Of a stretch of 64,000 nucleotides of DNA, positions 1-64,000 are shown piece by piece. How positions within the stretch are numbered: the stretch's first letter is position 1; every line of letters starts with the position of its first letter. Made by a program: the position numbers and the translations under genes. This stretch comes from Sphingobium sp. TKS (GTDB lineage Bacteria > Pseudomonadota > Alphaproteobacteria > Sphingomonadales > Sphingomonadaceae), in NCBI RefSeq assembly GCF_001563265.1, contig NZ_CP005083.1:3475001-3539000 (forward strand), in the 5' to 3' direction. A model generated the notes under the pieces. That model was not told where the DNA came from and did no database searches. It worked only from the letters and a program-made list of their open reading frames with translations.

Positions 1-292
1 GTAGCACCTCATTTTCGAAGTGCATGACGCTGGCGTTGATCTCGACCATCGATTTGTAGAGTGCCTTGACCCGATCCATGCCATGATATTCGATCGGGAA
101 ACCACCCACATACATGAGATATTTGGGATCTTCGACCATCGAATCGGGCGCGCATATTTCCTCATACATACCGCATACTTCCCACATCGCGTGACGGCGG
201 TAATTGATGAGGATCTTGCGATGGCGCGGATTGGTGACCGTCCGGAGCAGATCGTCGGCGGCCTTCGTCAACAAACGGATATCATATTTCAT
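1..292 (-). CDS. SnoaL/NTF2-like protein (partial, N-terminal 97 residues)
   Basis: Only the start of the gene lies in the window; it runs off the left edge. The product begins MKYDIRLLTKAADDLL and continues with a WEVCGMYEEICAPD segment and an acidic, aromatic-rich stretch typical of the SnoaL-like/NTF2 alpha-beta cone fold. That fold is used by many small isomerases, hydrolases and ring-oxidation partners. The start is well fixed: GGGAGG lies eight bases before the ATG. The gene is upstream of, and on the same strand as, nothing else in view; the nitroreductase and DUF1330 genes follow in the same direction, which suggests a catabolic or detoxification cluster. The substrate cannot be told from the sequence, and the fold assignment is by eye. 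Confidence 0.6.
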   Translation of the reverse strand, partial: MKYDIRLLTKAADDLLRTVTNPRHRKILINYRRHAMWEVCGMYEEICAPDSMVEDPKYLMYVGGFPIEYHGMDRVKALYKSMVEINASVMHFENEVL

Positions 293-372
293 TTCGATCT
301 CCCTCCCAGCCTAAATGCTGCATCCGAACAGAATTAATTGCCCCAATTTTTGGCGTTTGGATGCGCCGGGCA

Positions 373-1095
373 TTAATTATGGAAAACGACATTTTCCCCA
401 ATCGGTGCTCTACCTATGCGGTATTTACTGCCGTTCGAATTCAGATCGGGATAACCGAACGAAATTCCAAACAACATCTTCATCTTGGGATCGATGTCGA
501 GTACCTTGCGGACGGTACCGGCGAAAAAGCCGAGCAGGGTCTGTGGGCATCCTTGGAGACCGTGCGCGGTCAGCGAAAGCAAAAATGTCTGGCCATACAT
601 GCCGACATCTCCCGCGATGCGGACGCTATCATAAAATGGCGGCATGAATAGGAGACAGACGTGCGGAGCCCCGAAAAAGTCCAGATTGCGGAGAAATTCC
701 ACACGGCGCAGGTCTTTCGCTTCGCGCGGAACCCCAATTGACTGGTAATATTCCGATGCCTGCTTGATCTGACGCTCACTATAGGCGCCGTAAAGCTCAT
801 CATAACCAAAGGGATAGTCTGGCGACAGCTTTCCTTCCAGTTCATCGGCGAGCATCGCACTGCTTAACTCGTCACGCGCCTTCCCCGAGACGATGTGTGT
901 TTCCCAGGGCTGGATATTGGCATTGGACGGCGCGGTTTGCGCATCCTCGAGCACCGCCCGGATCGTTTCCTGTGGGACGGGATCGGGAAGATAGGTTCGA
1001 GCAGAATAACGTTCGCGGACCACATCCTGAAAAAATTTGGCCTCGGGCACGTGAAGAATCTCCATTTTCTGTTCCGTCGAAGGTTCCGAAACCAT
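373..1095 (-). CDS. Nitroreductase family protein
   Basis: 240 residues with the hallmarks of FMN-dependent nitroreductases: an N-terminal RYSARTY segment (FMN phosphate contact), TAPSNANIQPWE (the conserved S-N-x-Q-P-W motif near residue 60), and a C-terminal GISFGYPD motif. The family reduces nitro groups, quinones or enones with NAD(P)H in the cytosol, usually as a homodimer. The length is normal. A second possible start is Met11, because the spacing of GAAGG to the first ATG is too short. A perfect TGAAACGTTTCA palindrome lies 63 bp upstream, in the gap to the DUF1330 gene, and probably regulates it. The substrate is unknown; neighbours suggest degradation of an aromatic or xenobiotic compound. 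Confidence 0.88.
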   Translation of the reverse strand: MVSEPSTEQKMEILHVPEAKFFQDVVRERYSARTYLPDPVPQETIRAVLEDAQTAPSNANIQPWETHIVSGKARDELSSAMLADELEGKLSPDYPFGYDELYGAYSERQIKQASEYYQSIGVPREAKDLRRVEFLRNLDFFGAPHVCLLFMPPFYDSVRIAGDVGMYGQTFLLSLTAHGLQGCPQTLLGFFAGTVRKVLDIDPKMKMLFGISFGYPDLNSNGSKYRIGRAPIGENVVFHN

Positions 1096-1157
1096 CCTTC
1101 AACGAGTCTGGACGCCGGGATATCTAGTGCGTTGGACAAGGGCGTGCAAGCATTTAT

Positions 1158-1169
1158 TGAAACGTTTCA
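1158..1169. promoter_or_regulatory. LacI-family-type operator palindrome, copy 1
   Basis: TGAAACGTTTCA is a perfect 12-bp palindrome with the central CG typical of LacI/GalR operators. It lies between the DUF1330 stop and the nitroreductase start. A second identical 12-mer lies upstream of DUF1330. The regulator is not in the window. Confidence 0.6.
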
Positions 1170-1203
1170 TTTTTTAAATTTAGCCTTGGCGCAGTCCTCG
1201 AAG

Positions 1204-1578
1204 TCATTCTCTTCGCGACGCCGGGCCGCTCAGGTGCACAGCATTGTTGATATCACCATCTGGCCCAACGGCATAATCCCCGCCAATAGCGTCAACGAAC
1301 ATAATCTGTGATTGCGCCGCTTCCATCCGCAGCTTTTTCAGCGGCGCATATTCCTCGCTATCGTAAAAACGATCTGCCGCCTCTCGCGAGTCAAATTCGA
1401 TCAGGATAACCCGCTTGATGCCAAGGTCGCCCTCAAGCGGATGCACCGCACCGCCACGAACAACATATCGCCCGCCATATTGGGCGATGATCCGGGGAAC
1501 CTGCGCGAGATATTCGCTAAAGCGTTCCGGCTCGGTTACCACGACATTCCCCAGCAAATAGCACTTCATCTTCCACAT
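1204..1578 (-). CDS. DUF1330 domain protein
   Basis: 124 residues forming a ferredoxin-like dimeric alpha-beta barrel protein. The diagnostic DUF1330 pattern is present: a Y-G-G-R-Y-V-V-R-G-G segment near residue 36, then IKRVILIEFDSREAADRFY with Y-x-P-L-K near residue 80. Members are small cytosolic proteins of unknown or accessory catabolic role, often beside oxidoreductases. The start used has AAGGTGG upstream; Met4 is an alternative. The gene is on the same strand as the nitroreductase, 108 bp upstream of it. It has its own copy of the TGAAACGTTTCA palindrome at 1705-1716, so the two genes are probably controlled together. The C-terminal 25 residues lie beyond the usual domain. Confidence 0.85.
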   Translation of the reverse strand: MWKMKCYLLGNVVVTEPERFSEYLAQVPRIIAQYGGRYVVRGGAVHPLEGDLGIKRVILIEFDSREAADRFYDSEEYAPLKKLRMEAAQSQIMFVDAIGGDYAVGPDGDINNAVHLSGPASRRE

Positions 1579-2235
1579 CTTCCACCTTCTTTGAGCGGGT
1601 GTGACATCGGACGAATCCTATGCCATGGGCTACTCCGCACGCCATAGTTCATCGATTAGGTTTGCCTTTCTTGCAACCTTACTCGGGCAATCCATCAAAC
1701 GCAATGAAACGTTTCATATAATCAATGTTCCGTCACCGAATACAAATTGCCTCCATTCCTCGCGCATTCGGTGCGCGTAATGAACAGATTAATGATAAAG
1801 CAAGGGGGTAGTTCTTCTCACAACGAAATGGAGTTCGGCAGGCAATCTCGTCGGGCGAGACACGGTCCCATCTTGTCCTGTCCGGGGACATGCAATCATC
1901 CATGATGACCAAGCGTGAGAGAAGCGCTGGACGATATCATATGCCTTGGAAAGCGACGTGCCGCCCTTGAAGGTCTATGGCCCGCAAGGTCCAGCGCACG
2001 AACCCAGCGCTGCAAGGTCCAGCAGACTCCGCAAAAAATTCCATAATATCCTTATTTTCCAAACAATTATGGCGGATAATAATGAGCATGACGCCAAACC
2101 TATTGCCTATCGGAAGTAGCAACCTGAATAAAAGTTGATCTTGTTCGGTTCATCGCAAAATTTCGCCATAGGATTCGCGCTACCCGGAGGTTCTGGCTTG
2201 CAGGGTGGCAGTCGTCGTCACTTCATCGATGATGC
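1579..2235. other. Intergenic stretch with operator but no gene
   Basis: About 650 bp with no convincing reading frame. The only clear signal is the operator at 1705-1716. AT-rich sequence around 1640-1810 may hold the promoter of the DUF1330 gene. Codon use and homology give no support to the short frame at 1937-2122. Confidence 0.5.
1705..1716. promoter_or_regulatory. LacI-family-type operator palindrome, copy 2
   Basis: This is the same TGAAACGTTTCA palindrome as at 1158-1169, extended here by one base pair on each side (ATGAAACGTTTCAT). It lies 127 bp upstream of the DUF1330 start. Two identical copies ahead of two adjacent genes make chance unlikely. Confidence 0.62.
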
Positions 2236-3008
2236 CTAGACCTGGCCGCATCCCCCGATGTTGCGCCACGCTTTGGCTTCCATGTTCCCGCCGCTCTGGA
2301 AGTTCATATCCCTGGGGTTGCCCACCGGCATGCTTTCCGGATCGAAGCCAGCCCGAATGAGCGAAGGGATCAGGTAATTGCCGTGGACCCCAGTGATCGC
2401 GTTCGTGTACAAGATATCTGCCGCCGAGCTATCGACGATCATCTGCTTGTAATCGGGGGTGGCCGTAGCCTTGTCGGTCGCGATGAATGTCGATCCCACA
2501 TATGCCAGGTCTGCCCCGGAGGCTTGGGCCGCAAGGATCGACGCTCCGTGCGTAATCGCTCCCGACAGCACCAGCGGTCCATCGAACCAGGTTCGTATTT
2601 CGCGCAGGAGCGCGAACGGTGACAGCATGGCCCGCCCGCGCCAGCCGCGACCCCTATGAGGCCGGTCGCTCCACGCTTTATCTATCGCCTTGCGCGCGAA
2701 ACGTCGTTAATGACGTCGTGGAGGGCGATCCCGCCATATCCCGTGATCGCCTCGTTGACGTCAAGTCACGATCCCAGCGACGTGATGACGATGGGATCTT
2801 GCACTTCACACAGAGCTCGACGTCGTGTTCAAGGCGATCGTTGCTCTTGTGGACGATCTGGTTGACCGCGAACGGGCGTCGTCCCTCCGGGATAGAGACT
2901 CCTTCGCAGATTTCTGCGTCGGGGATTTTCTATGATGTCGGGAACGACCGATTGCCGGTTGTGATCGTGTCACACCGGGAAGAAGTCGGAAGACTGATAG
3001 GTTTCAAA
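2236..3008 (-). pseudogene. Nitronate monooxygenase (2-nitropropane dioxygenase family), frameshifted remnant
   Basis: On the minus strand the pieces of a nitronate monooxygenase occur in order but in different frames. They are PFAVNQIVHKSNDRLEHDVE (2800-2875), then PIVITSLGS followed by DVNEAITGYGGIALHDVIND with an in-frame stop, then a shifted G-V-A-A-G-A-G-G flavin-phosphate loop near 2650, and finally an intact 130-residue C-terminal part from LSPFALLREIRTWF to the stop at 2236. At least three indels and one stop break it, so it cannot make an active enzyme. The family oxidises nitronates with FMN. The remnant sits directly against the attachment site of element 1 and marks the chromosomal side of the junction. 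Confidence 0.85.
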
Positions 3009-3018
3009 TGAGGACTGA

Positions 3019-3074
3019 TGGTGCCGCTTACGTGACTCGAACACGTGACCCTCGCATTACGAAGGCCTCTGACG
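3019..3074 (-). repeat. Left attachment site of element 1: 3' half of tRNA-Thr plus element end
   Basis: Read on the minus strand this ends TAAGCGGCACCA and holds a T-arm (ACGTG-TTCGAGT-CACGT) and the anticodon loop TTCGTAA, which is the 3' half of a tRNA-Thr(CGT) with no 5' half. The same 56 bp recur without mismatch at 28364-28419. The shared run with the intact tRNA at 43943 is the anticodon arm (GACCCTCGCATTACGAA). This is the footprint left when a tyrosine integrase inserts an element into a tRNA 3' end. Confidence 0.88.
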
Positions 3075-3324
3075 CATTTCTGGAATAGTCAGGTTTTCCG
3101 CCAATTTTTGGACGAAATGGAGAGCCACTTCCGCCTTATCCCACGGCAGACCCAAGCGCAGCGGAAATCCGGTTTGGGCGGCTTCCTAGTGAAAGCATTT
3201 TGATAGGAAGCAACGTCGAAATTCGACCTGCGCTATACCTGCGCAAAGCATACGCCCCTACGCTAGAAGATTAATCTCTTTCAGTATATTGGCATGATTC
3301 GGGAGATGAATGGGGGATCATCAG
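3075..3324 (+). other. Conserved left-end noncoding block with three hairpins
   Basis: About 250 nt between the att site and the first gene, closely matched at 28420-28670 in element 2. Three consecutive dyads are seen: CCCAAGC/GTTTGGG (3151-3157 with 3172-3178), GCTTCCTA/TAGGAAGC (3181-3188 with 3204-3211) and GTCGAA/TTCGAC (3215-3227). In element 2 the first stem has A-T in place of the G-T wobble, and the third has a wobble in place of C-G, so pairing is kept while the sequence changes. It may be an mRNA leader, integrase arm sites or an origin. Confidence 0.6.
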
Positions 3325-3723
3325 ATGTTCAAGAAGGTCATGCTTATCTGCCTTGGGTTAGCAACGATTGCTGCACCAGCCCACGCGGAATGGGTAAGCA
3401 TTGGCTCGGCGACGAACGGAACCGAATGGTTCATGGACGCAAACAGAATAAAAACGGTCGGCAGCAAAAAACAAGCGTGGATTCAGTTGGATCATTCACG
3501 AAATAGATCCGTTTCATGGCGACAAACTTTACAACTCATTAGCTTTGATTGCTCTGCCAGTAAGTATAGAACGCTTTCAATCATCGCGTATGATGCATAT
3601 GGAAAAGTTGTTTCTAGTGAAAATTACACAGATTATAGCTATAGTGTCGGATACGATCCTCTCGTTCCCGAAAGCATGGCCGAGTCAGCATCGCTGGTCG
3701 CCTGCGCCTACGGCCAGGAATAA
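3325..3723 (+). CDS. Secreted protein, surface-adhesin E-like domain
   Basis: 132 residues. The signal peptide (MFKKVMLICLGLATIAAPAHA) is cleaved near residue 21. The mature part starts EWVSIGSATNGTEWFMDANR and has a single central cysteine (FDCSASKY) and the YDAYGKVV segment of the Adhesin_E/CNP1-like fold (WxxI...W/Y-D..I...FDC...YD..G). Such proteins sit in the periplasm or on the surface; their role here is unknown. The start was chosen at ATGTTC because TGGGGGAT precedes it. It is the first backbone gene of element 1 and has a close copy at 28671 in element 2. The next gene begins five bases after its stop, so the two are co-expressed. An envelope alteration such as superinfection exclusion is possible but is inference. 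Confidence 0.72.
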   Translation: MFKKVMLICLGLATIAAPAHAEWVSIGSATNGTEWFMDANRIKTVGSKKQAWIQLDHSRNRSVSWRQTLQLISFDCSASKYRTLSIIAYDAYGKVVSSENYTDYSYSVGYDPLVPESMAESASLVACAYGQE

Positions 3724-3728
3724 CATTG

Positions 3729-4883
3729 GTGCTTACGTTCGGAAGAAAGCGATGCCCTCAATGTGCCGAAAAGGTTCGAAATGAGGCGCTGGTTTGTCGC
3801 TATTGCAAGGCTGCCCTTTCCGCTGACGTTAGCCAACATTCGCGAGGAAAGTGGGGTGGCAAGGCTATCATCACCGCATCGGCTCTTGCCTTCGGCTTAG
3901 CGGGCGCTGTTGCCTTAGGGATGTGGTCTGCACCCAAACCCGTCGCCAAGGAGAACACGCCTCGCAAATCTCAAAGGCCAGCCGCCCCGGTTGAAGCACA
4001 ACTCCCCTCCCCTGATCTCGCCCCATTCCCTGTCGACTCTGTCGAATGGCGTGCGGATACGTATCCAACTGCAACTTCATGGCGGTTGGGTCCCATGGTC
4101 GTAACTGCCTCCGCTCGCCAGGAAGGCGAACTCTCCGCGCCGGTCATCGACATCGAATATGCTGGAACCAAAGTCTCTATGGAGGGAGAAATGGTTAGCA
4201 GTTCATATACTCATCGGCTTAGCGCGATCGCCAACCGCGCGGGCGCATATCCCGTCATACTGCTACAAAGCTTCAGCGGCGGCGCACATTGCTGCAATTC
4301 CGTCCAAGTCGCGGGACTTTCTGATGGAAAGCTCAAGGTTGTTAACTTAGGTGCTTGGGACGGCGACCAGATAGAACTGCCAAAAGACATTTCGGGCGAT
4401 GGGTTTGCCGATTACATCTTTTACGATAATAGCTTCCTGTACGCCTTTGCACCTTATGCATATAGCTATGCACCACCGAAAATCCTCAATGTCCGGAACG
4501 GCCGGGCGATAAATGTATCTTCAAGTCGGGCGTTTCGACGCTTGTTCGAGAAAACCTTCCGGGAGACTGAAGGGCTGTGCGATCCCAGCCAAGATAGCTT
4601 CACCCGCAATGGGGCTTGTCCTGCTTTTGTAGCGGCGGCAGCGAAATTGGGGAAGATCGACTGGGCATGGAGCAAGATGGTAGCGTCTTATGATGCTTCG
4701 GCAGACTGGCAGCTACCAACGGGATGCCGGATTCAGACGAACGATCTTTGTCCAGAGAACTTGCAAATTCAGTTCCAAAGCTATCCTGATGCACTTCTAC
4801 ATTTCCTTAAAGAAAATAAATATATAGCTCAGAATTGGTACCCGAAGTCAGATAATGAACTATCTTCGCGCGGGTTTCTCTAA
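3729..4883 (+). CDS. Zinc-ribbon membrane protein with FG-GAP-like ectodomain
   Basis: About 384 residues, with a GTG start at 3729 or TTG at 3726, just after the preceding stop. The N-terminus is a cytosolic zinc ribbon with two CxxC knuckles (CPQC at residues 9-12, CRYC at 23-26). One transmembrane helix follows at about 46-67, then a basic/proline linker, then a large extracytoplasmic domain. That domain contains SGGAHCCNSVQV and a DISGDGFADYIFYDN segment that looks like a calcium-binding FG-GAP/VCBS repeat. Element 2 carries a copy at 29075-30232 that is about four-fifths identical by eye. A cytosolic zinc ribbon joined to an exported sensor-like domain suggests signalling across the membrane, but no function is known. 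Confidence 0.65.
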   Translation: MLTFGRKRCPQCAEKVRNEALVCRYCKAALSADVSQHSRGKWGGKAIITASALAFGLAGAVALGMWSAPKPVAKENTPRKSQRPAAPVEAQLPSPDLAPFPVDSVEWRADTYPTATSWRLGPMVVTASARQEGELSAPVIDIEYAGTKVSMEGEMVSSSYTHRLSAIANRAGAYPVILLQSFSGGAHCCNSVQVAGLSDGKLKVVNLGAWDGDQIELPKDISGDGFADYIFYDNSFLYAFAPYAYSYAPPKILNVRNGRAINVSSSRAFRRLFEKTFRETEGLCDPSQDSFTRNGACPAFVAAAAKLGKIDWAWSKMVASYDASADWQLPTGCRIQTNDLCPENLQIQFQSYPDALLHFLKENKYIAQNWYPKSDNELSSRGFL

Positions 4884-4930
4884 ACATAATACTGTGTTCT
4901 CGGCATTCTCAGGTTACGGGAGAACTTCCG

Positions 4931-5377
4931 GTGGCAGACGATTTAAAGCAGATTATGGACCACGTGATTGCCGTGCTTGGGACCAGCGAAGCCCGCCTCT
5001 ACGATGAGGTGAACTCCAGCTTTAATTGGCTTCTGGCGACCCTATTTGCTGCGAATGGCGGTGCGGTTGTGGCGATTGTAAGCCGCGACACCCTCGCCTA
5101 CCATATTCCGTTGACGTTCTTCGCGGTCGGCGTAATCTTCAGCATCCTAATGGGCATGGGGAAAGCATTTTACGCAGCGAAAGCCATTATCCCAATGACC
5201 GACCTCAAGATGACCTTCGCGACGTTCGTAGCAGGGCAGGCATCGTTTGAGCAAGTGCAGGAGAAAATGTCCGCCCTCGATGATTTCGGTTCGTACAAAT
5301 GGGCGATGTATTCTGCGGGCGGCCTCTCACTAGCTGCGCTGATCGGCGGGATGCTCTCCTTCGCTTGCGCTATGTAA
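4931..5377 (+). CDS. Small multi-spanning membrane protein (slot A cargo)
   Basis: 148 residues with a GTG start. An amphipathic N-terminus (ADDLKQIMDHVIAVLG) is followed by two close hydrophobic segments (about 32-50 and 58-76) and a third near the C-terminus (125-146). Membrane spans bracketing a soluble loop resemble effector modules of defence systems, but no family is recognised. It has no counterpart in element 2, so it is cargo in slot A. It follows the zinc-ribbon gene on the same strand after 47 bp and may be read from the same promoter. Confidence 0.55.
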   Translation: MADDLKQIMDHVIAVLGTSEARLYDEVNSSFNWLLATLFAANGGAVVAIVSRDTLAYHIPLTFFAVGVIFSILMGMGKAFYAAKAIIPMTDLKMTFATFVAGQASFEQVQEKMSALDDFGSYKWAMYSAGGLSLAALIGGMLSFACAM

Positions 5378-5414
5378 CGACAGCGTTTGGCTTGGATGGA
5401 AAGCTACCTTACTT

Positions 5415-5711
5415 CTAATTTTCACCAGTATAAGCTAGCTGAACACGATGCCAGAACTGGAATACAGCCTGAGCATAGAGTCCTAGACGTTCTTCGCTTA
5501 CCTGCAATCGCTCGGGCAATTCATCATCATCCTCGTGTGCCGGACCATCATCGAAAATGGGAACCGGAGCGAACAGAAACGGATAACGCTCATACGCTTG
5601 TCGTGCAGATGGCCCATCCCCATGCCGAACCACATTGCCGATCAACGCAAGTTCAAGAATTATCGGCCCTTCTATCACTTCGGCGAAATGAACCCCTCTT
5701 AAGGCGGCCAT
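5415..5711 (-). CDS. Hypothetical protein (slot A cargo)
   Basis: 98 residues, acidic in the middle (PAHEDDDELPER). The first half is rich in beta-type residues (EGPIILELALIGNVV). No family is recognised. Its start lies against the IS1380-type insertion, so the gene may have lost upstream sequence. An antisense frame of similar length on the plus strand has poorer composition and was not chosen. AGG precedes the ATG at a usable distance. It has no copy in element 2. Confidence 0.4.
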   Translation of the reverse strand: MAALRGVHFAEVIEGPIILELALIGNVVRHGDGPSARQAYERYPFLFAPVPIFDDGPAHEDDDELPERLQVSEERLGLYAQAVFQFWHRVQLAYTGEN

Positions 5712-5891
5712 AATAGCACCTAGCCTCTCTTATTCACGACGCTCGGTTTCGGGCCCGCTCTGGGCATTTGCTGCGGCTGGCTGTATTGCGCGGACGACCG
5801 GCATCGCTGGCGTTTGTTTCACCGCATTCGGATTGATGGGCTTTTCGGGTTGAAGGGCTGGGCTCGGAGTTCTGCGGCGCTGCCGCATGGG

Positions 5892-7262
5892 CTACGTCGG
5901 CGCAGGCTTCAGCCGGAGAACGAGGGCGCGGAACAGGTCGGCATCCGGACAGGCGGAAGCGAAGGCAATGCGGATGCGGCTAGCACTTTCTACGACGCGC
6001 GCAGCGACCTTGAGCAGCCGCAGGCGCAAGGTGGTAAACTCCGCGCTTGCCAGAGCAGCGGTCCTGGGCATCGCCTGCTGGATGCGCCATAGCAGCCAGT
6101 ATGCGGCAGTGTGCAGTATCAGGCGCATCTGATTGGCATTGGCCGAGCGGCACGAGGTTCGGTCGCTGGCGAGCTGGGACTTGTGGCGCTTGATCAGGTT
6201 CTCGGCCTGACCACGCGCGCAGTAGAGCGTGTCGTAGATGTGCTCGGCCGATCCTGTTGCCAACGAGGTGACGACATAGCGGATGTCCATGCCCAGCGTG
6301 CTGGCCTCGATCCGTGCAACGACGCGACGCTGGCACTTCCAGGTCTTTGCCCCATAGCGGGTCTCGGCATAGTTGCGCAGGACGGGACACTGACGCTGGG
6401 CGCGCTTGACCGCGCAGGCATCGGCGACCGCAACAATGGCGGGATCGGCGCGCAGCGCTGAATTGGTGGGCAGGCCGAACACGTAATCGACGCGGGCCGC
6501 ATCGCAGTAGGCCATGACCTCGGGTCGACCATAGTGCCCGTCGCCGCGGATAGTGATGTGGGTATCGGGCCAATTACGGCGCAGGTGACGCACCAGGCGT
6601 CGGATGTGCCCCGCCGCCTCCTTTCCAGAAGGCGTCTTGCCTGTGCGCAGCAGCATGGCCACCGGCCTGCCGGTCGCGGTGTCGTAGATATGGATCGGTA
6701 GGAAGCAGCGCTCCCCATGATGCCCGTTCCAGAACGAGAGCTGTTGATAGCCATGCACGACGTCGCACGTGTCGTCGATATCCAGCGTGACCGCTGTCGG
6801 AGGGGCGGGATAGCTGGCGCAGTAGATGTCGATCATCGCGGCCATCATGCTGGCCAGTTCGCGCGTAGTCGGTGCATTTTCCCACCGGCTCATCGTCGGT
6901 TGGCTGGCCAGCCCCGCGCCCGATTCCGGCAGCTTGCCGAGCGCCAGGCGGAAGCCTGGATCGTCGCGCAGAGCATCGAGATCATCGGCATCCTCATAGC
7001 CGCACGCAATCGCGAACACACGGGCACGCAGAATGTCATCCAGGCGATGGATCACCCGCGCTGGATCGCGCGGATCGGCAATACAAGCCGCCAGGCGCTG
7101 GCAAATCCCCATCGCGCGCTCGGCCTGTGCAAGCAGTAGAACACCGCCATCCGAGGTAAGCCGGCCACCGTCGAACGCAGCTGTGATTTTCTTGCGGCCG
7201 ACTGCTGGGAATCCAAATGAGCTTGCGATATCATCGTTCATGGCGGGTGTGGCCCGTGGCAT
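5892..7262 (-). CDS. IS1380-family transposase
   Basis: 456 residues. The opening FGFPAVGRKKITAAFDGGR and TSDGGVLLLAQAE, followed by LDIDDTCD (first catalytic Asp), GDGHYGRPEVMAYC (second Asp) and a RGQAENLIKRHK segment, are the standard signature of IS1380 DDE transposases. The length is complete and the frame is open, so the enzyme may be active. The GC content is higher than in the surrounding cargo. I could not identify terminal inverted repeats or the target duplication with confidence, so only the gene is marked. It has inserted into slot A of element 1 and separates two unknown minus-strand genes. Confidence 0.92.
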   Translation of the reverse strand: MPRATPAMNDDIASSFGFPAVGRKKITAAFDGGRLTSDGGVLLLAQAERAMGICQRLAACIADPRDPARVIHRLDDILRARVFAIACGYEDADDLDALRDDPGFRLALGKLPESGAGLASQPTMSRWENAPTTRELASMMAAMIDIYCASYPAPPTAVTLDIDDTCDVVHGYQQLSFWNGHHGERCFLPIHIYDTATGRPVAMLLRTGKTPSGKEAAGHIRRLVRHLRRNWPDTHITIRGDGHYGRPEVMAYCDAARVDYVFGLPTNSALRADPAIVAVADACAVKRAQRQCPVLRNYAETRYGAKTWKCQRRVVARIEASTLGMDIRYVVTSLATGSAEHIYDTLYCARGQAENLIKRHKSQLASDRTSCRSANANQMRLILHTAAYWLLWRIQQAMPRTAALASAEFTTLRLRLLKVAARVVESASRIRIAFASACPDADLFRALVLRLKPAPT

Positions 7263-7319
7263 TTTCTGCCCTGCGGCAGGTTCGGCTTAGACACCCAGTT
7301 CCTAATTCAGATCAGAGGC

Positions 7320-7712
7320 TTACGCCACTCCCGCCAACCCTTCAGGACACTTTTGGTGAATAAGGCGGGCTAGATCGCGCCGAGGCGTATTTGGATTGGA
7401 CCACTGAGCCTTGACAATATCGTCATCCGTTATTGCACTGTTCTCGACAAATTGCAGGCTATTCCGTAGCCAACGTCTAAAAGCCTTTTCAAAATGGCCC
7501 TGTACCGCCAACGTGAGCAAGTTATATATTTCTTGTTCGATTGGCTGAAGGATAAGGTGTGCTGCACCACCAGTAATCTTTTTCATTTTATTTCTGGCCT
7601 TCAGGCTTTTCTGCTCAAAGCGTGACATTGTAGCCTTTATCCCTCGAACAGCACTCCCAACCCCGAAGTTGAATGTCAGTTGCATATCGTTACGATACAT
7701 GCGTGCCGCCAT
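7320..7712 (-). CDS. Hypothetical protein (slot A cargo)
   Basis: 130 residues when started at the ATG preceded by GGAGAGCGAC; an upstream extension to a TTG at 7841 is possible but has no good ribosome site. The product is basic in the middle (SRFEQKSLKARNKMKKIT) and C-terminally has PNTPRRDLARLIHQKCPEG. No family is recognised. It lies just downstream of the ATPase-TOPRIM gene on the same strand, 298 bp away, and could be its partner. It has no copy in element 2. Confidence 0.45.
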   Translation of the reverse strand: MAARMYRNDMQLTFNFGVGSAVRGIKATMSRFEQKSLKARNKMKKITGGAAHLILQPIEQEIYNLLTLAVQGHFEKAFRRWLRNSLQFVENSAITDDDIVKAQWSNPNTPRRDLARLIHQKCPEGLAGVA

Positions 7713-7841
7713 GTCGCTCTCCAGGGTTTGCCAGCCTTCACATGGTGGCGCGTCGAAAGAACCGTCCGGCGGAGCGATACCGATTGCGGTCGGTTCAGGC
7801 AGCCGATTTAGACCGAAAAATCTCAAACCAAACACAGCCAA

Positions 7842-8010
7842 CCCTCTAATCTAGAATCGATTTTCTGCCATCAGAATAGCAGGAAGCCGATGCCACTTGG
7901 CAGCCTCCCCCCCCTTCGTCCCCATCTGATCGAACCCGTCCAGGCATATTCCCGCGCTGCTTCTGGCAGGCAGGGCGATCGAGCTAACGATACAAAGCGC
8001 AGTTATCGCG
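7842..8010. other. Short intergenic segment
   Basis: No gene or clear hairpin is seen between the 7320-7712 gene and the ATPase gene. Confidence 0.4.
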
Positions 8011-9963
8011 CTATATGTGAGCATCACGATCCAGAAGATCCCGAATTGTTTCGACCAACATAAGCGGAATGAGGCCCGGCTTATCTGAAATAACGCTGGA
8101 AATCATGTGCTGCATCAACTTTCCGGCCTGCTGCTTAGATAAAGCCTGGAGATAAGGGAATGCTGTAAGAATTTTACTCTCTAGGGCATGATCATCTTCT
8201 TCGAGCCATCGTTTATCCAATGAGAGAGAAAAGCCCCCCCAGTACTCTACCACCGCTTGCTGTGTTGCAGCCTCACCAAAAACCTTTTCACAAACGGCAT
8301 CAACGACAACCTGCAAAGTGGCAGGCTCTTTCTCGATGAACGCGGGATATCCGATCGATTCATCAATCCCAATATCGCCCTTTTGAGTCGACGAATCGCG
8401 GCAGATCAACGCAGCTATTAAAAGGGGATCAAAGACGAAGTTTTCTAAACCGTTGCGCTCACACTGACCCAGAACAGCAATACGATTAGTGCTTACGTGA
8501 TGACCATCGTAGTCAATAAGGCCGAAGATGGACTGATTTCCTGCTTCAACGAGCGACGCCACAAGCCTCTTAACTACATCACATCCAACATTAGTTAAAC
8601 CTCCAGTGGCCACAAATTCCAATGACCTCTCTGATACTATTCTATTTTTAATTAACTTATAAATTGCATCATAGGTTTTGGCATCAGCCGGACTTTCTAC
8701 GAACACCTGTCTTCTACCATCAAAGGATATCGCCAGAGTTGGGACACCGAAGGTCAGGATATTGAGTGCTTCTGATTTTGTTATGTGCTGTAGACCCGCT
8801 TTACCCGGCCGCATGATAAACATAGCTTCAGGGGGTGCCATGGCAACTGTCGATGGCGAATGAGTGGTTGCCATGACCTTGATCCCAAACTGCCGAACCA
8901 AGGTTCCAGTGATAGTATCTACAAGACTTCGTGTCATCGACGGATGCAAAGGAGCATCAATTTCATCGAATAAAATAATCTTTGGATAAACCGCCAATTG
9001 TCTACGATCATTTGCATAGTATACACAAAATGCAAATGACATCAGTATTTTTTCTCCCGACGACAAACTGGAGAATGGGATGATAGCGCCACTAGAATTT
9101 TTTGTTAGTTGCGGCGTGTAGGGCGAGAAGTCGTGCAATCTCGGACTATTGATGGTAAAATCCAGCCCTGCACTTTGAACGGTTTGGTTGACGAAATCCC
9201 AAGGAGGTGGACCGTTCTTCTCGATAAAATCGGCTTCTGTTAGATACTCTGTCGTAGAGTGACCCCTTGATGCCTCAAACTCCGCCAACAGATTAGTTAA
9301 TCTGGCATCACGATAAGCGACAAAGAGTCGGGCGAAGGATTGCTGAAAAAGGTCGGACCTTCCCCAGTTTGGAATACCCGATGCCTCGATATCCTTCGCC
9401 TCTAACAATATGAGCGGCCGCTTCGCCGAGGCACTCACCGCCATCAATGTTGCCTTGGTGTTATCATCCGCTTGCTGGAGTATCCATTGGCTTGCCGCCT
9501 CCGTCGCACCGGAAATTTCATCCATCACTGATGCAACATCGCCATGTTCTGGGATCAGGGCCTGGAGTTCCGTTCGTGAAACGGCCGCCAATTTTACAGG
9601 ATTATCGATGAATTCGGCTGGCAGATTCAACTGCCGACCTATAGCACGTAATGGCTCGGCAGCTTGATGATGTTGCCGCCAATTAATAAAATTAGTGCGA
9701 GCCCCTTCCCTTTCGTTTCGAAGATTTTCGCTAGAAAATACACCCGTATCTTGAGGAACTAGAGTGTTCCAATCAAATAATCTTATTTCTTGCCCCGGCG
9801 TATGAGGCTGTGCGATATTAGATCGAATGCAGCCATTGGTTATTGCTTGAAGCAAATGACTTTTCCCTGCGCCATTTGGTCCCGTTATCAGGGTGAAATC
9901 TGGCACGTTAATTGTAGGAAAACTCGTAATCGATAGATGCGTTTTCTGAAAAGTCAGTTCCAT
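8011..9963 (-). CDS. Fused ABC-type ATPase and TOPRIM (OLD/DUF4435-like) protein, candidate PARIS-like defence effector
   Basis: 650 residues. The N-terminal ATPase has Walker A GPNGAGKS (28-35), an ABC signature LSSGEK (300-305), Walker B ILFDEID (330-336) and an H-loop TTHSPS (366-371). The C-terminal half looks like TOPRIM: FVESPADAKTYD (acidic residue E423), a glycine pair (ATGG, 452-455) and LIDYDGH with the paired aspartates at 484 and 486. This order matches OLD nucleases and fused AriA-AriB (PARIS), in which an ATPase senses phage anti-restriction proteins and the DUF4435 TOPRIM part acts as nuclease. PARIS is known from P4-type satellites, which fits a cargo slot here. Base composition is richer in AT than the backbone. 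The assignment between PARIS, OLD and a related new type is open. Confidence 0.72.
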   Translation of the reverse strand: MELTFQKTHLSITSFPTINVPDFTLITGPNGAGKSHLLQAITNGCIRSNIAQPHTPGQEIRLFDWNTLVPQDTGVFSSENLRNEREGARTNFINWRQHHQAAEPLRAIGRQLNLPAEFIDNPVKLAAVSRTELQALIPEHGDVASVMDEISGATEAASQWILQQADDNTKATLMAVSASAKRPLILLEAKDIEASGIPNWGRSDLFQQSFARLFVAYRDARLTNLLAEFEASRGHSTTEYLTEADFIEKNGPPPWDFVNQTVQSAGLDFTINSPRLHDFSPYTPQLTKNSSGAIIPFSSLSSGEKILMSFAFCVYYANDRRQLAVYPKIILFDEIDAPLHPSMTRSLVDTITGTLVRQFGIKVMATTHSPSTVAMAPPEAMFIMRPGKAGLQHITKSEALNILTFGVPTLAISFDGRRQVFVESPADAKTYDAIYKLIKNRIVSERSLEFVATGGLTNVGCDVVKRLVASLVEAGNQSIFGLIDYDGHHVSTNRIAVLGQCERNGLENFVFDPLLIAALICRDSSTQKGDIGIDESIGYPAFIEKEPATLQVVVDAVCEKVFGEAATQQAVVEYWGGFSLSLDKRWLEEDDHALESKILTAFPYLQALSKQQAGKLMQHMISSVISDKPGLIPLMLVETIRDLLDRDAHI

Positions 9964-10273
9964 CTTTAAAACCCACCGCCCACTTCATCAGCCTAGATTA
10001 ACTTACACGACCCACTCACTATATTACCGCGCCCCATTAGAAGGCCGCCAACCAAAGCAGTGATCGCTCGCACGTCCCATATGATGCCCCCCAAAGCTGC
10101 CCCGGAGACAGCTTTAATTGATGATTTTAGAAGAGTAAATTCCGAGCATCTTTCTTGCGACTGGCTCAATGTCGGCTATAGCATCCAGCTCATGTAAAGA
10201 CGTAGCCGGTTCAGAATTTGGATACCGTCAGCCGTTAGTACCATTCGCATAGCCTGTTTGGGGGAAACGCATC
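9964..10273. other. Divergent intergenic region
   Basis: 310 bp between the divergently read ATPase and the backbone secreted-protein operon. It is AT-rich near 9990-10030 and 10120-10150 and presumably holds both promoters. No gene, repeat or named operator is visible. It marks the right edge of cargo slot A. Confidence 0.4.
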
Positions 10274-10747
10274 ATGGTCCGATCAGCCGCAATCTTTATC
10301 GCCGGAGCACTGGCAACAGGCACCGCCGCAGCGGCCCCGCTACACCTTGTCTGCATAGGCAATGGCTCTGCAAACCGGATCACCAGCACCTACGGCTCCG
10401 CGTGGTCCAGCAATGGCACGTCAGCATGGGGGCAGGCGATCGGTAATAAAGATGTGCCGTTTGATGATCAGGTGAACATCGAGTTGGGCGACGATGAGCT
10501 GGGCCGCATCAGAATGCCGCGCGCCATGCTTCCTCCGATCCGAGGCGGCAAAGATGGCTGGTTTGAGGTCAAGGACGTGGTTAAGGGTCAGGACGAGATC
10601 ACAGGAACGGTCCAGGTGAACGTCTTCAACTCGCCCAAAATGCGGATTGATCGAATCCGGGGCCATATCAGCCTCAGCGGCAAGGCGGGCGACTATGCAG
10701 GGGTTTGCCAGCCCTATGATCCAACAACGGTGCAACGAGCATTTTAG
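10274..10747 (+). CDS. Conserved secreted backbone protein
   Basis: 157 residues with a clear signal peptide (MVRSAAIFIAGALATGTAAA, cleavage near residue 21). The mature part begins APLHLVCIGNGSANRITSTY, contains RIRMPRAMLPPIRGGKDGWF, and ends in a beta-rich segment finishing QPYDPTTVQRAF. Two cysteines (one near each end) could form a disulfide. No known family is recognised, but element 2 carries a very similar copy at 30914-31390. The gene heads a four-gene plus-strand operon with the excalibur, DUF5818 and DUF6961 genes; spacing to the next gene is two bases. GGGGAAA precedes the start. Confidence 0.68.
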   Translation: MVRSAAIFIAGALATGTAAAAPLHLVCIGNGSANRITSTYGSAWSSNGTSAWGQAIGNKDVPFDDQVNIELGDDELGRIRMPRAMLPPIRGGKDGWFEVKDVVKGQDEITGTVQVNVFNSPKMRIDRIRGHISLSGKAGDYAGVCQPYDPTTVQRAF

Positions 10748-10749
10748 GC

Positions 10750-11040
10750 ATGGGCGGCTATTTGAAACTCGCTCTCTTTGCCGCCTTGCCTGTATCTGCG
10801 GCATCAGCGCATCCCGGTGGCCTCAACGCTGAAGGATGCCACAACAATCGCAAGACAGGCGATTATCATTGTCACCGCGCGCCCGCCGCACCCGTCCGAC
10901 GACAATCACTCTTGGCAGGCGGTGGTGCATTCCCTAACTGCACTGCCGCTCGGGCTGCGGGGGCAGCGCCGGTCAGGATAGGCGATCCAGGCTACGGCCG
11001 CCATTTGGATCGCGATGGTGACGGAATTGGATGTGAATAA
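10750..11040 (+). CDS. Secreted excalibur-domain protein with HPGG/YHCH motif
   Basis: 96 residues with a signal peptide to about residue 20. Two short cysteine/histidine-rich modules follow. The first is HPGGLNAEGCHNN with GDYHCH, often seen beside secreted nucleases. The second is a C-terminal excalibur motif, FPNCTAARAAGAAPV, ending LDRDGDGIGCE, a DxDxDGxxCE calcium-binding loop usually attached to extracellular SNase-like nucleases. The protein lacks a nuclease domain itself, but both elements encode a thermonuclease-like protein nearby, so a split nuclease/excalibur pair is possible. The stop overlaps the next start (TAATG). Confidence 0.8.
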   Translation: MGGYLKLALFAALPVSAASAHPGGLNAEGCHNNRKTGDYHCHRAPAAPVRRQSLLAGGGAFPNCTAARAAGAAPVRIGDPGYGRHLDRDGDGIGCE

Positions 11041-11240
11041 TGCACCGCCCTACCCGGCATGAACTGGAAGGCGTTTTGCTGGAAAATGGCCTTTATCCCA
11101 TCCTGCGAATGCCCGACGGTGGGGAGTGGCGGCTGGAAATTTTGAAGCGTCATAGGCATTTGTTCGGCACCCGCGTCAAAGTCATCGGCACTCGCGACGG
11201 GTTCGATCTGCTGGCCGTTGATCGGATCGAACCGGCGTGA
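11040..11240 (+). CDS. DUF5818-type small protein
   Basis: 66 residues. It opens MHRPTRHELEGVLLENG and has a beta-rich core with GTRVKVIGTRDGFDLLAV, resembling a small OB-like barrel and matching the DUF5818 group found in sphingomonads. The function is unknown. Its start overlaps the preceding stop (TAATG) and its end overlaps the next start, so it is translationally coupled within the operon. The element 2 copy at 31683 is almost identical. Confidence 0.7.
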   Translation: MHRPTRHELEGVLLENGLYPILRMPDGGEWRLEILKRHRHLFGTRVKVIGTRDGFDLLAVDRIEPA

Positions 11241-11425
11241 CCCGTGATCAGGAGCTGTGGGGCATGGCCTCCATGCTGTTGCGTCAACATGGCGAGCTTG
11301 CCCCATTGAGGGTCGCTGCGCGTATAGGCGAATTGGCTGCCTTGGGCGAAATGAACGGCGTCACCCTCTGGCGAGAGGTTGCCCTGCGCCTGGATGCACT
11401 GATGGCCCAAGCCCACAAGGCCTGA
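11237..11425 (+). CDS. DUF6961-type small helical protein
   Basis: 62 residues, largely helical: MTRDQELWGMASMLLRQHGE, then AARIGELAALGEMNGVTLWREV. This pattern matches the small DUF6961 proteins of sphingomonads, whose role is unknown. The start overlaps the end of the DUF5818 gene by four bases. It is the last gene of the plus-strand operon and faces the thermonuclease gene, with only three bases between the stops. The element 2 copy has a different, longer C-terminus. Confidence 0.62.
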   Translation: MTRDQELWGMASMLLRQHGELAPLRVAARIGELAALGEMNGVTLWREVALRLDALMAQAHKA

Positions 11426-11428
11426 ACC

Positions 11429-11914
11429 TCAGCACCACGGCTCCCGCTGACCTGTCCAGGTTCGGGCCAGCCCTTCGCTTACCAGCACGTCGCCGAGCGA
11501 TTGGCCGCCGCGAGTCAAAACGCGGAGCTTTCGACCATATTTGTCAGCTTCGCGATCCAGCGTGGTCACGGCGAATGGCCCGGCATTGACCAACTCATGA
11601 AGGCGATGGGTCGCCCGAGTCCCAAGGTCAGCTTCGAGCGCGCACCGGGGCGGATGGGTCTCGGGAGCATCTATATCGGCAATGCGGATTTTTTGCCCGT
11701 CGAGCCAGATCGTATCGCCATCGACCACGCAGTTGGTGCCACCGCCTGTATGGCAGAGCGTGAACACGCGAGACACCTCATCCTTGGCGGTCGCGCGATC
11801 AGGCATCGATAAAGAGGCAAGCCCACCGGCGACTCCCAAGATTGCGAGGCTCGCCAGCAGGATAGGCGAACGTGACGCCTTTTTACGACGGCGGAATTTT
11901 ACGACGTTAGACAT
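11429..11914 (-). CDS. Membrane-anchored thermonuclease (SNase)-like protein
   Basis: 161 residues. The N-terminus is very basic (KFRRRKKASR) and is followed by one transmembrane helix (about 18-38), so the domain is exported but tethered. The SNase fold is shown by VDGDTIWLDGQKIRI, then IDAPETHPP (the catalytic Arg/Asp/Glu region), and KYGRKLRV with the second catalytic Arg. The family cuts DNA and RNA with Ca2+. It ends the minus-strand SOS-type operon in element 1, 35 bp after the SRAP gene; in element 2 a different thermonuclease lies on the other side of the LexA box. Confidence 0.82.
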   Translation of the reverse strand: MSNVVKFRRRKKASRSPILLASLAILGVAGGLASLSMPDRATAKDEVSRVFTLCHTGGGTNCVVDGDTIWLDGQKIRIADIDAPETHPPRCALEADLGTRATHRLHELVNAGPFAVTTLDREADKYGRKLRVLTRGGQSLGDVLVSEGLARTWTGQREPWC

Positions 11915-11949
11915 TGCAGCGGCTTAGGACTAAAGCGCCCGTGGGTAAA

Positions 11950-12549
11950 TCACCCATCGCCGAGCGCCATCAACTGACTTGGATAGGCGCAGGCCAGTGA
12001 TAGTGCATCGTCAACGTCAGCGTGCAACCAGCGGTCATAATCTTCCGGGTGGAGGATGACGGGGCAAGCCTTGGGATGGATCGCGCCAACGACGTGCGCA
12101 GCGGGATCGCCCTCATAACCACAAGTGAGGAAGGAATAGACGGGCACCTTTTCTGTCGGTCGCCATATGCCCGAAAAGGCGAAGACCGGCTGGCTGGGGA
12201 CGTTGAACCAGAAGGGCTTTTTCTTCCCCGTGTCGGGCATCGGCTCAACTGACCATTCCTGAAACTCGGTGACGGGCACAAGGCAGCGCCGGGATGGGTT
12301 CGCCAGCGCCGATTTCCAGAACGGGCTGGTATAGTTGCGGACGTTGGTGACGGGCCTGCCCTGAAAAGGAAAGCCCCAGTTCATGGCAGATAGGAGGCGC
12401 TGGCCTTGCTCCTCCCGCACGACGTGACCCGGTTTACCGGGGGCGACATAATCCTTCTCGACCGCGATCTGGTCGGCCGGATCGGGAACCGCACCGAACA
12501 GGCGGGCCATCTCTTCGGCGCTGCTCCGGGCCTTATAGAGATTGCACAT
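11950..12549 (-). CDS. SOS response-associated peptidase (SRAP, YedK/HMCES family)
   Basis: 199 residues starting MCNLY, so the catalytic Cys2 is exposed after Met removal, as needed to form a thiazolidine crosslink to abasic sites in single-stranded DNA. Further family motifs are NVRNYTSPFWKSAL, RRCLVPVTEFQEW (with the active Glu), FAFSGIWRPT and VGAIHPKACPVIL (the HxRMPVIL-type segment). SRAP proteins protect abasic sites during replication and are classically SOS-linked, which fits the LexA box at 13469 upstream of this operon. GAGGGG precedes the ATG. The element 2 copy at 32129 has the same length. Confidence 0.93.
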   Translation of the reverse strand: MCNLYKARSSAEEMARLFGAVPDPADQIAVEKDYVAPGKPGHVVREEQGQRLLSAMNWGFPFQGRPVTNVRNYTSPFWKSALANPSRRCLVPVTEFQEWSVEPMPDTGKKKPFWFNVPSQPVFAFSGIWRPTEKVPVYSFLTCGYEGDPAAHVVGAIHPKACPVILHPEDYDRWLHADVDDALSLACAYPSQLMALGDG

Positions 12550-12558
12550 GATGCCCCT

Positions 12559-12921
12559 CTAATTGAGCTTCGTTCGACTCACTCCCAGCATATCCAGCAA
12601 CTGGTCGCCTGTCGTGTCGTTGCCATTCTGCAAGATGGCCGCAAAGCCACCGATCAGCTTGCCGAAATGCTCTCCAGCCATCCGAATGTCGCGGGGCGTC
12701 TTGTTGGTCTCGTCGGCCGTGATCAGCATGGCAACACCCATGGCTAACGCCTCCGCCAGCATCGGCATGGCGATCGAAGCATGCCCCTCCTTCACCTCGC
12801 GTGAACCCATGGCATAGGTGACAGCCTGAATGGCTACCTGCGCGCAGACATGGCGATATTCGCCCGGCGAAAGATTGTCGGGAATATCGAATAGTTCTTC
12901 GGGGACGGCCTTGTAGCTCAT
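12559..12921 (-). CDS. Conserved backbone protein of the SOS-type operon
   Basis: 120 residues, helical and mildly acidic, with FDIPDNLSPGEYRHVCAQ, an AMGSREVKEGHASIA segment and EHFGKLIGGFAAILQNG. No family is recognised. The element 2 copy (32737-33099) has exactly the same length and differs mostly by conservative changes, so the protein is under selection. It lies nine bases upstream of the SRAP gene and five downstream of the zinc-finger-like gene, and is therefore part of the same transcript. Confidence 0.6.
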   Translation of the reverse strand: MSYKAVPEELFDIPDNLSPGEYRHVCAQVAIQAVTYAMGSREVKEGHASIAMPMLAEALAMGVAMLITADETNKTPRDIRMAGEHFGKLIGGFAAILQNGNDTTGDQLLDMLGVSRTKLN

Positions 12922-12925
12922 TGTC

Positions 12926-13249
12926 CTATCCTCTGAAACGACTCACCGCGCGCTTCCATTCCCGCTCATCGGGCAGGGGAAAGCAATGGCGCGGTGGTTT
13001 GTTGCTTGTTTCAATGATGACCGGACGCACCTTCCGACCGTATCGCTGCGAACACGACTTGCAATAAAAGCGCCGTCGTGCGTCCCTGAAATCATCACTC
13101 CAGCCCATCCGCTGAAATTTCCACCACAGACCATGGGCCTCGAACAGCCCTTCTTGTCGGCATCGGCATTCCACCCTGACGGCATAGTGCCAGGCCGCCG
13201 CCTCGAAGATGCAGGTCGCCACCTTCAGGCCATCCCGATAGCGGGCCAC
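12926..13249 (-). CDS. Conserved backbone protein with cysteine pairs (zinc-binding candidate)
   Basis: 107 residues with a GTG start; the element 2 copy has ATG in the same place. It contains VECRCRQEG and FYCKSCSQRYGRKVRP, giving two C-x-C/C-x2-C pairs about 40 residues apart, which could hold one zinc ion. The remainder is rich in Arg and Trp (LWWKFQRMGWSDDFRDARRRF). This composition suggests nucleic-acid binding. No known family is recognised. It starts three bases after the stop of the upstream 63-residue gene. Confidence 0.6.
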   Translation of the reverse strand: MARYRDGLKVATCIFEAAAWHYAVRVECRCRQEGLFEAHGLWWKFQRMGWSDDFRDARRRFYCKSCSQRYGRKVRPVIIETSNKPPRHCFPLPDEREWKRAVSRFRG

Positions 13250-13252
13250 GGG

Positions 13253-13444
13253 TCACAACAATGAGCCCTGCTCAACCGGCTGGAAGTAGCGGGCTGCGGC
13301 AACGGCATTACGATAGTGGATGGTCTGAAGGCGCTCGGCTTCATCAAACGGCACCGGCGTCCATTCTTCTGACGGATACACCGTGTCGTAAATCGCTCGG
13401 GCGGCACATCGCAGAGGAGTTTGTTGGGGGGTCTGCTTCATCAT
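13253..13444 (-). CDS. First gene of the LexA-box minus-strand operon, 63-residue protein
   Basis: 63 residues. The start was set at 13444 because AGGAAAGG precedes it and because the element 2 copy (33431-33622) aligns exactly from this point with the same length. The product has AIYDTVYPSEEWTPVPFDEA followed by YRNAVAAARYFQPVEQG and is probably helical. No family is recognised. It lies 24 bp from the LexA box and should be the first protein made from this promoter when LexA is cleaved. Confidence 0.62.
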   Translation of the reverse strand: MMKQTPQQTPLRCAARAIYDTVYPSEEWTPVPFDEAERLQTIHYRNAVAAARYFQPVEQGSLL

Positions 13445-13468
13445 CGCAGAATCACCTTTCCTACATGA

Positions 13469-13483
13469 GAACAAATATGGAAC
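13469..13483. promoter_or_regulatory. LexA (SOS) box, alphaproteobacterial type
   Basis: GAACAAATATGGAAC fits GAAC-N7-GAAC exactly, the direct-repeat LexA site of Alphaproteobacteria. It sits in the centre of the 64-bp gap between two divergent starts (13444 minus, 13509 plus), so it must overlap both promoters. The copy at 33647 differs by one base, in the N7 spacer. Confidence 0.82.
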
Positions 13484-13508
13484 ATGCCTCACAGGAAAGG
13501 AGTCGGCA

Positions 13509-13598
13509 ATGGTCATTATCGACGGTGCATTCTTGGTCGGGGTCGCGGCGGTCTTGACGGGCGTGGCGACGCTATGGCGGGCTGTTCGGGGGCGCTGA
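13509..13598 (+). CDS. 29-residue hydrophobic peptide downstream of the LexA box
   Basis: The peptide begins MVIIDGAFLVGVAAVL, continues with a hydrophobic stretch to a Trp, and ends in four basic or polar residues, so it is one transmembrane helix with a positive C-terminal tail. AGGAAAGGAG lies seven bases before the ATG. The element 2 copy at 33687 has the same length, no indels, and mostly synonymous or conservative changes, which shows it is translated. SOS control, 29-residue length and membrane nature recall the TisB toxin of E. coli, although the sequences are unrelated. A holin-like or signalling role is also possible. Confidence 0.68.
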   Translation: MVIIDGAFLVGVAAVLTGVATLWRAVRGR

Positions 13599-13658
13599 TG
13601 ACGACGCCCCATCCCGATGCTCAACATCTCGCCAAAGTTGGGATGGGGCTCGCGTTGC

Positions 13659-13949
13659 TTAGTTCAGGAGGCTGTAACGCCCCGACGAATCTCGCTGCCA
13701 TCGATAGCGGCTTGGATCGCAGCCCGTGGCCTCATTCAATATCATCGCGGCATGAGCGGTGCTGAATCCGAGATGCTTCATCGCACCTATAATTCGCGGG
13801 CGTGTGTTGAGTCCCTCATCAATGCAAGCAGCGATGACAGCAATCGCTTGGTCATGCTTGTTCGCCTCGGTGCCACAGGCCTGGATAAGTCCGCGCAGCC
13901 TGTCGAAAAGTTCGGCATCATGGACGGGCGGATCGATTGCGGTAGTCAT
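13659..13949 (-). CDS. Small winged-helix-like backbone protein, family member 1
   Basis: 96 residues, started at 13949 where GGAAATTAC precedes the ATG. Key segments are EANKHDQAIAVIAACIDEGL, RIIGAMKHLGFSTAHAAMIL and a C-terminal DPSRYRWQRDSSGRYSLL. Two helices followed by a two-strand wing ending G-x-Y-x-L suggest a winged-helix DNA-binding fold. Three other genes in the window share this pattern (16765, 17229 and 34453). It lies between the SOS locus and the integrase and could control excision, but that is inference. Confidence 0.58.
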   Translation of the reverse strand: MTTAIDPPVHDAELFDRLRGLIQACGTEANKHDQAIAVIAACIDEGLNTRPRIIGAMKHLGFSTAHAAMILNEATGCDPSRYRWQRDSSGRYSLLN

Positions 13950-14037
13950 GTAATTTCCTTGGTCGAAAAAATAATAGGAAGTTGCCCCATCCACGCGCCA
14001 GCCGCTTGGGCCAGAACATGGATGGGGTGAGGCCCGG

Positions 14038-15198
14038 TTAGGCCCGATTGAGTTGCATCTTCTTCGCCCCGGCCTCTACGGCGGCCAGCAGCGTATCATG
14101 GGCGAGGTGGCTGTAGCGCATCGTGCTCTTGTGATCGGCATGACCCAGCACCCGCCCAACGGCAAAAAGATCAATGCCCGCGTTGACCATCGCGGAGGCC
14201 GCACTGTGACGCAGATCATGCAACCTCAGCCCCGGCAGCTTCGCTTCATCCCGCGCCGTCTGCCATGCGTGTTTGATCGACACGAAGGGCAGCTTGGTTT
14301 CGGGATTCGGCAGAACATAGGGGCATTTGTCAAAGCGAGGAACCGCTTCCAAGATCGCGATCGCTGGCTGCGACAGTGGAACATGCCGGGCCTTGCCGGT
14401 TTTGGACATGGGGATCAGCCATTGCCGTTTCGCCAGATCGACGTCCCGCCATTGCGCGTGCAGCAGTTCCGACAGCCGTGCGCCGGTCAGTAGCAGCAAT
14501 CCGACGATATGCTTGAGTTGGGGGTTCAGGGAGGCCTCACAGGCCGCCATCAGCCGCTTCGTCTCGGCAGCGTTCAAATAGCGTTCGCGGGCATTGTTGA
14601 TCGGCTTGCGGGGAATGCCCTTGATCGGATTCTTGGTGATGCCGGGCATGTCCCAGCGCAAGGCGAGTTCAAAGGATCGGCTGAATATCACCCTGATCTT
14701 TTCGACGGTCGCGGGAGCAAGCCCCTCCCCTGCCTTCTCAGCCAGCCATTTCGCCACATCCTGTTGCGTGATTTCCGACAGTCGCAGCTTGCCCCAGCGA
14801 GGGGTGATGTGGTTTTCGATGTAGCCCCTGATGGTCGTATAGCTGCGCACATAGGTCTTGGCATGGTCGAGATGCTGCTGGGCGAGCGTCGCATAGGTCG
14901 GCACCGCCCGCTTCTCTTCACGCTTCCCGGCTGGATCACCGCCCAGGACCACCTCTGAACGTAGCCGTTGGGCCTCCTTCCGGGCCTTGTCGAAGCTGAT
15001 GTCACCATAGGCCGCGATCTTGTGCTGCCGCTGGCGACCATGCTCGTCCTGATAGCGCAAATAATAGCTTTTCCCGCCGGAATTTCGGCATTCCAGCACG
15101 AAGCCGGTGATGGCGGTATCGTAATAGTCGGTCTTCTTCTTGCCCGGCCCACACTGAGCGAGCAGAGCAAATTGAGCATCAAGCCGATGTTTCGGCAT
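14038..15198 (-). CDS. Tyrosine integrase of element 1 (P4-integrase type)
   Basis: 386 residues with start at 15198 (AAAAGGACC upstream). The N-terminal DUF4102-like arm-binding domain holds TDYYDTAITGFVLE and YGDISFDKARKEAQRL, then a SAM-like core-binding domain. The catalytic domain has GARLSELLHAQW (Arg), SKTGKARHVPL (Lys), LHDLRHSAASAM (His-x2-Arg) and YSHLA (Tyr nucleophile), all intact. Such enzymes insert elements into tRNA 3' ends, in agreement with the tRNA-Thr halves at both borders. Unusually, the gene lies 11 kb from the left att and 13 kb from the right. Confidence 0.95.
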   Translation of the reverse strand: MPKHRLDAQFALLAQCGPGKKKTDYYDTAITGFVLECRNSGGKSYYLRYQDEHGRQRQHKIAAYGDISFDKARKEAQRLRSEVVLGGDPAGKREEKRAVPTYATLAQQHLDHAKTYVRSYTTIRGYIENHITPRWGKLRLSEITQQDVAKWLAEKAGEGLAPATVEKIRVIFSRSFELALRWDMPGITKNPIKGIPRKPINNARERYLNAAETKRLMAACEASLNPQLKHIVGLLLLTGARLSELLHAQWRDVDLAKRQWLIPMSKTGKARHVPLSQPAIAILEAVPRFDKCPYVLPNPETKLPFVSIKHAWQTARDEAKLPGLRLHDLRHSAASAMVNAGIDLFAVGRVLGHADHKSTMRYSHLAHDTLLAAVEAGAKKMQLNRA

Positions 15199-15493
15199 AA
15201 TAAGGTCCTTTTCGATTTTTGGAGTTTGAGGCACCGCCAGCGCGCGAGAGGCGGCGCGCATGGGTCAGGTCCGGAAATTGGGCGATCGGCGCTCTGGCAT
15301 TACGCAAATCGCCCGGAATGATGCCCCCCACAGCCTCACCTCGCCCCCGACCGGGGCGACGTCACAGCGGATGCCAGAGGACAGCGGGTAGTTGGTGGGG
15401 GCGGGGGCAGCGGATTTTCCCACATTCTATTATAGCTCATTTTATTTCAGCCATTTTTGAGGGTTTCCCCTACCCCTCCCCCCACCGGGCCGG
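15199..15493. other. Integrase-VapE intergenic region with G-rich tract
   Basis: About 295 bp without a gene. A run of G tracts on the plus strand (GGTGGGGGCGGGGGCAGCGG near 15394) is followed by an AT-rich segment (15419-15460). A matching G-rich tract lies in the same place in element 2. It could serve as an origin or terminator; nothing decides this. Confidence 0.4.
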
Positions 15494-16759
15494 TCAGTAT
15501 TCGTCCGGCTGTTTGGTCGTGATCGACTTCATGATCTCGACGGCGTGGCCATGAAGATCGATGAGCGGAACAGTCCATTTTTCGCGGCCCTGGATGCGTT
15601 TGGGCGGCCCCAGCAGTTCCCTGAGCAGAGTACCGCACTCTCGGCATTGGGCATTATTCGGCCGTTCGATGCCCGCGATCTTCAGCATTTCCGTAGCCGT
15701 CAGCTTCTGATTGGACTTGTGGCCCAGCCGGTCCAGGTCGATCCAGGCCATGACCATGTCGTCAACAGCGCTTACGATCTTGTGGCGGCTGTTCCATGCT
15801 TCCAGTTGTGTTTCTTCCGCCTTGGTCAACCACCACTGCCCGCCATCGGCCAATTCGACCGCCAGTTGGGCATAGAGTTGCTGCATGTCGATGCCGTGAT
15901 CCTTCCGTAGCTTCCTTGCCGCGATCGTCCACCAGCGCGTGTTCCCGGTCGGATCGACAAGGAACTTGCAGTCGTTGACGGTTGCGACAAACACGGTCCG
16001 GCGGGGATATTCCGATTCAGCCCGCGCATAGGGTCGTCGGACGCGATCGGAGTCCGAGGTCAGAAACCCCTTCAACCGGGCGATATCCTTGCGGAAGGAA
16101 CTGTCGAGTTCACCGATTTCCACGATCCAGTTCGTCACCGCACCGATGATCGAGTCCTTGTTGCTGCCGTCGAGATGGTGGTCGAGCTTGATCACCGCCT
16201 CCCGGAGCACCGGATCATCGATCAGCGACCGGACCCAACTGGTCTTGTTGATGCCCTGCGGCCCCTGAAGGGTGAGGACACCCCGGCAATGGAACCCGCT
16301 GGGGACCATCACCGCCGCCACTGCGCTGAGCAGCCATTTATGCAGCAGCGTCTCCTTGAGGCTTTCGGGATAGTCCTCTTCGGTCCAGACGGTCGCGTAC
16401 ATTTCGCCCAGCCGGTCCTCTCCATCCCAGGGCTTGCTGTTGATCCAGTCGGCGACCGGATTATAGGCATTCTGGTCAGAAATGGCCTGCACGAATTCCG
16501 GCACGAGTCCGGTTGCAAGTCCATATTGGGCGGCAAGGCTGAGCACCTTGGCCATGGTCACATTGCTGCGATTGTCCGAGGTGCCGCTATGGCCGGGGAT
16601 GATGATTTCATCCTTCTTTTTTATGATGTTGTACCGGGGCACGATGCCAGCGTGGTTCAGAATATGTTCGACGTTGGCGATCGTGGTCGGCGGCTGATTC
16701 TTCATATTGCGGGGCTGGTCGGGAAAGCCCGCCGACACCGCATCTTTGCTATTAAACAT
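15494..16759 (-). CDS. VapE/VirE-like P-loop ATPase of element 1
   Basis: 421 residues of the virulence-associated E family found in phage satellites and prophages, where it acts in replication. Motifs include GVLTLQGPQGINKTSW (Walker A near 160), KLDHHLDGSNKDSI, LDSSFRKDIARLKGFL, RRTVFVATVN (sensor-type strand) and GNTRWWTIAARK. The Walker A lysine is preceded by Asn (GINKT) rather than the usual Gly, which the element 2 copy has (GIGKT). The start is uncertain: Met1 lacks a strong ribosome site. Two small winged-helix-like genes lie directly upstream, five bases away, probably in one operon. Confidence 0.85.
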   Translation of the reverse strand: MFNSKDAVSAGFPDQPRNMKNQPPTTIANVEHILNHAGIVPRYNIIKKKDEIIIPGHSGTSDNRSNVTMAKVLSLAAQYGLATGLVPEFVQAISDQNAYNPVADWINSKPWDGEDRLGEMYATVWTEEDYPESLKETLLHKWLLSAVAAVMVPSGFHCRGVLTLQGPQGINKTSWVRSLIDDPVLREAVIKLDHHLDGSNKDSIIGAVTNWIVEIGELDSSFRKDIARLKGFLTSDSDRVRRPYARAESEYPRRTVFVATVNDCKFLVDPTGNTRWWTIAARKLRKDHGIDMQQLYAQLAVELADGGQWWLTKAEETQLEAWNSRHKIVSAVDDMVMAWIDLDRLGHKSNQKLTATEMLKIAGIERPNNAQCRECGTLLRELLGPPKRIQGREKWTVPLIDLHGHAVEIMKSITTKQPDEY

Positions 16760-16764
16760 TCAAT

Positions 16765-17109
16765 TTATCGCATTCTTCCGGGTTGGTTATACCGCCCGGC
16801 GGACGATCCGGGCACCGAAGGAGCAGACAAAAGGGTTAGGCGGCCATTCCCGTCTTGACGCCAAAGATGCCGCATCAGGTCATCGCCGCAAAGCAAGCCA
16901 AGCATACGTTTCACGGTGACGGGATTTGAAGGCGGCAATTGGTGTGACCGTTCAACAATGCGATCCGCATTCCCTTCTCCGCCGTCGATCAGGGCAAAGG
17001 CGATGGCTACGGAAGCGTCGAGTTTGGACCAGAAGGCAGGCTGCGTTCCCTGGAGTGCTGCCCTACCGAGAGTCAGCAGGCGGCGATGGTCGAATAAATA
17101 ATCAATCAT
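16765..17109 (-). CDS. Small winged-helix-like protein, family member 2
   Basis: About 114 residues from the ATG at 17109 (AAAGGAACTCAC upstream). It shares the core of the gene at 13659: VAIAFALIDGGEGNADRIVE and a C-terminal RHLWRQDGNGRLTLL wing, followed by a 22-residue basic tail. It ends five bases before the VapE start, so it is likely co-transcribed and could regulate replication. There is no clear counterpart beside VapE in element 2. Confidence 0.55.
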   Translation of the reverse strand: MIDYLFDHRRLLTLGRAALQGTQPAFWSKLDASVAIAFALIDGGEGNADRIVERSHQLPPSNPVTVKRMLGLLCGDDLMRHLWRQDGNGRLTLLSAPSVPGSSAGRYNQPGRMR

Positions 17110-17228
17110 GTGAGTTCCTTTGATTTGTGCGTTTTGGTCGGCACATGCCGAAGGAACGGAGGCCCGAAGGCCCAAGGCTCAATGGGATGACGGAGAAAGG
17201 GGCTTACCTCCTCCCTCCGCCGAATTGT

Positions 17229-17561
17229 TCAGTAGTGCAGGCGGTAGTGCAGGATGTTCGGCGCTACCTCGCGGGTGAACCAGAGATGTCGGCTCGGGTC
17301 TGTTCCGACATATTCATCGAGGGTCTGCCCGACCATTCTTGAGGTTGACCCACAGACCTTACCGGCGGTTTGCAGCAAGTCTCGGCGTGAAACCAAGCCA
17401 TGTTGGATGCAGGCCGCGATAGCGCCTATCTCGAGAGACATTCGCGTCCGTCCCAGCAATGCCTCGTCACAGGTTTGCCGAGTGGCCAGATAGCGATCCA
17501 GGTACATCTCGCCCTTCCGGAACAGATGGGCCTTGTGATTGATCATAGCGTTCTTTTGCAT
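17229..17561 (-). CDS. Small winged-helix-like protein, family member 3
   Basis: About 110 residues. The start is ambiguous among three nearby ATGs (17579, 17573, 17561); the last has GGAAA at a good distance. The family core is visible as EIGAIAACIQHGLVSRRDLL, then GSTSRMVGQTL and GTDPSRHLWF. The N-terminus is basic (NHKAHLFRKGEMYLDRYL). It is upstream of member 2 and VapE on the same strand. Tandem copies of this family in front of VapE suggest layered control, but no function has been shown. Confidence 0.52.
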   Translation of the reverse strand: MQKNAMINHKAHLFRKGEMYLDRYLATRQTCDEALLGRTRMSLEIGAIAACIQHGLVSRRDLLQTAGKVCGSTSRMVGQTLDEYVGTDPSRHLWFTREVAPNILHYRLHY

Positions 17562-17951
17562 TTCATTTTCCATTTCCACAGCGCGAGTGGGCTGAGAAAG
17601 AACCGTCCGGCGCGCGATTCCGGATGGGCAACGGAATGCGGTCGTTGCGGCCGGATATCAGCATGCAGACGGGGAAAATGCCCGAGGTTCAGACGGAAAC
17701 AGATTGGGAGAGCGCGCTTTGATCCATGACAGCGAATCCCTCATCCCAAGCCGCTCAGTCGAGCCAGCATGAAGATATCGATGGGGTCAGCACTTGCTGA
17801 AGAAACCGCTGTTGACAGCCTGCCCGGAAGCCCACTGCACTTGGATCACTTTCGTGACGTGGCGCTCGTATAGACGCCCGCGATGTAGTCGGTCAAGACT
17901 TCGTGATGCATTTGCAACATATTGTTGCCTATAAGCCAAGCCCGAACCGTT
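17562..17951. other. Intergenic stretch without recognised content
   Basis: 390 bp. No frame with support, no tRNA and no repeat was found. It presumably holds the promoter for the member 3-member 2-VapE operon. Confidence 0.4.
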
Positions 17952-18188
17952 CTACCAACTGATCGCCGCCGCTATTGCCGTTGCAACGAAACCCACCAGC
18001 GCAATCCACGGATGCGCCTCAATCAGCGAGACGGTCGCCAGCATCAGCATGAACCCAAACGCCTCACGCGGATGCCTGATCGTCACGGCCAGCAGCCATA
18101 GGCCAAGGATGATCAGCAACGCCATAACCGCCAGTTTCATCACCGCGAACGCCGTGCAGATGACAAGCAGGGTGCCGATCAGTCGCAT
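17952..18188 (-). CDS. Small membrane protein, paralogue of the 24395 gene
   Basis: 78 residues from the ATG at 18188 (GGGAA upstream). It is almost entirely hydrophobic, with three predicted helices, and has a short basic turn (IRHPREAFGF) after MKLAVMALLIILGLWLL. The pattern LKLA-hydrophobic-R-x2-E-x-F/L-G recurs in the membrane protein at 24395-24628, so the two are paralogues within element 1. Its start overlaps the end of the interrupted upstream gene by ten bases. No such gene is seen beside the intact copy in element 2. Confidence 0.55.
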   Translation of the reverse strand: MRLIGTLLVICTAFAVMKLAVMALLIILGLWLLAVTIRHPREAFGFMLMLATVSLIEAHPWIALVGFVATAIAAAISW

Positions 18189-18331
18189 GGGATAAGTTCC
18201 CGGCACATTGCGCGCAGCACCGGGTCGATCCCTTCGCTGTCCGACACCAGCATGATAAAGGCGAACCCATCATTGCCAACCGTGCGGATGAACTCCCACC
18301 CCCAGCCGTCCAGGCGATCGGCCCAGTCCCA
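18179..18331 (-). pseudogene. 3' part of a backbone gene split by IS1111 (paralogue of 39362)
   Basis: About 50 codons beginning WDWADRLDGWGWEFIRTVGN and ending DPVLRAMCRELIPCD. Joined in frame to the N-terminal piece at 23596-23835, it restores a protein that aligns along its length with the intact 132-residue product at 39362-39760 (QWDWLEDHGGWFELIFCVGN in that copy). The frame continues upstream into the IS end, which gives a misleading 118-codon ORF. The gene is inactivated by the insertion. Confidence 0.8.
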
Positions 18332-18612
18332 TATGTGGACGGCTCCCTCTTGCAAGGGCTGAACGGAAAATTTGATCGGATCGCTTGCTTCCATATGTCC
18401 GGCCTTTCGGTGCGGTCGCACGTGACCGCTGGCCAAGATGGTTTCCGCGGTGTGTGTTCCCAACAAGGCAGCGGCCTGTGATGGCCATTGGAACTGACGG
18501 AGTGTCACACGCCTCGGATCGATCGATCGCACCATCTGCTCTCTTCATGCAAGATCACGGATCAGCTCAGTACGATAGCATTGATATTTTGCTCATCGTC
18601 CCTGGCTAATTC

Positions 18613-19407
18613 TTATGCTGCTACCGCAGTTAGCGCGGGCGGCGCGACGCACTGGTATCGCTCGCCGCTCACCATGAGTTTCCACGCGACACGTGCGGCT
18701 TTGTTAGCAACGGCAACCGCAACGAGCTTAGGCGATTTTCGTGCAATCAAGCCGATAAGCCACGGTGTTAGATTCCTGCCTCGCCCATTGCGGGCGTGCT
18801 GAACGACTGCGGTGGCTCCGACCACGAGCGTGCTTCTGAGAAGCTCATCACCAGCGCGAGTGATAACGCCGTGTCTTGTCTTGCCGGCGGTCGAGTGATC
18901 TTTGGGGGTCAGGCCCATCCATGCCGCAAAATCCCGACCGGATTTGAATAGATGCGGATCGGGCGTTTTCATCATGAGCAAGGTCGCGCCGATAGGCCCA
19001 ACGCCGGGAATTTTGGCCAGTCGCTGACTACATTCGTCGTTGCGATGCCATTCCATCAGCTTCGCGTCGATCCGTTCGATCTCGCACTGGAGCTGCGCAT
19101 ATTCCTTTCCCTGCAGCGCAAAAAGTTCGCGCGCCAATTCGGGTATCGTTTCATCTTCCGCGATGCACTCGAGAAGCGGTACGACGCGACATGCACCCGT
19201 CGCCGCGGTGATGCCGAACTCCGCGCCATACCCTCGTATAGCGTTGACGAGCTGGGTGCGCTTCTGAATAAGCCTTTCGCGCACCCCGACCAACATGAGC
19301 GCGGCCTGTTGTTCTGCAGTCTTTACCGGAACGAAGCGCATTGTTGGGCGGCTCACCGCTTCGCAGAGAGCTTCGGCATCCGCAGCGTCGTTCTTGCCGC
19401 GCTTGAC
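18613..19407 (-). pseudogene. IS1111-type transposase, C-terminal part
   Basis: The part begins VKRGKNDAADAEALCEAVSR, directly continuing the N-terminal piece that ends PYVK at 23256. It holds the Transposase_20 domain, with IPGVGPIGATLLMM near the middle and the conserved KSGRDFAAWMGLTP and S-T-A-G-K-T segments. The RIT element lies between the two parts, so no full transposase is made. Confidence 0.88.
19402..19407. repeat. CTTGAC, left copy flanking the RIT element
   Basis: CTTGAC occurs at 19402-19407 and again at 23256-23261. Removing one copy and everything between them restores the transposase frame (PYVKRGKND). It is either a target duplication or the shared 6-bp crossover core. Confidence 0.75.
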
Positions 19408-19437
19408 TAATCATCAGGTTCTCAAAATGCGAAGGAA
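19406..19437. repeat. Left terminal inverted repeat of the RIT element
   Basis: 32 bp that match the reverse complement of 23200-23231 without mismatch; the outer part reads CTAATCATCAGGTTCTC. Such perfect long terminal repeats are typical of RIT elements. Confidence 0.88.
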
Positions 19438-19543
19438 TGCGGGCTCGGTGTAGGAAATCCGCGCATTTCTGGCTTGGATCGGCAATTTGCTCCGCATTAT
19501 TTTGCTGCGAACCTCTGCGGTCGTTTGACCAGCAGAGGAGGAA

Positions 19544-20779
19544 TTGATGTTGCAATCCGAGCATGAGCTGCTCACCGAGCTCAGAGCCATACTGACAAAC
19601 CAGCGTTACAATCCGACGGTAATCCGAAATCACTGTACCTATGCGCAGGAGTTTCTCGACTATCTCCAGCATCGAGGAATCTGTGTCACGGACGTGACTG
19701 AGGCGCAAGTTGAGCGATATCTGGATTATGCGATCGCGTTATTCCGGAAACGTCGTGGCAGGCATCCCAGCGAGCGCTGGCACGCAGTTCCGCGATCTGC
19801 AATTCACGCGTTGCTACGGCTTGGGCAGGGTCAGTGGCCACCCTCTGAAAAAGTAACATGCGACGCCGATGCGCTGCGGATTACGATCTGCAATGAATAT
19901 GAAACCTGGCTTCGTGAGGAGCGTGGCCTTGCCCAGGCCAGCATCGACGCGTTCCTGTGGGAAGCGCGCTACTTCCTTGCCTGGCAACTCAACCGGTGCG
20001 GGGCCGATGGCCTCGAGGCAGTGACCGTGGGTGAAATTGACAGCTACATGGACTTGCGCGGTTCGAAACTGACGCGCAGTTCTCTGAAATCCACAGCCGA
20101 GCGGCTGCGCTCGTTGCTGCGTTACCTGCATTGGACGGCCCGCGTTGCGGAAGACCTGACACCGCATATCATCGCGCCGCGGCTCTACGCTTACGAAGGG
20201 GTGCCGTCGATTTTGGAGCGCGACCAGATCGCCGCGGTTCTGGCAAGTGTGAGCAAGGACAAGACGGCTGCCGGTTTGCGTGACCACGCGATATTACAGG
20301 TCCTCGCCACCTATGGCCTTCGCGCAAGCGAAGTCCGCAACATGCGGATCGAAGACATAGACTGGCGGGCCGAAGTCATCCGCGTCCGCCACAATAAAAC
20401 GCAAGCCTACACGTTCCTGCCATTGATGGGACCGGTTGGCGAAGCGATCCTCGCCTATCTGCGGTCTGGTCGGCCCGCCACTGATGCCAGGGAACTCTTC
20501 ATCCGAACGCGCGCGCCCTATTGCAAGCTTGAGAAGATATACAGCCTGATTCGGCAGCGGCTCCGGGATGCCGGCGTCAAACCCTCAGGCAGGAGCGGGC
20601 CTCACATCTTCCGTCACGCTCGTGCGACCGAGTTGCTGCGCGCCGCAGTGTCGAAAAAGGTAATCGGTGATCTGTTGGGACATCGCTCCGTTGGATCGAC
20701 GGCGCCCTATCTCAAGCTCGCCACGGAGGATCTGAGAGCCATCGCTCTGGATGTGCCGGGACCGGAGGTGCTGGCATGA
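19544..20779 (+). CDS. RIT tyrosine recombinase A
   Basis: 411 residues. An N-terminal SAM-like core-binding part (RYNPTVIRNHCTYAQEFLDY) is followed by the catalytic domain with TYGLRASEVRNM (Arg), RHNKTQAYTFLPL (Lys-strand), PHIFRHARATELL (His-x2-Arg), LLGHRSV (His/Trp position) and the Tyr in APYLKLA. It is the first of the trio; the stop overlaps the next start by four bases (ATGA), implying translational coupling. Recombinases of this group act together on the element ends. The ribosome site GAGGAGG lies upstream. Confidence 0.93.
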   Translation: MMLQSEHELLTELRAILTNQRYNPTVIRNHCTYAQEFLDYLQHRGICVTDVTEAQVERYLDYAIALFRKRRGRHPSERWHAVPRSAIHALLRLGQGQWPPSEKVTCDADALRITICNEYETWLREERGLAQASIDAFLWEARYFLAWQLNRCGADGLEAVTVGEIDSYMDLRGSKLTRSSLKSTAERLRSLLRYLHWTARVAEDLTPHIIAPRLYAYEGVPSILERDQIAAVLASVSKDKTAAGLRDHAILQVLATYGLRASEVRNMRIEDIDWRAEVIRVRHNKTQAYTFLPLMGPVGEAILAYLRSGRPATDARELFIRTRAPYCKLEKIYSLIRQRLRDAGVKPSGRSGPHIFRHARATELLRAAVSKKVIGDLLGHRSVGSTAPYLKLATEDLRAIALDVPGPEVLA

Positions 20780-22143
20780 CCTCCCGTTGGCCCGATTCCG
20801 ATCGCGCGTGCATTGGCCGCTTTGTCTCAAGCCTTGATCTGCGCAATCCCAAAAGCCGCGTCTGCTATCAACAGGTCCTGCATAGCTTCCAGGATATTGT
20901 CGAACGGCATGGAGCGCTCGATCAGCAAGCCCTGCAGGCCTGGTTGCGCGAATTAGCCACTCGCTGGGCGACATCTACCCTTCTGCATCGCACCCGAATC
21001 ATCGACCGGTTCCTCGATCATCTGCTCGCAACCGGGGGGATCGATCACCACCCGGTCAAAGCTCTACGCGAGGCATGTCATATCAAGCAGTGCATGCCGA
21101 TCTGGCGCGCGCTGATATCGCGTGATCCAGAACAGGCTCTTGCCAGACTGCGCAAGCCCAAACCGTTCGGCAGCGTGCTGGGCGAGGCCATGGCCGAACA
21201 TGTCGCGATGATGCGGCGCAGGGGGTACAAATATACTTCGCAACCCGAGCGGTTCTTGCAGTTCGACCGGTTCCTACAGTTGAATCCGCAACTGGAAACC
21301 GAGCCGCTGAGCGTTATGATCGATCAATGGGCGGCCACAAAGGGCACCCGCAACCATGCATATGAACGCGAAAACCTCGAACGTATCTTCGCAAAAATCC
21401 TACGGCGCCGCGACCCGTCAGTTCCTCGGCGTCGGCCGGATCCGCGACCCCGGAAAGAGGTGCGCAAGCAGTGGCGCCAGCCCCATATTTACTCTCCTGG
21501 TGACGTTCGGCGAATGCTCGACATTGCCCGTTCGTATCCCTCGCCACGCGCAACCCTTCGACCATTGTGCATCTACACCATGCTGTTGCTGGCCTACTGT
21601 GCGGGTCTGCGACGCGGAGAACTGGCCCGGCTGGATCTTGGTGACGTTAATCCCCGAGACGGCACCATCACGGTTCGGCAGACCAAGTTCTTCAAGACCC
21701 GAATCCTGCCGCTCCCCGACAGTGTGATGAACGAGTTGCGGACCTACATCGCAGCCCGACGTCGGGCTGGTGCATCGCAGGATCCGCACTCCGCCCTGTT
21801 CTGGCACGTCCAGGGTAGGTCCCGCTACACGCCCGAAATGATAACCTGGGTGCTTACAGACGTCATACGTCGCGCCGGGTTGAAGCCATTGCAGGGGCAC
21901 GACGGACCTCGCGTTCATGATCTTCGGCACTCGATGGTCGTGAACCGCATCCTTGAATGGTACCGTCTGGGGATCAACCCGCAGGATCGGCTGCCGTTCC
22001 TCGCGACCTACCTCGGACATCGAGATATCAACTCCACGCTGGTCTACATCACCGTTACGCAGGATCTGCTGCATCTCGCGAACGAACGCTTCAGGGCCCT
22101 GGGCGCGCCATGCCTCAATCCTGAACGGGAGGTGCGGCCATGA
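20776..22143 (+). CDS. RIT tyrosine recombinase B
   Basis: 455 residues, the longest of the three. The catalytic motifs are AYCAGLRRGELARL (Arg), RQTKFFKTRILPLP (Lys), PRVHDLRHSMVVNRI (His-x2-Arg), YLGHRDI and the Tyr in TLVYITVT. The middle region has a long basic linker (RRRDPSVPRRRPDPRPRKEV) that may contact DNA. Both ends overlap the neighbouring genes by four bases. The composition is GC-rich, unlike the cargo of the host element, in line with a separate origin. Confidence 0.92.
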   Translation: MTSRWPDSDRACIGRFVSSLDLRNPKSRVCYQQVLHSFQDIVERHGALDQQALQAWLRELATRWATSTLLHRTRIIDRFLDHLLATGGIDHHPVKALREACHIKQCMPIWRALISRDPEQALARLRKPKPFGSVLGEAMAEHVAMMRRRGYKYTSQPERFLQFDRFLQLNPQLETEPLSVMIDQWAATKGTRNHAYERENLERIFAKILRRRDPSVPRRRPDPRPRKEVRKQWRQPHIYSPGDVRRMLDIARSYPSPRATLRPLCIYTMLLLAYCAGLRRGELARLDLGDVNPRDGTITVRQTKFFKTRILPLPDSVMNELRTYIAARRRAGASQDPHSALFWHVQGRSRYTPEMITWVLTDVIRRAGLKPLQGHDGPRVHDLRHSMVVNRILEWYRLGINPQDRLPFLATYLGHRDINSTLVYITVTQDLLHLANERFRALGAPCLNPEREVRP

Positions 22144-23144
22144 GCAGGACCAATCCATTCCCGGAACTGATGCGCGCATTCTTCTACGAATGGCTCGTTG
22201 AGCAGCGCAATGCGTCGGTCAACACGGTCCGTTCCTACCGCGACACTTGGCGGCTCTTCCTCCGGTTCGTCGCTGATCGCGCGGAAAAGAAGGTTGCGAT
22301 GATCTCGCTGGCCGATCTGACTGCCGCGCAGGTCACGGCGTTCCTGAGGCACGCCGAGCACGAGCGCGGTGGTACGATCGGTACCCGCAACTGCCGGCTT
22401 GCTGCAATCCGCAGCTTCTTCAACTTCGTGGCTACCAGGGATCCCGCATCGATCGCGCAATGCGTCGAAATCCTCAACATCCCGATCAAGCGGGCGCCGG
22501 TATCGGAACCCTGCTATCTGGATCCGCCGGAAGTGGCGGCGATCCTTGCCCAGCCAGACCAATCGACCCTAAAAGGCATGCGCGACCATGCGTTGCTCTC
22601 GTTCCTCTACAACAGCGGCGCGCGAATACAGGAAGCGCTCGATGTGTGCCCCGAAGCGATCCGGTTCGATAGTCCCAGTTGCGTCCGACTTATGGGCAAG
22701 GGCCGAAAAGAGCGCATCTGCCCGCTTTGGCCGGAAACCGTACTGTTGCTGGAAAGGCTGCTTGACCGGCAGCCGCGAGCACCAGACCAGCGGCTGTTCG
22801 TTAACCGCTACGGCGAGCCGCTCAGCGCTTCGGGCGTCCGGTTCAAGCTTGCCGCCTATGTGAAGGCGGCGGCTGAAACCATGCCGTCGCTTCAAACAAA
22901 GCACGTAACGCCTCACAGCTTCCGCCACGCGACCGCCGTCCACCTTGTATCGGCGGGCGTGGACATCACGGTCATCCGCAGTTGGCTTGGACATGTGAGT
23001 CTCGACACCACCAATCACTATGCCAAGGCCAATCTGGAAACGAAGCGGAAGGCGCTGGAGCAGGTCGCCGTGCCGTCGGCGACGGGGCGTTCACCATCCT
23101 GGAAACGCGATACGAGCCTGCTCGCCTGGCTTGATACGCTGTAA
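22140..23144 (+). CDS. RIT tyrosine recombinase C
   Basis: 334 residues, close to XerC/D in length. It has NSGARIQEALDV (Arg), LMGKGRKERICPL (Lys), TPHSFRHATAVHLV (His-x2-Arg), SWLGHVSL and the Tyr in TTNHYAKANL. It ends 55 bp before the right inverted repeat. The trio order A-B-C, with short overlaps, is the diagnostic RIT arrangement. The function of having three recombinases is still unclear in this element class. Confidence 0.93.
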   Translation: MSRTNPFPELMRAFFYEWLVEQRNASVNTVRSYRDTWRLFLRFVADRAEKKVAMISLADLTAAQVTAFLRHAEHERGGTIGTRNCRLAAIRSFFNFVATRDPASIAQCVEILNIPIKRAPVSEPCYLDPPEVAAILAQPDQSTLKGMRDHALLSFLYNSGARIQEALDVCPEAIRFDSPSCVRLMGKGRKERICPLWPETVLLLERLLDRQPRAPDQRLFVNRYGEPLSASGVRFKLAAYVKAAAETMPSLQTKHVTPHSFRHATAVHLVSAGVDITVIRSWLGHVSLDTTNHYAKANLETKRKALEQVAVPSATGRSPSWKRDTSLLAWLDTL

Positions 23145-23199
23145 AATAATGCGAAGGAGTGTTGGGCAGAAACGCCGATAATCGGCCGATCTGTCCACG

Positions 23200-23231
23200 T
23201 TCCTTCGCATTTTGAGAACCTGATGATTAGT
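23200..23231. repeat. Right terminal inverted repeat of the RIT element
   Basis: This is the exact reverse complement of 19406-19437 over 32 bp. A further partial copy of the inner motif (AATGCGAAGGA) lies 50 bp inside, at 23148, in opposite orientation, and could be an accessory recombinase site. Confidence 0.88.
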
Positions 23232-23255
23232 GAAGTAATGCTCACCTATCCATTA

Positions 23256-23510
23256 CTTGACGTAGGGCTTCGCTAATTGCGGCGCGATCAACCTTACATC
23301 ATGCCCGAGCGATCCGAGAAGACGAGCCCAATGATGTGAACTGCCGCATGCCTCGATAGCGACGAGGGTGGGTGGCAGCTTTTCGAAAAACCGAATCATC
23401 TCTCGGCGCGTCAACTTCTTGCGCAGCACTGGCTTCTCCGCTGCATCGACGCCATGCAGTTGAAAAACGTTCTTTGACGTATCCATGCCTATGCGGGTAA
23501 TTTGCTCCAC
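23256..23510 (-). pseudogene. IS1111-type transposase, N-terminal part
   Basis: The GTG start at 23510 follows GGGAG and gives VEQITRIGMDTSKNVFQLHG, the DEDD-type N-terminal domain with the first Asp, then FEKLPPTLVAIEACGSSHHW (Glu) and GHDVRLIAPQLAKPYVK, where the RIT element cuts in and adds an immediate stop. The rest is at 18613-19407. Confidence 0.88.
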
Positions 23511-23595
23511 GGGCGGCTCCCTTGATTGAGTCTTGCAACGCACTCACTCTGGCACATTGCGATGCCGTTGGGAGCCGTCCACCCCAACAAGGCGG

Positions 23596-23835
23596 AATAT
23601 GGGCAGGATCACCGAAGCGGGTTTCGGACAGCGGGTTCCAGAAGGGCGAGAAGGCCGCTTCCCTTATGAAGTCGCCCTCCTCATCGCCGGGCATGACGAC
23701 GATAAGATGGGTCAATCCTTCCAGCCCACAGGCGATGGCGTCCTTGATGTGATCGGACAGCAGGCAATGAAGGGCCGGATCGAGCGGCAGCAACAGGGCC
23801 GCTTTCATGGTATCGATGTCGTAAAGTGACAGCAT
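23596..23835 (-). pseudogene. 5' part of the backbone gene split by IS1111
   Basis: 80 codons from the ATG at 23835 (AAAGGAAT upstream). The product starts MLSLYDIDTMKAALLL and reads GLEGLTHLIVVMPGDEEGDF, then ETRFGDPAHI where the IS begins. The intact copy in element 2 (39362) starts MLSFHDRASLRHAL and has the same blocks. The remainder lies at 18179-18331. Function unknown; it belongs to a family of four related small proteins in the two elements. Confidence 0.8.
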
Positions 23836-23853
23836 AGTCGGATTCCTTTGGGC

Positions 23854-23880
23854 AAAAAGAAGGCGCCCCGGAGGACGCTT
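23854..23880 (-). terminator. Rho-independent terminator after the 23924 gene
   Basis: On the minus strand, GCGTCC-TCCG-GGGCGC forms a tight stem and is followed by TTCTTTTT. It separates the 23924 gene from the next gene on the same strand. A very similar terminator stands in the same place in element 2 (39776). Confidence 0.75.
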
Positions 23881-23923
23881 CGTTGGGTTTTGAGCTTCAA
23901 GAGGGTGGCCGGACGGCCTTGGC

Positions 23924-24322
23924 TTAATTACCCTCTGCCCTGTCAGTTGAATCGCCATTCGGCTGATCGGCATAGGCGCGGCACAGAGCAAGTAAGGTAG
24001 GATCTATGCCTTCTGCATCGGGGACGATCAGCACATGCCCTGCCCCTGAATCGGACAGCACAAAGGGCATTTCAAATATGGTGCCATGCCGCTGGACCCA
24101 TTCAAAAGCTGGGATGCCGTCTATCAAGATCGGCCAACCGACTGCCTCTTCGATCGCCGTCATGGTGTCGCCCGGCTGGACGATGACGAAGACGCCCAAC
24201 TCGGAAAGGTCGCCATATTCCATCAGCTGGTCATGGCGGGTTTGCAGAAGGCATTTCAGATCGGAGGCAATGGGGGTATCCAGATATGCGGCTAGTTCCT
24301 GCCACGTGTGGATAATGTGCAT
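23924..24322 (-). CDS. Small backbone protein of the 'DGFG' paralogue family
   Basis: 132 residues. The family pattern is present: a central LSELGVFVIVQPGDTM, then an aromatic/acidic region, then SDSGAGHVLIVPDAEGIDPTLLALCR near the C-terminus. The paralogue at 39829 in element 2 has SDDGFGHIILIPDRDGIDPT in the same place. The protein is acidic and soluble. No known family is recognised, though the layout is reminiscent of small immunity-type folds (inference only). It is flanked by a terminator on each side, so it is a single-gene unit. Confidence 0.58.
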   Translation of the reverse strand: MHIIHTWQELAAYLDTPIASDLKCLLQTRHDQLMEYGDLSELGVFVIVQPGDTMTAIEEAVGWPILIDGIPAFEWVQRHGTIFEMPFVLSDSGAGHVLIVPDAEGIDPTLLALCRAYADQPNGDSTDRAEGN

Positions 24323-24335
24323 GAGGTAGCTCCAA

Positions 24336-24369
24336 TAAAAAAAGCCCCCGACCGTTAGGCCGAGGGCGC
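24336..24369 (-). terminator. Rho-independent terminator after the 24395 membrane gene
   Basis: On the minus strand GCCCTCGGCC-TAAC-GGTCGGGGGC is followed by seven T residues. It closes the DUF805/membrane-protein operon. Confidence 0.8.
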
Positions 24370-24394
24370 GTTGCGTTTGAATAATGGGTTGGGA

Positions 24395-24628
24395 TCAGGC
24401 GGGCTTGGTCATCGCCTTATAGATGCCGATCAGTACCAGGATGCCGATAGGAATCCCCGCTGCGAGCGGATAGTGCAGGAGCAGATGCCATCCGCCCAGC
24501 ACCAGCAGCAGACCCAACGTTTCCTTGGTACGGAAGATCAGACCAGCCAGGATCAGGAGAATGATCGCCAGCTTCAGGGCCATCATTATTGCCCCGAATA
24601 GTAGCAATGCCCCGATAACCCCTGCCAT
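24395..24628 (-). CDS. Small membrane protein coupled to the DUF805 gene
   Basis: 77 residues, nearly all hydrophobic, with three predicted helices: GVIGALLLFGAIMMAL, LAIILLILAGLIF and GIPIGILVLIGIY, and a short RTKETLG turn. The start overlaps the DUF805 stop by one base (TGATG). It is related to the 17952-18188 protein of the same element. A much longer frame through the DUF805 gene exists but is a shadow. Function unknown. Confidence 0.6.
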   Translation of the reverse strand: MAGVIGALLLFGAIMMALKLAIILLILAGLIFRTKETLGLLLVLGGWHLLLHYPLAAGIPIGILVLIGIYKAMTKPA

Positions 24629-25179
24629 CAGGCGTCTTTGGGATTGGGTCCGAAACGGTTCTCGCCGGGCGTCCCATCGATCACCATCATGACCAGCACG
24701 ATTAGCGCGCCGATGTAGGGAATGAAGTTCAGCAGGACGAACCAGCCGGACCGATTCTGATCGTGGAACCGTCGGGCCTGCACCGCCAGTTGCGGAATCA
24801 GTAGACCGAGCAGTCCCAGGACCAACACCACCAACATGAGGTTGCCGATCAATCCGCTTTCGCCAAAGTCGTTCTGATCGATGGCTGCGATCGTCACTGT
24901 CAGCAGCACCAATGCGACCGACACCAACTGGAACATCCAAAATTCCTTACGGCTCGCGCGGCCGGTGAACTGGGCGTACCGCTTCAGTGGCAAAATCATC
25001 CAGCCGACATGGTCGTCCGGCGCAAGATTACCCGATGACGTGGGTTGCGCTGGTTTCCTTTCAGTCCGGCCAAACAGCAGCCGTTCCTTGGACCGTTCGA
25101 ACTCGGCGTCGGAAATGATGCCGTCATTCTTGAGCTGATTCAGTTTTTCGAGATTCTGCAAGGCCTCAGTATCGACCAT
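24628..25179 (-). CDS. SHOCT plus DUF805 membrane protein
   Basis: 183 residues from the ATG at 25179 (AAGGAAACGCAG upstream). The first 35 residues form a SHOCT domain (LEKLNQLKNDGIISDAEFER), a short helical pair that often regulates oligomerisation. After a Pro/Ser linker comes a DUF805 domain with FTGRASRKEFWMF, four transmembrane helices and the conserved RRFHDQNRSGWF motif. DUF805 proteins are inner-membrane proteins of unknown role. In element 2 the same position holds an unrelated lipoprotein operon. The start lies just beside the conserved noncoding block. Confidence 0.85.
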   Translation of the reverse strand: MVDTEALQNLEKLNQLKNDGIISDAEFERSKERLLFGRTERKPAQPTSSGNLAPDDHVGWMILPLKRYAQFTGRASRKEFWMFQLVSVALVLLTVTIAAIDQNDFGESGLIGNLMLVVLVLGLLGLLIPQLAVQARRFHDQNRSGWFVLLNFIPYIGALIVLVMMVIDGTPGENRFGPNPKDA

Positions 25180-25206
25180 CTGCGTTTCCTTTATGCATGA
25201 GGTAAT

Positions 25207-25580
25207 GAAACCGAACCCGAACGGGCACGGCTGAACAGGCAGCATCGCTATGGCTGTTGATGATTCACTGCTCGCCCCCTCACGCCTTGGAGAGCGACCT
25301 TCGGCTTCAACCTCACGTCGCCCTATGTACCTCTCGGAGCGACGGCCGAAGCCGGATGTTCAGAACCTGTGGAAACCGCAGGCGCGCACACCTTTACCGT
25401 CACCGGCTGGACATACGTGTACGCCACCCGGCCTCCGAATTTCGGCGACCGAGCTGTTTCCAAATGAGGTTCTGACGCCCCACCCTCCGGCTTTCACGGA
25501 AGGCAGAGCTTTTCTGACGGGATTAGAGCAGCTTCGCAATAGGCGTTTGCTTCCGCCTGTTCATATAAGATGCCGGATTT
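25207..25580. other. Conserved noncoding block, copy 1
   Basis: About 370 nt that recur at 41178-41540 although the genes on both sides differ between the two elements. The best-kept part (25476-25545) has two differences in 70 nt. Two GGAGCGAC-type repeats (near 25291 and 25336) and several hairpins are seen, for instance AGGCG/CGCCT at 25541-25558. No conserved frame runs through both copies. It may be an origin of replication, a regulatory RNA, or a divergent promoter for the cargo. Confidence 0.62.
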
Positions 25581-25683
25581 TGCGCGATCGCCACGTCAAC
25601 AAACTGATCAGCCTAGAGCAGGCGTGTTCCTCAAAGCGCAGGCCAGGGGCACAGCGAATGCTTAGGGTAAACGATTGAGATGA

Positions 25684-27483
25684 TTGAAGCTCGATGCTAG
25701 GCAATGCCGCAAGCAAGTTCTAAGCCGCATGGAGATTGCATTGGATCGTATTACCGAAGCCTTGCTGGCCGGATTCTCAAAAGAACATTCCCTAGAACAT
25801 TTGCCTGAAGACAAGCGCTTTGAACATCTTACTGCGTTCGCGATGATTCGTCGTCACTACAATAGATCATTTTCAACTGCAGATGTTGTACTCGGCGGTG
25901 GCGGCGATACTGGTGTCGATTCAATTGCAATAATTGTCAACAACCGCCTCGTCACCGACGCTGATACTGTACACGAACTAGCCGAACAAAATGATTATAT
26001 AGAACCAACCTTTATTTTTGTTCAAGCAGAGCGAAGCTCATCTTTTGATGGTCAAAAAATCGGAAATATCTCCTTCGGCATTGTGGACTTTTTCAGCAAA
26101 TCCCCCAAAATTCCTCGATCAGTTGAGGTAAGCAATTTGTCTGCGATCACCGACGTCATCATCGGGGAGTACGCGGCTATCCTTAAGCCTCCCCGGTGTC
26201 ATGTTTACTATGTCACCACCGGGCAATGGGTGAATGATCCTCACCTAGTAGCACGCAGGGACGCAGCGATCCAAGACATCAAGAATTTGTCGATTTTTGA
26301 GAATCCCGACATTTTTTGCATGGGAGCCACTGAGCTACATGGCGCTTATCGCCGTACAAAAAGTCCGATCAGTCGAACATTCCTTTTTGACCGGCGGGTC
26401 GAAATCCCCGCCACGGCGGGAGTAACTCAAGCAGCGATCGGTTTTCTTCCATTCGCTGAGTTTGAGAAATTACTATTGGACGAGAGCGGCACTGAGATGC
26501 TGACCAGTATATTCGAGGACAACATCCGAGATTGGCAAGGGTACAAGACCGTAAATTCAGGAATACGTGAAACCTTGCTTTCAGAAGCAAAATCGAATTT
26601 TGTTCTCATGAACAATGGGATCACTATTATCACGCGCAACTTAAACAGAGTTGGCGATATATTCACGATTTCTGACTATCAAATTGTAAACGGATGCCAA
26701 ACGAGTAACGTACTTTTTGAACAGAGAAAAAATATCGATAATAGCGTTACAATTCCCGTGAGATTAATTCATACTTCTGAAGAAAATATTAAAGAACTAA
26801 TTACAACCGCTACAAATAGTCAGACTGAAATAAAGCCAGAGCAGTTCGCTTCCAGTAAAAATTTTGCTCGTGGATTAGAGCAGTTTTTTCTTACTTTTCC
26901 TGACGACCGAAAACTTTATTACGAGCGGCGGGACGGTCAGTATGACCGAGGCTCAGAACCTAAAATCCGTATAATCGATATCGCTACGGTGCTGCGGAGT
27001 TTTGCAGCGATCTGGATGGAAATACCTCATACCGCCACCAAAAATTATAAGTCGATCCGGGAGGAAATCGGGGAGAAAGTTTTCGCCGATGGGCATAAGT
27101 ATGTAGCATATTATTATGCTGCGTATGCTTATTTCCTTTTGGAAGGGCACTTCCGCGCGAAGACTATCGATCCGAAATACAAGTCCGCTCGCTTCCATAT
27201 TCTCATGACCGTAAACCTTATGTTGGATAGCACATATCCACAACGCCCAAACTCGAAGGATCTCGAAACCCGATCGAACAAGGCACTGGAAGCTTTATGG
27301 GACACGGAAAAGGCAGACGCCCTGTTTGCGGGTGCCGTCGCAATTATAGATGAGGTCACGGAAGGGAATCTCGATCGTGATCACGTTCGCACAGAGGCAA
27401 TCACCCATGCGATTATTACGCGATTTCGTGCGCAAGTATCGCGCGCGCCTGCCGACGCCGCCGCGAAAGCAGCGCCTTCCTAA
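25684..27483 (+). CDS. AIPR-family abortive phage-resistance protein (slot B cargo)
   Basis: About 599 residues from TTG at 25684, or 584 from ATG at 25729; the start is not settled. The AIPR core is clear: TVNSGIRETLLSEAKSNF, LMNNGITIITRNL, then DYQIVNGCQTSNVLF and ATNSQTEIKPEQFASSKNF. The N-terminal part has GGDTGVDSIAIIVNN and later FIFVQAERSSSFD, which resembles a nuclease-like fold, although the usual QxK lysine seems to be Glu. AIPR proteins are associated with abortive infection and often with modification systems. Base composition is clearly AT-richer than the backbone, a sign of recent transfer. Confidence 0.85.
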   Translation: MKLDARQCRKQVLSRMEIALDRITEALLAGFSKEHSLEHLPEDKRFEHLTAFAMIRRHYNRSFSTADVVLGGGGDTGVDSIAIIVNNRLVTDADTVHELAEQNDYIEPTFIFVQAERSSSFDGQKIGNISFGIVDFFSKSPKIPRSVEVSNLSAITDVIIGEYAAILKPPRCHVYYVTTGQWVNDPHLVARRDAAIQDIKNLSIFENPDIFCMGATELHGAYRRTKSPISRTFLFDRRVEIPATAGVTQAAIGFLPFAEFEKLLLDESGTEMLTSIFEDNIRDWQGYKTVNSGIRETLLSEAKSNFVLMNNGITIITRNLNRVGDIFTISDYQIVNGCQTSNVLFEQRKNIDNSVTIPVRLIHTSEENIKELITTATNSQTEIKPEQFASSKNFARGLEQFFLTFPDDRKLYYERRDGQYDRGSEPKIRIIDIATVLRSFAAIWMEIPHTATKNYKSIREEIGEKVFADGHKYVAYYYAAYAYFLLEGHFRAKTIDPKYKSARFHILMTVNLMLDSTYPQRPNSKDLETRSNKALEALWDTEKADALFAGAVAIIDEVTEGNLDRDHVRTEAITHAIITRFRAQVSRAPADAAAKAAPS

Positions 27484-27597
27484 GTACTGGACAGGGCAAC
27501 TGAGCGCCTTAGTTGGCGCTTGGTCCACTGCCGCCTAAACCATCCGCTGCGCAAAACATGATCGTCAACACATCAGCCACGCGCTAGAGGCAATCGC

Positions 27598-28242
27598 ATG
27601 GGCGGCTACCTAGACGAACTCGACGACCTGCTGATCAACCAGTTCGACCAAGGCATGCTGCTGTCGGAGTTAGACGGCTTTCTGACTGGCATCATCGTCA
27701 GCCCCGACATGGTGCCACCTTCGGCTTGGTTGAAACAGGTGTGGGGACCGGACACGCCAAAATTCGACACACCAGAGGAATTGCAGCGCTTTTTCGACCT
27801 TGTGATGCGGCATTATAATGAGATTCTCGCCAGCCTTGACGAGCCGGACGGGTTTGCGCCGATCCTGGAAGTCGACACCAGAAGCAATGAAACGCTTTGG
27901 GAACTGTGGATTGAAGGCTTCTCCAAGGCCATGAAGATTGCCCCTCGCGGCTGGAACCGCGTGCGGGCAAGCGATGACGAAGGGCCGAAGTCAGCAATCG
28001 CGGGTATCTCTGAGCTAGCGGCGTTCGCGGACGGCCGACATCAGCTAACCGAGGAGGAAGAGGATCGCTGGGATCGGGAAACCCCTGACCTCATCCCCAT
28101 CTGGGTCCAGATGCTCCATGAATGGCGCTTGGATAACGATCAGCACCGACCAACGTCCGCCACGGGCGGAAAGCTCGGCCGCAACGATCCATGCCCCTGT
28201 GGATCTGGCAAGAAATACAAGAAGTGCTGCGGTTTGAACTGA
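27598..28242 (+). CDS. UPF0149/YecA-like protein with C-terminal SEC-C zinc motif
   Basis: 214 residues. The N-terminal UPF0149 part has [17 protein letters not shown] and WLKQVWG; the C-terminus [18 protein letters not shown] is a textbook SEC-C zinc-binding motif. Such proteins bind zinc and ribosomal or secretion partners; a precise role is not known. It is the last gene of element 1, 115 bp after AIPR, and could be a partner of it or an independent cargo gene. GC content is closer to the backbone than to AIPR. Confidence 0.85.
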
Positions 28243-28363
28243 GGGGGCCTTTCCTTCAGTCCCGCCGAATCATAAGCCCAAAGTACCTCCCATAGGGAAC
28301 CCATGACGGACCCATGTTTAAGCGCTTTCAGTAGGGAAAATTCGGCCGATAAGGCCAAGGTAC
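28243..28363. other. Conserved right end of element 1
   Basis: The segment starting CCTTTCCTTCAGTCCCGCCG has a close match at the right end of element 2 (43747 onward), showing that both elements end with the same kind of sequence just before the tRNA half. Confidence 0.65.
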
Positions 28364-28419
28364 TGGTGCCGCTTACGTGACTCGAACACGTGACCCTCGC
28401 ATTACGAAGGCCTCTGACG
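28364..28419 (-). repeat. Middle attachment site: tRNA-Thr 3' half between the elements
   Basis: 56 bp identical to 3019-3074. It is at once the right border of element 1 and the left border of element 2. It contains the 3' half of a tRNA-Thr(CGT) ending in CCA, with no 5' half. Confidence 0.88.
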
Positions 28420-28670
28420 GATTCTACAAATAGCTAGGTTTTCTGCCGATTTTCGGATCAAAGCGGGCGGTATTTTCCCATTGTCCCACGGCAGACCCAA
28501 ACGCAGCGGAAGTCCGGTTTGGGCCGCTTCCTATTGAAGGCATTTTGGTAGGAAGCGATGTTGAAATTCGACCTGCGCTATACCTGCAAGCCCCGGCATT
28601 AGCCTCACGCTAGAAGATTAATCTTATTCAGTATATTGGCGTGATTCGGGAGATGAACGGGGGTCATCAA
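28420..28670 (+). other. Conserved left-end noncoding block of element 2
   Basis: This is the counterpart of 3075-3324. It keeps the dyads CCCAAAC/GTTTGGG (28496-28502 with 28517-28523) and GCTTCCTA/TAGGAAGC (28526-28533 with 28549-28556). Confidence 0.6.
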
Positions 28671-29069
28671 ATGTTTAAGAAGGTCATGCTTACCTGCATC
28701 GGATTGGGGGCGATTGCTTCACCGGCACACGCGGAATGGGTGAGCATCGGCTCAGCGACGAACGGAACCGAATGGTTCATGGATTGGAACAGAATTAAAA
28801 CGGTAGGCAACAAAAAGCAGGCGTGGATACAGTTAAATCACTCTCGAAATCGGTCCGTTTCATGGCGACAAACGTTACAATTGGTTAGCTTCGATTGCTC
28901 TGCTGCAAAGTATAGGACTCTTTCCATCATCGCCTACGATGCATATGGAAAAGTTGTTTCTAGCGAAAATTACAACGATTATAGTTACGGCGTCGGGTAC
29001 GATCCTCTCGTTCCAGAAAGCATGGCCGAGTCAGCATCGCAGGTCGCTTGCGCCTTTGGTCAGGAATAA
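28671..29069 (+). CDS. Secreted protein, surface-adhesin E-like domain (element 2 copy)
   Basis: 132 residues, the same length as the element 1 copy at 3325. The signal peptide is MFKKVMLTCIGLGAIASPAHA; the mature protein has the same EWVSIGSATNGTEWFMDWNR, FDCSAAKYRTLSIIAYD and YGKVVSS blocks. Differences are scattered and mostly conservative, so both copies look functional. GGGGG lies before the chosen ATG. It is followed after five bases by the zinc-ribbon gene. Role unknown; an exported, satellite-encoded protein may modify the host envelope. Confidence 0.72.
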   Translation: MFKKVMLTCIGLGAIASPAHAEWVSIGSATNGTEWFMDWNRIKTVGNKKQAWIQLNHSRNRSVSWRQTLQLVSFDCSAAKYRTLSIIAYDAYGKVVSSENYNDYSYGVGYDPLVPESMAESASQVACAFGQE

Positions 29070-29074
29070 CTTTA

Positions 29075-30232
29075 GTGTTGACCTTCGGAAGAAAGCGGTG
29101 CCCTCAGTGTGCCGAATGGGTTCGAAATGAGGCGCTGATTTGTCGCTATTGCAAGTCTTCTCTCACGGTTGGCGTTCACCAGCATCCGCGAGGAAAATGG
29201 GGCAGCAAGGCGGTCATCATTGGCTCGGTCCTCACCCTATGCTTAGCGGGAGCTGTTGCCTTAGGGATGTGGTCTGCGCCCAAGCCTGTTGCAAAAGAAA
29301 ACCTGTCTCGCAAACCGCAAAGGTCAGCCGCTCCGGTGAAGGCACAGCTTGCCGCCCTTAACCTCACCGCATTTCCTATCGACTCAGGCGTCGAATGGCG
29401 CGCAGATAGCTATCCAAGCCCAATCTCATGGCAGTTAGGCCCCATGGTCGTGACTGCCTCCGTTCGTCGGGACGGCGAACTCTCCGCACCCCACATCGAA
29501 ATCGAAGCTGCTGGTACCAAAATCTCGATGCAGGGAGAAATGGTTAGCAGTTCATACACTCATCGGCTTAGCGCAATCATAAACCGAGCGGGCGCATATC
29601 CCGTTCTAATGCTGCAAAGCTTCAGCGGTGGCGCGCATTGCTGCAATTCAGTCCAAGTGGCGGGACTTTCTGGCGGCAAACTCAAGGTGGTCAATCTCGG
29701 CGCTTGGGATGGCGACCAAATAGGGCTGCCAAAAGACGTTTCGGGCGACGGCTTTGCTGATTACGTTTTTTACGACAACAGCTTCCTCTACGCCTTTGCA
29801 CCTTATGCATATAGCTACGCGCCACCAAAAATCCTCAACGTGCGGAACGGCCGAGCAATAAATGTGTCATCAAGCCGGGCGTTTCGACGCTTTTTCGAGA
29901 AAACTATTCGGGAGACCGAGGGGCTGTGCGATCCTAGCCAAGATAGCTTCACCCGCAATGGGGCTTGCCCTGCTTTTGTGGCAGCCGCAGCGAGATTGGG
30001 GAAGATCGACCAAGCGTGGAGCAGGATGGTAGCATCCTATGATGCCGCGGCAGACTGGCAGTTACCCACGGGCTGCCGGATTAAAACCCGTGATTCATGT
30101 CCTGAGAATTTGCAGATCCAATTTCAAAGCTACCCTGATGCACTTCTCAGTTTCCTCAAAGACAATGGGTATGTAGCGCAAAACTGGTATCCAAGATCGG
30201 GCGTGAACCTATCCGAACCTGCGCTATTCTAA
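29075..30232 (+). CDS. Zinc-ribbon membrane protein with FG-GAP-like ectodomain (element 2 copy)
   Basis: About 385 residues from a GTG just after the preceding stop. It has the same plan as 3729-4883: CPQC and CRYC zinc ribbon, one helix (VIIGSVLTLCLAGAVALGMW), a proline/basic linker, and an outer domain with SGGAHCCNSVQV and DVSGDGFADYVFYDN. The outer domain is kept better than the linker, which suggests that this part carries the function. It is the last gene before slot A in element 2. Confidence 0.65.
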   Translation: MLTFGRKRCPQCAEWVRNEALICRYCKSSLTVGVHQHPRGKWGSKAVIIGSVLTLCLAGAVALGMWSAPKPVAKENLSRKPQRSAAPVKAQLAALNLTAFPIDSGVEWRADSYPSPISWQLGPMVVTASVRRDGELSAPHIEIEAAGTKISMQGEMVSSSYTHRLSAIINRAGAYPVLMLQSFSGGAHCCNSVQVAGLSGGKLKVVNLGAWDGDQIGLPKDVSGDGFADYVFYDNSFLYAFAPYAYSYAPPKILNVRNGRAINVSSSRAFRRFFEKTIRETEGLCDPSQDSFTRNGACPAFVAAAARLGKIDQAWSRMVASYDAAADWQLPTGCRIKTRDSCPENLQIQFQSYPDALLSFLKDNGYVAQNWYPRSGVNLSEPALF

Positions 30233-30344
30233 ATAATATAAGCCTTCATTGTTGCTCTATAAATGGATTGAGCGAGACGCTCGATTCAGCGTGGGCGACA
30301 TTTTCGCCCTCTTTGATGGGAGCATTTCTCGCGCAACCCTGCAC

Positions 30345-30683
30345 TTAGAAGTTGTAACTCAGTGGACAAAGCTCGATCGAACCAACGCGCAGTGCCTGTT
30401 TCTGACCCATGACGTTATAAACGCACACTTTTGTCATGCCGTCTTGATATTCTCCGATTTTGAAACCAGTCGAATTACCAGAACTGAGTGAACTATCCTC
30501 AATACTCAATTCGCAGAGTTTTGTGGAATTGAAGGAATATACCTTCCCATTACTATAACGGCAGAGATGCTGATTGTTATGAACACCGAGATCGGCTTGC
30601 AAAAAATATGTCATGGCCATCAGAGGTGTTGAGGACGCACCAAGCACCGCAGCCGCTAAGGAAAGTATCTTAAACCTCTTCAT
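30345..30683 (-). CDS. Small secreted cysteine-containing protein (slot A cargo)
   Basis: 112 residues with a signal peptide (MKRFKILSLAAAVLGASSTPLMA). The mature part has four cysteines in LCRYSNGKVYSFNSTKLCEL, KVCVYNVMG and ELCPLSYNF, which could form two disulfides. No family is recognised. It has no copy in element 1, where slot A holds defence-type cargo. The region is AT-rich. A divergent backbone operon starts about 230 bp upstream. Confidence 0.6.
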   Translation of the reverse strand: MKRFKILSLAAAVLGASSTPLMAMTYFLQADLGVHNNQHLCRYSNGKVYSFNSTKLCELSIEDSSLSSGNSTGFKIGEYQDGMTKVCVYNVMGQKQALRVGSIELCPLSYNF

Positions 30684-30913
30684 TTTGCCCCCGGTTATAC
30701 TGCATTCGTCCGCCCGCTACTCGCAGGTCCGAGGTCAAATAAACGCGCGGCGGCCACTGTGGCAAGCACCTCTAAGAGAATGGATGTCGATCCGAAGAAT
30801 TGCAATTATCGCGGTAGGAACACGGCCGCCACACACGAGCGAAACGGATTCAGCTTTTGATTACTCAAACCATCTGCCTGGTCAGAGAAAGTTGAAAATC
30901 GAGGGGGAACAAG

Positions 30914-31390
30914 GTGATTTTTTCGAGGATTGTTGCGTTTGGCTTGAGCTTGACGGTCACAACAGCCGCCACAGCCGCGCCGCTTCATCTTGTTTGTGTA
31001 GGGAACGGCTCTGCAAACAGGATCACCAGCACTTATGGTTCAGCGTGGGCAAGCAACGGAGCGTCGGCTTGGGGGCAAGCAATCGGCACCCGTGACGTTC
31101 CCTTTGACGATCAGGTGAATATCGATCTTGAAGATGACGGAACAGGTCGGATCAGGATGCCCCGTGCGATGCTTCCGCCAGTGCGCGGGGGCAAAGACGG
31201 CTGGTTCGAAATCAAGAACGTGGAGAGGGGTGAGAACGAGATCACCGGCACCGTTCAGGTGAACGTCTTCAATTCACCCAAAATGCGCATTGATCGCATT
31301 CGTGGACATATCAGCCTCAGCGGCAAGGCAGGTGACTATGCAGGCATTTGCCAGCCGTATGACCCGGCGACCGTTCAGCGGGCTTTCTGA
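30914..31390 (+). CDS. Conserved secreted backbone protein (element 2 copy)
   Basis: 158 residues with a GTG start (GGGGGAAC five bases before it). It matches 10274-10747 over nearly its whole length after the signal peptide (SRIVAFGLSLTVTTAATA): APLHLVCVGNGSANRITSTY, RIRMPRAMLPPVRGGKDGWF and QPYDPATVQRAF are retained. Its stop overlaps the next start. First gene of the conserved plus-strand operon; function unknown. Confidence 0.68.
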   Translation: MIFSRIVAFGLSLTVTTAATAAPLHLVCVGNGSANRITSTYGSAWASNGASAWGQAIGTRDVPFDDQVNIDLEDDGTGRIRMPRAMLPPVRGGKDGWFEIKNVERGENEITGTVQVNVFNSPKMRIDRIRGHISLSGKAGDYAGICQPYDPATVQRAF

Positions 31391-31683
31391 TGATGAAGAC
31401 AGGCTTGCTAGTCGCCAGCATGGTCGCCCTGCCCGCAACGATGGCCCTAGCCCATCCGGGCGGCCTGAATGCTGAGGGCTGCCACAACAACCGAAAGACG
31501 GGAGACTATCACTGTCACCGCGCCTCAGTTGCGCCGGTTCGCAGACAAGCATTGATAGGTGGCGGTGGGGCATTCCCGAATTGCTCTGCTGCACGTGCGG
31601 CTGGCGCTGCTCCGGTGAGGGTTGGTGACCCCGGCTATGGTCGCCACTTGGATCGCGACGGCGATGGTGTAGGATGTGAGTGA
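31390..31683 (+). CDS. Secreted excalibur-domain protein (element 2 copy)
   Basis: 97 residues. It has a signal peptide, the HPGGLNAEGCHNN/GDYHCH module and a C-terminal excalibur loop (LDRDGDGVGCE). It aligns end to end with the element 1 copy except in the signal peptide. It starts with the overlapping TGATG of the previous gene. The calcium-binding loop is complete, so the domain should fold outside the cytoplasm. Confidence 0.8.
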   Translation: MMKTGLLVASMVALPATMALAHPGGLNAEGCHNNRKTGDYHCHRASVAPVRRQALIGGGGAFPNCSAARAAGAAPVRVGDPGYGRHLDRDGDGVGCE

Positions 31684-31883
31684 TGCATCGGCCCACGCGA
31701 CATGAACTGACCGGGATTCTTCTGGAGAATGGAATGTATCCCGTCCTGCGAATGCCCGATGGCGGAAAATGGCGTCTGGAAGTCCTGAAACGCCACAAGC
31801 ATCTGTTCGGCACTCGCGTAAAAGTGACCGGCACCAGAGATGGGTTCGACCTCCTGGCCGTCGATCGCATTGAACCGGCGTGA
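31683..31883 (+). CDS. DUF5818-type small protein (element 2 copy)
   Basis: 66 residues from the ATG at 31683. It differs from the element 1 copy at few places (HELTGILLENGMYPVLRMPD) and keeps GTRVKVTGTRDGFDLLAVDR. Coupled to both neighbours by overlapping starts and stops. Confidence 0.7.
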   Translation: MHRPTRHELTGILLENGMYPVLRMPDGGKWRLEVLKRHKHLFGTRVKVTGTRDGFDLLAVDRIEPA

Positions 31884-32116
31884 CGCGCGATCAGGAGCTT
31901 TGGGGCATGGCTTCGATGGTCCTGCGGCAATATGGCGAACAGGCTCCCTTGAAGGCCGCTGAGCGCATCGGCGAACTGGCAGCAGCGGGTGAGGCAGGCG
32001 GGGTCCAGCTGTGGGGTGAGGTCGCATTTCGGATGAACGCGCTGATTACCCCGACGATAAAGAATAGGTGGTCCGGCGATCGATCGTGGGGAAGTGGCTG
32101 CTCGAGGTTCGGATAG
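31880..32116 (+). CDS. DUF6961-type small helical protein (element 2 copy)
   Basis: 78 residues. The first 55 match the element 1 protein (MTRDQELWGMASMVLRQYGE, then ERIGELAAAGEAGGVQLWGE); the last 20 are unrelated and rich in Ser, Gly and Arg, so the stop codon region has been rearranged. This is the place where the thermonuclease gene lies in element 1 but not here. The gene is convergent with SRAP, 12 bp away. Confidence 0.6.
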   Translation: MTRDQELWGMASMVLRQYGEQAPLKAAERIGELAAAGEAGGVQLWGEVAFRMNALITPTIKNRWSGDRSWGSGCSRFG

Positions 32117-32128
32117 CCCCTCCGTCAA

Positions 32129-32728
32129 TCAGTCGTCACCGACTGCCATCAGCTGGCTGGGGTAAGCACAGGCGAGCGAGAGAGCATCGTCAAGATCAGC
32201 ACGCAGCCAGCGGTCATAATCTTCCGCGTGGAGGATGACAGGACAGGCCTTGGGGTGGATGGCACCGACGACGTGCGTAGAAGGATCGCCGTCAAAGCCA
32301 CAGGTCAGGAAAGAATAGACTGGCACACCCTCCGTGGGCCGCCATATCCCGGCGAAGGCAAAGACCTGCTGACTTGGAACCCGAAACCAGAATGGCTTCT
32401 TCTTGCCTGTCTCCGGCATCGGTTCGACCGACCATTCCTGAAACTCCGTTACCGGCACAAGGCAACGGCGGGAAGGGTTCGCAAGTGCAGATTTCCAGAA
32501 CGGGCTGGTATAGTTGCGAACGTTGGTGACTGGCCGTCCCTGAAATGGAAAGCCCCAGCTCATCGTTGACAACATGCGCTGACCATCTTGTTCCCGCACG
32601 ACATAGCCGGGCTTGCCGGGGGAGGCATAGTCCTTCTCGACGGCGATCTGGTCAGCCGGATCCCGCTGCGCGCCGAACAGGCGAGCAAGCTCATCGGCGC
32701 TGCTCCGGGCCTTGTAGAGGTTGCACAT
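32129..32728 (-). CDS. SOS response-associated peptidase (SRAP), element 2 copy
   Basis: 199 residues starting MCNLYKARSS with the catalytic Cys2. NVRNYTSPFWKSAL, RRCLVPVTEFQEW, AGIWRPT and VGAIHPKACPVIL are all retained. It is the last gene of the LexA-box operon in this element, because the thermonuclease has been lost from this end. SRAP proteins crosslink to abasic sites in single-stranded DNA and shield them; an island that replicates during the SOS response could benefit from its own copy. Confidence 0.93.
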   Translation of the reverse strand: MCNLYKARSSADELARLFGAQRDPADQIAVEKDYASPGKPGYVVREQDGQRMLSTMSWGFPFQGRPVTNVRNYTSPFWKSALANPSRRCLVPVTEFQEWSVEPMPETGKKKPFWFRVPSQQVFAFAGIWRPTEGVPVYSFLTCGFDGDPSTHVVGAIHPKACPVILHAEDYDRWLRADLDDALSLACAYPSQLMAVGDD

Positions 32729-32736
32729 AGGCGCGC

Positions 32737-33099
32737 CTAGTTCAGCTTAGTCGGCATCACCCCTAACATATCCAGCAGCTGGCTGGCTGTCCTGTCTTCG
32801 CCATCGTGCAGGATCGCGGCGAACCCACCAATCAGCTTGCCGAAATGTTCACCGGCCAAGCGGATATCGCGCGGCGTCCGCTTCGTGTCATCGGCGGTGA
32901 TCAGCATGGCAATGCCCATCGCAAGTGCTTCAGCCAGCATCGGCGTGGCAATCGAAGCATGGCCTTCCTTCACTTCCCTCGAACCCATAGCGTAGGTGAC
33001 AGCCTGAAGAGCAATCTGCGCACAAACATGGCGATACTCGCCGGGCGAAAGGTCGTCGGGAATGTCGAACAGTTCTTCAGGAACGGCTTTGTAGCTCAT
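32737..33099 (-). CDS. Conserved backbone protein of the SOS-type operon (element 2 copy)
   Basis: 120 residues, identical in length to 12559-12921 and with the same LFDIPDDLSPGEYRHVCAQ, AMGSREVKEGHASIA and EHFGKLIGGFAAIL blocks. Changes cluster in the last 25 residues. Family unknown; probably helical and cytosolic. Confidence 0.6.
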   Translation of the reverse strand: MSYKAVPEELFDIPDDLSPGEYRHVCAQIALQAVTYAMGSREVKEGHASIATPMLAEALAMGIAMLITADDTKRTPRDIRLAGEHFGKLIGGFAAILHDGEDRTASQLLDMLGVMPTKLN

Positions 33100-33103
33100 G
33101 ACC

Positions 33104-33427
33104 CTATCCTCTGAATCGGTTCACCGCGCGCTTCCATTCCCGCTCATCGGGCAAGGGAAAGCAATAGCGCGGCGGCTCTCGGCTTGTTTCGATGATCGTT
33201 GGACGCACTTTTCGGCCGTGTCGTTGCAAGCAGGCCTTGCAGTAGAAGCGTCGCCTTGCATCCCGGAAGTCGTCGCTCCAACCTTTCCACTCGAACTTCC
33301 ACCACAGACCGTGAGCGTCGAAGAACTCTTCTCTGCTGCATCGGCAGGCCACCCTCACCGAATAACGCCAGGCCGCAGCCTCGAAGATGCAGGTCGCCAC
33401 CTTGAGCCCATCTTGATAGCGGGCCAT
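33104..33427 (-). CDS. Conserved cysteine-pair backbone protein (element 2 copy)
   Basis: 107 residues, ATG start. It retains ACRCSREEF and FYCKACLQRHGRKVRP, so the putative zinc ligands are conserved between the two elements, as are the Trp-rich centre and the final DEREWKRAV segment. This supports a real metal site. Function unknown. Confidence 0.6.
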   Translation of the reverse strand: MARYQDGLKVATCIFEAAAWRYSVRVACRCSREEFFDAHGLWWKFEWKGWSDDFRDARRRFYCKACLQRHGRKVRPTIIETSREPPRYCFPLPDEREWKRAVNRFRG

Positions 33428-33430
33428 AAA

Positions 33431-33622
33431 TCACAGCAACGCGCCTTGCTCGACGGGCTGGAAATAACGGGCAGCCGCCACAGCATTGCGGTAGTGAACT
33501 GTCTCAAGACGTTCCGCCTCGTCAAAGGGCACCGGGGTCCACTCCGCTGAGGGATAGACGGTATCGTAAATGGCCTTGGCCGCACGTCGAAGCGGCGCTT
33601 GATTGGGGGTCTGCTCCGACAT
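33431..33622 (-). CDS. First gene of the LexA-box minus-strand operon (element 2 copy)
   Basis: 63 residues from the ATG at 33622, the same length as 13253-13444, with AIYDTVYPSAEWTPVPFDEA and YRNAVAAARYFQPVEQG retained. The agreement begins exactly at this start, which confirms it against the longer reading frame that extends through the LexA box. Confidence 0.62.
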   Translation of the reverse strand: MSEQTPNQAPLRRAAKAIYDTVYPSAEWTPVPFDEAERLETVHYRNAVAAARYFQPVEQGALL

Positions 33623-33646
33623 CGCAGAATCACCTTTCCTACATGA

Positions 33647-33661
33647 GAACAAATGTGGAAC
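33647..33661. promoter_or_regulatory. LexA (SOS) box, element 2 copy
   Basis: GAACAAATGTGGAAC, again GAAC-N7-GAAC. It is centred between divergent starts at 33622 and 33687. Over 71 nt (33620-33690 against 13442-13512) the two elements differ at one base, inside the spacer. Confidence 0.82.
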
Positions 33662-33686
33662 ATGCCTCACAGGAAAGGAGTCGGCA

Positions 33687-33776
33687 ATGGTGATTATCGA
33701 TGGGTCGTTCTTGATGGGCGTCGCGGCCGTGCTCACGAGCGTGGCCACTCTTTGGAAGGCGCTGCGGCGACGTTAA
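33687..33776 (+). CDS. 29-residue hydrophobic peptide (element 2 copy)
   Basis: It begins MVIIDGSFLMGVAAVL, continues through a hydrophobic stretch to a Trp, and ends in Arg residues. Same length and frame as the element 1 peptide; most base changes are in third positions. The AGGAAAGGAG ribosome site is identical. In this element a thermonuclease gene follows 69 bp downstream on the same strand and could share the SOS promoter. Confidence 0.68.
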   Translation: MVIIDGSFLMGVAAVLTSVATLWKALRRR

Positions 33777-33845
33777 GCCCAGCCGTTAAGGTTATAACAG
33801 CAGCCTTGTTCTATCCGCTACCTGACTGGGATGAAGGGGCGAAAA

Positions 33846-34382
33846 ATGCGAAGACATAATCCTTGGTCAGCTGCCGATACGCGGCGTCGGATGGAGCAGA
33901 AACGGCGGTCAGCTGGCAAGTCCAATGCCGATCCCATCTTCATGCTTCTATCGGCTGCATTGGCGGTCAGCGCGGGGCTCGTTGTCTTCTTTTGGCCCAG
34001 CTCTCCAACAGCAGCGATCGGGAAATCCGCCACCCTAAGCAGCGGCTTTGCTTGTCAGGTCGCCTCCGTCACGGATGGGGATACCCTTCGTTGCACCGAT
34101 GGCACTCGCGTTCGGCTTCATGCGGTTGCGGCTCGCGAGAAGGACGAAAGCTGTTCGCCTGGACACCCCTGCCCCTCTGCTTCGGGGGCAGCCGCCACCG
34201 CCAAACTAACCGAACTGGCCGGAGGACAGTCGCTACAATGCCAGCCTACTGGATCCAGCTATGGCAGAGTCACGGCGATCTGCGACAACGCGGCGGGCGT
34301 GGAAATCAACTGCGCTATGGTGGAAAGCGGCGTGGCCTTGGTGTGGCCGAAGTTCAATCGGCAACAGCCGATCTGCTCATGA
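33846..34382 (+). CDS. Membrane-anchored thermonuclease-like protein of element 2
   Basis: About 178 residues from the ATG at 33846 (AAGGGGCGAAAA upstream). A basic N-terminus (RRHNPWSAADTRRRMEQKRR) is followed by a transmembrane helix (LLSAALAVSAGLVVFFW) and an SNase-like domain with VTDGDTLRC, RVRLHAVAARE and a SYGRVTAI segment. The catalytic Glu region is altered compared with classical SNase (AAREKDE). Although it plays the same part as 11429-11914, the sequence is only distantly related and it lies on the other side of the LexA box, so the nuclease was exchanged rather than inherited. Confidence 0.75.
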   Translation: MRRHNPWSAADTRRRMEQKRRSAGKSNADPIFMLLSAALAVSAGLVVFFWPSSPTAAIGKSATLSSGFACQVASVTDGDTLRCTDGTRVRLHAVAAREKDESCSPGHPCPSASGAAATAKLTELAGGQSLQCQPTGSSYGRVTAICDNAAGVEINCAMVESGVALVWPKFNRQQPICS

Positions 34383-34452
34383 AGGCGGGCGTTAGCGGAA
34401 TCCATCTCATTGTCGATCCGCAGTCTCGCCCGCCCTTGTACAGGCAAAGTCG

Positions 34453-34761
34453 TCAGCCGGACAAATCCTTGTAAACGCCTACGGCATCCACGGTCCAATG
34501 AATCCCAATGCCGTGTTTCAGCCTGATGGGAACATGACCGTGGCTAAAGCCAAGCCGTGCCGCAATCTCGAAGATTCGCGATGCCGTATTCACGCCCTCG
34601 CCTATGCAGGCCTTGATCAGAATGTCGGCACGATCGTGTTTGTTCACCTCCGGGCCGAGCCTGTCCAACATCGCCCTCAGACCCCCGATGAGGTCGGAAG
34701 GATCGCGCTTGATGATCTTGATCGAAGCAGCGGATCGCTTCGCATTGGTTTGCATCGTCAT
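34453..34761 (-). CDS. Small winged-helix-like backbone protein, family member 4
   Basis: 102 residues from the ATG at 34761 (GGAG six bases upstream). It is the counterpart of 13659-13949: EVNKHDRADILIKACIGEGV, SRIFEIAARLGFSHGH and an IHWTVDAVGVYKDL wing. The GC content is moderate. The IS110-family element has inserted just upstream, at 34782, and may have separated it from its promoter. Confidence 0.58.
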   Translation of the reverse strand: MTMQTNAKRSAASIKIIKRDPSDLIGGLRAMLDRLGPEVNKHDRADILIKACIGEGVNTASRIFEIAARLGFSHGHVPIRLKHGIGIHWTVDAVGVYKDLSG

Positions 34762-34781
34762 GAAGAACTCCAAAAAAACGT

Positions 34782-36128
34782 ATGGCCCGCCCCGTTTGCA
34801 AGTAGGATTTTACGGTGTTCTGATCAGTCTGCGTCAACGTATGCGGTCTCACGGGAGCATCCCGTGGCCAAGATGGACATCCGCACGTCTGGAGCCACAA
34901 TAAGGGAACCGGCAACAGGTGCCATTTTTTTGCCCGGGCTTTCCAGACGCCGATCGACTGTCAGGCCATCTTCACGATCCTTCCTGCAAACATCGTTGGG
35001 CTACGCGTGCAGAAGCACGCAGCCGATCCGTTATGCCGCTGCTGGATAGCCGCGTTCGAAGCTCACTTCTTTGCGGAGGGCTGCCCAAGCGATCCGCGCC
35101 AGTTTATTCGCCAATGCGACGACGATTGCGTTGCGATGAACTCCTCGCTCGATCATTCCTGTTAACCAACGTCCCAGCGGGGTTTCGCTGCGCGCCAGTG
35201 ACGGTAATGCTGCCCGGGCGCCATGGATGAGCAAAGTGCGCAAATAGGTGTTGCCACGCTTGGAGATGCCGAGCAGCCGGGGCTTGCCGCCGGTAGTATG
35301 TTGCCTGGGTACCAGGCCGAGCCAGGCACCCAAGTCTCGCGCTTTGGCAAAGCTGCTGGCATCGCCCACGGCTGCAATCAAAGCGGTTGCGTTCAATGTA
35401 CCGATGCCGGGGATGGACGTGAGCCGCCGGGCAGCTGCATCATTGCGAGCCAGTTCGACAAACTCGCCGTTCAGTGCCTCGACCTTGGTATCAAGTTCGT
35501 GCCATTCGGCACGCAGTTCACCCACCAGTTGCTTCAAGCGTGGTGATAGGGTCGTATCTTCGGCGGCCAGCATGGCATCAATGCCCAGCTCCAGCTTGCG
35601 CCGTCCGGCCGGGAAAATGGTCCCCCGCTCCAGCAGGATCGCCCGCAGTTGGTTGATGAGGTTTGTGCGCTCGGCTACCAGGCGGGACCTGACGCGGTGG
35701 AGGGTCTGGATGTCCAACTGCTCCTGAGTCTTGAGTTCGACGAAGCGCATCGTCGGGCGCGAGGCGGCCTCGGCAATCCCCTCCGCATCACGATCATCAT
35801 TCTTCTGCGCTTTAACATACGGGCGCACGTACTCCGGCGACATCAATCTGATTTCGTGCCCCTGCGCGGCGAAAAGTCGACCAAGGTGGTGGGCACCACA
35901 GCACGCCTCCATTGCAATCACGCAAGCCGGAAGCTTGGTCACGTAATCGATAAGTGTCTGTCGGCGCATCGACTTACGCACGATGACAGCGCCTGCTGCA
36001 TCAACGCCTACGACACTGCAGGCATTCTTGCCCAAATCAACGCCAAGGATCACAATAGACATCGGTCCGCTCCTTTCCCTTTCAAGCACCAGCATCATAC
36101 CTGATGCTGGTGAAAAGGGGCGGGCCAT
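34782..36128. mobile_element. IS110-family insertion sequence in element 2
   Basis: Perfect inverted repeats ATGGCCCGCCCC (34782-34793) and GGGGCGGGCCAT (36117-36128) delimit about 1347 bp holding one intact transposase. The same interval in element 1 is short and uninterrupted, which shows that this is a later insertion. Confidence 0.8.
35031..36062 (-). CDS. IS110-family transposase
   Basis: 343 residues from the ATG at 36062. The DEDD N-terminal domain starts MSIVILGVDLGKNACSVVGV and has VIAMEACCGAHHLG and AQKNDDRDAEGIAEAASRPT; the C-terminal Transposase_20 domain has SIPGIGTLNATALIAAVGD, then LGAWLGLVPRQHTTGGK and the conserved Ser region RGNTYLRTLLIHGA. It is full length and apparently intact. 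It is clearly different from the split IS1111-type transposase in element 1. Confidence 0.95.
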   Translation of the reverse strand: MSIVILGVDLGKNACSVVGVDAAGAVIVRKSMRRQTLIDYVTKLPACVIAMEACCGAHHLGRLFAAQGHEIRLMSPEYVRPYVKAQKNDDRDAEGIAEAASRPTMRFVELKTQEQLDIQTLHRVRSRLVAERTNLINQLRAILLERGTIFPAGRRKLELGIDAMLAAEDTTLSPRLKQLVGELRAEWHELDTKVEALNGEFVELARNDAAARRLTSIPGIGTLNATALIAAVGDASSFAKARDLGAWLGLVPRQHTTGGKPRLLGISKRGNTYLRTLLIHGARAALPSLARSETPLGRWLTGMIERGVHRNAIVVALANKLARIAWAALRKEVSFERGYPAAA

Positions 36129-36209
36129 CCCATAAAGAAAAATATGATTGGGGGATTGCCCCCGCCCACGCACCAGCCGCAAGGCCAGCACATGGACAGG
36201 AGGAAAGTT

Positions 36210-37382
36210 TTAAAGGCGCGGCGAACCCCGCATTTTCTTCGCACCGGCTTCCACAGCCGCCAGCAGCGTGTCGTGGGCAAGGTGGCTGTACCGCATCGTG
36301 CTCTTGTGATCGGCATGACCGAGCACCCGTCCCACGGCGAACAGGTCGATGCCCGCGTTGATCATGAAACTAGCCGCACTGTGGCGAAGATCATGAATCC
36401 TCAGGTCAGGCAGCACGGCCTCTTTACGCGCCGTCTGCCATGCATGCTTGATGGTCACGAACGGCTTCTTCGTTTCCGGGTTCGGCAGTACGTAGGGGCA
36501 CTTATCGAACCGGGGCACCGCTTGCAAAATATCCAGCGCGGGCTGGGACAAAGGCACGTGCCGAGACTTGCCGGTCTTGGACATGGGGATCAGCCACACC
36601 CGCCGCTCCAGATCGACATGCCGCCATTCCGCATGCAGCAATTCCGACACCCGTGCGCCGGTCAGCAACAGCAGCCCAATGATATGCTTCAGCTGCGGAT
36701 TTAGAGAAGCCTCCGCCGCATTCATCAGGCGCTTGACCTCAGCGGCATTTATGAACCGCTCACGGGCGTTCTGGAAGGGCTTGCGCGGGACGCCCCTGAC
36801 CGGGTTCTTGTCGCTGCCGGGCATGCCCCACTGCTTCGCCAGTTCGAAGGACCGGCCGAAGATCATGCGGATTTTCTCGACCGTGGCGGGGGCAAGGCCT
36901 TCTTGCTCCTTCTCCGCAAGCCATTTCGCCACCTCCTGCTGCTTGATGCTGGTGAGCTTGGCCTTGCCCCAACGGGGAAGGATGTGCCGACGCATATACC
37001 CGTCGATCGTGGTGAAGCTGCGGGCATGAAGCTTGGCATGCTCCAAATGCTGTTCAGCCAGCACCGAATAGGGCGGGACCGCCCTCTTCTCGTCGCGCTC
37101 CGCAGCCGGGTCTCCGCCAAGCACGACTATCGAACGAAGTCGCTGGGCTTCCTTCCGGGCCTGATCCACGGTTATGTCACCGTAGGGAGCGATCCGTATC
37201 GCTTTCTGCTCTCCGTCGGCGTTCTTATAGCGGAGCCAAAACGTCTTCCCGCCGGATGGCCGCGTTTCAAGAACGAAGCCGGTGATAGCGGAATCATAAT
37301 AATCCGTATGGCCCCGCTCTTTCATGCATTCCGCATCACGGCAGAAAGCAGCATCCAGTTTGTAGGTCTTTTTCGCACGCAT
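36210..37382 (-). CDS. Tyrosine integrase of element 2 (P4-integrase type)
   Basis: 390 residues from the ATG at 37382; a longer upstream reading frame exists, but similarity to the element 1 integrase begins here. It has TDYYDSAITGFVLETR, YGDITVDQARKEAQRL, GARVSELLHAEW (Arg), SKTGKSRHVPL (Lys), IHDLRHSAASFM (His-x2-Arg) and YSHLAHDTLL (Tyr). It is closely related to the other integrase, which fits the shared tRNA target. All catalytic residues are present. Confidence 0.95.
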   Translation of the reverse strand: MRAKKTYKLDAAFCRDAECMKERGHTDYYDSAITGFVLETRPSGGKTFWLRYKNADGEQKAIRIAPYGDITVDQARKEAQRLRSIVVLGGDPAAERDEKRAVPPYSVLAEQHLEHAKLHARSFTTIDGYMRRHILPRWGKAKLTSIKQQEVAKWLAEKEQEGLAPATVEKIRMIFGRSFELAKQWGMPGSDKNPVRGVPRKPFQNARERFINAAEVKRLMNAAEASLNPQLKHIIGLLLLTGARVSELLHAEWRHVDLERRVWLIPMSKTGKSRHVPLSQPALDILQAVPRFDKCPYVLPNPETKKPFVTIKHAWQTARKEAVLPDLRIHDLRHSAASFMINAGIDLFAVGRVLGHADHKSTMRYSHLAHDTLLAAVEAGAKKMRGSPRL

Positions 37383-37647
37383 ATCTGTTCCAATCCATGT
37401 TTGGTGATCAAGGGGCCGCACAGCGCGGCTCCGGTCGGTTGAGGGGGTGAGGCAGCCGGACGCCCGCGTCGGGCCTCCTGGCTTTGGCAAACTGGCTGGT
37501 TTCAATGCTGCGCCCCGACAGGGACACACCGCTGCTGCAGCCGGGTCGCCGGTGGTGGGGGGAGGGGAGCAGAAAACCGAACTTTTCGGGGCCAGTGACG
37601 ACGCCTTCAAATCCGATCCGCCTTCCCTCCCGATCATCCTGGAATTA
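37383..37647. other. Integrase-VapE intergenic region with G-rich tract (element 2)
   Basis: 265 bp. GGTGGTGGGGGGAGGGGAGC near 37551 corresponds in place to the G-rich tract at 15394 in element 1. No gene seen. Confidence 0.4.
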
Positions 37648-38988
37648 TTAGAAAATGGGCTTGCGGTTTGGGCGATCCGCTACGTCATCTGGAAGAGGAT
37701 GAACGCCCTCTTCACCAAGGAACGGGACGCGCCATTTCTCCCTGCCGTTGATCCTCTTCGGTTCCCCGAACAGTCGCCGAAGGATCGTTCCCGCTTCCCT
37801 GGCCTGCGCATTGGTCGGACGTTCAATCCCGATCGCGATCAGCGCGCCTGACGCCGTGAAGGCACGGGCTTTCTGCCGGGCTTCCTCATCGGCCTCTGCA
37901 TCGATCGCGCTCATCATGAGGTCTTCGACCACACTGGCCATGCGATGCTGCTGGTTCTCCTGTTCCAGCGCATGCTCAAGAACGCTATCCAGCCACCACT
38001 CAGCGCCGCCCTCCAGGGCGACGGCAAGCTGAGCGAACACCTGCTGCATGTCGATGTCATGCATGTAGTTGATCCGCTTCGCCCGGATCGTCCACCAGCG
38101 CGTATTGCCGGTCGAATCAACAAGGAAGTTGGCCTCGTTGACGCTCGCCATGAACACCGTCCGACGAGCATATTCAGCTTCGCGTCTCGCGTAAGGCCTG
38201 CGAACCTTGTCCTTGTCGGCGGTGATAAAGCCCTTCAGGCGAGCAATATCTTTCTTGAACGATGAATCGACTTCACCCAGTTCAACAATTGCGTGTCTAA
38301 TCGCACCAAGGACTGAATCCTTGTTGCTGGGGTCGAGATGGTGATCCACCTTGATGGCTGCATCGCGCAGGTGCGGATCATTGATGAGGCGGCGCAGCCA
38401 GCTGGTTTTGCCGATGCCTTGGGCGCCTTGGAGGGTCAGGACACCCCTTCCGTGAAAGCCGTTCGGCAGAAGGACAGCCGCGACGACGCTTAGCAGCCAT
38501 CTGCGGATCAGTTCATCGCGGAGAGGTTCAGGGTAGTCGTCGGCAACCTCGATCGTGGCGCAAATTTCGCCGAGGCGATCAATACCGTCCCATGCCTTGC
38601 CCTTTATCCAGTCGGCAAAGGGATGATATGCATTCGCGTCGGCAATGGTGTCCATGTACAGGGCCACATTGGCGGTGGACATGCCATAGCTTGTCGCCAA
38701 GCTCATGACATGCGCCAGTGATGTTTCGGCGACGTTGTCGGTTGTTCCCTTGTGACCTGGGATACGAACCACGACTTCCTTTTTCATCATGTCATATTTG
38801 ACGTCGATACCATGGCCGTCGAGCAGCGCACCAACATTTGCAATGGTGCAGGGAACACTGCCTTCCCTGAGCTGCTCATCGGGAAAGGTCAGAACTTTCC
38901 GTGGTTCTGGGATAATTTCCTTTGGTTCGGGACTTGATTTGCGCTGTGCTGCATTCAGCTGCGGCGCTGACTTCTTCACTTCATTCAT
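37648..38988 (-). CDS. VapE/VirE-like P-loop ATPase of element 2
   Basis: 446 residues from the ATG at 38988 (GGAGTTCCGC upstream). It has a canonical Walker A (TLQGAQGIGKTSWLRRLI), KVDHHLDPSNKDSVLGAI, VDSSFKKDIARLKGFITADK, RRTVFMASVN and GNTRWWTIRAKR. VapE proteins act in replication of satellites and prophages. A Ser/Pro/Lys-rich N-terminal extension of about 45 residues is longer than in the element 1 copy. In this element no small winged-helix-like genes lie directly upstream. Confidence 0.87.
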   Translation of the reverse strand: MNEVKKSAPQLNAAQRKSSPEPKEIIPEPRKVLTFPDEQLREGSVPCTIANVGALLDGHGIDVKYDMMKKEVVVRIPGHKGTTDNVAETSLAHVMSLATSYGMSTANVALYMDTIADANAYHPFADWIKGKAWDGIDRLGEICATIEVADDYPEPLRDELIRRWLLSVVAAVLLPNGFHGRGVLTLQGAQGIGKTSWLRRLINDPHLRDAAIKVDHHLDPSNKDSVLGAIRHAIVELGEVDSSFKKDIARLKGFITADKDKVRRPYARREAEYARRTVFMASVNEANFLVDSTGNTRWWTIRAKRINYMHDIDMQQVFAQLAVALEGGAEWWLDSVLEHALEQENQQHRMASVVEDLMMSAIDAEADEEARQKARAFTASGALIAIGIERPTNAQAREAGTILRRLFGEPKRINGREKWRVPFLGEEGVHPLPDDVADRPNRKPIF

Positions 38989-39361
38989 GCGGAACTCCGG
39001 ACTTTGAGAGTTCACCGAAACGAGAGCAGCGCTCCCGTCAGGCGATCTAGCGTAGTCAGTCCAGGAACAGGCAGGGAAGGCACGACAAATGACCCCGACA
39101 AGCCGAGGTCACAGTCGATTTAATAGCAAGGGGAGATGAGGCCCGGCATACTATAGATACACTTCTTCCGTCAGTTCACTTGGACTGGACCGGAACCCGA
39201 TGGGTTAGAAGAAGTAGTATGTTTTCGAGCCTGCAGCGATGCCGGTGATGCTGAAAGCTCACCGCCGCAAGGGAGACGGCAGATAGGCCTGAGCAAAGAA
39301 CACTTCAAGAGGGTTGATGAATTTTTTCGTGTCGCCCCTCACCGGCCGGGGAAAGTTGCAT
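38989..39361. other. Intergenic stretch upstream of VapE
   Basis: 373 bp without a gene. An ACTTCTTC/GAAGAAGT dyad (about 39161-39217) is the only structure noticed. The position corresponds to the small-gene cluster of element 1, which is absent here. Confidence 0.4.
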
Positions 39362-39760
39362 TCACCGCCCCCCTCCCCCCACCTCCCGGCGGCACGCGGC
39401 GCGCAACTCCGGCCAGCCGCTCCCCGGCTCATCCTGCACCAACAGGACAAAGGCGAAGCCGTCATTGCCGACACAGAAGATCAGCTCGAACCAGCCGCCG
39501 TGATCTTCCAGCCAGTCCCACTGATGAATGAAGCCGGGTGAGCCGTATCGGACGCCTTCAACCTCCAGCGGTGAAAAGGCGACTTCCTCGCGCACCATGG
39601 CTTCGGTATCGCTCGCCTCGATCACCAGCAAATGCGTCAGGTCGGCCAGCCCGTCATCGAGAATCTGATGAATGCGCTTGTGCAGCAGATCCTTTAGGTC
39701 AACTCGCAGCGAGCGGGTAAGGGCATGGCGCAGCGATGCGCGGTCGTGGAAAGAGAGCAT
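39362..39760 (-). CDS. Small backbone protein of the 'DGFG' family, intact copy
   Basis: 132 residues: MLSFHDRASLRHALTRSL, then GLADLTHLLVIEASDTEAM, GSPGFIHQWDWLEDHGGWFE and CVGNDGFAFVLLVQDEPGSG. It is the undisturbed counterpart of the gene split by IS1111 in element 1 and served to work out that insertion. Acidic and soluble, function unknown. AGAAATCT precedes the start only weakly. A terminator stands upstream, between it and the 39829 gene. Confidence 0.6.
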   Translation of the reverse strand: MLSFHDRASLRHALTRSLRVDLKDLLHKRIHQILDDGLADLTHLLVIEASDTEAMVREEVAFSPLEVEGVRYGSPGFIHQWDWLEDHGGWFELIFCVGNDGFAFVLLVQDEPGSGWPELRAACRREVGGGGR

Positions 39761-39775
39761 GAGATTTCTCCAGAC

Positions 39776-39804
39776 ATAAAAATAGCGCCCACGAGGGACG
39801 CCGC
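39776..39804 (-). terminator. Rho-independent terminator after the 39829 gene
   Basis: On the minus strand GCGTCC-CTCGT-GGGCGC is followed by TATTTTTAT. It matches the position and stem of the terminator at 23854 in element 1. Confidence 0.72.
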
Positions 39805-39828
39805 TTGCGACTGGTGATGGTGGGTGAC

Positions 39829-40173
39829 TCAGCCGTATTGACGGCAGAGAGCCAAAAGCGTGGGATCGATGCCGTCACGGTCAGGGATCAAGATGATATG
39901 GCCGAACCCATCGTCGGACAGAATGAAGCAAAGCTCCCAGCCGCCCTGATGCCGCTCGCAGAACTCGAAGCTTGGGACGAAATCGGGATGCCCGAAGGCG
40001 AGGCCGTCAACGAGGTTGATTGTGGGATCAGGCTGAATATCTCCCGGCCGGTCGCCCGGCTCTACGACGATGAAGGTGGCAAGATCGCTGTATTCGCCCA
40101 GCTGATCCAGCCGGGCATTCCGCACATCGGCCAGATCGCCGTGATAGGCGTCGGCATGTTGAAGAATGATCAT
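39829..40173 (-). CDS. Small backbone protein of the 'DGFG' family
   Basis: 114 residues from the ATG at 40173 (GAAGGATACCCCT upstream). Motifs: SDLATFIVVEPGDRP, then GHPDFVPSFEF, GGWELCFILSDDGFGHIILI and DRDGIDPTLLALCRQYG. It corresponds in position and sequence to 23924-24322 in element 1. Four such proteins occur in the two elements, two in each. Single-gene unit bounded by terminators. Confidence 0.58.
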   Translation of the reverse strand: MIILQHADAYHGDLADVRNARLDQLGEYSDLATFIVVEPGDRPGDIQPDPTINLVDGLAFGHPDFVPSFEFCERHQGGWELCFILSDDGFGHIILIPDRDGIDPTLLALCRQYG

Positions 40174-40191
40174 AGGGGTATCCTTCGTGGA

Positions 40192-40230
40192 CAAAAAGAA
40201 AGCCCCCACGGAGCATGTCCGCAGGGGCTA
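40192..40230 (-). terminator. Rho-independent terminator of the 41157-40252 operon
   Basis: On the minus strand AGCCCC pairs with GGGGCT across an 18-nt loop and is followed by TTCTTTTT. It ends the lipoprotein operon. Confidence 0.75.
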
Positions 40231-40251
40231 AATTCTTGCTAGTGACGCTGC

Positions 40252-40383
40252 TTAAAACAGCATCTTTAGCAGGAGTGGAATTCCATATACGGTGACAAAG
40301 TATATTGCCAAAAGGTTAGCAATTCCTATCAAACCAAAGTATAGAGCGACATATAATGAATGACTGATTATTGCTTTCATCAT
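40252..40383 (-). CDS. 43-residue membrane protein
   Basis: MMKAIISHSLYVALYFGLIG followed by a second hydrophobic stretch and a KMLF end. The start overlaps the stop of the 40383-40619 gene (TAATG), so the two are coupled. The frame is AT-rich and hydrophobic throughout, with one or two membrane helices. A terminator follows 22 bp after the stop. No family recognised. Confidence 0.55.
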   Translation of the reverse strand: MMKAIISHSLYVALYFGLIGIANLLAIYFVTVYGIPLLLKMLF

Positions 40384-40619
40384 TACATTTCCACACCCTT
40401 AAGCTCTTCCAACAGTTCAAATATTTTCTGTGTGTTTTGCGCTTGTACATCTGGCGACGCTCCGTCAAAATTTTCCTGAAAGAGCTTGTTGATCTGAGTG
40501 TGGATCGCCATCTGCTTGTTGACGCTTTTTTCAATCTTGCTGGTGGCAGACAGAAGGCTGCCGAACAGCTTGAATTCGCTCAACGGAAGCAAGCGTGTAA
40601 TGCTTTTGACCTTCGGCAT
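40383..40619 (-). CDS. Hypothetical 78-residue helical protein
   Basis: 78 residues from the ATG at 40619 (GAGGTGGGAGCC upstream). It is helical and amphipathic, with LLSATSKIEKSVNKQMAIHT and KIFELLEELKGVEM. It lies ten bases after the lipoprotein stop and overlaps the next small membrane gene, so three genes form an operon. A longer frame extending into the lipoprotein gene is a shadow. Function unknown. Confidence 0.58.
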   Translation of the reverse strand: MPKVKSITRLLPLSEFKLFGSLLSATSKIEKSVNKQMAIHTQINKLFQENFDGASPDVQAQNTQKIFELLEELKGVEM

Positions 40620-40629
40620 GGCTCCCACC

Positions 40630-41157
40630 TCATTTGAGCGCAAAGATGTGCTGCGGGCTGGTGTCGGCCACGATCTTCCATGTCGCCTTGTCGAAGCCAT
40701 TCTTTGCGATCTTCCAGACCATGACCCACTTCGTTCCGACGCCGGGATTGAGATCAGTGGAAATGGACGACTCTGCTGTTGCCATTGCGGCTGCCATTGC
40801 TGTTGCCGTGTCATCTGCCACGTAGCTTGCGCCTCCAGCGTCAACCAGATTCAGTTTCGGCCACTCGAATATGCTAAGCGGCTCCTTTGATGTGTTCTTC
40901 AGATGATAGTTGGCGACCACATAGGTTTCGCCCTCACCCAACTTGGGACCGACGCCAGCCATACCGATTTGGTTGGTGACCTTCACGGAATTGAGCGTCA
41001 GGTCCACGCCCTCGGCTTGGCCGGTTTGACCAATGGCCAACGGTTTGGCGGGAGGCACGTCACTGATCACGGTCCCGGGGTTGTCGAGTTGTTGCGTTGG
41101 GGCTTGGTCGCACGCAGACAGGACCGCCAGACACAATAAAGGCACGATCTTCTTCAT
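40630..41157 (-). CDS. DUF4352-like lipoprotein
   Basis: 175 residues with a lipoprotein signal (MKKIVPLLCLAVLSACDQAP; lipobox LSAC, lipid on Cys16). The mature domain has GVDLTLNSVKVTNQIG, ETYVVANYHLKNTSKEPLS and FEWPKLNLVDAGG, the immunoglobulin-like pattern of DUF4352/telomeric repeat-like proteins in the periplasm. It stands in the place of the DUF805 gene of element 1, next to the same noncoding block, so it is an exchanged module. AAGGAAATCCT lies upstream of the start. Confidence 0.8.
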   Translation of the reverse strand: MKKIVPLLCLAVLSACDQAPTQQLDNPGTVISDVPPAKPLAIGQTGQAEGVDLTLNSVKVTNQIGMAGVGPKLGEGETYVVANYHLKNTSKEPLSIFEWPKLNLVDAGGASYVADDTATAMAAAMATAESSISTDLNPGVGTKWVMVWKIAKNGFDKATWKIVADTSPQHIFALK

Positions 41158-41177
41158 AGGATTTCCTTCAGATGAGA

Positions 41178-41540
41178 ATTGAACCGCACCCTTCTGGGCG
41201 CGGCTGAACAGGCGATCGCTATTGCTGCTGATGATCCACGTCTCGCCCCGGTTTGCGGAGCGACCTTAGGCTTCAACCTCGTGTCACCCCTATGTACCTC
41301 TTGGAGCGACGGCCGAAGCCGGATGTTGGAAACCTGACGAATGTACAGGCGCATGCGCCTTTATCGGCGAACCGACTGGACATGCGCGCATGCCACCCGG
41401 CCTCCGTATTCTGGCGACCGAGTTCATTCGTTGGGGTTTCCACGCCCCACCCTCCGGCTTTCACGGAAGGCAGAGCTTTTCTGGCTGGATTAGAGCAGCT
41501 TCGCAATAGGCGATTGAAATCGCCTCTTCATATAAGATAC
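41178..41540. other. Conserved noncoding block, copy 2
   Basis: Counterpart of 25207-25580. It has the same two GGAGCGAC repeats (41256 and 41303), the 70-nt best-kept stretch (41443-41512), and a stronger AGGCGAT/ATCGCCT hairpin (41508-41525), whose outer five pairs are shared while the inner pairs and loop differ. GCATGCGC/GCGCATGC (41351-41358 with 41386-41393) can also pair. Confidence 0.62.
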
Positions 41541-41636
41541 TGAAATTGCCGCGCGATGGTTTCCCGGCCGAACAAAATCATCTTGCTCTCCGCCACAAGC
41601 TGGACAATTAATCCCGTCCAGATTCAGGGGGATGGG

Positions 41637-42005
41637 ATGATTGATTTCAAGAGCGGTGCGATTTTCAAATTGAAGGCGAATGAAGAATATCGGCACACTG
41701 TAGATAGGCTTTTGGTTCAGGGCGAAACGGTCGTCGGTTCGTTCAAAGGAATTCGTGATGGTGTCGTGTTCACCGACAAGCGCATCATCGCGGTCAATGT
41801 GCAGGGCATAACCGGCAAGAAACGGGATTTTTCATCCCTTCCGTACAGCAAGGTTGTCGCCTTCTCCGTCGAAACAGCAGGCACCTTCGACCTCGACGCC
41901 GAGTTGGAACTTTGGTTTTCTGGCCTTGGTAAGGTGAAGTTCGAATTCACTGGTCAGACCGACATAGCCGAGATTTCTCGCCTGATCGCAGGCTTCGTTC
42001 TTTGA
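41637..42005 (+). CDS. Bacterial PH-domain protein (bPH_1/DUF1696 type; slot B cargo)
   Basis: 122 residues from the ATG at 41637 (AGGGGGATGGG upstream). The whole protein is one PH-like domain: VQGETVVGSFKGIRDGVVFT, DKRIIAVNVQGITGKKRDF, SLPYSKVVAFSVETAGTFDL and LWFSGLGKVKFEF are the standard bPH_1 strands, and a C-terminal helix follows (AEISRLIAGFVL). It is cytosolic. The role of such single-domain proteins is unknown, although they recur near defence genes. The next gene starts two bases after the stop. Confidence 0.85.
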   Translation: MIDFKSGAIFKLKANEEYRHTVDRLLVQGETVVGSFKGIRDGVVFTDKRIIAVNVQGITGKKRDFSSLPYSKVVAFSVETAGTFDLDAELELWFSGLGKVKFEFTGQTDIAEISRLIAGFVL

Positions 42006-42007
42006 GG

Positions 42008-42376
42008 ATGCAAAAAGTGAGAACAGCTCGACTTGCAGCAATCTTCGCCGCCATCGCTTGCGCGTCGGCGGGAAGCGCCCACGAAATCACCGAGACGATG
42101 GCTACGCCTGTCCGCGCCACACTTTCCAGCCCAAAGCGGCCAGTGGACCTTGAGCTTTGCGTCGCCGATGCCATTACGCAAATTGGTGGTGCAGTTCCGG
42201 TCCCCATCCGTGACGGCGAGCGGAACGTCCATATGCTGGGCTATGGTCATACGCCGAAAATCATCGTGTCATTGATCGCATCCGATCGCGGCACCACCAT
42301 CGAGCTGCGCACGAAAAGCGGCGACATGGACGATAAGATGGTCAAGCACCTGAAGGTCGCCTGCCAAATCGCCTGA
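42008..42376 (+). CDS. Small secreted protein (slot B cargo)
   Basis: About 122 residues. The signal peptide MQKVRTARLAAIFAAIACAS is cleaved near AGSAHE. The mature part has ELCVADAITQIGGAVPVPIR and a C-terminal MVKHLKVACQIA, with two cysteines. No family is recognised. It starts directly after the PH-domain gene, so the two may be co-expressed. Confidence 0.55.
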   Translation: MQKVRTARLAAIFAAIACASAGSAHEITETMATPVRATLSSPKRPVDLELCVADAITQIGGAVPVPIRDGERNVHMLGYGHTPKIIVSLIASDRGTTIELRTKSGDMDDKMVKHLKVACQIA

Positions 42377-42460
42377 GAAGGGGCGCTCGGGCTTGCTGCC
42401 AAGTCATAAGATGGAAAATTGACCCTGCTGCGAAGGATCAACCTTGTGCGGCTTGTTTGA

Positions 42461-43219
42461 GTGATCACCGAAATGACAGATGAAATTTGCGCTTACTGGG
42501 ACGAAGTCAGCAATCCGCAGGTGTTTCCAGATTGGTGTGATGGCGGTGATCCCGGCTCGCCCGAACGGCCCTCAATCTGGCTTTTCGGAATTGAACCCGG
42601 CAACTCCCGGGCCGACCAAGCGCATGAAAATTCCGGCAAGACATTGCCCGGCCAGGAAAGTTATTCGGTCGATTTCCAGTTGGCGCGCGGCTGGATATTC
42701 AATCGCAACGCATTCAAGCTCCTCACCGTCCTCAAGGGTGAACCGCTGGAGGCTCATGTCGATTTTGCCCAACGCGAGCGCATTTTCGAGAACGGCCAGC
42801 CCGGTTATTTGAAGGGCAACCTCTTTCTTGAGCAATTCAGCGAAGTCGCCACATGGAGCGAGGAAGCTGCCGCCCGCACCGGCTGCGCTACCAAAGAGGC
42901 ATACTATACACAAATGCGGGAGGCCCGCTTCTCCATCATGCGGGCATGGATAGAAAAATGTCGGCCCAAGCTCATCATCGGCAGCGGCCTTGGCAACCGC
43001 AGTGATTTCTTGAAAGTCGTTGGCGTCAATGAAATGCCTGAACGCCACAATTGGGTCAGCGCCAACGGCGTCAGCAAGGGCGTATATTTCACATCAGCCG
43101 GTGTCGCTCCACTTGCGATCATACCGCATTTGAGCGGGCAAGGGCCGCATGTCCTGCGCCATGACGACGAAGGCATCGCTTATACTGCGAACCACATTCG
43201 CACCGCACTTGGATGGTGA
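42461..43219 (+). CDS. Uracil-DNA-glycosylase-fold-like protein (slot B cargo)
   Basis: 252 residues from a GTG (or 248 from the ATG at 42473). The opening strand RPSIWLFGIEPGNSRADQ has the G-x-x-P-G shape of UDG-superfamily motif 1, later followed by CRPKLIIGSGLGNRSDF as a second strand-loop and VAPLAIIPHLSGQGPH, which resembles the H-P-S motif 2 loop. It is full of aromatic and acidic residues. UDG-fold proteins excise or recognise modified bases; here that could mean action against modified phage DNA, but the assignment is by pattern only. Confidence 0.5.
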   Translation: MITEMTDEICAYWDEVSNPQVFPDWCDGGDPGSPERPSIWLFGIEPGNSRADQAHENSGKTLPGQESYSVDFQLARGWIFNRNAFKLLTVLKGEPLEAHVDFAQRERIFENGQPGYLKGNLFLEQFSEVATWSEEAAARTGCATKEAYYTQMREARFSIMRAWIEKCRPKLIIGSGLGNRSDFLKVVGVNEMPERHNWVSANGVSKGVYFTSAGVAPLAIIPHLSGQGPHVLRHDDEGIAYTANHIRTALGW

Positions 43220-43409
43220 AGCGCAGTCCTCTTGCGGTGGCCAGAAAGATCACATAGGATAACTATCGGAAAAGGCAGTAGCCATTCCGCTAAGGACCAC
43301 GGGGCGACAAACCAGTTGCCACGAACGCGAGCAACAGCTTCTGCCTTAGGGGCGGCTCCATATAGCCGTTGCGTTCCGTTTTCACCCTCACCGGCGAAGC
43401 GAGAACTCA

Positions 43410-43772
43410 ATGACCAAGCTGCAAAAAATTCGACAGAACCAAGTCAAGGCTCAGGCTGGCTGCTGCTATTATTGTGAGCAACCGATGTGGCTGGAGAATG
43501 TCACCCGATTTGCCAAGAAATATCGCCTTTCAGCCAAGCGGGCCGCCTTCCTTCGCGCCACTGCTGAACACCTCATCGCACGGTCGGAAGGCGGAAAAGA
43601 TAGGGAGGCAAACATCGTTGCCGCCTGCCACTACTGCAACTGGCAACGGCATCGTGCGCAGACGGCCTTGGAGCCTGCCGAATTCATGAAGCGCGTCCGA
43701 ATTCGGCTGGCGCATGGACGATGGCACGGCTTACAACTGCGCGGTCCTTCCTTCAATTCCGCCGAATCATGA
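43410..43772 (+). CDS. HNH endonuclease (slot B cargo)
   Basis: 120 residues. It has a zinc-bound HNH module: CCYYCEQPM, then TAEHLIARSEGGKDREANIV (the first His and the Asn) and ACHYCNWQR, giving two CxxC pairs around the ββα metal fold. HNH proteins cut DNA in restriction, homing or packaging. This is the last gene of element 2; it follows the UDG-like gene after 190 bp on the same strand, so base recognition plus cutting is an attractive idea. Its final codons overlap the conserved right end of the element. Confidence 0.85.
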   Translation: MTKLQKIRQNQVKAQAGCCYYCEQPMWLENVTRFAKKYRLSAKRAAFLRATAEHLIARSEGGKDREANIVAACHYCNWQRHRAQTALEPAEFMKRVRIRLAHGRWHGLQLRGPSFNSAES

Positions 43773-43942
43773 TGCCAAAGCGCCTGCAGCTGGGCGTTCG
43801 CAACGCTCCCCATTACGCCCCACGCTTCACCCACTAGGAACCCACAGGATCAATGCCAAAAGGCACATAAACAAGACAACCTCTCGGCCATAAGCCGAAA
43901 GGCACTTTCGCTAGGTTTTTCAGGGATTTCCTACTGAAGGAA
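43773..43942. other. Right end of element 2
   Basis: 170 bp between the HNH gene and the tRNA. Its first part resembles the right end of element 1. CGGCCATAAGCCG can fold as a small hairpin. No gene. Confidence 0.5.
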
Positions 43943-44018
43943 TGGTGCCGCCTAGAGGACTCGAACCTCCGACCCTCGCATTACGAATGCGATGCTCTAC
44001 CGACTGAGCTAAAGCGGC
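43943..44018 (-). tRNA. tRNA-Thr (anticodon CGT)
   Basis: 76 nt including an encoded CCA. The acceptor is GCCGCTT/AGGCGGC with one G-T pair, the D-arm has AGCTCAGTCGGTAGAGC, the anticodon stem is TCGCA/TGCGA with loop TTCGTAA (anticodon CGT), and the T-arm is GGAGG-TTCGAGT-CCTCT. It is the integration target of both elements; its 3' half was brought in by element 2 and differs from the halves at 3019 and 28364. Confidence 0.95.
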
Positions 44019-44200
44019 GTTGGGGCGGGCAGATAACAGTGCTTGGGCTGGAGGACAAGCCGACAAATGCGATTCACCCGTCCCATCCCTCATCAAACCG
44101 CATCGGACCATCATTTCGCCCCGCCTTTACGGCCTGTTTACCATCCCGTGGCACTGTCGAGTCTGAAGGAAAAGCTTTTACCTGGGCTAAGGACCGATTG

Positions 44201-45472
44201 ATGGACACTCTGCGGGGGCATGAAGTCGCGGATGACGAGGATGATTTCGGTCCTGCCGACGACGCAGCGATCGAAACGCCGCCCCTCGTCGGCTCCGACG
44301 AGCGCCGGATGCAAGTGCGCGCCTATAATTATTGGGCGTCGCTGCTGGGCGACCGCAGCTTGCCCTCGATCGAGGATCTGGCGCCGGAGGATCTGGAGGA
44401 TTTCGGCCCGTACAGCGTCCTGCTCGACTTCAGCACGGGCCTTGAAAATCCCGCCATCGTCTATCTCGGCACCGCGCTGCGCGAGGAGTGCGAGATCGAA
44501 GGGCAGATTCAATATATCAACGATGTCCCTTCGCGCTCGCTGCTGTCGCGGCTGACCGATCATTATCTCCAGATCATCGCCAACGCCGCGCCGATCGGCT
44601 TCGAGGCGGGCTTCGTCAATCAACGCGGCGCGGAAATTCTCTATCGCGGCATATTGATGCCCTTCTCCTCCGATGACGAGACGATCGATTTCGTCTTCGG
44701 CGTCATCAACTGGAAGGAAGCGGCCAGCCAGGCCGTCACCGCGGAAATCGACCGGGAGGTGGAAGCCGCCCTGCTCGCCAGCCCTGCCGCGCCGCCGGTC
44801 GCGCCGATCTGGGCCGACGGTCCAGCCGCCGACGATTTCGACACGCTCGACCTCACCGGCATGGAAAGCCCGGATGAGGACGCCCCGTTGGCCGACTGGC
44901 TCGCCCTCGCGCGCGACAGCGCGGAGCAGGCCCGCACCAGCGAAGCGCGCAGCCATGCCGCGCTCTACCGCGCCATCGGCCTCAGCTACGACTTCGCGCT
45001 GGTCACCATTGCCCGGCCGGAGGAATATGCTGAGCTGCTGGAAAATAGCGGCCTCAAGGTTCAGGCACGCGCTCCGATGACCGCTGTGGTGAAGCTGGTC
45101 TTCGGCTCCAGCTACGACAAGACGCGCATCACCGAATATGCGACCGCGCTGGATCATGCCCGCGCGAACGGCATCCAGCTTGGCGCCTTTGGCGACTATC
45201 TCGCACATTATGATGGCGGCCTCAAAGCCCTGGTCCGCGACGAGCGCGCCCAGCGCCGCACCGACGGCCCAGCCAAGCCAGACCGCCAGCAGACCGCCCG
45301 CGCCGCGATGAAGGCCGCCGCCGTGCTGGACCCCTACGCGGTCGCCACCGATGGCGACGGCCTGGCCGTGGTCATCGCCCGGCGCGAGAAGGACGGATCG
45401 CTCGCCATTGTCGGCGCCCTACCGGAAGGGTCGGATCTCAGCCAGCGCGCGATCATCGCCGCGGCGAGTTAG
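44201..45472 (+). CDS. PAS_5-type sensory protein
   Basis: 423 residues from the ATG at 44201. The N-terminal 160 residues fit the PAS_5 type common in Alphaproteobacteria: YNYWASLLGDRSLPSIEDL, then IVYLGTALREECEIEGQI and RGAEILYRGILMPFSSDDE, FVFGVINWKE. The C-terminal half is Ala/Asp-rich with a helical region (ALARDSAEQARTSEARSHAA). No histidine-kinase or GGDEF module is attached, so it probably binds a ligand or partner. It is the first chromosomal gene after the tRNA; composition is typical of the core genome. Confidence 0.72.
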   Translation: MDTLRGHEVADDEDDFGPADDAAIETPPLVGSDERRMQVRAYNYWASLLGDRSLPSIEDLAPEDLEDFGPYSVLLDFSTGLENPAIVYLGTALREECEIEGQIQYINDVPSRSLLSRLTDHYLQIIANAAPIGFEAGFVNQRGAEILYRGILMPFSSDDETIDFVFGVINWKEAASQAVTAEIDREVEAALLASPAAPPVAPIWADGPAADDFDTLDLTGMESPDEDAPLADWLALARDSAEQARTSEARSHAALYRAIGLSYDFALVTIARPEEYAELLENSGLKVQARAPMTAVVKLVFGSSYDKTRITEYATALDHARANGIQLGAFGDYLAHYDGGLKALVRDERAQRRTDGPAKPDRQQTARAAMKAAAVLDPYAVATDGDGLAVVIARREKDGSLAIVGALPEGSDLSQRAIIAAAS

Positions 45473-45845
45473 GGTTCCCCAAACCCACGTCCAACCTTTG
45501 GCCCGTGCTCCTGCCTCCGCAGCGGAACGAAGATATTGCCATTCGAATAGAACACGCCTTAATCACGGCCCAAACCTCTTTTATCGGCAGAAACCGCCGC
45601 GCCGGATTGACAGAACGGGATCATGGTCCGATTCCGTGCATTATCCTCCGGGACGTTCGTCCCCCATGCTGCGCTGCATCATATTGTTACAACTTTAAGT
45701 AACTTTATTTCTCACCCTGGGTTGAGCCTCAAGACGCAGTGGCGCATAGTGGATGGCATCGGTTTGAGAAGTCGCGTGGCGGTTCTCCGGCGCCTTCTCC
45801 GTTCACAAGAAGCGGGAACAAATCCCGCGGGTAAGAGGCAAGCGC
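45473..45845. other. Promoter region of the glutamate dehydrogenase gene
   Basis: 373 bp without a gene. The AT-rich part at 45677-45715 contains GTTAC-N8-GTAAC, a possible operator. Nothing else is seen. Confidence 0.4.
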
Positions 45846-48800
45846 ATGACGGCATTGGCTGAATCGAGGCAGGTTGACCACAGCATTCACGACGCGCTGG
45901 AAGCGGCGCTGGCACGCGGCGCGCTCCCGGGCGAGAGTGAAGGCTTCGATCAGGACGCGATGCTGGAGGCCGCCGGCTTCATAGCGCGCGCCGCCGCGAC
46001 CCGCCGCCCCGGCCATGTCGCCATCGCCATGGAGACGCTGGGCGAAGGGGCGACGGGGCGCTTCATGCGGATCGCCATCGTCAATGACGACATGCCCTTT
46101 CTGGTGGATAGCATCGCCAATGCGCTGGCCGCCGCCGACATCATCATCCACCGCCTGCTGCATCCCGTCCTTTCTGTCGAACGTGACGCCCAGGGTCATT
46201 TGAAGGCGATATTGAAGGATGACGCCGCCGGCGCGCGCCGGGAATCGATGATCTATATCGAGGCGGACCGCGCCGACGCCAAGGCTCGCCGGGCGCTGGA
46301 AAAGGCGCTGGAAGGCACGTTGGCCGATGTCCGCGCCGCCGTCACCGACTGGCCGAAAATGCGCGAGGCGATGGCCGCCGATGCCGACGCCGTGCCCGAT
46401 GAGGAAGGCGCGGCGCTGCTCCGCTGGTTCCTCGCCCGCCATTTCACCCAGATCGGCCATGAACGCCGCGACCGCGGCGGCAAGGCAGATGTGCGCATCG
46501 GCATCTGCGGCCTGCACGACCAGCCGCTGCTGGCCCCCGCCACGATCGAGGCCGCCTTCACCTGGTTCGAGGAAGGCAAGCGCACGCCGCTGATCATCAA
46601 GTCCAATCGCCTCTCCCGCGTCCACCGCCCGGTGCTGCTGGACCTGATCGTCGTCCCCGTGCGGGAGGGCAAGCAGGTCACCGCCCTGTCCATCCACGCC
46701 GGCATGTGGACCAGCGCGGGGCTGGCGACGACGCCGGACAAGGTGCCGCTGCTGCGATCCGCGCTGTCGGCGCTGATGGACAAGTTCAATTTCGATCCGC
46801 ACGGCCATGCGGGCAAGGTGCTGACCCATGCGCTGACCGCCCTGCCCCATGATATTCTTATCGGTTTCGACCGCGAGACGCTGGAACGGCTGGTGCTGAC
46901 CTTCATGTCGCTGACCGACCGGCCGCGCCCGAAGCTGGTGCTGGGGACAAGCGCGCTCGCCCGCCATCTCTACGCCTTCGCCTGGCTGCCGCGCGAGGAG
47001 CTGACCACGGCCCGGCGCGTGGCGGTGCAGGACATGCTGTCCCAGGCCTGCAACGGCCCGGTGTTGAGCTGGTCGATTGCGCTGGAGGAAAGCGGCCTCG
47101 CTTTGCTGCGCATCACGCTCGACCTGCGCGGCGAAGGCATGGTGCCGGACGAACAACCGCTCGACCGGCAGTTGAAGCAGATGGTGCGCGGCTGGCTGCC
47201 CGCCGTGGAGGAAGCGCTGGCCGACGGCGAGGAGGCGGGCCGCGCGGCGACGCTCGCGCAACGCTACGCGCCTGGTTTCCCCATGGGCTATCGCAATGGC
47301 GCGGGTCCGGTCGAGGCGGCGACCGACATCCGTCTGCTCCATGGCCTGTCCGGTCCCGGCGACAAGTCGATCCGCATCTACCGAAATGGAGACGACGCGC
47401 CCGAACGGCTGCGGCTCAAACTCTACAGCCATGACGCCATCGCGCTTTCCGAAGTGGTGCCTGCCTTCGAGAATTTCGGTTTCCGCGTGATCGACGAGAT
47501 GATGACGGCGGTGGAGGGCGGCACGCTCGGCCATGTCCAGCGCTTCGTCCTGGAACTGCCCGCGGGCGGCAATGCCGATGCGGTGATCGCCCGTGCCGAC
47601 ATCGTCACCGAAGCCATTGCGCAGGTCACCGAAGGCGTGGCGGAAAATGACCGTTTCAACGAACTGATCGTGACCGCCGGCCTCGACCAGCGATCGGTCG
47701 TGCTGCTGCGCGCGCTCTTCCGCTATCTGCGCCAGACCGGCATGGCCTACGGTATGGCGACCTTTGCCGAAACGCTGCGGCGCGAACAGGTCATCGCCCG
47801 CCAGCTCATCGAACTGTTCGAAGCGCTGCATGACCCCGATGCGAAGGATGGCGCGGCCCGCGCCCAGGCCGCGCAGACCGCCATTGACGAAGGCCTCGAA
47901 AAGGTCACCGCGATCGATGAGGACCGCGTGCTGCGCCTGCTGCGCGCCGTCATCACCGCGACGCTGCGCACCAATTTCTACGCCCCCGCGGCGCAGGAAG
48001 CGCTGGCGTTCAAGCTCAACAGCGCTCTGATCCCCGGCCTGCCTGCACCACTGCCGTGGCGAGAAATCTGGGTCTACAGCCCCCGTGTCGAGGGCATCCA
48101 TCTGCGCGCCGGGCCAGTGGCGCGCGGCGGGCTGCGCTGGTCCGACCGGCGTGACGACTTCCGCACCGAGATACTGGGGCTGATGAAGGCGCAGCGCGTC
48201 AAGAACGCCGTCATCGTGCCGACGGGCGCCAAGGGCGGCTTCTATCCCAAGCAGCTCCCCAGCCCGCAGACCGACCGCGACGCCTGGTTCGCGGAGGGCA
48301 CGGAAAGCTATCGCATCTTCATCCGTTCGCTGCTCTCCGTCACCGACAATATCGACAAGGGCAAGGTCAAGCATCCCGCGCAGGTCGTCATCCATGACGG
48401 CGACGATCCCTATTTCGTCGTCGCCGCCGACAAGGGCACGGCGACCTTCTCCGACGTCGCCAACGCCATCGCATTGGAGCGGAATTTCTGGCTGGGCGAC
48501 GCCTTCGCCAGCGGCGGCTCCAACGGTTATGACCATAAGGCGATGGGCATCACCGCCAAGGGCGCGTGGATCAGCGTGAAGCGCCATTTCGCGGAAATGG
48601 GCGTCGATGTGCAGAGCGAGCCGGTGCGCGTCGTCGGCTGCGGCGACATGTCGGGCGACGTGTTCGGCAACGGCATGCTGCTGTCGAAAGCGATCAAGCT
48701 GGTCGCCGCCTTCGATCATCGCCACATCTTCCTCGACCCCGAACCCGATCCGGCTAGGTCGTGGAATGAACGCAACCGCCTGTTCCAGCTCCCCCGGTCT

Positions 48801-50501
48801 AGCTGGGACGACTATGACAAGAAGCTGATCTCCAAGGGCGGCGGCGTCTTCTCGCGCAGTCTGAAAAGCATATCGCTGACCCCGGAAGTGCAGGCCATAT
48901 TGGGCGTCACCGACACGGACATGGAGCCGACCGCGCTCATCGCCGCGATCTTGAAAAGCCCCAACGACCTGCTCTGGTTCGGCGGCATCGGCACCTATGT
49001 GAAGGCCGCCGCGCAGAGCCATGGCGACGTCGCTGACCCGGCCAACGACCGCCTGCGCGTCAATGCCGAACAATTGCGCGTGAAGGTGGTGGGCGAAGGC
49101 GCGAATCTGGGCACCACCCAGGCCGCGCGCATCGCCTTCTCCCTGCGTGGTGGCCGGATCAACACCGACTTCATCGACAATAGCGCGGGCGTCGACTGCT
49201 CGGACAATGAGGTGAACATCAAGATCGCGCTCAACAAGGAAATGGCGGAAGGCCGCCTGCCCTTCGATGATCGCAACAAGCTGCTGGTCAGCATGACCGA
49301 CGCGGTGGCCGACATCGTGCTGGAGGACAACCGGCTCCAGGCGCTGGGCCTCTCCATCGCGGAGGCGGGCGGCGCCGCCGACCTTGCCAGCTATGTGCGC
49401 CTGATCGAAACCTTCGAAGAATCAGGCCGGCTGGATCGCCAGGTTGAGGGTCTCGCCGCCAACGACCAGTTGCTGCGACGCGGGCAGGATGGACTTGGCC
49501 TCACCCGCCCGGAACTGGCGGTGCTGCTGTCGACGGCCAAGCTCGCCTTGCAGGACGCGATCGAGCATGGCGATCTCGCCACCGACGCCAGCATGGACGG
49601 CGAACTCGCCGCCGCCTTCCCCCCCGCGATGCGGAAGAAGGAAGCCGACGCCATCGCGGCCCATGCGCTGAAGAAGGAAATCATCGCCACCAAGGTCGCG
49701 AACCGCATCGTCAACCGCCTCGGCCTTATCCATCCGTTCGAATTGACGGAGGAGGAGGGCTGCTCGCTGGCGGATCTGGCCAGCGCCTTCCTGATCGCGG
49801 AGCGGCTGTACGACATCCACCGGCTATGGGACGATATCGACGCGGCAGAGATGTCCGAAGCCGCGCGCCTCGCCCTGTTCGGTGACATCGCCAGCGGCAT
49901 GCGGGCGCAGATCGCGGACATATTGCGCAGCCTGTCCTCCGGCACGCTTCCGCAGGCAGGTCATGCCGCGCTGGCCAAGGGCGTGGGCAAGCTGGCGAAG
50001 CAAGTGGACGACCTGCTCACCAGCGAAGCGCTGCGCCGCGTTACGGCTGTGACGGATCGCTTGCTGTCGCTCGGTGCGCCGGCAGAACTCGCTCGCCGCA
50101 CCGCAGGGCTGTTCAAGCTGGACGGCGCGGTCGGCATCGCCGCGCTGGCGGGGCGCCTGTCGGTCGATGAGGTCGCCCTCACCCGCGCCTTCACCCATCT
50201 GGGCGAAGCGGTCGGCATCGATTGGGTCCAGTCCACCGCAGCGCGCATGGAGCCGTCCGATCCGTGGGAGCGGCTGCTGATCTCCGGCGTGGCGCGCGAC
50301 ATGCAGCAGGTCCGGCTCGATTTCCTTGCCCTGGGCAAGGGCAAGGACATCGGCCATCATGTCGAAGAATGGCTGAAGGAAAAAGGCGCCCGAATCCAGC
50401 AATTCCGCGCCCTCGTCCACCGCGCCAAGGCCGCGGCGACGCCCAATGTCGCGATGCTGGCCGAAATCGCCGGTCAGGCGCGCGGGTTGTTGGGAAGGTA
50501 A
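45846..50501 (+). CDS. NAD-specific glutamate dehydrogenase, large (180-kDa) type
   Basis: 1551 residues. It is the large bacterial GDH: an N-terminal regulatory region of about 700 residues with ACT-like parts, a central catalytic region (RAGPVARGGLRWSDRRDDFR, VIVPTGAKGGFYPKQL, SNGYDHKAMGITAKGAW, RVVGCGDMSGDVFGNGM), the GGIGTYVKA and NKEMAEGRLPFDDR segments, and a C-terminal domain. It converts glutamate and NAD+ to 2-oxoglutarate, ammonia and NADH, mostly in the catabolic direction. The length is in the usual 1550-1650 range. A single long gene with its own promoter and a strong terminator hairpin after it. Confidence 0.97.
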   Translation: MTALAESRQVDHSIHDALEAALARGALPGESEGFDQDAMLEAAGFIARAAATRRPGHVAIAMETLGEGATGRFMRIAIVNDDMPFLVDSIANALAAADIIIHRLLHPVLSVERDAQGHLKAILKDDAAGARRESMIYIEADRADAKARRALEKALEGTLADVRAAVTDWPKMREAMAADADAVPDEEGAALLRWFLARHFTQIGHERRDRGGKADVRIGICGLHDQPLLAPATIEAAFTWFEEGKRTPLIIKSNRLSRVHRPVLLDLIVVPVREGKQVTALSIHAGMWTSAGLATTPDKVPLLRSALSALMDKFNFDPHGHAGKVLTHALTALPHDILIGFDRETLERLVLTFMSLTDRPRPKLVLGTSALARHLYAFAWLPREELTTARRVAVQDMLSQACNGPVLSWSIALEESGLALLRITLDLRGEGMVPDEQPLDRQLKQMVRGWLPAVEEALADGEEAGRAATLAQRYAPGFPMGYRNGAGPVEAATDIRLLHGLSGPGDKSIRIYRNGDDAPERLRLKLYSHDAIALSEVVPAFENFGFRVIDEMMTAVEGGTLGHVQRFVLELPAGGNADAVIARADIVTEAIAQVTEGVAENDRFNELIVTAGLDQRSVVLLRALFRYLRQTGMAYGMATFAETLRREQVIARQLIELFEALHDPDAKDGAARAQAAQTAIDEGLEKVTAIDEDRVLRLLRAVITATLRTNFYAPAAQEALAFKLNSALIPGLPAPLPWREIWVYSPRVEGIHLRAGPVARGGLRWSDRRDDFRTEILGLMKAQRVKNAVIVPTGAKGGFYPKQLPSPQTDRDAWFAEGTESYRIFIRSLLSVTDNIDKGKVKHPAQVVIHDGDDPYFVVAADKGTATFSDVANAIALERNFWLGDAFASGGSNGYDHKAMGITAKGAWISVKRHFAEMGVDVQSEPVRVVGCGDMSGDVFGNGMLLSKAIKLVAAFDHRHIFLDPEPDPARSWNERNRLFQLPRSSWDDYDKKLISKGGGVFSRSLKSISLTPEVQAILGVTDTDMEPTALIAAILKSPNDLLWFGGIGTYVKAAAQSHGDVADPANDRLRVNAEQLRVKVVGEGANLGTTQAARIAFSLRGGRINTDFIDNSAGVDCSDNEVNIKIALNKEMAEGRLPFDDRNKLLVSMTDAVADIVLEDNRLQALGLSIAEAGGAADLASYVRLIETFEESGRLDRQVEGLAANDQLLRRGQDGLGLTRPELAVLLSTAKLALQDAIEHGDLATDASMDGELAAAFPPAMRKKEADAIAAHALKKEIIATKVANRIVNRLGLIHPFELTEEEGCSLADLASAFLIAERLYDIHRLWDDIDAAEMSEAARLALFGDIASGMRAQIADILRSLSSGTLPQAGHAALAKGVGKLAKQVDDLLTSEALRRVTAVTDRLLSLGAPAELARRTAGLFKLDGAVGIAALAGRLSVDEVALTRAFTHLGEAVGIDWVQSTAARMEPSDPWERLLISGVARDMQQVRLDFLALGKGKDIGHHVEEWLKEKGARIQQFRALVHRAKAAATPNVAMLAEIAGQARGLLGR

Positions 50502-50507
50502 AACTGC

Positions 50508-50537
50508 CCGTCATTCCCGCGAAAGCGGGAATGACGG
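50508..50537. terminator. Bidirectional terminator hairpin
   Basis: CCGTCATTCCCGC-GAAA-GCGGGAATGACGG is a perfect 13-bp stem with a GNRA-type loop between the convergent GDH and mlaA genes. The same kind of sequence is widespread in sphingomonads. Confidence 0.78.
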
Positions 50538-50546
50538 CTTGCCGGA

Positions 50547-51512
50547 TTATTGCGGCGCGTCCGCCGTTCCCTCAATCACATCCTGCGGCGTGACCTTGCC
50601 CAACCCCGGCCCATAGACCGGCACCACAGGTTGCTCGGGCTTGCGTCCATGCAGCGCCTCGATCTCGGCCTTGCGCTGGTTCAGATACAGCTCGCGATAG
50701 AAGGCATAAGGGTTTTCCTCATCGCGGATCTGCTGGATCGTCTCGTCAAAGGCAGCGCGCTGGCCCAACTGGTTCAGGATCGTCGCCGGGATCACATATT
50801 TGGGCTCGTTGAACGGCTTGCCGATCGCGAAGGGCACGATCATCTTGTCCACCGTATCCCCGATAACGTCGCGCAGCGTCGTCGGCCCGATAATCGGCAG
50901 ATACATGTAAGGCCCCGGCCCCACGCCATAATAGCCCAGCACATTGGCAAGCCCATTGGGCCGGTAGGGCAGGAAGAAGGGCTTGCGTTTCGCCACGTCG
51001 AACAGCCCGGCCACGCCCAGCGTCGTGTTGACGGTGAAGCGCCCGACCGTCTCCATCGCCTTGCCCGGTTTGAACTGGAGCATATAGGCCAGGAACACCA
51101 CAGGCTCCTGCAGGTTGGAGAAGAAGTTGCGGAACCCCTTTCGCACCGGCTTGGGCAGACCCTTGTTATAGGCCTTGGCGACCGGCTCCACGACGGCCTT
51201 GTCGACCGCCTGTACCGTCTCGAAACTCTTCATGTTGAGCCGTTCCATCGGGTCGCCCGGCGGCGGAGTCGTGCGACCGGTGACGATGATGTCGCCCGTC
51301 CGCGCCGCCGGAACGGCAGGCTGGTTGCCGGTGCCGGGCAGGTTCGGCATCACCGGCGGCGGTGGCACGACCAGCACTTGCGGAGCGGCCTGCGGACTGG
51401 ACCCTGCTTCGGTCGCCTGCGTCGCAACGGGTGTCGCGGGTTGCGACGCACCGGCCGCCTCCGCTTGCGCACCCATCATCAACATTCCAGCGGCAATGGC
51501 TGGCGTCAGCAT
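50547..51512 (-). CDS. mlaA: MlaA (VacJ) family lipid-asymmetry protein
   Basis: 321 residues. A signal peptide and a Pro/Ala-rich linker are followed by the MlaA domain: DPMERLNMKSFETVQAVDKA, LPKPVRKGFRNFFSNLQEPV, FTVNTTLGVAGLFDVA, GYYGVGPGPYMYLPIIGPTT and RDVIGDTVD are classical. MlaA sits in the outer membrane and removes mislocalised phospholipids with OmpC-type porins and the Mla pathway. No clear lipobox cysteine is visible, so it may be anchored differently. The other Mla genes are not in the window. The C-terminal tail is long and proline-rich. Confidence 0.92.
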   Translation of the reverse strand: MLTPAIAAGMLMMGAQAEAAGASQPATPVATQATEAGSSPQAAPQVLVVPPPPVMPNLPGTGNQPAVPAARTGDIIVTGRTTPPPGDPMERLNMKSFETVQAVDKAVVEPVAKAYNKGLPKPVRKGFRNFFSNLQEPVVFLAYMLQFKPGKAMETVGRFTVNTTLGVAGLFDVAKRKPFFLPYRPNGLANVLGYYGVGPGPYMYLPIIGPTTLRDVIGDTVDKMIVPFAIGKPFNEPKYVIPATILNQLGQRAAFDETIQQIRDEENPYAFYRELYLNQRKAEIEALHGRKPEQPVVPVYGPGLGKVTPQDVIEGTADAPQ

Positions 51513-51769
51513 ATGTTCGTCCTTTGCGGGTAAGCCATCGGAACCGATGACGTTTTCATGTCACCCCCGTTTCAAAGGCGGCTAGTTGGGATGGCGCCAC
51601 CCGTCAATAGCAGGACGCCGCAACCCCCAGCCAGCCGCCGCCGCCCGGCAACGATCCGGCTTCGCATCGTACATTTTGATACAATTTTGGCACAGCGGCA
51701 GGTTTGCAATTGCGAGTCGTTCGCGTTATGCCGCCAGCCTCATCCCCTACAGGACTCGTCCCGCTCCCG

Positions 51770-52426
51770 ATGCACGCCCCCGTCCGCGCTCAGCCGAACA
51801 AGAAGAAGAGCCCCAAGGCCTTCTGGCTGAAACAGCTTCACACCTGGCATTGGGTGAGTTCCGCCATCAGCCTGATCGGCCTGCTGCTGTTCGCCTTCAC
51901 CGGCATCACGCTGAACCACGCCGCCGATGTGGAGGGTTCGCCGCAGACGGTCACCAAATCCGCCACTTTGCCGCCCGTCCTCTTGAAACGGGTCGCTCCG
52001 GATGATGCGGTCTCCGACACGCCCGACGCCAAGAAGCCCCTTCCCGCCCCCGTCGCGCAGTGGATCGAAAAGCAGATCGGCCAAAGCGGCAAGGGCGAAG
52101 CGGAATGGTCGGCGGATGAGGTCTATCTCGCCCTGCCTCGCCCTGGCGGCGACGGCTGGGTGTCGATCGACCGGCATAGCGGCGAAGTCACCAGCGAAGC
52201 GACCAGCCGGGGGTGGATCAGCTATTTGAACGATCTGCACAAAGGCCGCAATGCGGGCGAGGCGTGGAAATGGTTCATCGACATCTTCGCCGTCGCCTGC
52301 TTCCTCTTTGCGCTCACCGGCCTGCTACTGCTGTGGCTCCATGCCAGGAAGCGCCCGACCACCTGGCCGCTGGTCGCCATGGGCCTCGCCATTCCGGCGA
52401 TCCTCGCCATCATCTTCATCCATTAA
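51770..52426 (+). CDS. PepSY-associated membrane protein
   Basis: About 218 residues from the ATG at 51770; starts at 51728 or 51704 are possible. A basic N-terminus precedes LHTWHWVSSAISLIGLLLFA, a first helix with the HxxH/W pattern of PepSY_TM proteins, then GITLNHAADV, a periplasmic domain with VYLALPRPGGDGWVSIDRHS, and two C-terminal helices (ACFLFALTGLLLLWLHARKR). PepSY_TM proteins act in electron transfer or iron reduction in the inner membrane. It heads the cluster with DUF2271, DUF4198 and ApbE genes. Confidence 0.82.
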   Translation: MHAPVRAQPNKKKSPKAFWLKQLHTWHWVSSAISLIGLLLFAFTGITLNHAADVEGSPQTVTKSATLPPVLLKRVAPDDAVSDTPDAKKPLPAPVAQWIEKQIGQSGKGEAEWSADEVYLALPRPGGDGWVSIDRHSGEVTSEATSRGWISYLNDLHKGRNAGEAWKWFIDIFAVACFLFALTGLLLLWLHARKRPTTWPLVAMGLAIPAILAIIFIH

Positions 52427-52443
52427 GCGGGAATTTTCACCTC

Positions 52444-52974
52444 ATGCAGATCAGCCACAAGATCGTCCTGACCGGCGGCGCGGCATTGGGCGCGGCCACC
52501 GCCCTCGCCGCTCCCGCGACCGCGCAGACGCTGGACGTCACGCTCACCCTGCCCCGCTTGTCGGTGGCCGAATATCACCGCCCCTATGTGGCGATCTGGC
52601 TGGAGAAGGAGGGCGCGCCCGCCCGCACCCTGTCGGTGCTCTACGATGTCGACAAGCGCAACAATGGTGGCGCCAAATGGCTGCGCGACATTCGCATGTG
52701 GTGGCGCGCCTCGGGCCGATCGCTGACCTTGCCCGCCGACGGCATATCCGGCGCCACCCGCGCGCCCGGCACCCATAAGCTCAGCTTCACCGTCGGCAAG
52801 GGCGGCATGCCGACGCTGACGCCTGGCAAATATACGGTGGTGGTGGAGGCCGCCCGCGAAAATGGCGGCCGCGAACTGGTGCGGGTGCCGCTCAACGTGA
52901 CCGTCGCAGGGGGCAAAGGCAGCGCCACAGGCAAGTTCGAACTGGGCGCGGTCAGCGCCGTCCTGTCACGTTAA
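52444..52974 (+). CDS. DUF2271 periplasmic protein with a flavinylation-type motif
   Basis: 176 residues with a signal peptide (to about residue 28). Motifs: LDVTLTLPRLSVAEYHRPYV, AIWLEKEGAPARTLSVLYD, AKWLRDIRMWWRASGR and LPADGISGATRAPGTHKL. The D-G-I-S-G-A-T segment (Thr105) matches the Dxx(S/T)GAT motif at which ApbE attaches FMN to a threonine, so this protein is probably the flavin carrier of the cluster. ApbE is encoded two genes downstream. It starts 17 bp after the PepSY gene. Confidence 0.85.
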   Translation: MQISHKIVLTGGAALGAATALAAPATAQTLDVTLTLPRLSVAEYHRPYVAIWLEKEGAPARTLSVLYDVDKRNNGGAKWLRDIRMWWRASGRSLTLPADGISGATRAPGTHKLSFTVGKGGMPTLTPGKYTVVVEAARENGGRELVRVPLNVTVAGGKGSATGKFELGAVSAVLSR

Positions 52975-53049
52975 GCCTGCCTCCTCCGTGTTCCTGCGCA
53001 GGCAGGAATACGGCTTAAATTATTCGAGATATCCCAAGGAGATAAGCCG

Positions 53050-53934
53050 ATGACCAAATTCCGCAAGCTCCTGCTGCTCGCCGCCGCCACCGCTTTCACC
53101 CTGCCGCAAATGGCAGGTGCCGCGCGCCCCTGGATGCTGCCGTCCGAAACCATGTTCGCAGGATCGGGCAATGAATGGCTGACGGTCGACGCCGCCATTT
53201 CCAGCGATCTTTATTATTTCGACCATCCGGGCCAGGACTGGCAGCCGGTCGTCACCGCCCCCGACGGCAGCACGGCGCAGGTCGAGAATCGCACCATCGG
53301 CAAGCTGCGCCAGACCTTCGACCTCGGCATCAAGGCCAAGGGCACGTACAAGATCGCCATCACCAACGAGATGCTGATGGGCAGCTATATGCTGAACGGC
53401 GAGCGCAAGATGCTGCCGCGCGGCACCACTGCCGTCACACTGGCGACCGCCGTGCCGCAGGGCGCGACGGAAGTGCAGACCGCGACCGCAACGACGCGCA
53501 TCGAGACCTTCGTGACGGCAGGCGAACCGGACCGGAAGGTCTTCGCCACGACCGGCAAGGGGTTGGAAATGGTGCCCGTCACCCATCCCAACGATCTTGC
53601 CGTGGGCGAAGCGGCCACCTTCCAGTTCCTGCTCAACGGCAAGCCGGCCGCCGGGCTGGACGTGGTCGCCATCCCCGGCGGCATCCGCTATCGCTCCGAC
53701 CTCAAGCAGATGGATGCCAAGACCGATGGGCAGGGCAAGGTGACGTTCACCTGGCCGGAAGCAGGCATGTATTGGATCAGCCTCAGCACCGGCGGACGGC
53801 GCGGTCCGGGCGAAAACCCTGGCGCTGGCAATCCGCAGAGCCAGGCCAATCCCGCAGGCGAAGGCGCCCCGCGCCCCATGGGTCCGCCGCAGGACCGCGC
53901 CACCTATGCCATGACGGTCGAGGTGCAGGGCTGA
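53050..53934 (+). CDS. DUF4198 periplasmic protein
   Basis: 294 residues. The signal peptide ends near QMAGAA. The mature part has ARPWMLPSETMFAGSGNEW, a VTHPNDLAVGEAATFQFLLN segment and SGG-type turns before a Pro/Gly/Asn-rich tail. DUF4198 proteins are exported beta-sandwich proteins often found with nickel/cobalt uptake or PepSY clusters. It may act as a binding protein of the same redox system. AAGGAGATAAGCCG precedes the start, an ideal ribosome site. Its end overlaps the reading frame of the ApbE gene. Confidence 0.85.
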   Translation: MTKFRKLLLLAAATAFTLPQMAGAARPWMLPSETMFAGSGNEWLTVDAAISSDLYYFDHPGQDWQPVVTAPDGSTAQVENRTIGKLRQTFDLGIKAKGTYKIAITNEMLMGSYMLNGERKMLPRGTTAVTLATAVPQGATEVQTATATTRIETFVTAGEPDRKVFATTGKGLEMVPVTHPNDLAVGEAATFQFLLNGKPAAGLDVVAIPGGIRYRSDLKQMDAKTDGQGKVTFTWPEAGMYWISLSTGGRRGPGENPGAGNPQSQANPAGEGAPRPMGPPQDRATYAMTVEVQG

Positions 53935-54035
53935 CCCCCACCCCCATCCGCATCGCCATCCCGCCCGGCCTGTCGCCCGACGCCTTCGGGCCAAGGAAAG
54001 GGCTGGGCCGGATCAGCGACTTCGGCGGGCCGACC

Positions 54036-54908
54036 ATGGGCACAAGCTGGTCGGCCCGCATCGTCGATGCGCCGCCGGGCAGCGCGATGGCGATCGAGGC
54101 AGTGCTGAACCGCGTCATCACGCAAATGAGCAATTGGGAAGCGGATTCCGCCATCAGCCGCTTCAACGCCGCGCCGGTCGGCCAATGGGTGCCCTTACCT
54201 GCCGACATGATGACCGTGCTGCGCGCAGGGCTGGACATGGCGCGGCTGTCCGGCGGAGCGTTCGATCCGGCGGTGGGCCGCCTCGTCGCGAGATGGGGCT
54301 TCGGGCCAGACGGCCTCACAGGTCTGTCCGCCGCGCCCAACCACCCCGCGCCATGGACCGCGATCGAGGTAGAGGGCGACCGCGCCCGCCGCACCGCCGA
54401 CGTGACACTGGACTTTTCCGGCATTGCCAAGGGCTTTGCGGTGGATGCCGTGGCGATGGCCCTGCAAGGCCTCGGCGCCGCGCATTTCCTCATAGAGATT
54501 GGCGGCGAATTGCGGGGACAGGGCGTCAAGCCCGCCCTCCAGCCCTGGTGGGTCGATGTGGAAGCCCCTCCCGGCCTGTCCCTGCCCACGCTGCGCATTG
54601 CGCTATGCGGCCTGTCGGTCGCGACCTCCGGCGACTATCGCCGCTTCCGCGAGGTGGACGGCACCCGCCTCTCGCACAGCATAGACCCCAAGACCGGCGC
54701 CCCGATCGCAAACGATGTCGCTTCCGTCACGGTCCTCCACGAAAGCGCGATGCTGGCGGACGCCTGGGCTACCGCGATCATGATATTGGGCCAAGACCGG
54801 GGCATGGCCCTCGCAACGCGCCAGGGCATCGCCGCCTGCCTGATGCAGCGGACGGCATCCGGAGGGCAGGAATATATGACCCCCGCCCTCGCCGCCATGT
54901 TGGAGTGA
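54036..54908 (+). CDS. apbE: FAD:protein FMN transferase (ApbE)
   Basis: At least 290 residues. ApbE motifs: TMGTSWSARIV at the start, SNWEADSAISRFN, GGAFDPAVGRLVARWGFG, DFSGIAKGFAVDAVA, IEIGGELRGQG, RLSHSIDPKTGAPI and the metal-binding AMLADAWATAIMILG. It transfers FMN from FAD to a threonine of a target, here most likely DUF2271. The start is doubtful: the frame is open further upstream, but the only ATG is at 54036; starting upstream would need a CTG or ATC just at the DUF4198 stop (53931). No signal peptide is visible in either case. Confidence 0.9.
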   Translation: MGTSWSARIVDAPPGSAMAIEAVLNRVITQMSNWEADSAISRFNAAPVGQWVPLPADMMTVLRAGLDMARLSGGAFDPAVGRLVARWGFGPDGLTGLSAAPNHPAPWTAIEVEGDRARRTADVTLDFSGIAKGFAVDAVAMALQGLGAAHFLIEIGGELRGQGVKPALQPWWVDVEAPPGLSLPTLRIALCGLSVATSGDYRRFREVDGTRLSHSIDPKTGAPIANDVASVTVLHESAMLADAWATAIMILGQDRGMALATRQGIAACLMQRTASGGQEYMTPALAAMLE

Positions 54909-54933
54909 CTGGATTGGGTGGATTTCAGACACG

Positions 54934-54957
54934 CCCCCTCCCGCACGCGGGAGAGGG
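54934..54957. terminator. Hairpin after apbE
   Basis: CCCTCCCGC and GCGGGAGAGGG form a GC-rich hairpin between the convergent apbE and OmpA-type genes; it is probably a terminator or a dispersed repeat unit. Confidence 0.5.
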
Positions 54958-54995
54958 AATGTCTTGGAATGGCCCATTGCAGTTCTGGGTCAGCC

Positions 54996-55676
54996 TCAGC
55001 TCCGCACATCCTGCTCCGTCACCGGAGCAATCTTGATTTCGACCCGGCGGTTCGACGCCTTGCCTTCCGCCGTCGCGTTGGAGGCGATCGGCTGGGTCTC
55101 ACCAAAGCCGCGCGTCGCGATGCGCGCCGACTGGACGCCGTGAGTCGTCAGATAATCGCCCACAGCCTGCGCGCGCCGTTCCGACAGGCTCTGGTTATAG
55201 GCGTCGGTGCCGTCGCTGTCCGTATGGCCGTATACGTCGATATAGGTCTTGGGATATTGCGCCAGCACCGATGACACATCGTTCAGCGTCGGCTGGAACT
55301 GCGGCTGCACGGCGGAGCTGTCGGTGGCGAAGGTGATGCCCGACGGCATGCGCAGCACCAGATTGTCGCCATCGCGGATCACGTCCACGCCGCTGCCGGC
55401 GGTTTCTTCCCGCAATTTCTTTTCCTGCGCGTCCATATAGGCGCCGATGCCCGCGCCCGCGACCGCGCCGATGCCCGCGCCCAATATCTTTTCGGTGCGG
55501 TCATGCCGCCCACCGACCAGATCGCCCAGCAAATAGCCGCCCAGCGCGCCGCCGATGCCGCCGATCGCGGCCTTGGAAATGGTGCGGTTGCCGGTGTTGG
55601 GATCGGTGGTGCAGGCGGTGGTGGCCAGCATGGCGGCCAGCCCGGCCGCGCCGATGATGCGATGAAAATTCCGCAT
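54996..55676 (-). CDS. OmpA-family lipoprotein with glycine-zipper domain
   Basis: 226 residues from the ATG at 55676. A lipoprotein-type signal peptide (AAMLATTACTTDP, lipid on the Cys) is followed by a glycine zipper (AIGGIGGALGGYLLGDLVGG and AGIGAVAGAGIGAYMD) and a C-terminal OmpA domain: FATDSSAVQPQF, YIDVYGHTDSDGTDAYNQSL, SERRAQAVGDYL and SNRRVEIKI. It anchors the outer membrane to peptidoglycan. The length and domain order (YiaD type) are usual. Confidence 0.93.
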   Translation of the reverse strand: MRNFHRIIGAAGLAAMLATTACTTDPNTGNRTISKAAIGGIGGALGGYLLGDLVGGRHDRTEKILGAGIGAVAGAGIGAYMDAQEKKLREETAGSGVDVIRDGDNLVLRMPSGITFATDSSAVQPQFQPTLNDVSSVLAQYPKTYIDVYGHTDSDGTDAYNQSLSERRAQAVGDYLTTHGVQSARIATRGFGETQPIASNATAEGKASNRRVEIKIAPVTEQDVRS

Positions 55677-55829
55677 GGATTCAATTCCCTTTTTTTGTGC
55701 GTCCGACAAGCGACGGATGCATCCCCAATGGTCGAGACGGAGCATTTGTTCCACAAGCGAACTGAACTGTGGCTGATGGAACGGTTGTGAAATTGTAAGA
55801 ATCAAGGTTATAGGTGGCCCTTGACCGCC

Positions 55830-57146
55830 ATGGCCAATATCCCCCCGCACGCTCCGACGCCCTTTCCCTGGGTCGACCTCGTCATCATTCTGGCGCTTGT
55901 CGCGCTGAATGGCGTTTTCGCCATGTCGGAACTGGCTATCGTGTCCGCCCGCAAGCCGCGCCTTCAGGCGATGGAGAAAGCGGGACGGCGCGGCGCGCGC
56001 TCCGCCCTCGCGGCGCAGGCCGATCCGGGCAAGTTCCTCTCCACCGTTCAGATCGGCATCACGTTGATCGGCATCGTCGCGGGCGCCTATTCGGGCTCCA
56101 GCCTGGGCGGACCGACGGGCGAGCGGTTGCAGGTGCTGGGCCTGTCGGCCAATGTCTCGGAAAATATCGGCTTCGCGCTGGTGATCGGGCTCACCACCTA
56201 TGCCTCGCTGATCATCGGTGAGCTGGTGCCCAAACAGTTCGCCCTGCGCGCACCGGAACCGATCGCCGTGGTGATGGCGGCGCCGATGCTGTGGCTCGCG
56301 CGGATCACCGCTCCCATCGTCTGGCTACTGGACAGGTCGAGCGCGCTGATCTTCCGCCTGCTCAGAATGACCCGCGAATCGGAACATCATGTGACGGCGG
56401 AGGAACTGCATCTGATCGTGGCCGAAGCGAGCAAGTCCGGCGTGATCGAGGAAAGCGAGCGCGCCATCATCTCCGGCGTGGTGCGGCTGGCCGACCGCCC
56501 GGTGCGCGAGGTGATGACGCAGCGCATGGATGTCGACTGGATCGACATCCATGCCGATGAGGAGGCGATTCGCGCCAAGTTGCTCGATACGCCGCACACA
56601 CGACTGCCGGTGGGCCGGGGCACGGTGGAGGACATCATCGGCGTCGTGCAGGCGCGCGACATCATGACGGCGCTGTTCCGGGGCGAAGGGCTGAACCTGG
56701 AAACGCTGATGCGCAAGGTGGAGATCGTGCCCGACCAGGTCGACGCCATGGACGCTCTGGAAGTGCTGCGCCGCGCCGAAGTGCCGATGGTCATGGTCCA
56801 TGACGAATATGGGCATTTCGAGGGGATTGCGACGCCCGCCGACCTGCTGTCCGCCATCGCCGGGCATTTCGTGTCCGATCTGGGCAGCGAGGATGAACCC
56901 GATCTGGTCGAACGAGAGGATGGCAGCCTGCTGGTGTCGGGCCAGATGGCGGTCGACCTGCTGGCCGAGCGGATCGGCATCGACCTGCCGGATGATCGAG
57001 ATTATGCGACGGTCGCAGGCCATGCGCTGTGGCTGCTCAAGCGCTTGCCCGAAGTGGGCGATTTCATCGACGATCAGGGCTGGCGATTCGAGATTGTGGA
57101 TATGGACGGGCGCAAGATCGACAAGCTGCTGATCGCGGCGCGCTAG
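55830..57146 (+). CDS. CNNM/CBS-domain membrane protein (HlyC/CorC family)
   Basis: 438 residues. A CNNM (DUF21) membrane domain with four helices (LVIILALVALNGVFAMSELA, IGITLIGIVAGAYSGSSLGG) is followed by a CBS pair with VMTQRMDVDWID and VVQARDIMTALF, and a C-terminal CorC_HlyC domain (ERIGIDLPDDRDYATVAGHAL). The family is linked to Mg2+/Co2+ efflux or membrane stress. The first plausible ATG is used; a TTG three codons upstream is possible. Confidence 0.93.
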   Translation: MANIPPHAPTPFPWVDLVIILALVALNGVFAMSELAIVSARKPRLQAMEKAGRRGARSALAAQADPGKFLSTVQIGITLIGIVAGAYSGSSLGGPTGERLQVLGLSANVSENIGFALVIGLTTYASLIIGELVPKQFALRAPEPIAVVMAAPMLWLARITAPIVWLLDRSSALIFRLLRMTRESEHHVTAEELHLIVAEASKSGVIEESERAIISGVVRLADRPVREVMTQRMDVDWIDIHADEEAIRAKLLDTPHTRLPVGRGTVEDIIGVVQARDIMTALFRGEGLNLETLMRKVEIVPDQVDAMDALEVLRRAEVPMVMVHDEYGHFEGIATPADLLSAIAGHFVSDLGSEDEPDLVEREDGSLLVSGQMAVDLLAERIGIDLPDDRDYATVAGHALWLLKRLPEVGDFIDDQGWRFEIVDMDGRKIDKLLIAAR

Positions 57147-57148
57147 CA

Positions 57149-57958
57149 ATGGCGCATGAGGCGCTGGATGCGGTCGACGAACTGGTGCGGCGGGCGCTGG
57201 CGGAGCGCGGTGACCGGCTGCTGGTGATCGGGCTGTGCGGGGCGCAGGGCAGCGGCAAATCGACCCTGGCGGACGGATTGCGGACGCGGCTCGCGCAGGA
57301 CGGGGTTCCAGCGGCGATCCTCTCGATCGACGATCTGTATCGTACGCGGGCGGAGCGGGAGGCTCTGGCCAGGGCCGTGCATCCGCTACTGCGCACGCGG
57401 GGGGTGCCGGGGACGCATGACGTGGCGTTGGGATTGCAGGTGATCGAAGCGCTGGAGCGCGGCGAGGCGGCGTTGTTGCCGCGCTTTGACAAGGCGTCGG
57501 ATGACCGCTTGCCAGAGGCGCGGTGGGAACGGGCGGCGGCGGGGACGCGGCTCCTGTTGCTGGAAGGCTGGTGCGTGGGTGCGCGACCTCAGGAGGCATC
57601 GGAGCTTGCGGCGCCGGTCAATGCCCTGGAGCGGGAAGAGGATGCGGACGGTGTCTGGCGCGCTTTTGTGAATCGGGCGTTGGCGGGCGATTATCAGACC
57701 CTGTTCGGGCGGCTCGACCGGCTGGTGATGCTGGCCGCGCCGGGCTTCGAGGTGGTACGGCGCTGGCGAACCCAGCAGGAGCATGGTCTGCGAAAGGCGG
57801 CGGCGGGTGGCATGTCCGATGCGGAAGTGGCGCGCTTCATCCAGCATTATGAGCGGCTGACCCGGCATATGCTGGTGGAGATGCCGGGCCGGGCGGACTT
57901 GGCGATCGCGCTCGACGCGGCGCGGCGGGTGACGGGGATCGGCGGCACGCGAGTCTGA
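57149..57958 (+). CDS. D-glycerate 3-kinase-like P-loop kinase
   Basis: 269 residues. Walker A GAQGSGKST, then AAILSIDDLYRTRAEREALA, HPLLRTRGVPGTHDVAL and LPRFDKASDDRLPEARW are the pattern of the GLYK/Tda10-type kinases (related to uridine kinases), which phosphorylate D-glycerate at the 3-position. LLLEGWCVGARP is the strand with Walker B. It starts two bases after the CNNM stop. The exact substrate is not proven. Confidence 0.83.
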   Translation: MAHEALDAVDELVRRALAERGDRLLVIGLCGAQGSGKSTLADGLRTRLAQDGVPAAILSIDDLYRTRAEREALARAVHPLLRTRGVPGTHDVALGLQVIEALERGEAALLPRFDKASDDRLPEARWERAAAGTRLLLLEGWCVGARPQEASELAAPVNALEREEDADGVWRAFVNRALAGDYQTLFGRLDRLVMLAAPGFEVVRRWRTQQEHGLRKAAAGGMSDAEVARFIQHYERLTRHMLVEMPGRADLAIALDAARRVTGIGGTRV

Positions 57959-57980
57959 CGAAGCTCCGTGCGGCGGCCGG

Positions 57981-58515
57981 TCAATCCATGCCGAGGGACT
58001 TGACCCAGAATTGCATGGGATGGCTGGTTTCGGTGGGCTCGCCCAGATCTTTCCAATCAAAATGGCCGACCAGCCCCTCAGCCGGGGCATAGCCGCGGGC
58101 CCGCCAGAAGGGATCGAGCGGCGCATAGCCGGTGGGGCGGGCCAGGTGATCCGGTGGACGGACGACAGCGCAGAAGCTGGTCATGGCGAAACCCAGTTCC
58201 CGTGCCTTGGCTTCGCGCCGGTCGAAAAAGGCGTGGCCGATGCCGCGCCCTCGCCAGTCGGGCAGCAGCACCGATTCGCCAAAATAATAGATTTGGCCGA
58301 TGTCCATGCCGCATGTCCGAAAGGGGGCGGCGAATTCGGCGGCATGGTCGGCCATGGGAGCGGCAGTGGCGGCGCCGACCAGCCGATTGCCCGCAAAAGC
58401 GCCGGCGATCAGCGCGCCCGGGCTGTTCGCATAGGCGGTGAGATAATCGCGCTCATAAGCGCGGCCAGCAGGGCCGCGCCCGTCAGATCCTCGACCCGAA
58501 CGGGGTCGCCGGTCA
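57981..58515 (-). pseudogene. GNAT-family acetyltransferase, apparently frameshifted near its 5' end
   Basis: The C-terminal part is clear: from YLTAYANSPGALIAGAFAGN through ESVLLPDWRGRGIGHAFF (the acetyl-CoA loop RGRGIG) to AMTSFCAVVRPPDH and GYAPLDPFWRARGY. Upstream, VEDLTGAALLAAL lies in another frame; a one-base deletion near 58455 would explain it. That frame meets a stop (the cytochrome c TAA) with no start codon in between. The only ATG in the downstream frame (58355) would remove the first strands of the fold. Either it is a pseudogene, or there is a sequencing error plus an unusual start. Confidence 0.6.
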
Positions 58516-58519
58516 GCTT

Positions 58520-59155
58520 TTACTTGCCCGTGGCGGCTTTGGCGGCGGGAGCCTCGGCCACGTTGGACGCAGCGGCATTGCCGCCCTCCACCGCTGCGGC
58601 ATTGTCGCCGGCAGCAGCCGGAGCCGCATCGGCGGCGGGCAGCGGCAGGTTCGAACCCTGGGTGTTCAGCCAGGCGATCAGATTCGCGCGATCGGCAGGA
58701 TTGCCCAGGCCCGCGAAGGTCATCTTGGTGCCAGCCGCGAATTCACGCGGGGAAGTCAGCCAGTGATCCAGGCTCTCGAAAGTCCAGTTGCCGCCCTTGC
58801 TCTTGAGCGCTTCGGAGAAGGCGAAGCCGGCCTTGCCCTGGCCGATCGGTTCCCCGACCGTGGCATAAAGGTTCGGGCCGATGCCGTTGGCGCCGCCCTG
58901 GTTGACGGTGTGGCAGGCCGCGCACTTGGCGAATATCTTTTCGCCCGCCGCGACATCCGCGCTGGCGAGCAGGGTGTTGAGGCCGGGACCGCTCGCCGCG
59001 CCGCCCGTGCCTTCCGCCTCGACGCCTTCGATGGCGTAGCCCAATTTCTCGGGCCGTTCCTCATGGAAGAATTTGGAACTGACGATGGCACCGCCCAATG
59101 CGATGATACCCGCGAACAAAGCCCAACCGGCAGCGGTGTTGAAACGATCGCCCAT
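58520..59155 (-). CDS. Membrane-anchored class I cytochrome c
   Basis: 211 residues from the ATG at 59155. An N-terminal helix (GWALFAGIIALGGAIVSSKF) anchors it. The haem motif is CAACHTVNQGG (near residue 97), GIGPNLYATVG follows, and KMTFAGLGNPADRANLIAWL gives the Met ligand. The C-terminus is an Ala-rich tail. This is the CycM/c552 type of Alphaproteobacteria, which carries electrons between the bc1 complex and terminal oxidase at the outer face of the inner membrane. Confidence 0.95.
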   Translation of the reverse strand: MGDRFNTAAGWALFAGIIALGGAIVSSKFFHEERPEKLGYAIEGVEAEGTGGAASGPGLNTLLASADVAAGEKIFAKCAACHTVNQGGANGIGPNLYATVGEPIGQGKAGFAFSEALKSKGGNWTFESLDHWLTSPREFAAGTKMTFAGLGNPADRANLIAWLNTQGSNLPLPAADAAPAAAGDNAAAVEGGNAAASNVAEAPAAKAATGK

Positions 59156-59316
59156 TCGCTCGAATTCCCCTGGATTTCTATTCTGGCCGCTGGTTGTCGC
59201 GTCCCCTCTAGCGCGCTGCCATAATGGCGCAAGTGCGAACGCGCAAGCGGGGTTGAGAGGGATCGCGCACGCTTTTTCATGGCTTTGCATCCAGACAGGA
59301 TGCTTGCGCGGGCACG

Positions 59317-60234
59317 ATGAAGCGAATAAGCGCGCTAGCGCCCATGGAAAATTATCCCGCCCCCGCCCGCGATCTGGTCGCGGACCTCGCCGCAAAGGCC
59401 GCCGTCGATCCCGCGCGCGCGGTCGCCTTTCAGGGCGCGCCGGGCGCCAATTCGCATCTCGCCGCGCTGGATTATGCGCCCGATTGCGTGCCCCTGCCCT
59501 GCTTTGCGTTCGAGGATGCGATCGATGCGGTGCGGGAAGGACGTGCGGCGCGGGCGATCATTCCGATCGAGAACAGCCTGCATGGGCGCGTGGCCGACAT
59601 GCATTTCCTGCTGCCCGAATCCGGGCTGCACATCATCGACGAATATTTCCTGCGCATCCGGCACTGCCTGATGGCGGCCGATATCGCGCCGGTGACGAGC
59701 GCGGTCAGCCATCCGCAGGCGCTGGGCCAGTGCCGCCATTATCTGCGCGAGCGGGGCATTCAGCCGGTTTCCTATGCCGATACGGCGGGCGCGGCGGCGC
59801 TGGTCGCGGAAACCAGAGTGGCGGGCGAAGGCGCGATCGCGCCCTATCTGGCGGCGGAACTCTATGGCCTGCGCCTGGTGGCGGAGAATATCGAGGATAG
59901 CGACGACAATATGACGCGCTTCCTGGTCCTCTCGCGCGAGCCGAAAATGCCGGCGGCAGGGGTTGGCCCGGTTATGACCACCTTCCTGTTCGAGGTGAAG
60001 AATATTCCGGCCGCGCTCTACAAGGCGATGGGCGGCTTTGCCACCAACGGCGTCAACATGACCAAGCTGGAAAGCTATCAGCGGGGCGCGAGCTTCGCCG
60101 CGACGGAATTCTATTGCGACATCGAGGGGATGCCGGGCGATCCGGCGATCGACCGGGCGCTGGCGGAGTTGGAATTCCATACCAAATGGGTGCGGATACT
60201 CGGCAGCTATCGGCAGGCGCGCCCCCGCACCTGA
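59317..60234 (+). CDS. pheA: Prephenate dehydratase
   Basis: 305 residues. The catalytic domain runs from AVAFQGAPGANSHLAALDYA to TRF: FAFEDAIDAV, RAIIPIENSLHGRVADMH, VTSAVSHPQALGQCRHYL and DNMTRFLVLSRE with the essential Thr-Arg-Phe. The C-terminal ACT domain has MTTFLFEVKNIPAALYKAM and NMTKLESYQRG for phenylalanine feedback. It decarboxylates and dehydrates prephenate to phenylpyruvate. It stands alone, not fused with chorismate mutase. Met10 is an alternative start. Divergent from the cytochrome c gene. Confidence 0.97.
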   Translation: MKRISALAPMENYPAPARDLVADLAAKAAVDPARAVAFQGAPGANSHLAALDYAPDCVPLPCFAFEDAIDAVREGRAARAIIPIENSLHGRVADMHFLLPESGLHIIDEYFLRIRHCLMAADIAPVTSAVSHPQALGQCRHYLRERGIQPVSYADTAGAAALVAETRVAGEGAIAPYLAAELYGLRLVAENIEDSDDNMTRFLVLSREPKMPAAGVGPVMTTFLFEVKNIPAALYKAMGGFATNGVNMTKLESYQRGASFAATEFYCDIEGMPGDPAIDRALAELEFHTKWVRILGSYRQARPRT

Positions 60235-60279
60235 AGCCTGTGGGTGACGGCGGGCTTCGGACTGCCTAAGGTCAGCGCC

Positions 60280-61005
60280 ATGCCTGCCACCATCTTTCTG
60301 TCCACCCTGGCCATGAGCATGATCGTGGGCGTGCGCTATTTGCTGGCCAGCGGGGCTTTCGCGCTGGCGACCCGCTATCGCAAGCCGGGCCTTTATGCCG
60401 GGCTGCACCAGCAGATCCGGCGGGAAATCACCTGGTCGCTGGCGTCCGCGCTGATCTATGGCGTGCCTGCGGGCGTGGTCGCCTGGGGTTGGCAGGCGCA
60501 TGGCTGGACGCGGGTCTATACCGACGTTCACGCCTTACCGCTCTGGTATCTGCCGCTGTCCGTGCTGCTCTATCTCGCCGCGCATGACGCCTGGTTCTAC
60601 TGGACGCATCGCTGGATGCACCGGCCCCGGCCGTTCCGGATCGCCCATGCCGTGCATCATGCCAGCCGCCCGCCGACGGCCTGGGCCGCGATGAGCTTCC
60701 ACCCCTGGGAAGCGCTGACCGGCGCGGTCGTGATCCCGGCGCTGCTGTTCCTGATTCCGATCCATGTGGCCGCGCTGGGCGTGGTGTTGACGATCATGAC
60801 CGTGATGGGCGTCAGCAACCATATGGGGTGGGAAATGTTTCCCCATTGGATGGTGCAGGGTCCAGCCGGGCGCTGGCTGATCACCGCCAGTCATCATCAG
60901 CGGCATCATGAGCAATATGCGTGCAATTATGGGCTCTATTTCCGCTTCTGGGACCGGCTGTGCGGGACCGACAGGGGATTGGGCAGCTTCGAGGAGGCGA
61001 CGTGA
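60280..61005 (+). CDS. Sterol desaturase/fatty acid hydroxylase superfamily membrane enzyme
   Basis: About 241 residues from the ATG at 60280. The di-iron histidine clusters are HDAWFYWTHRWMHR, HAVHHAS and HHQRHH, in the usual order, between four to five membrane helices (SLASALIYGVPAGVVAWGW, ALTGAVVIPALLFLIPIHVA). The family hydroxylates or desaturates lipids, sterols or carotenoids with O2. The substrate is unknown. The next gene's GTG overlaps the stop. Confidence 0.9.
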   Translation: MPATIFLSTLAMSMIVGVRYLLASGAFALATRYRKPGLYAGLHQQIRREITWSLASALIYGVPAGVVAWGWQAHGWTRVYTDVHALPLWYLPLSVLLYLAAHDAWFYWTHRWMHRPRPFRIAHAVHHASRPPTAWAAMSFHPWEALTGAVVIPALLFLIPIHVAALGVVLTIMTVMGVSNHMGWEMFPHWMVQGPAGRWLITASHHQRHHEQYACNYGLYFRFWDRLCGTDRGLGSFEEAT

Positions 61006-61439
61006 GAATCAAGGCAGGGTTGACGATCGTCGCGGCGGCAATGATGGCGGGCGCCGCTCCCCCCGACCAGGCGCAGCCGCTCAGCTTGGACGTGCGGGGC
61101 TTGCGATCGGTCAAGGGCGATTTCCTGATCTGCGTCACGCGGCAGGCAGCGCATTTTCCCGATTGCCGCGACGATCCCGAGGGACGGCATTTCACCGTGC
61201 CGGTGACGTCCGGCGCCATCGCGCTGGGGCGGATGGAGCCGGGAACCTATGCCATTGCCATCATTCACGACGAAAATGGCAATGGGAAGCTGGACACCTT
61301 CGCAGGCATTCCGCGTGAAGGGGTCGGTTTTTCGCGCAATCCGGCGATCCGTTTCGGCGCGCCCAGCTTCCGCTCTGCGCAGTTCGCCATGGCGGGGACT
61401 GCGGTGCGGCAGGATATAAAGGTCAAATATTTCCTTTAG
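61002..61439 (+). CDS. DUF2141 secreted protein
   Basis: 145 residues starting at a GTG that overlaps the preceding stop (GTGA). Signal peptide to about residue 20 (VRIKAGLTIVAAAMMAGAA). The DUF2141 pattern is GDFLICVTRQAAHFPDC, then ALGRMEPGTYAIAIIHDENG, NGKLDTFAGIPREGVGFS. Beta-sandwich proteins of unknown role, usually exported. Confidence 0.87.
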   Translation: MRIKAGLTIVAAAMMAGAAPPDQAQPLSLDVRGLRSVKGDFLICVTRQAAHFPDCRDDPEGRHFTVPVTSGAIALGRMEPGTYAIAIIHDENGNGKLDTFAGIPREGVGFSRNPAIRFGAPSFRSAQFAMAGTAVRQDIKVKYFL

Positions 61440-61639
61440 GGCGAGGCAAATATGCGCTGATTTTGGCCGATCATGCCGACTCGACCATCATTTCCTTCGC
61501 CGGATCGAGGCCCGGCCGATCGGCGCGATCGGCACCGGCCACGCCTTCCAATCTCCCTTGTTCCTATGGGGTGACGCCCCACATAAGGCGCTGTATGAGA
61601 GCGGCTTGGCAACCGCGTTTGCAGCAGGAGATAAGTGAA

Positions 61640-62551
61640 GTGGCGACCCTTGGACTGAGCGAGGCCGACAAGGCATCGGTGGAAACATTCCGCCGCGATG
61701 TGGTGGAGCCGTCGCGCACCAGCCTGGTGATCGTCGATTTCTGGGCCGAATGGTGCGGGCCGTGCAAGCAGCTCGCCCCGGTGATCGAGAAGGTCTGCGC
61801 CGATTATGCGGCAAAGGGCGTCAAGCTGGTCAAGATCAACGTCGATGAGGACAAGTTCATCGCCGCGCAGTTCCGTGTCCAATCGATCCCGACCGTCTAT
61901 GCGGTGTTCCAGGGCCAGCCGGTAGCCGACCTCAGCCAGGCGCGGACAGAGGGGCAGTTCAAGCAGTATCTCGACCAGTTGCTGGGCCAGTTGCCGATCG
62001 AATCGGATGAGAAGGCGCAGCTTCAGGAAATCGCGCCGTTGATCGCCATGGGCGAGGAGTTGCTGACGGGCGGCGAAGCGGAGCGGGCGCTGTCGGTGTT
62101 CCAGCAGGTCGCGCAAATGGTGCCGGACAATGCCGATGTCGCTTCGGGCGAGGCGCGGGCGCTGGTGGCGCTGGGGCAGTGGGACGAGGCGGAAGCGGTT
62201 TTGGCGGCTCTCCCCGCCGATATCGCCAAGGATCAGGCGGTGGAGCGAGCCCGCGCCGCGATCGCCCTGGCACGAGACGCCAGGCCGGTGGCGGACCTGT
62301 CGGGCGTGGAGGCGAAGGTGGCGGCCGATCCCGACGATCATGAAGCGCGCTTCGAACTGGCCAATGGCTTGATGGCCAATGGCGACCGCGACCGGGCGGC
62401 GGAAGAATTGCTGGAACTGGTGCGGCGCGACCGGGCATGGAATGACGGCGCGGCGCGGGCGCAGTTGCTCAAGCTCTTCGAGGCGACCGGGCTGGAAGAC
62501 CCCTGGGTCGCGGGGCAGCGGCGCAAGCTTTCCCAGATACTCTTCTCCTGA
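61640..62551 (+). CDS. Thioredoxin-TPR co-chaperone (CnoX/YbbN-like)
   Basis: About 303 residues from the GTG at 61640 (AGGAG nine bases upstream); an ATG at 61595 is an alternative. The thioredoxin domain has VIVDFWAEWCGPCKQLAPVI with the CGPC active site, unlike E. coli CnoX (SxxC). Two to four TPR-like repeats follow (ERALSVFQQVAQMVPDNADV, RAAEELLELVRRDRAWNDGA). Such proteins protect or hand clients to GroEL/DnaK under oxidative stress. Confidence 0.93.
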   Translation: MATLGLSEADKASVETFRRDVVEPSRTSLVIVDFWAEWCGPCKQLAPVIEKVCADYAAKGVKLVKINVDEDKFIAAQFRVQSIPTVYAVFQGQPVADLSQARTEGQFKQYLDQLLGQLPIESDEKAQLQEIAPLIAMGEELLTGGEAERALSVFQQVAQMVPDNADVASGEARALVALGQWDEAEAVLAALPADIAKDQAVERARAAIALARDARPVADLSGVEAKVAADPDDHEARFELANGLMANGDRDRAAEELLELVRRDRAWNDGAARAQLLKLFEATGLEDPWVAGQRRKLSQILFS

Positions 62552-62564
62552 TCGGCGCAGGGTC

Positions 62565-63173
62565 ATGTCGCGCATCTCGATCTTTCCCCTGCCCGGCGCG
62601 CTGCTGCTGCCGGGCATGGAACTGCCGCTGCATATTTTCGAGCCGCGCTATCAAGCGATGATTCATGACGCCATGGCCCGCGACCGGCGCATCGGCATGA
62701 TCCAGCCGCGCGAGGAAGGCGTGAAGCCGGCCTTGTTCGATGTAGGCTGCCTGGGCCATATCACCCATATCGAGGCGCTGGAGGGCGGACGCTACAATAT
62801 CCTGCTGAAGGGGCTGGCGCGCTTTCGGGTGGTGCGGGAACTGGACGTGCCCACCGCCTTTCGCCAGATCGAGGCGGATGTGGAGCCGATCGGGCAAGAG
62901 GATGAAATCCTCTCTGCCGTCGAGCGGGCGGCGCTGGAGCAGGAATCGCGGCGCTTTGCCGATGCGCTGGGCTATGTGGTGGACTGGACGGCGGTGTCGC
63001 GGCTGGACGACATGGCGTTGGTGAATGGGATTGCGCAGATCGTGCCCTTCGATCCGGCGGCCAAGCAGACCTTGCTGGAAGCGGACACTCTGAACGAGCG
63101 GGCGGACCGGATCATCCAGCTCATGCAGATCGTCGGGCGGATCGAGCGCAACGGCGGAGCGACGATGCAATGA
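62565..63173 (+). CDS. LON substrate-binding-domain protein
   Basis: 202 residues: ISIFPLPGALLLPGMELPLH, IFEPRYQAMIHDAM and the YNILLKGLARFRVVRELD core are the N-terminal LON domain without protease or ATPase. Common in Alphaproteobacteria next to a thioredoxin-TPR gene and a Trm112-like gene, exactly as here. Starts 13 bp after the thioredoxin stop; its stop overlaps the following start. Confidence 0.93.
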   Translation: MSRISIFPLPGALLLPGMELPLHIFEPRYQAMIHDAMARDRRIGMIQPREEGVKPALFDVGCLGHITHIEALEGGRYNILLKGLARFRVVRELDVPTAFRQIEADVEPIGQEDEILSAVERAALEQESRRFADALGYVVDWTAVSRLDDMALVNGIAQIVPFDPAAKQTLLEADTLNERADRIIQLMQIVGRIERNGGATMQ

Positions 63174-63349
63174 GCGAGGCGCCCGATCCGGCGCTGCTCG
63201 CCAAGCTGGTGTGCCCGGTAACGCGCACGCCGCTGCGTTGGGATGCGGAACGGAGCGAGCTGGTGTCGAAGGCCGCGGGGCTGGCCTTTCCGGTGCGGGA
63301 TGGCGTGCCGGTGCTGGTGGTGCGCGAGGCGCGGGCTATCGGCGGTTGA
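63170..63349 (+). CDS. Trm112-like small protein
   Basis: 59 residues starting ATGA on the preceding stop. LLAKLVCPVTRTPLRWD and LAFPVRDGVPVLV match Trm112/YcaR proteins, though only one of the usual zinc cysteines (C-P-V) remains. Trm112 proteins activate methyltransferases. Confidence 0.85.
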   Translation: MSEAPDPALLAKLVCPVTRTPLRWDAERSELVSKAAGLAFPVRDGVPVLVVREARAIGG

Positions 63350-63433
63350 TTCGGGCTGGAAATGCCCGGGTTGAGCAGATGGTGGCCCATATTCCACCTC
63401 ACAATTCTTCGCTGTCCCGCAACCCTTATGCGA

Positions 63434-64000
63434 TCAGGCGTCGGCCCAGCGCCGCAGCAGATTGTGATAGACGCCCGTCAGACGGATGACCTGCGCATTA
63501 TCATGCCCCAGATCGACCGCCAGTTGTTGGATGCTGCTGTCGAGATCGAACAGCATCTGCCGTGCCGCATCGTCCCGCACCATGGACTGAAGCCAGAAGA
63601 AGCTCGCCACCCGCCGCCCGCGCGTCACCGGCTCCACCCGATGCAGCGAGGATGACGGATAGAGCACCGCATGCCCGGCGGCCAGCTTCACCTGCTGTAC
63701 GCCGAAATTGGTCTCGACCGTCAGCTCGCCGCCGTCATAGCTGTCCGGCTCCTCCAGAAAGACGGTGATCGACAGGTCCGAGCGCACGCGAAAGCCGGTC
63801 CCGGACTGAATCCGCACCGCATTGTCGACATGGGTGCCGAAGGCCTGTCCGCCCGCATAGCTGTTGAACAAGGGCGGAAAGACCTTGAGCGGCAAGGCGG
63901 CGGCAATGAACAAGGGCGAGCGGCCCAGCGCATCCAGCACGATCTGTCCCGCCTGCTTCGCTTCAGCGCAGTCTTCGGGCAATTGCAGATTGCGCTTGGC
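63434..64000 (-). CDS. PKHD-type 2-oxoglutarate/Fe(II) dioxygenase (PiuC-like), partial
   Basis: The gene runs off the right edge; 189 codons are seen, starting at [13 protein letters not shown]. Motifs: [20 protein letters not shown] (His-x-Asp iron ligands), [19 protein letters not shown] and [20 protein letters not shown] (third His, Arg for 2-oxoglutarate). The family is often Fur-regulated and lies beside TonB receptors for siderophores. Confidence 0.93.

Follow-up and report, generated by a model that had tools for sequence, protein, structure and literature searches.

The window, that is, the whole stretch of 64,000 nucleotides that was analysed, contains two copies of a small gene for a micropeptide. 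Copy 1, MVIIDGAFLVGVAAVLTGVATLWRAVRGR, has 29 residues and is read on the forward strand at 13509-13598, from ATG to TGA. Copy 2 lies in a second element at 33687-33776 on the same strand; it also has 29 residues and is 79% identical to copy 1. The element around each copy also encodes a tyrosine integrase and a VapE-like protein. The features of the two loci are listed below, and those given without a family or other source were read directly from the sequence.

11429-11914, reverse strand: staphylococcal-nuclease-like protein (PF00565, E 2.6e-9)
11950-12549, reverse strand: SRAP, SOS response associated peptidase (PF02586, E 5.1e-22)
12559-12921, reverse strand: ORF of 120 residues in the divergent gene row, no Pfam family
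12926-13249, reverse strand: ORF of 107 residues in the divergent gene row, no Pfam family
13253-13444, reverse strand: divergent ORF of 63 residues, no Pfam family; its promoter would share the operator
13457-13464, forward strand: TTTCCTAC element, conserved in the family
13469-13483, unstranded: LexA operator GAACAAATATGGAAC; the same motif stands before lexA and ImuA-like genes of the genome
13493-13502, forward strand: presumed ribosome-binding site AGGAAAGGAG
13500-13504, unstranded: GANTC (CcrM-type) site GAGTC, overlapping the ribosome-binding site
13509-13598, forward strand: 29-residue membrane micropeptide, copy 1, element 1 (frame, selection, family profile)
14038-15201, reverse strand: tyrosine integrase of element 1 (PF00589)
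15494-16759, reverse strand: VapE-like helicase/primase of element 1 (PF05272)
33635-33642, forward strand: TTTCCTAC element of copy 2
33647-33661, unstranded: LexA operator GAACAAATGTGGAAC of copy 2
33687-33776, forward strand: 29-residue membrane micropeptide, copy 2, element 2

The SRAP gene beside copy 1 has its like beside copy 2 in element 2. When eight proteins of the window were scanned with PADLOC, only the staphylococcal-nuclease-like (SNase-like) protein gave a match, and it was weak. Elsewhere in the window, three overlapping recombinase-like ORFs (411, 455 and 334 aa) are arranged in a row at 19544-23144, and by eye we take this trio to resemble the 'recombinase in trio' element. 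The ORF at 35031-36191, which separates the peptide of element 2 from the integrase there, is presumably an IS110-like transposase, also judged by eye. A closely similar two-gene block can be seen twice in the ORF list, at 3310-4883 and 28641-30232.

The two copies differ at 24 bases, distributed over the three codon positions as 7/1/16. Sixteen of the changes are synonymous and eight are non-synonymous, giving dN 0.14 and dS 1.57 (NG86). Across 12 pairs of family members the pooled pN/pS is 0.14. The coding frame is under strong purifying selection. The first-pass annotation had proposed the same frame, with equal length in both elements and changes concentrated in third positions; all of this was confirmed. 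It had also named homologues with frameshifts or stop codons as a sign against a peptide. Such copies are present, but few: one has no start and a stop after 23 codons (L015), two have a broken frame (L184 and L197), and L192/L416 is shortened by five residues. L196 is truncated only because its locus ends there. Broken copies are perhaps under-counted, since a profile search favours intact ones. A third DNA match in the own genome (L003, 28 bp) lies within unrelated sequence and was taken as chance.

Relatives of the micropeptide are concentrated in one bacterial family. With copy 2 as the query, matches at E <= 0.1 were obtained in 13 of 199 genomes of the GTDB family Sphingomonadaceae. At least 88 of 397 genomes of this family matched a 13-row profile at E <= 0.05, and at least 77 of the 397 matched a 90-row profile at E <= 0.01. 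Within the genus Sphingobium, where all candidates were scored, the 90-row profile matched 25 of 94 genomes at E <= 0.001. In a class sample of 385 genomes, convincing matches came only from the window's genome and one family member, G091; these two were also the clear ones among the 19 genomes matched there by the 13-row profile at E <= 0.05. Matches of the 90-row profile in six further genomes of the class sample at E <= 0.01 (best 6.4e-4) were partial and mostly inside long frames, and they were rejected as noise. The 90-row alignment (A3) omits L015, L126, L158, L184, L197, identical rows and sites lacking the peptide.

The family core is approximately M-x-x-[LI]-D-x-x-x-[LIV]-x-[AG]-[LIV]-A-A-x-x-[TS]-[SA]-x-[SA]-x-L-[VIW]-x-x-x-R-[RG]-[KR], with 28-30 residues and a C-terminus that is often RRKP. 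Tailed members, some of them from Sphingobium and Blastomonas, reach 83 residues, and tails containing Cys, some with CxxC, follow the core in L018, L040, L042, L043, L045 and L092. Charged residues (D/E/K/R/H) occur at positions 8-22 in only 2 of the 90 members, 81 have an acidic residue at position 5, and 84 have a tail with a net charge of +2 or more. The earlier description of a hydrophobic peptide with a basic tail is borne out by these counts. Between positions 7 and 23 small residues gather on one helix face (permutation moment, P 0.0076), and large hydrophobic residues on the opposite face (P 0.0056), a result that is not independent of the first. Overall conservation has no one-sided face (moment P 0.85). 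The micropeptide is very probably a membrane peptide, its predicted location following from composition, and by the positive-inside rule the C-terminus would lie on the cytoplasmic side.

As in other SOS-induced membrane micropeptides, there is a short coding frame with one hydrophobic helix, as judged from selection and composition, and a LexA operator at the promoter. It can be held with near certainty that these genes form an SOS-regulated membrane peptide family. Scans of the 90 members against Pfam and NCBIfam gave only weak matches (best E 3.7e-4 and 8.2e-5, respectively), the scores shown being below the curated cut-offs; those in NCBIfam included GPS-CTERM in 10 of the 90 (best E 8.2e-5) and LPXTG_anchor in 8, again under the cut-off in the scores shown. 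Solved structures gave no match at E <= 1, and PHROGs gave none for either window peptide, the best value for member L153 being E 0.08. No SOS micropeptide family of sphingomonads was listed in a literature search that covered few subscription papers. The kind of peptide is known, but the sequence family is new, and its promoter is unusual and nearly gene-specific.

The promoter of copy 1 contains an exact alphaproteobacterial operator, GAACN7GAAC, which ends 25 bases before the ATG, so that the LexA box earlier noted at this distance is verified. The Caulobacter SOS box is described as GTTCN7GTTC (PMC12700426, PMC9578287), and GAACN7GAAC is the same box read from the other strand. In the window's genome the motif also stands 18 bases ahead of lexA itself (L349; TIGR00498, 172 bits vs a cut-off of 111) and precedes two ImuA-like genes (L345 and L347, both matches under the NCBIfam cut-off). 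Its position before lexA and these two genes supports its role as an operator in this genome. By itself the motif is not rare, with 98 + 96 genome matches vs 59 + 52 in the reversed control. The longer motif TTTCCTACN4GAACA occurs exactly in this genome only at the two peptide promoters, and with up to two mismatches it shows no enrichment there (22 + 15 vs 35 + 26 in the reversed control). From the start of the divergent gene to the ATG of the peptide, the two elements differ by one change in 72 columns, and the flanking coding stretches are more divergent.

No sigma-70 consensus was found in 13200-13700; that TTTCCT serves as a -35 element is an unproved idea. A possible leader hairpin is formed by CCTTTCCT and AGGAAAGG at 13455-13462 and 13493-13500. 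The hairpin could mask the ribosome-binding site were the transcript to start upstream; its left arm may also be the ribosome-binding site of the divergent gene. Checked by eye, the hairpin does not recur in loci of the RRKP type, and their ribosome-binding sites differ. Taken together, SOS control of the micropeptide is as well supported as sequence permits.

Across the family this promoter has a recognisable signature. An exact LexA operator lies within 75 bp upstream of the start in 54 of 74 family loci vs 2 of 455 control genes, TCCTAC lies at -70 to -36 in 65 of 74 vs 0 of 455, and GANTC lies in the last 30 bases before the start in 54 of 74 vs 23 of 455, where the controls are long frames from 40 locus stretches and the 74 loci are related, hence not independent. 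The count leaves out L012 and L013 (weak, no box seen) and five duplicates, and keeps the broken L015 as well as L126, which is without promoter features; weaker matches of the 13-row profile (mostly from E of about 2e-4, plus G648) are outside the locus set. Both TCCTAC and the LexA operator keep a near-fixed distance to the start codon. In eight loci the operator is on the far side of TCCTAC, in the GTTCN7GTTC orientation. Twenty loci have no exact operator, and nine of them carry an inverted variant, NAACC-N5-GGT(T/A)N, which may be a LexA site. It is the same half-site inverted with the spacing kept (L016, L020, L056, L094, L102, L109, L122, L124 and L131). As for the methylation site, 30 of the 54 GANTC sites could belong to a GGAGTC ribosome-binding site and 24 could not. 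Twelve loci of the genus search outside the 90-row alignment, one with a poor frame (L415), have the exact LexA operator in 7, TCCTAC in 7 and GANTC in 9.

In the reverse direction, genomes of 84,980 species were scanned with the promoter pattern TTTCCTACN{3,4}GAACAN6GAACA without use of the peptide. Since the pattern derives from promoters of the family, and several genomes in the scan had been seen before, the scan tests specificity rather than independence. The scan gave 55 sites, and a family peptide comes after 46 of them; three of these peptides are broken (L184, L192 and L197) and one (L158) is three residues short. Strain Chol11, a Novosphingobium, is one sphingomonad with copies. We take 48 of the 55 sites to lie in Sphingomonadales, all 46 peptide-bearing sites among them. 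Two sphingomonad sites without the peptide, L152 and L190, have another small protein instead, 31 and 23 bases further on and 110 and 122 residues long, and at the remaining seven sites no peptide was found. The promoter signature is nearly, though not wholly, specific for the peptide. The TTTCCTAC element in practice nearly tags a single gene, and suggests a regulator or class of promoter not yet described.

Some neighbouring observations were made in these searches. In the window's own genome, a 64-residue ORF (L343, 620-848) stands behind a LexA box and adjoins a divergent S24-type gene. By eye, the proteins of L152, L190 and L343, of 64-122 residues, are alike. A Bradyrhizobium record (L187) has the full TTTCCTAC and LexA signature and no recognisable peptide.

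A survey of the genomic surroundings took in 40 further stretches, chiefly around RRKP-type loci, reaching about 9 kb to each side unless the contig ended sooner. By tblastn with few seeds, SNase-like genes were present in at least 11 (one of the two SNase seeds, the neighbour of copy 2, having no SNase match in Pfam), DUF6961 in at least 9, Excalibur in at least 8, serine recombinases in at least 7 and SRAP in at least 3; any recombinase, relaxase or VapE gene was present in at least 10. Excalibur, DUF6961, SNase-like and SRAP genes recur near the peptide at 10750-12549 of the window and in the surveyed loci, on elements and chromosomes. A relative is encoded on two plasmid records whose gene table, itself incomplete, shows nothing at the position of the match. 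On a Blastomonas plasmid that typing assigns to the mobilizable class, the peptide gene is directly followed by one for a thermonuclease. The picture is one of accessory DNA that belongs to a single bacterial family and resides on chromosomes, plasmids and integrative elements. The host group consists mostly of environmental bacteria. The suggestion in the first-pass annotation of a satellite-borne gene fits the two window elements with their integrase and VapE-like genes, but the family extends far beyond satellites.

The reading favoured here is that of a LexA-repressed, single-helix micropeptide of the inner membrane that acts on a membrane partner, most likely the divisome; its probability is put at roughly 0.4. 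DNA damage would lead to cleavage of LexA and derepression of the micropeptide, which would insert so that D5 faces outward and the basic tail lies on the inner side. Small residues arranged in a strip (7, 11, 14, 18, 21 and 25; also 13, 17 and 20) would pack against a transmembrane helix of the partner, for which the late division machinery, FtsW/FtsI/FtsN, is the likeliest candidate. Septation would then be halted during DNA repair and an excised element kept safe from loss, comparable to the action of SidA on division in Caulobacter. Because the helix is uncharged with a packing face, and no RNA antitoxin is visible, a protein partner is favoured over a pore; such a one-sided face would suit a partner better than a charged pore. 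The division-inhibitor step is in itself tentative. The GANTC sites, and the presence of GcrA in the window's genome, give a hint of cell-cycle input.

Several points run counter to this reading, however. Patchy presence (25/94 in the genus, at least 77/397 in the family) would be unexpected in a core checkpoint, and would fit an accessory or selfish gene equally. Conservation lacks the one-sided face, and the faces of size and hydrophobicity express the same fact twice. GANTC sites lie partly within the ribosome-binding site, and the neighbours (nuclease, Excalibur, DUF6961, SRAP) do not indicate division. A wider version of the proposal, which we regard as improbable, is a transferable division checkpoint: integrative elements and plasmids of sphingomonads would carry their own SOS micropeptide under a dedicated promoter (TTTCCTAC, LexA operator and CcrM methylation site), and division of the host would pause, in coordination with methylation of the chromosome, for as long as excision, replication or transfer of the element and repair of DNA are under way. 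Its small size makes the family amenable to complete genetics, which would allow a test of how peptides of 30 residues locate their targets in the membrane.

Action in the manner of TisB or DinQ, where an SOS-induced peptide perturbs or depolarises the membrane and causes growth arrest or persistence, is an alternative that we consider unlikely yet still credible. The size class, the LexA operator, the hydrophobic composition with its basic tail and the accessory distribution all agree with it, and the TisB-like logic of the first-pass annotation stands as far as size, LexA control and hydrophobicity are concerned, but TisB is not supported as the model for the family. The helix of TisB is charged, whereas the core of the present family is uncharged in 88 of 90 members, and an RNA antitoxin was not seen. 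The assumed leader and frame are no more stably folded than shuffled sequences (z -0.12 and 0.32, with an assumed transcript start), no Rfam match at E <= 0.1 was found at 11000-17000, and no type I toxin family models were listed for the 90 members in the Pfam and NCBIfam scans. The ribosome-binding site is partly paired in predicted folds, and some translational control, or an antisense RNA of an undescribed kind, may exist.

It is also rather improbable that the micropeptide regulates a membrane protein other than the divisome, such as a transporter, protease, sensor kinase, or conjugation or DNA-uptake apparatus. The small-residue packing face would serve such a partner as well, the tails are variable and Cys-rich in several members, and SNase-like, DUF6961 and Excalibur genes are recurrent neighbours; each neighbour, however, is found in a minority of loci and on either strand.

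That the micropeptide serves phage satellites as a holin or in lysis, or releases a neighbouring secreted nuclease by the logic of colicin operons, is very unlikely. In favour are the VapE-like and integrase genes of both window elements and the thermonuclease gene on the Blastomonas plasmid; in addition, 15 of the 90 members match Phage_holin_10 (PF23987) weakly at E <= 0.1, the best with E 3.7e-4 and 20.9 bits. Among 10 members scanned alone, however, seven matched this model with a best score of 20.9 bits vs a cut-off of 27; copy 2 as the query had no match in 50,697 phage records; the peptide was present in none of 81 viral loci fetched by a looser promoter pattern; and a recombinase, relaxase or VapE gene within about 9 kb was seen in at least 10 of 40 loci. 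The holin-like peptide suggested earlier is disfavoured by the phage records, the viral loci and the sub-cut-off scores. That a conserved promoter or RNA carries the frame by chance can be dismissed almost entirely: the two elements do agree more closely in the promoter block than in the frame, but selection on the frame (pN/pS 0.14), the single common frame that aligns 90 differing sequences and the small number of broken copies seen speak against a chance frame.

The LexA-controlled micropeptide with a membrane partner can be compared with several known systems. Phage_holin_10 shares the order of a helix and then a basic tail, and differs in that the family scores seen are below its curated cut-off and the family is absent from the phage records searched. 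YneA of B. subtilis and SosA of S. aureus are larger proteins with extracytoplasmic parts. Both are described as SOS-induced division inhibitors (PMC13396833, PMC6851548). DinQ of E. coli is described as an SOS-regulated single-transmembrane peptide (PMC3567139), but it has the antisense RNAs agrA/agrB, and the family libraries indicate no relation. TisB of E. coli, described as a pore-forming hydrophobic membrane peptide held by IstR-1 RNA, likewise has 29 residues and LexA control (PMC8309996). Unlike that pair, no antisense RNA or inhibitory leader was found at the window peptide, its operator is of a different type and the helix of its family is uncharged.

SidA of Caulobacter crescentus appears to be a nearer functional analogue than TisB, and is favoured as such because the bacterial class and the operator are shared. 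It is described as an SOS-induced peptide of 29 residues in the inner membrane that interacts with FtsW and FtsN (PMC4211646), and as the primary SOS division inhibitor of Caulobacter. The window peptide likewise has 29 residues, SOS-type control by a GTTCN7GTTC-type operator and a predicted place in the membrane, a likeness of size, control and location as described. Unlike SidA, the sphingomonad family is accessory, patchy and partly on mobile DNA, with a promoter of TTTCCTAC and GANTC. If division is indeed blocked by the peptide, the strategy of SidA would recur in sequences without known relation, and could travel on mobile DNA.
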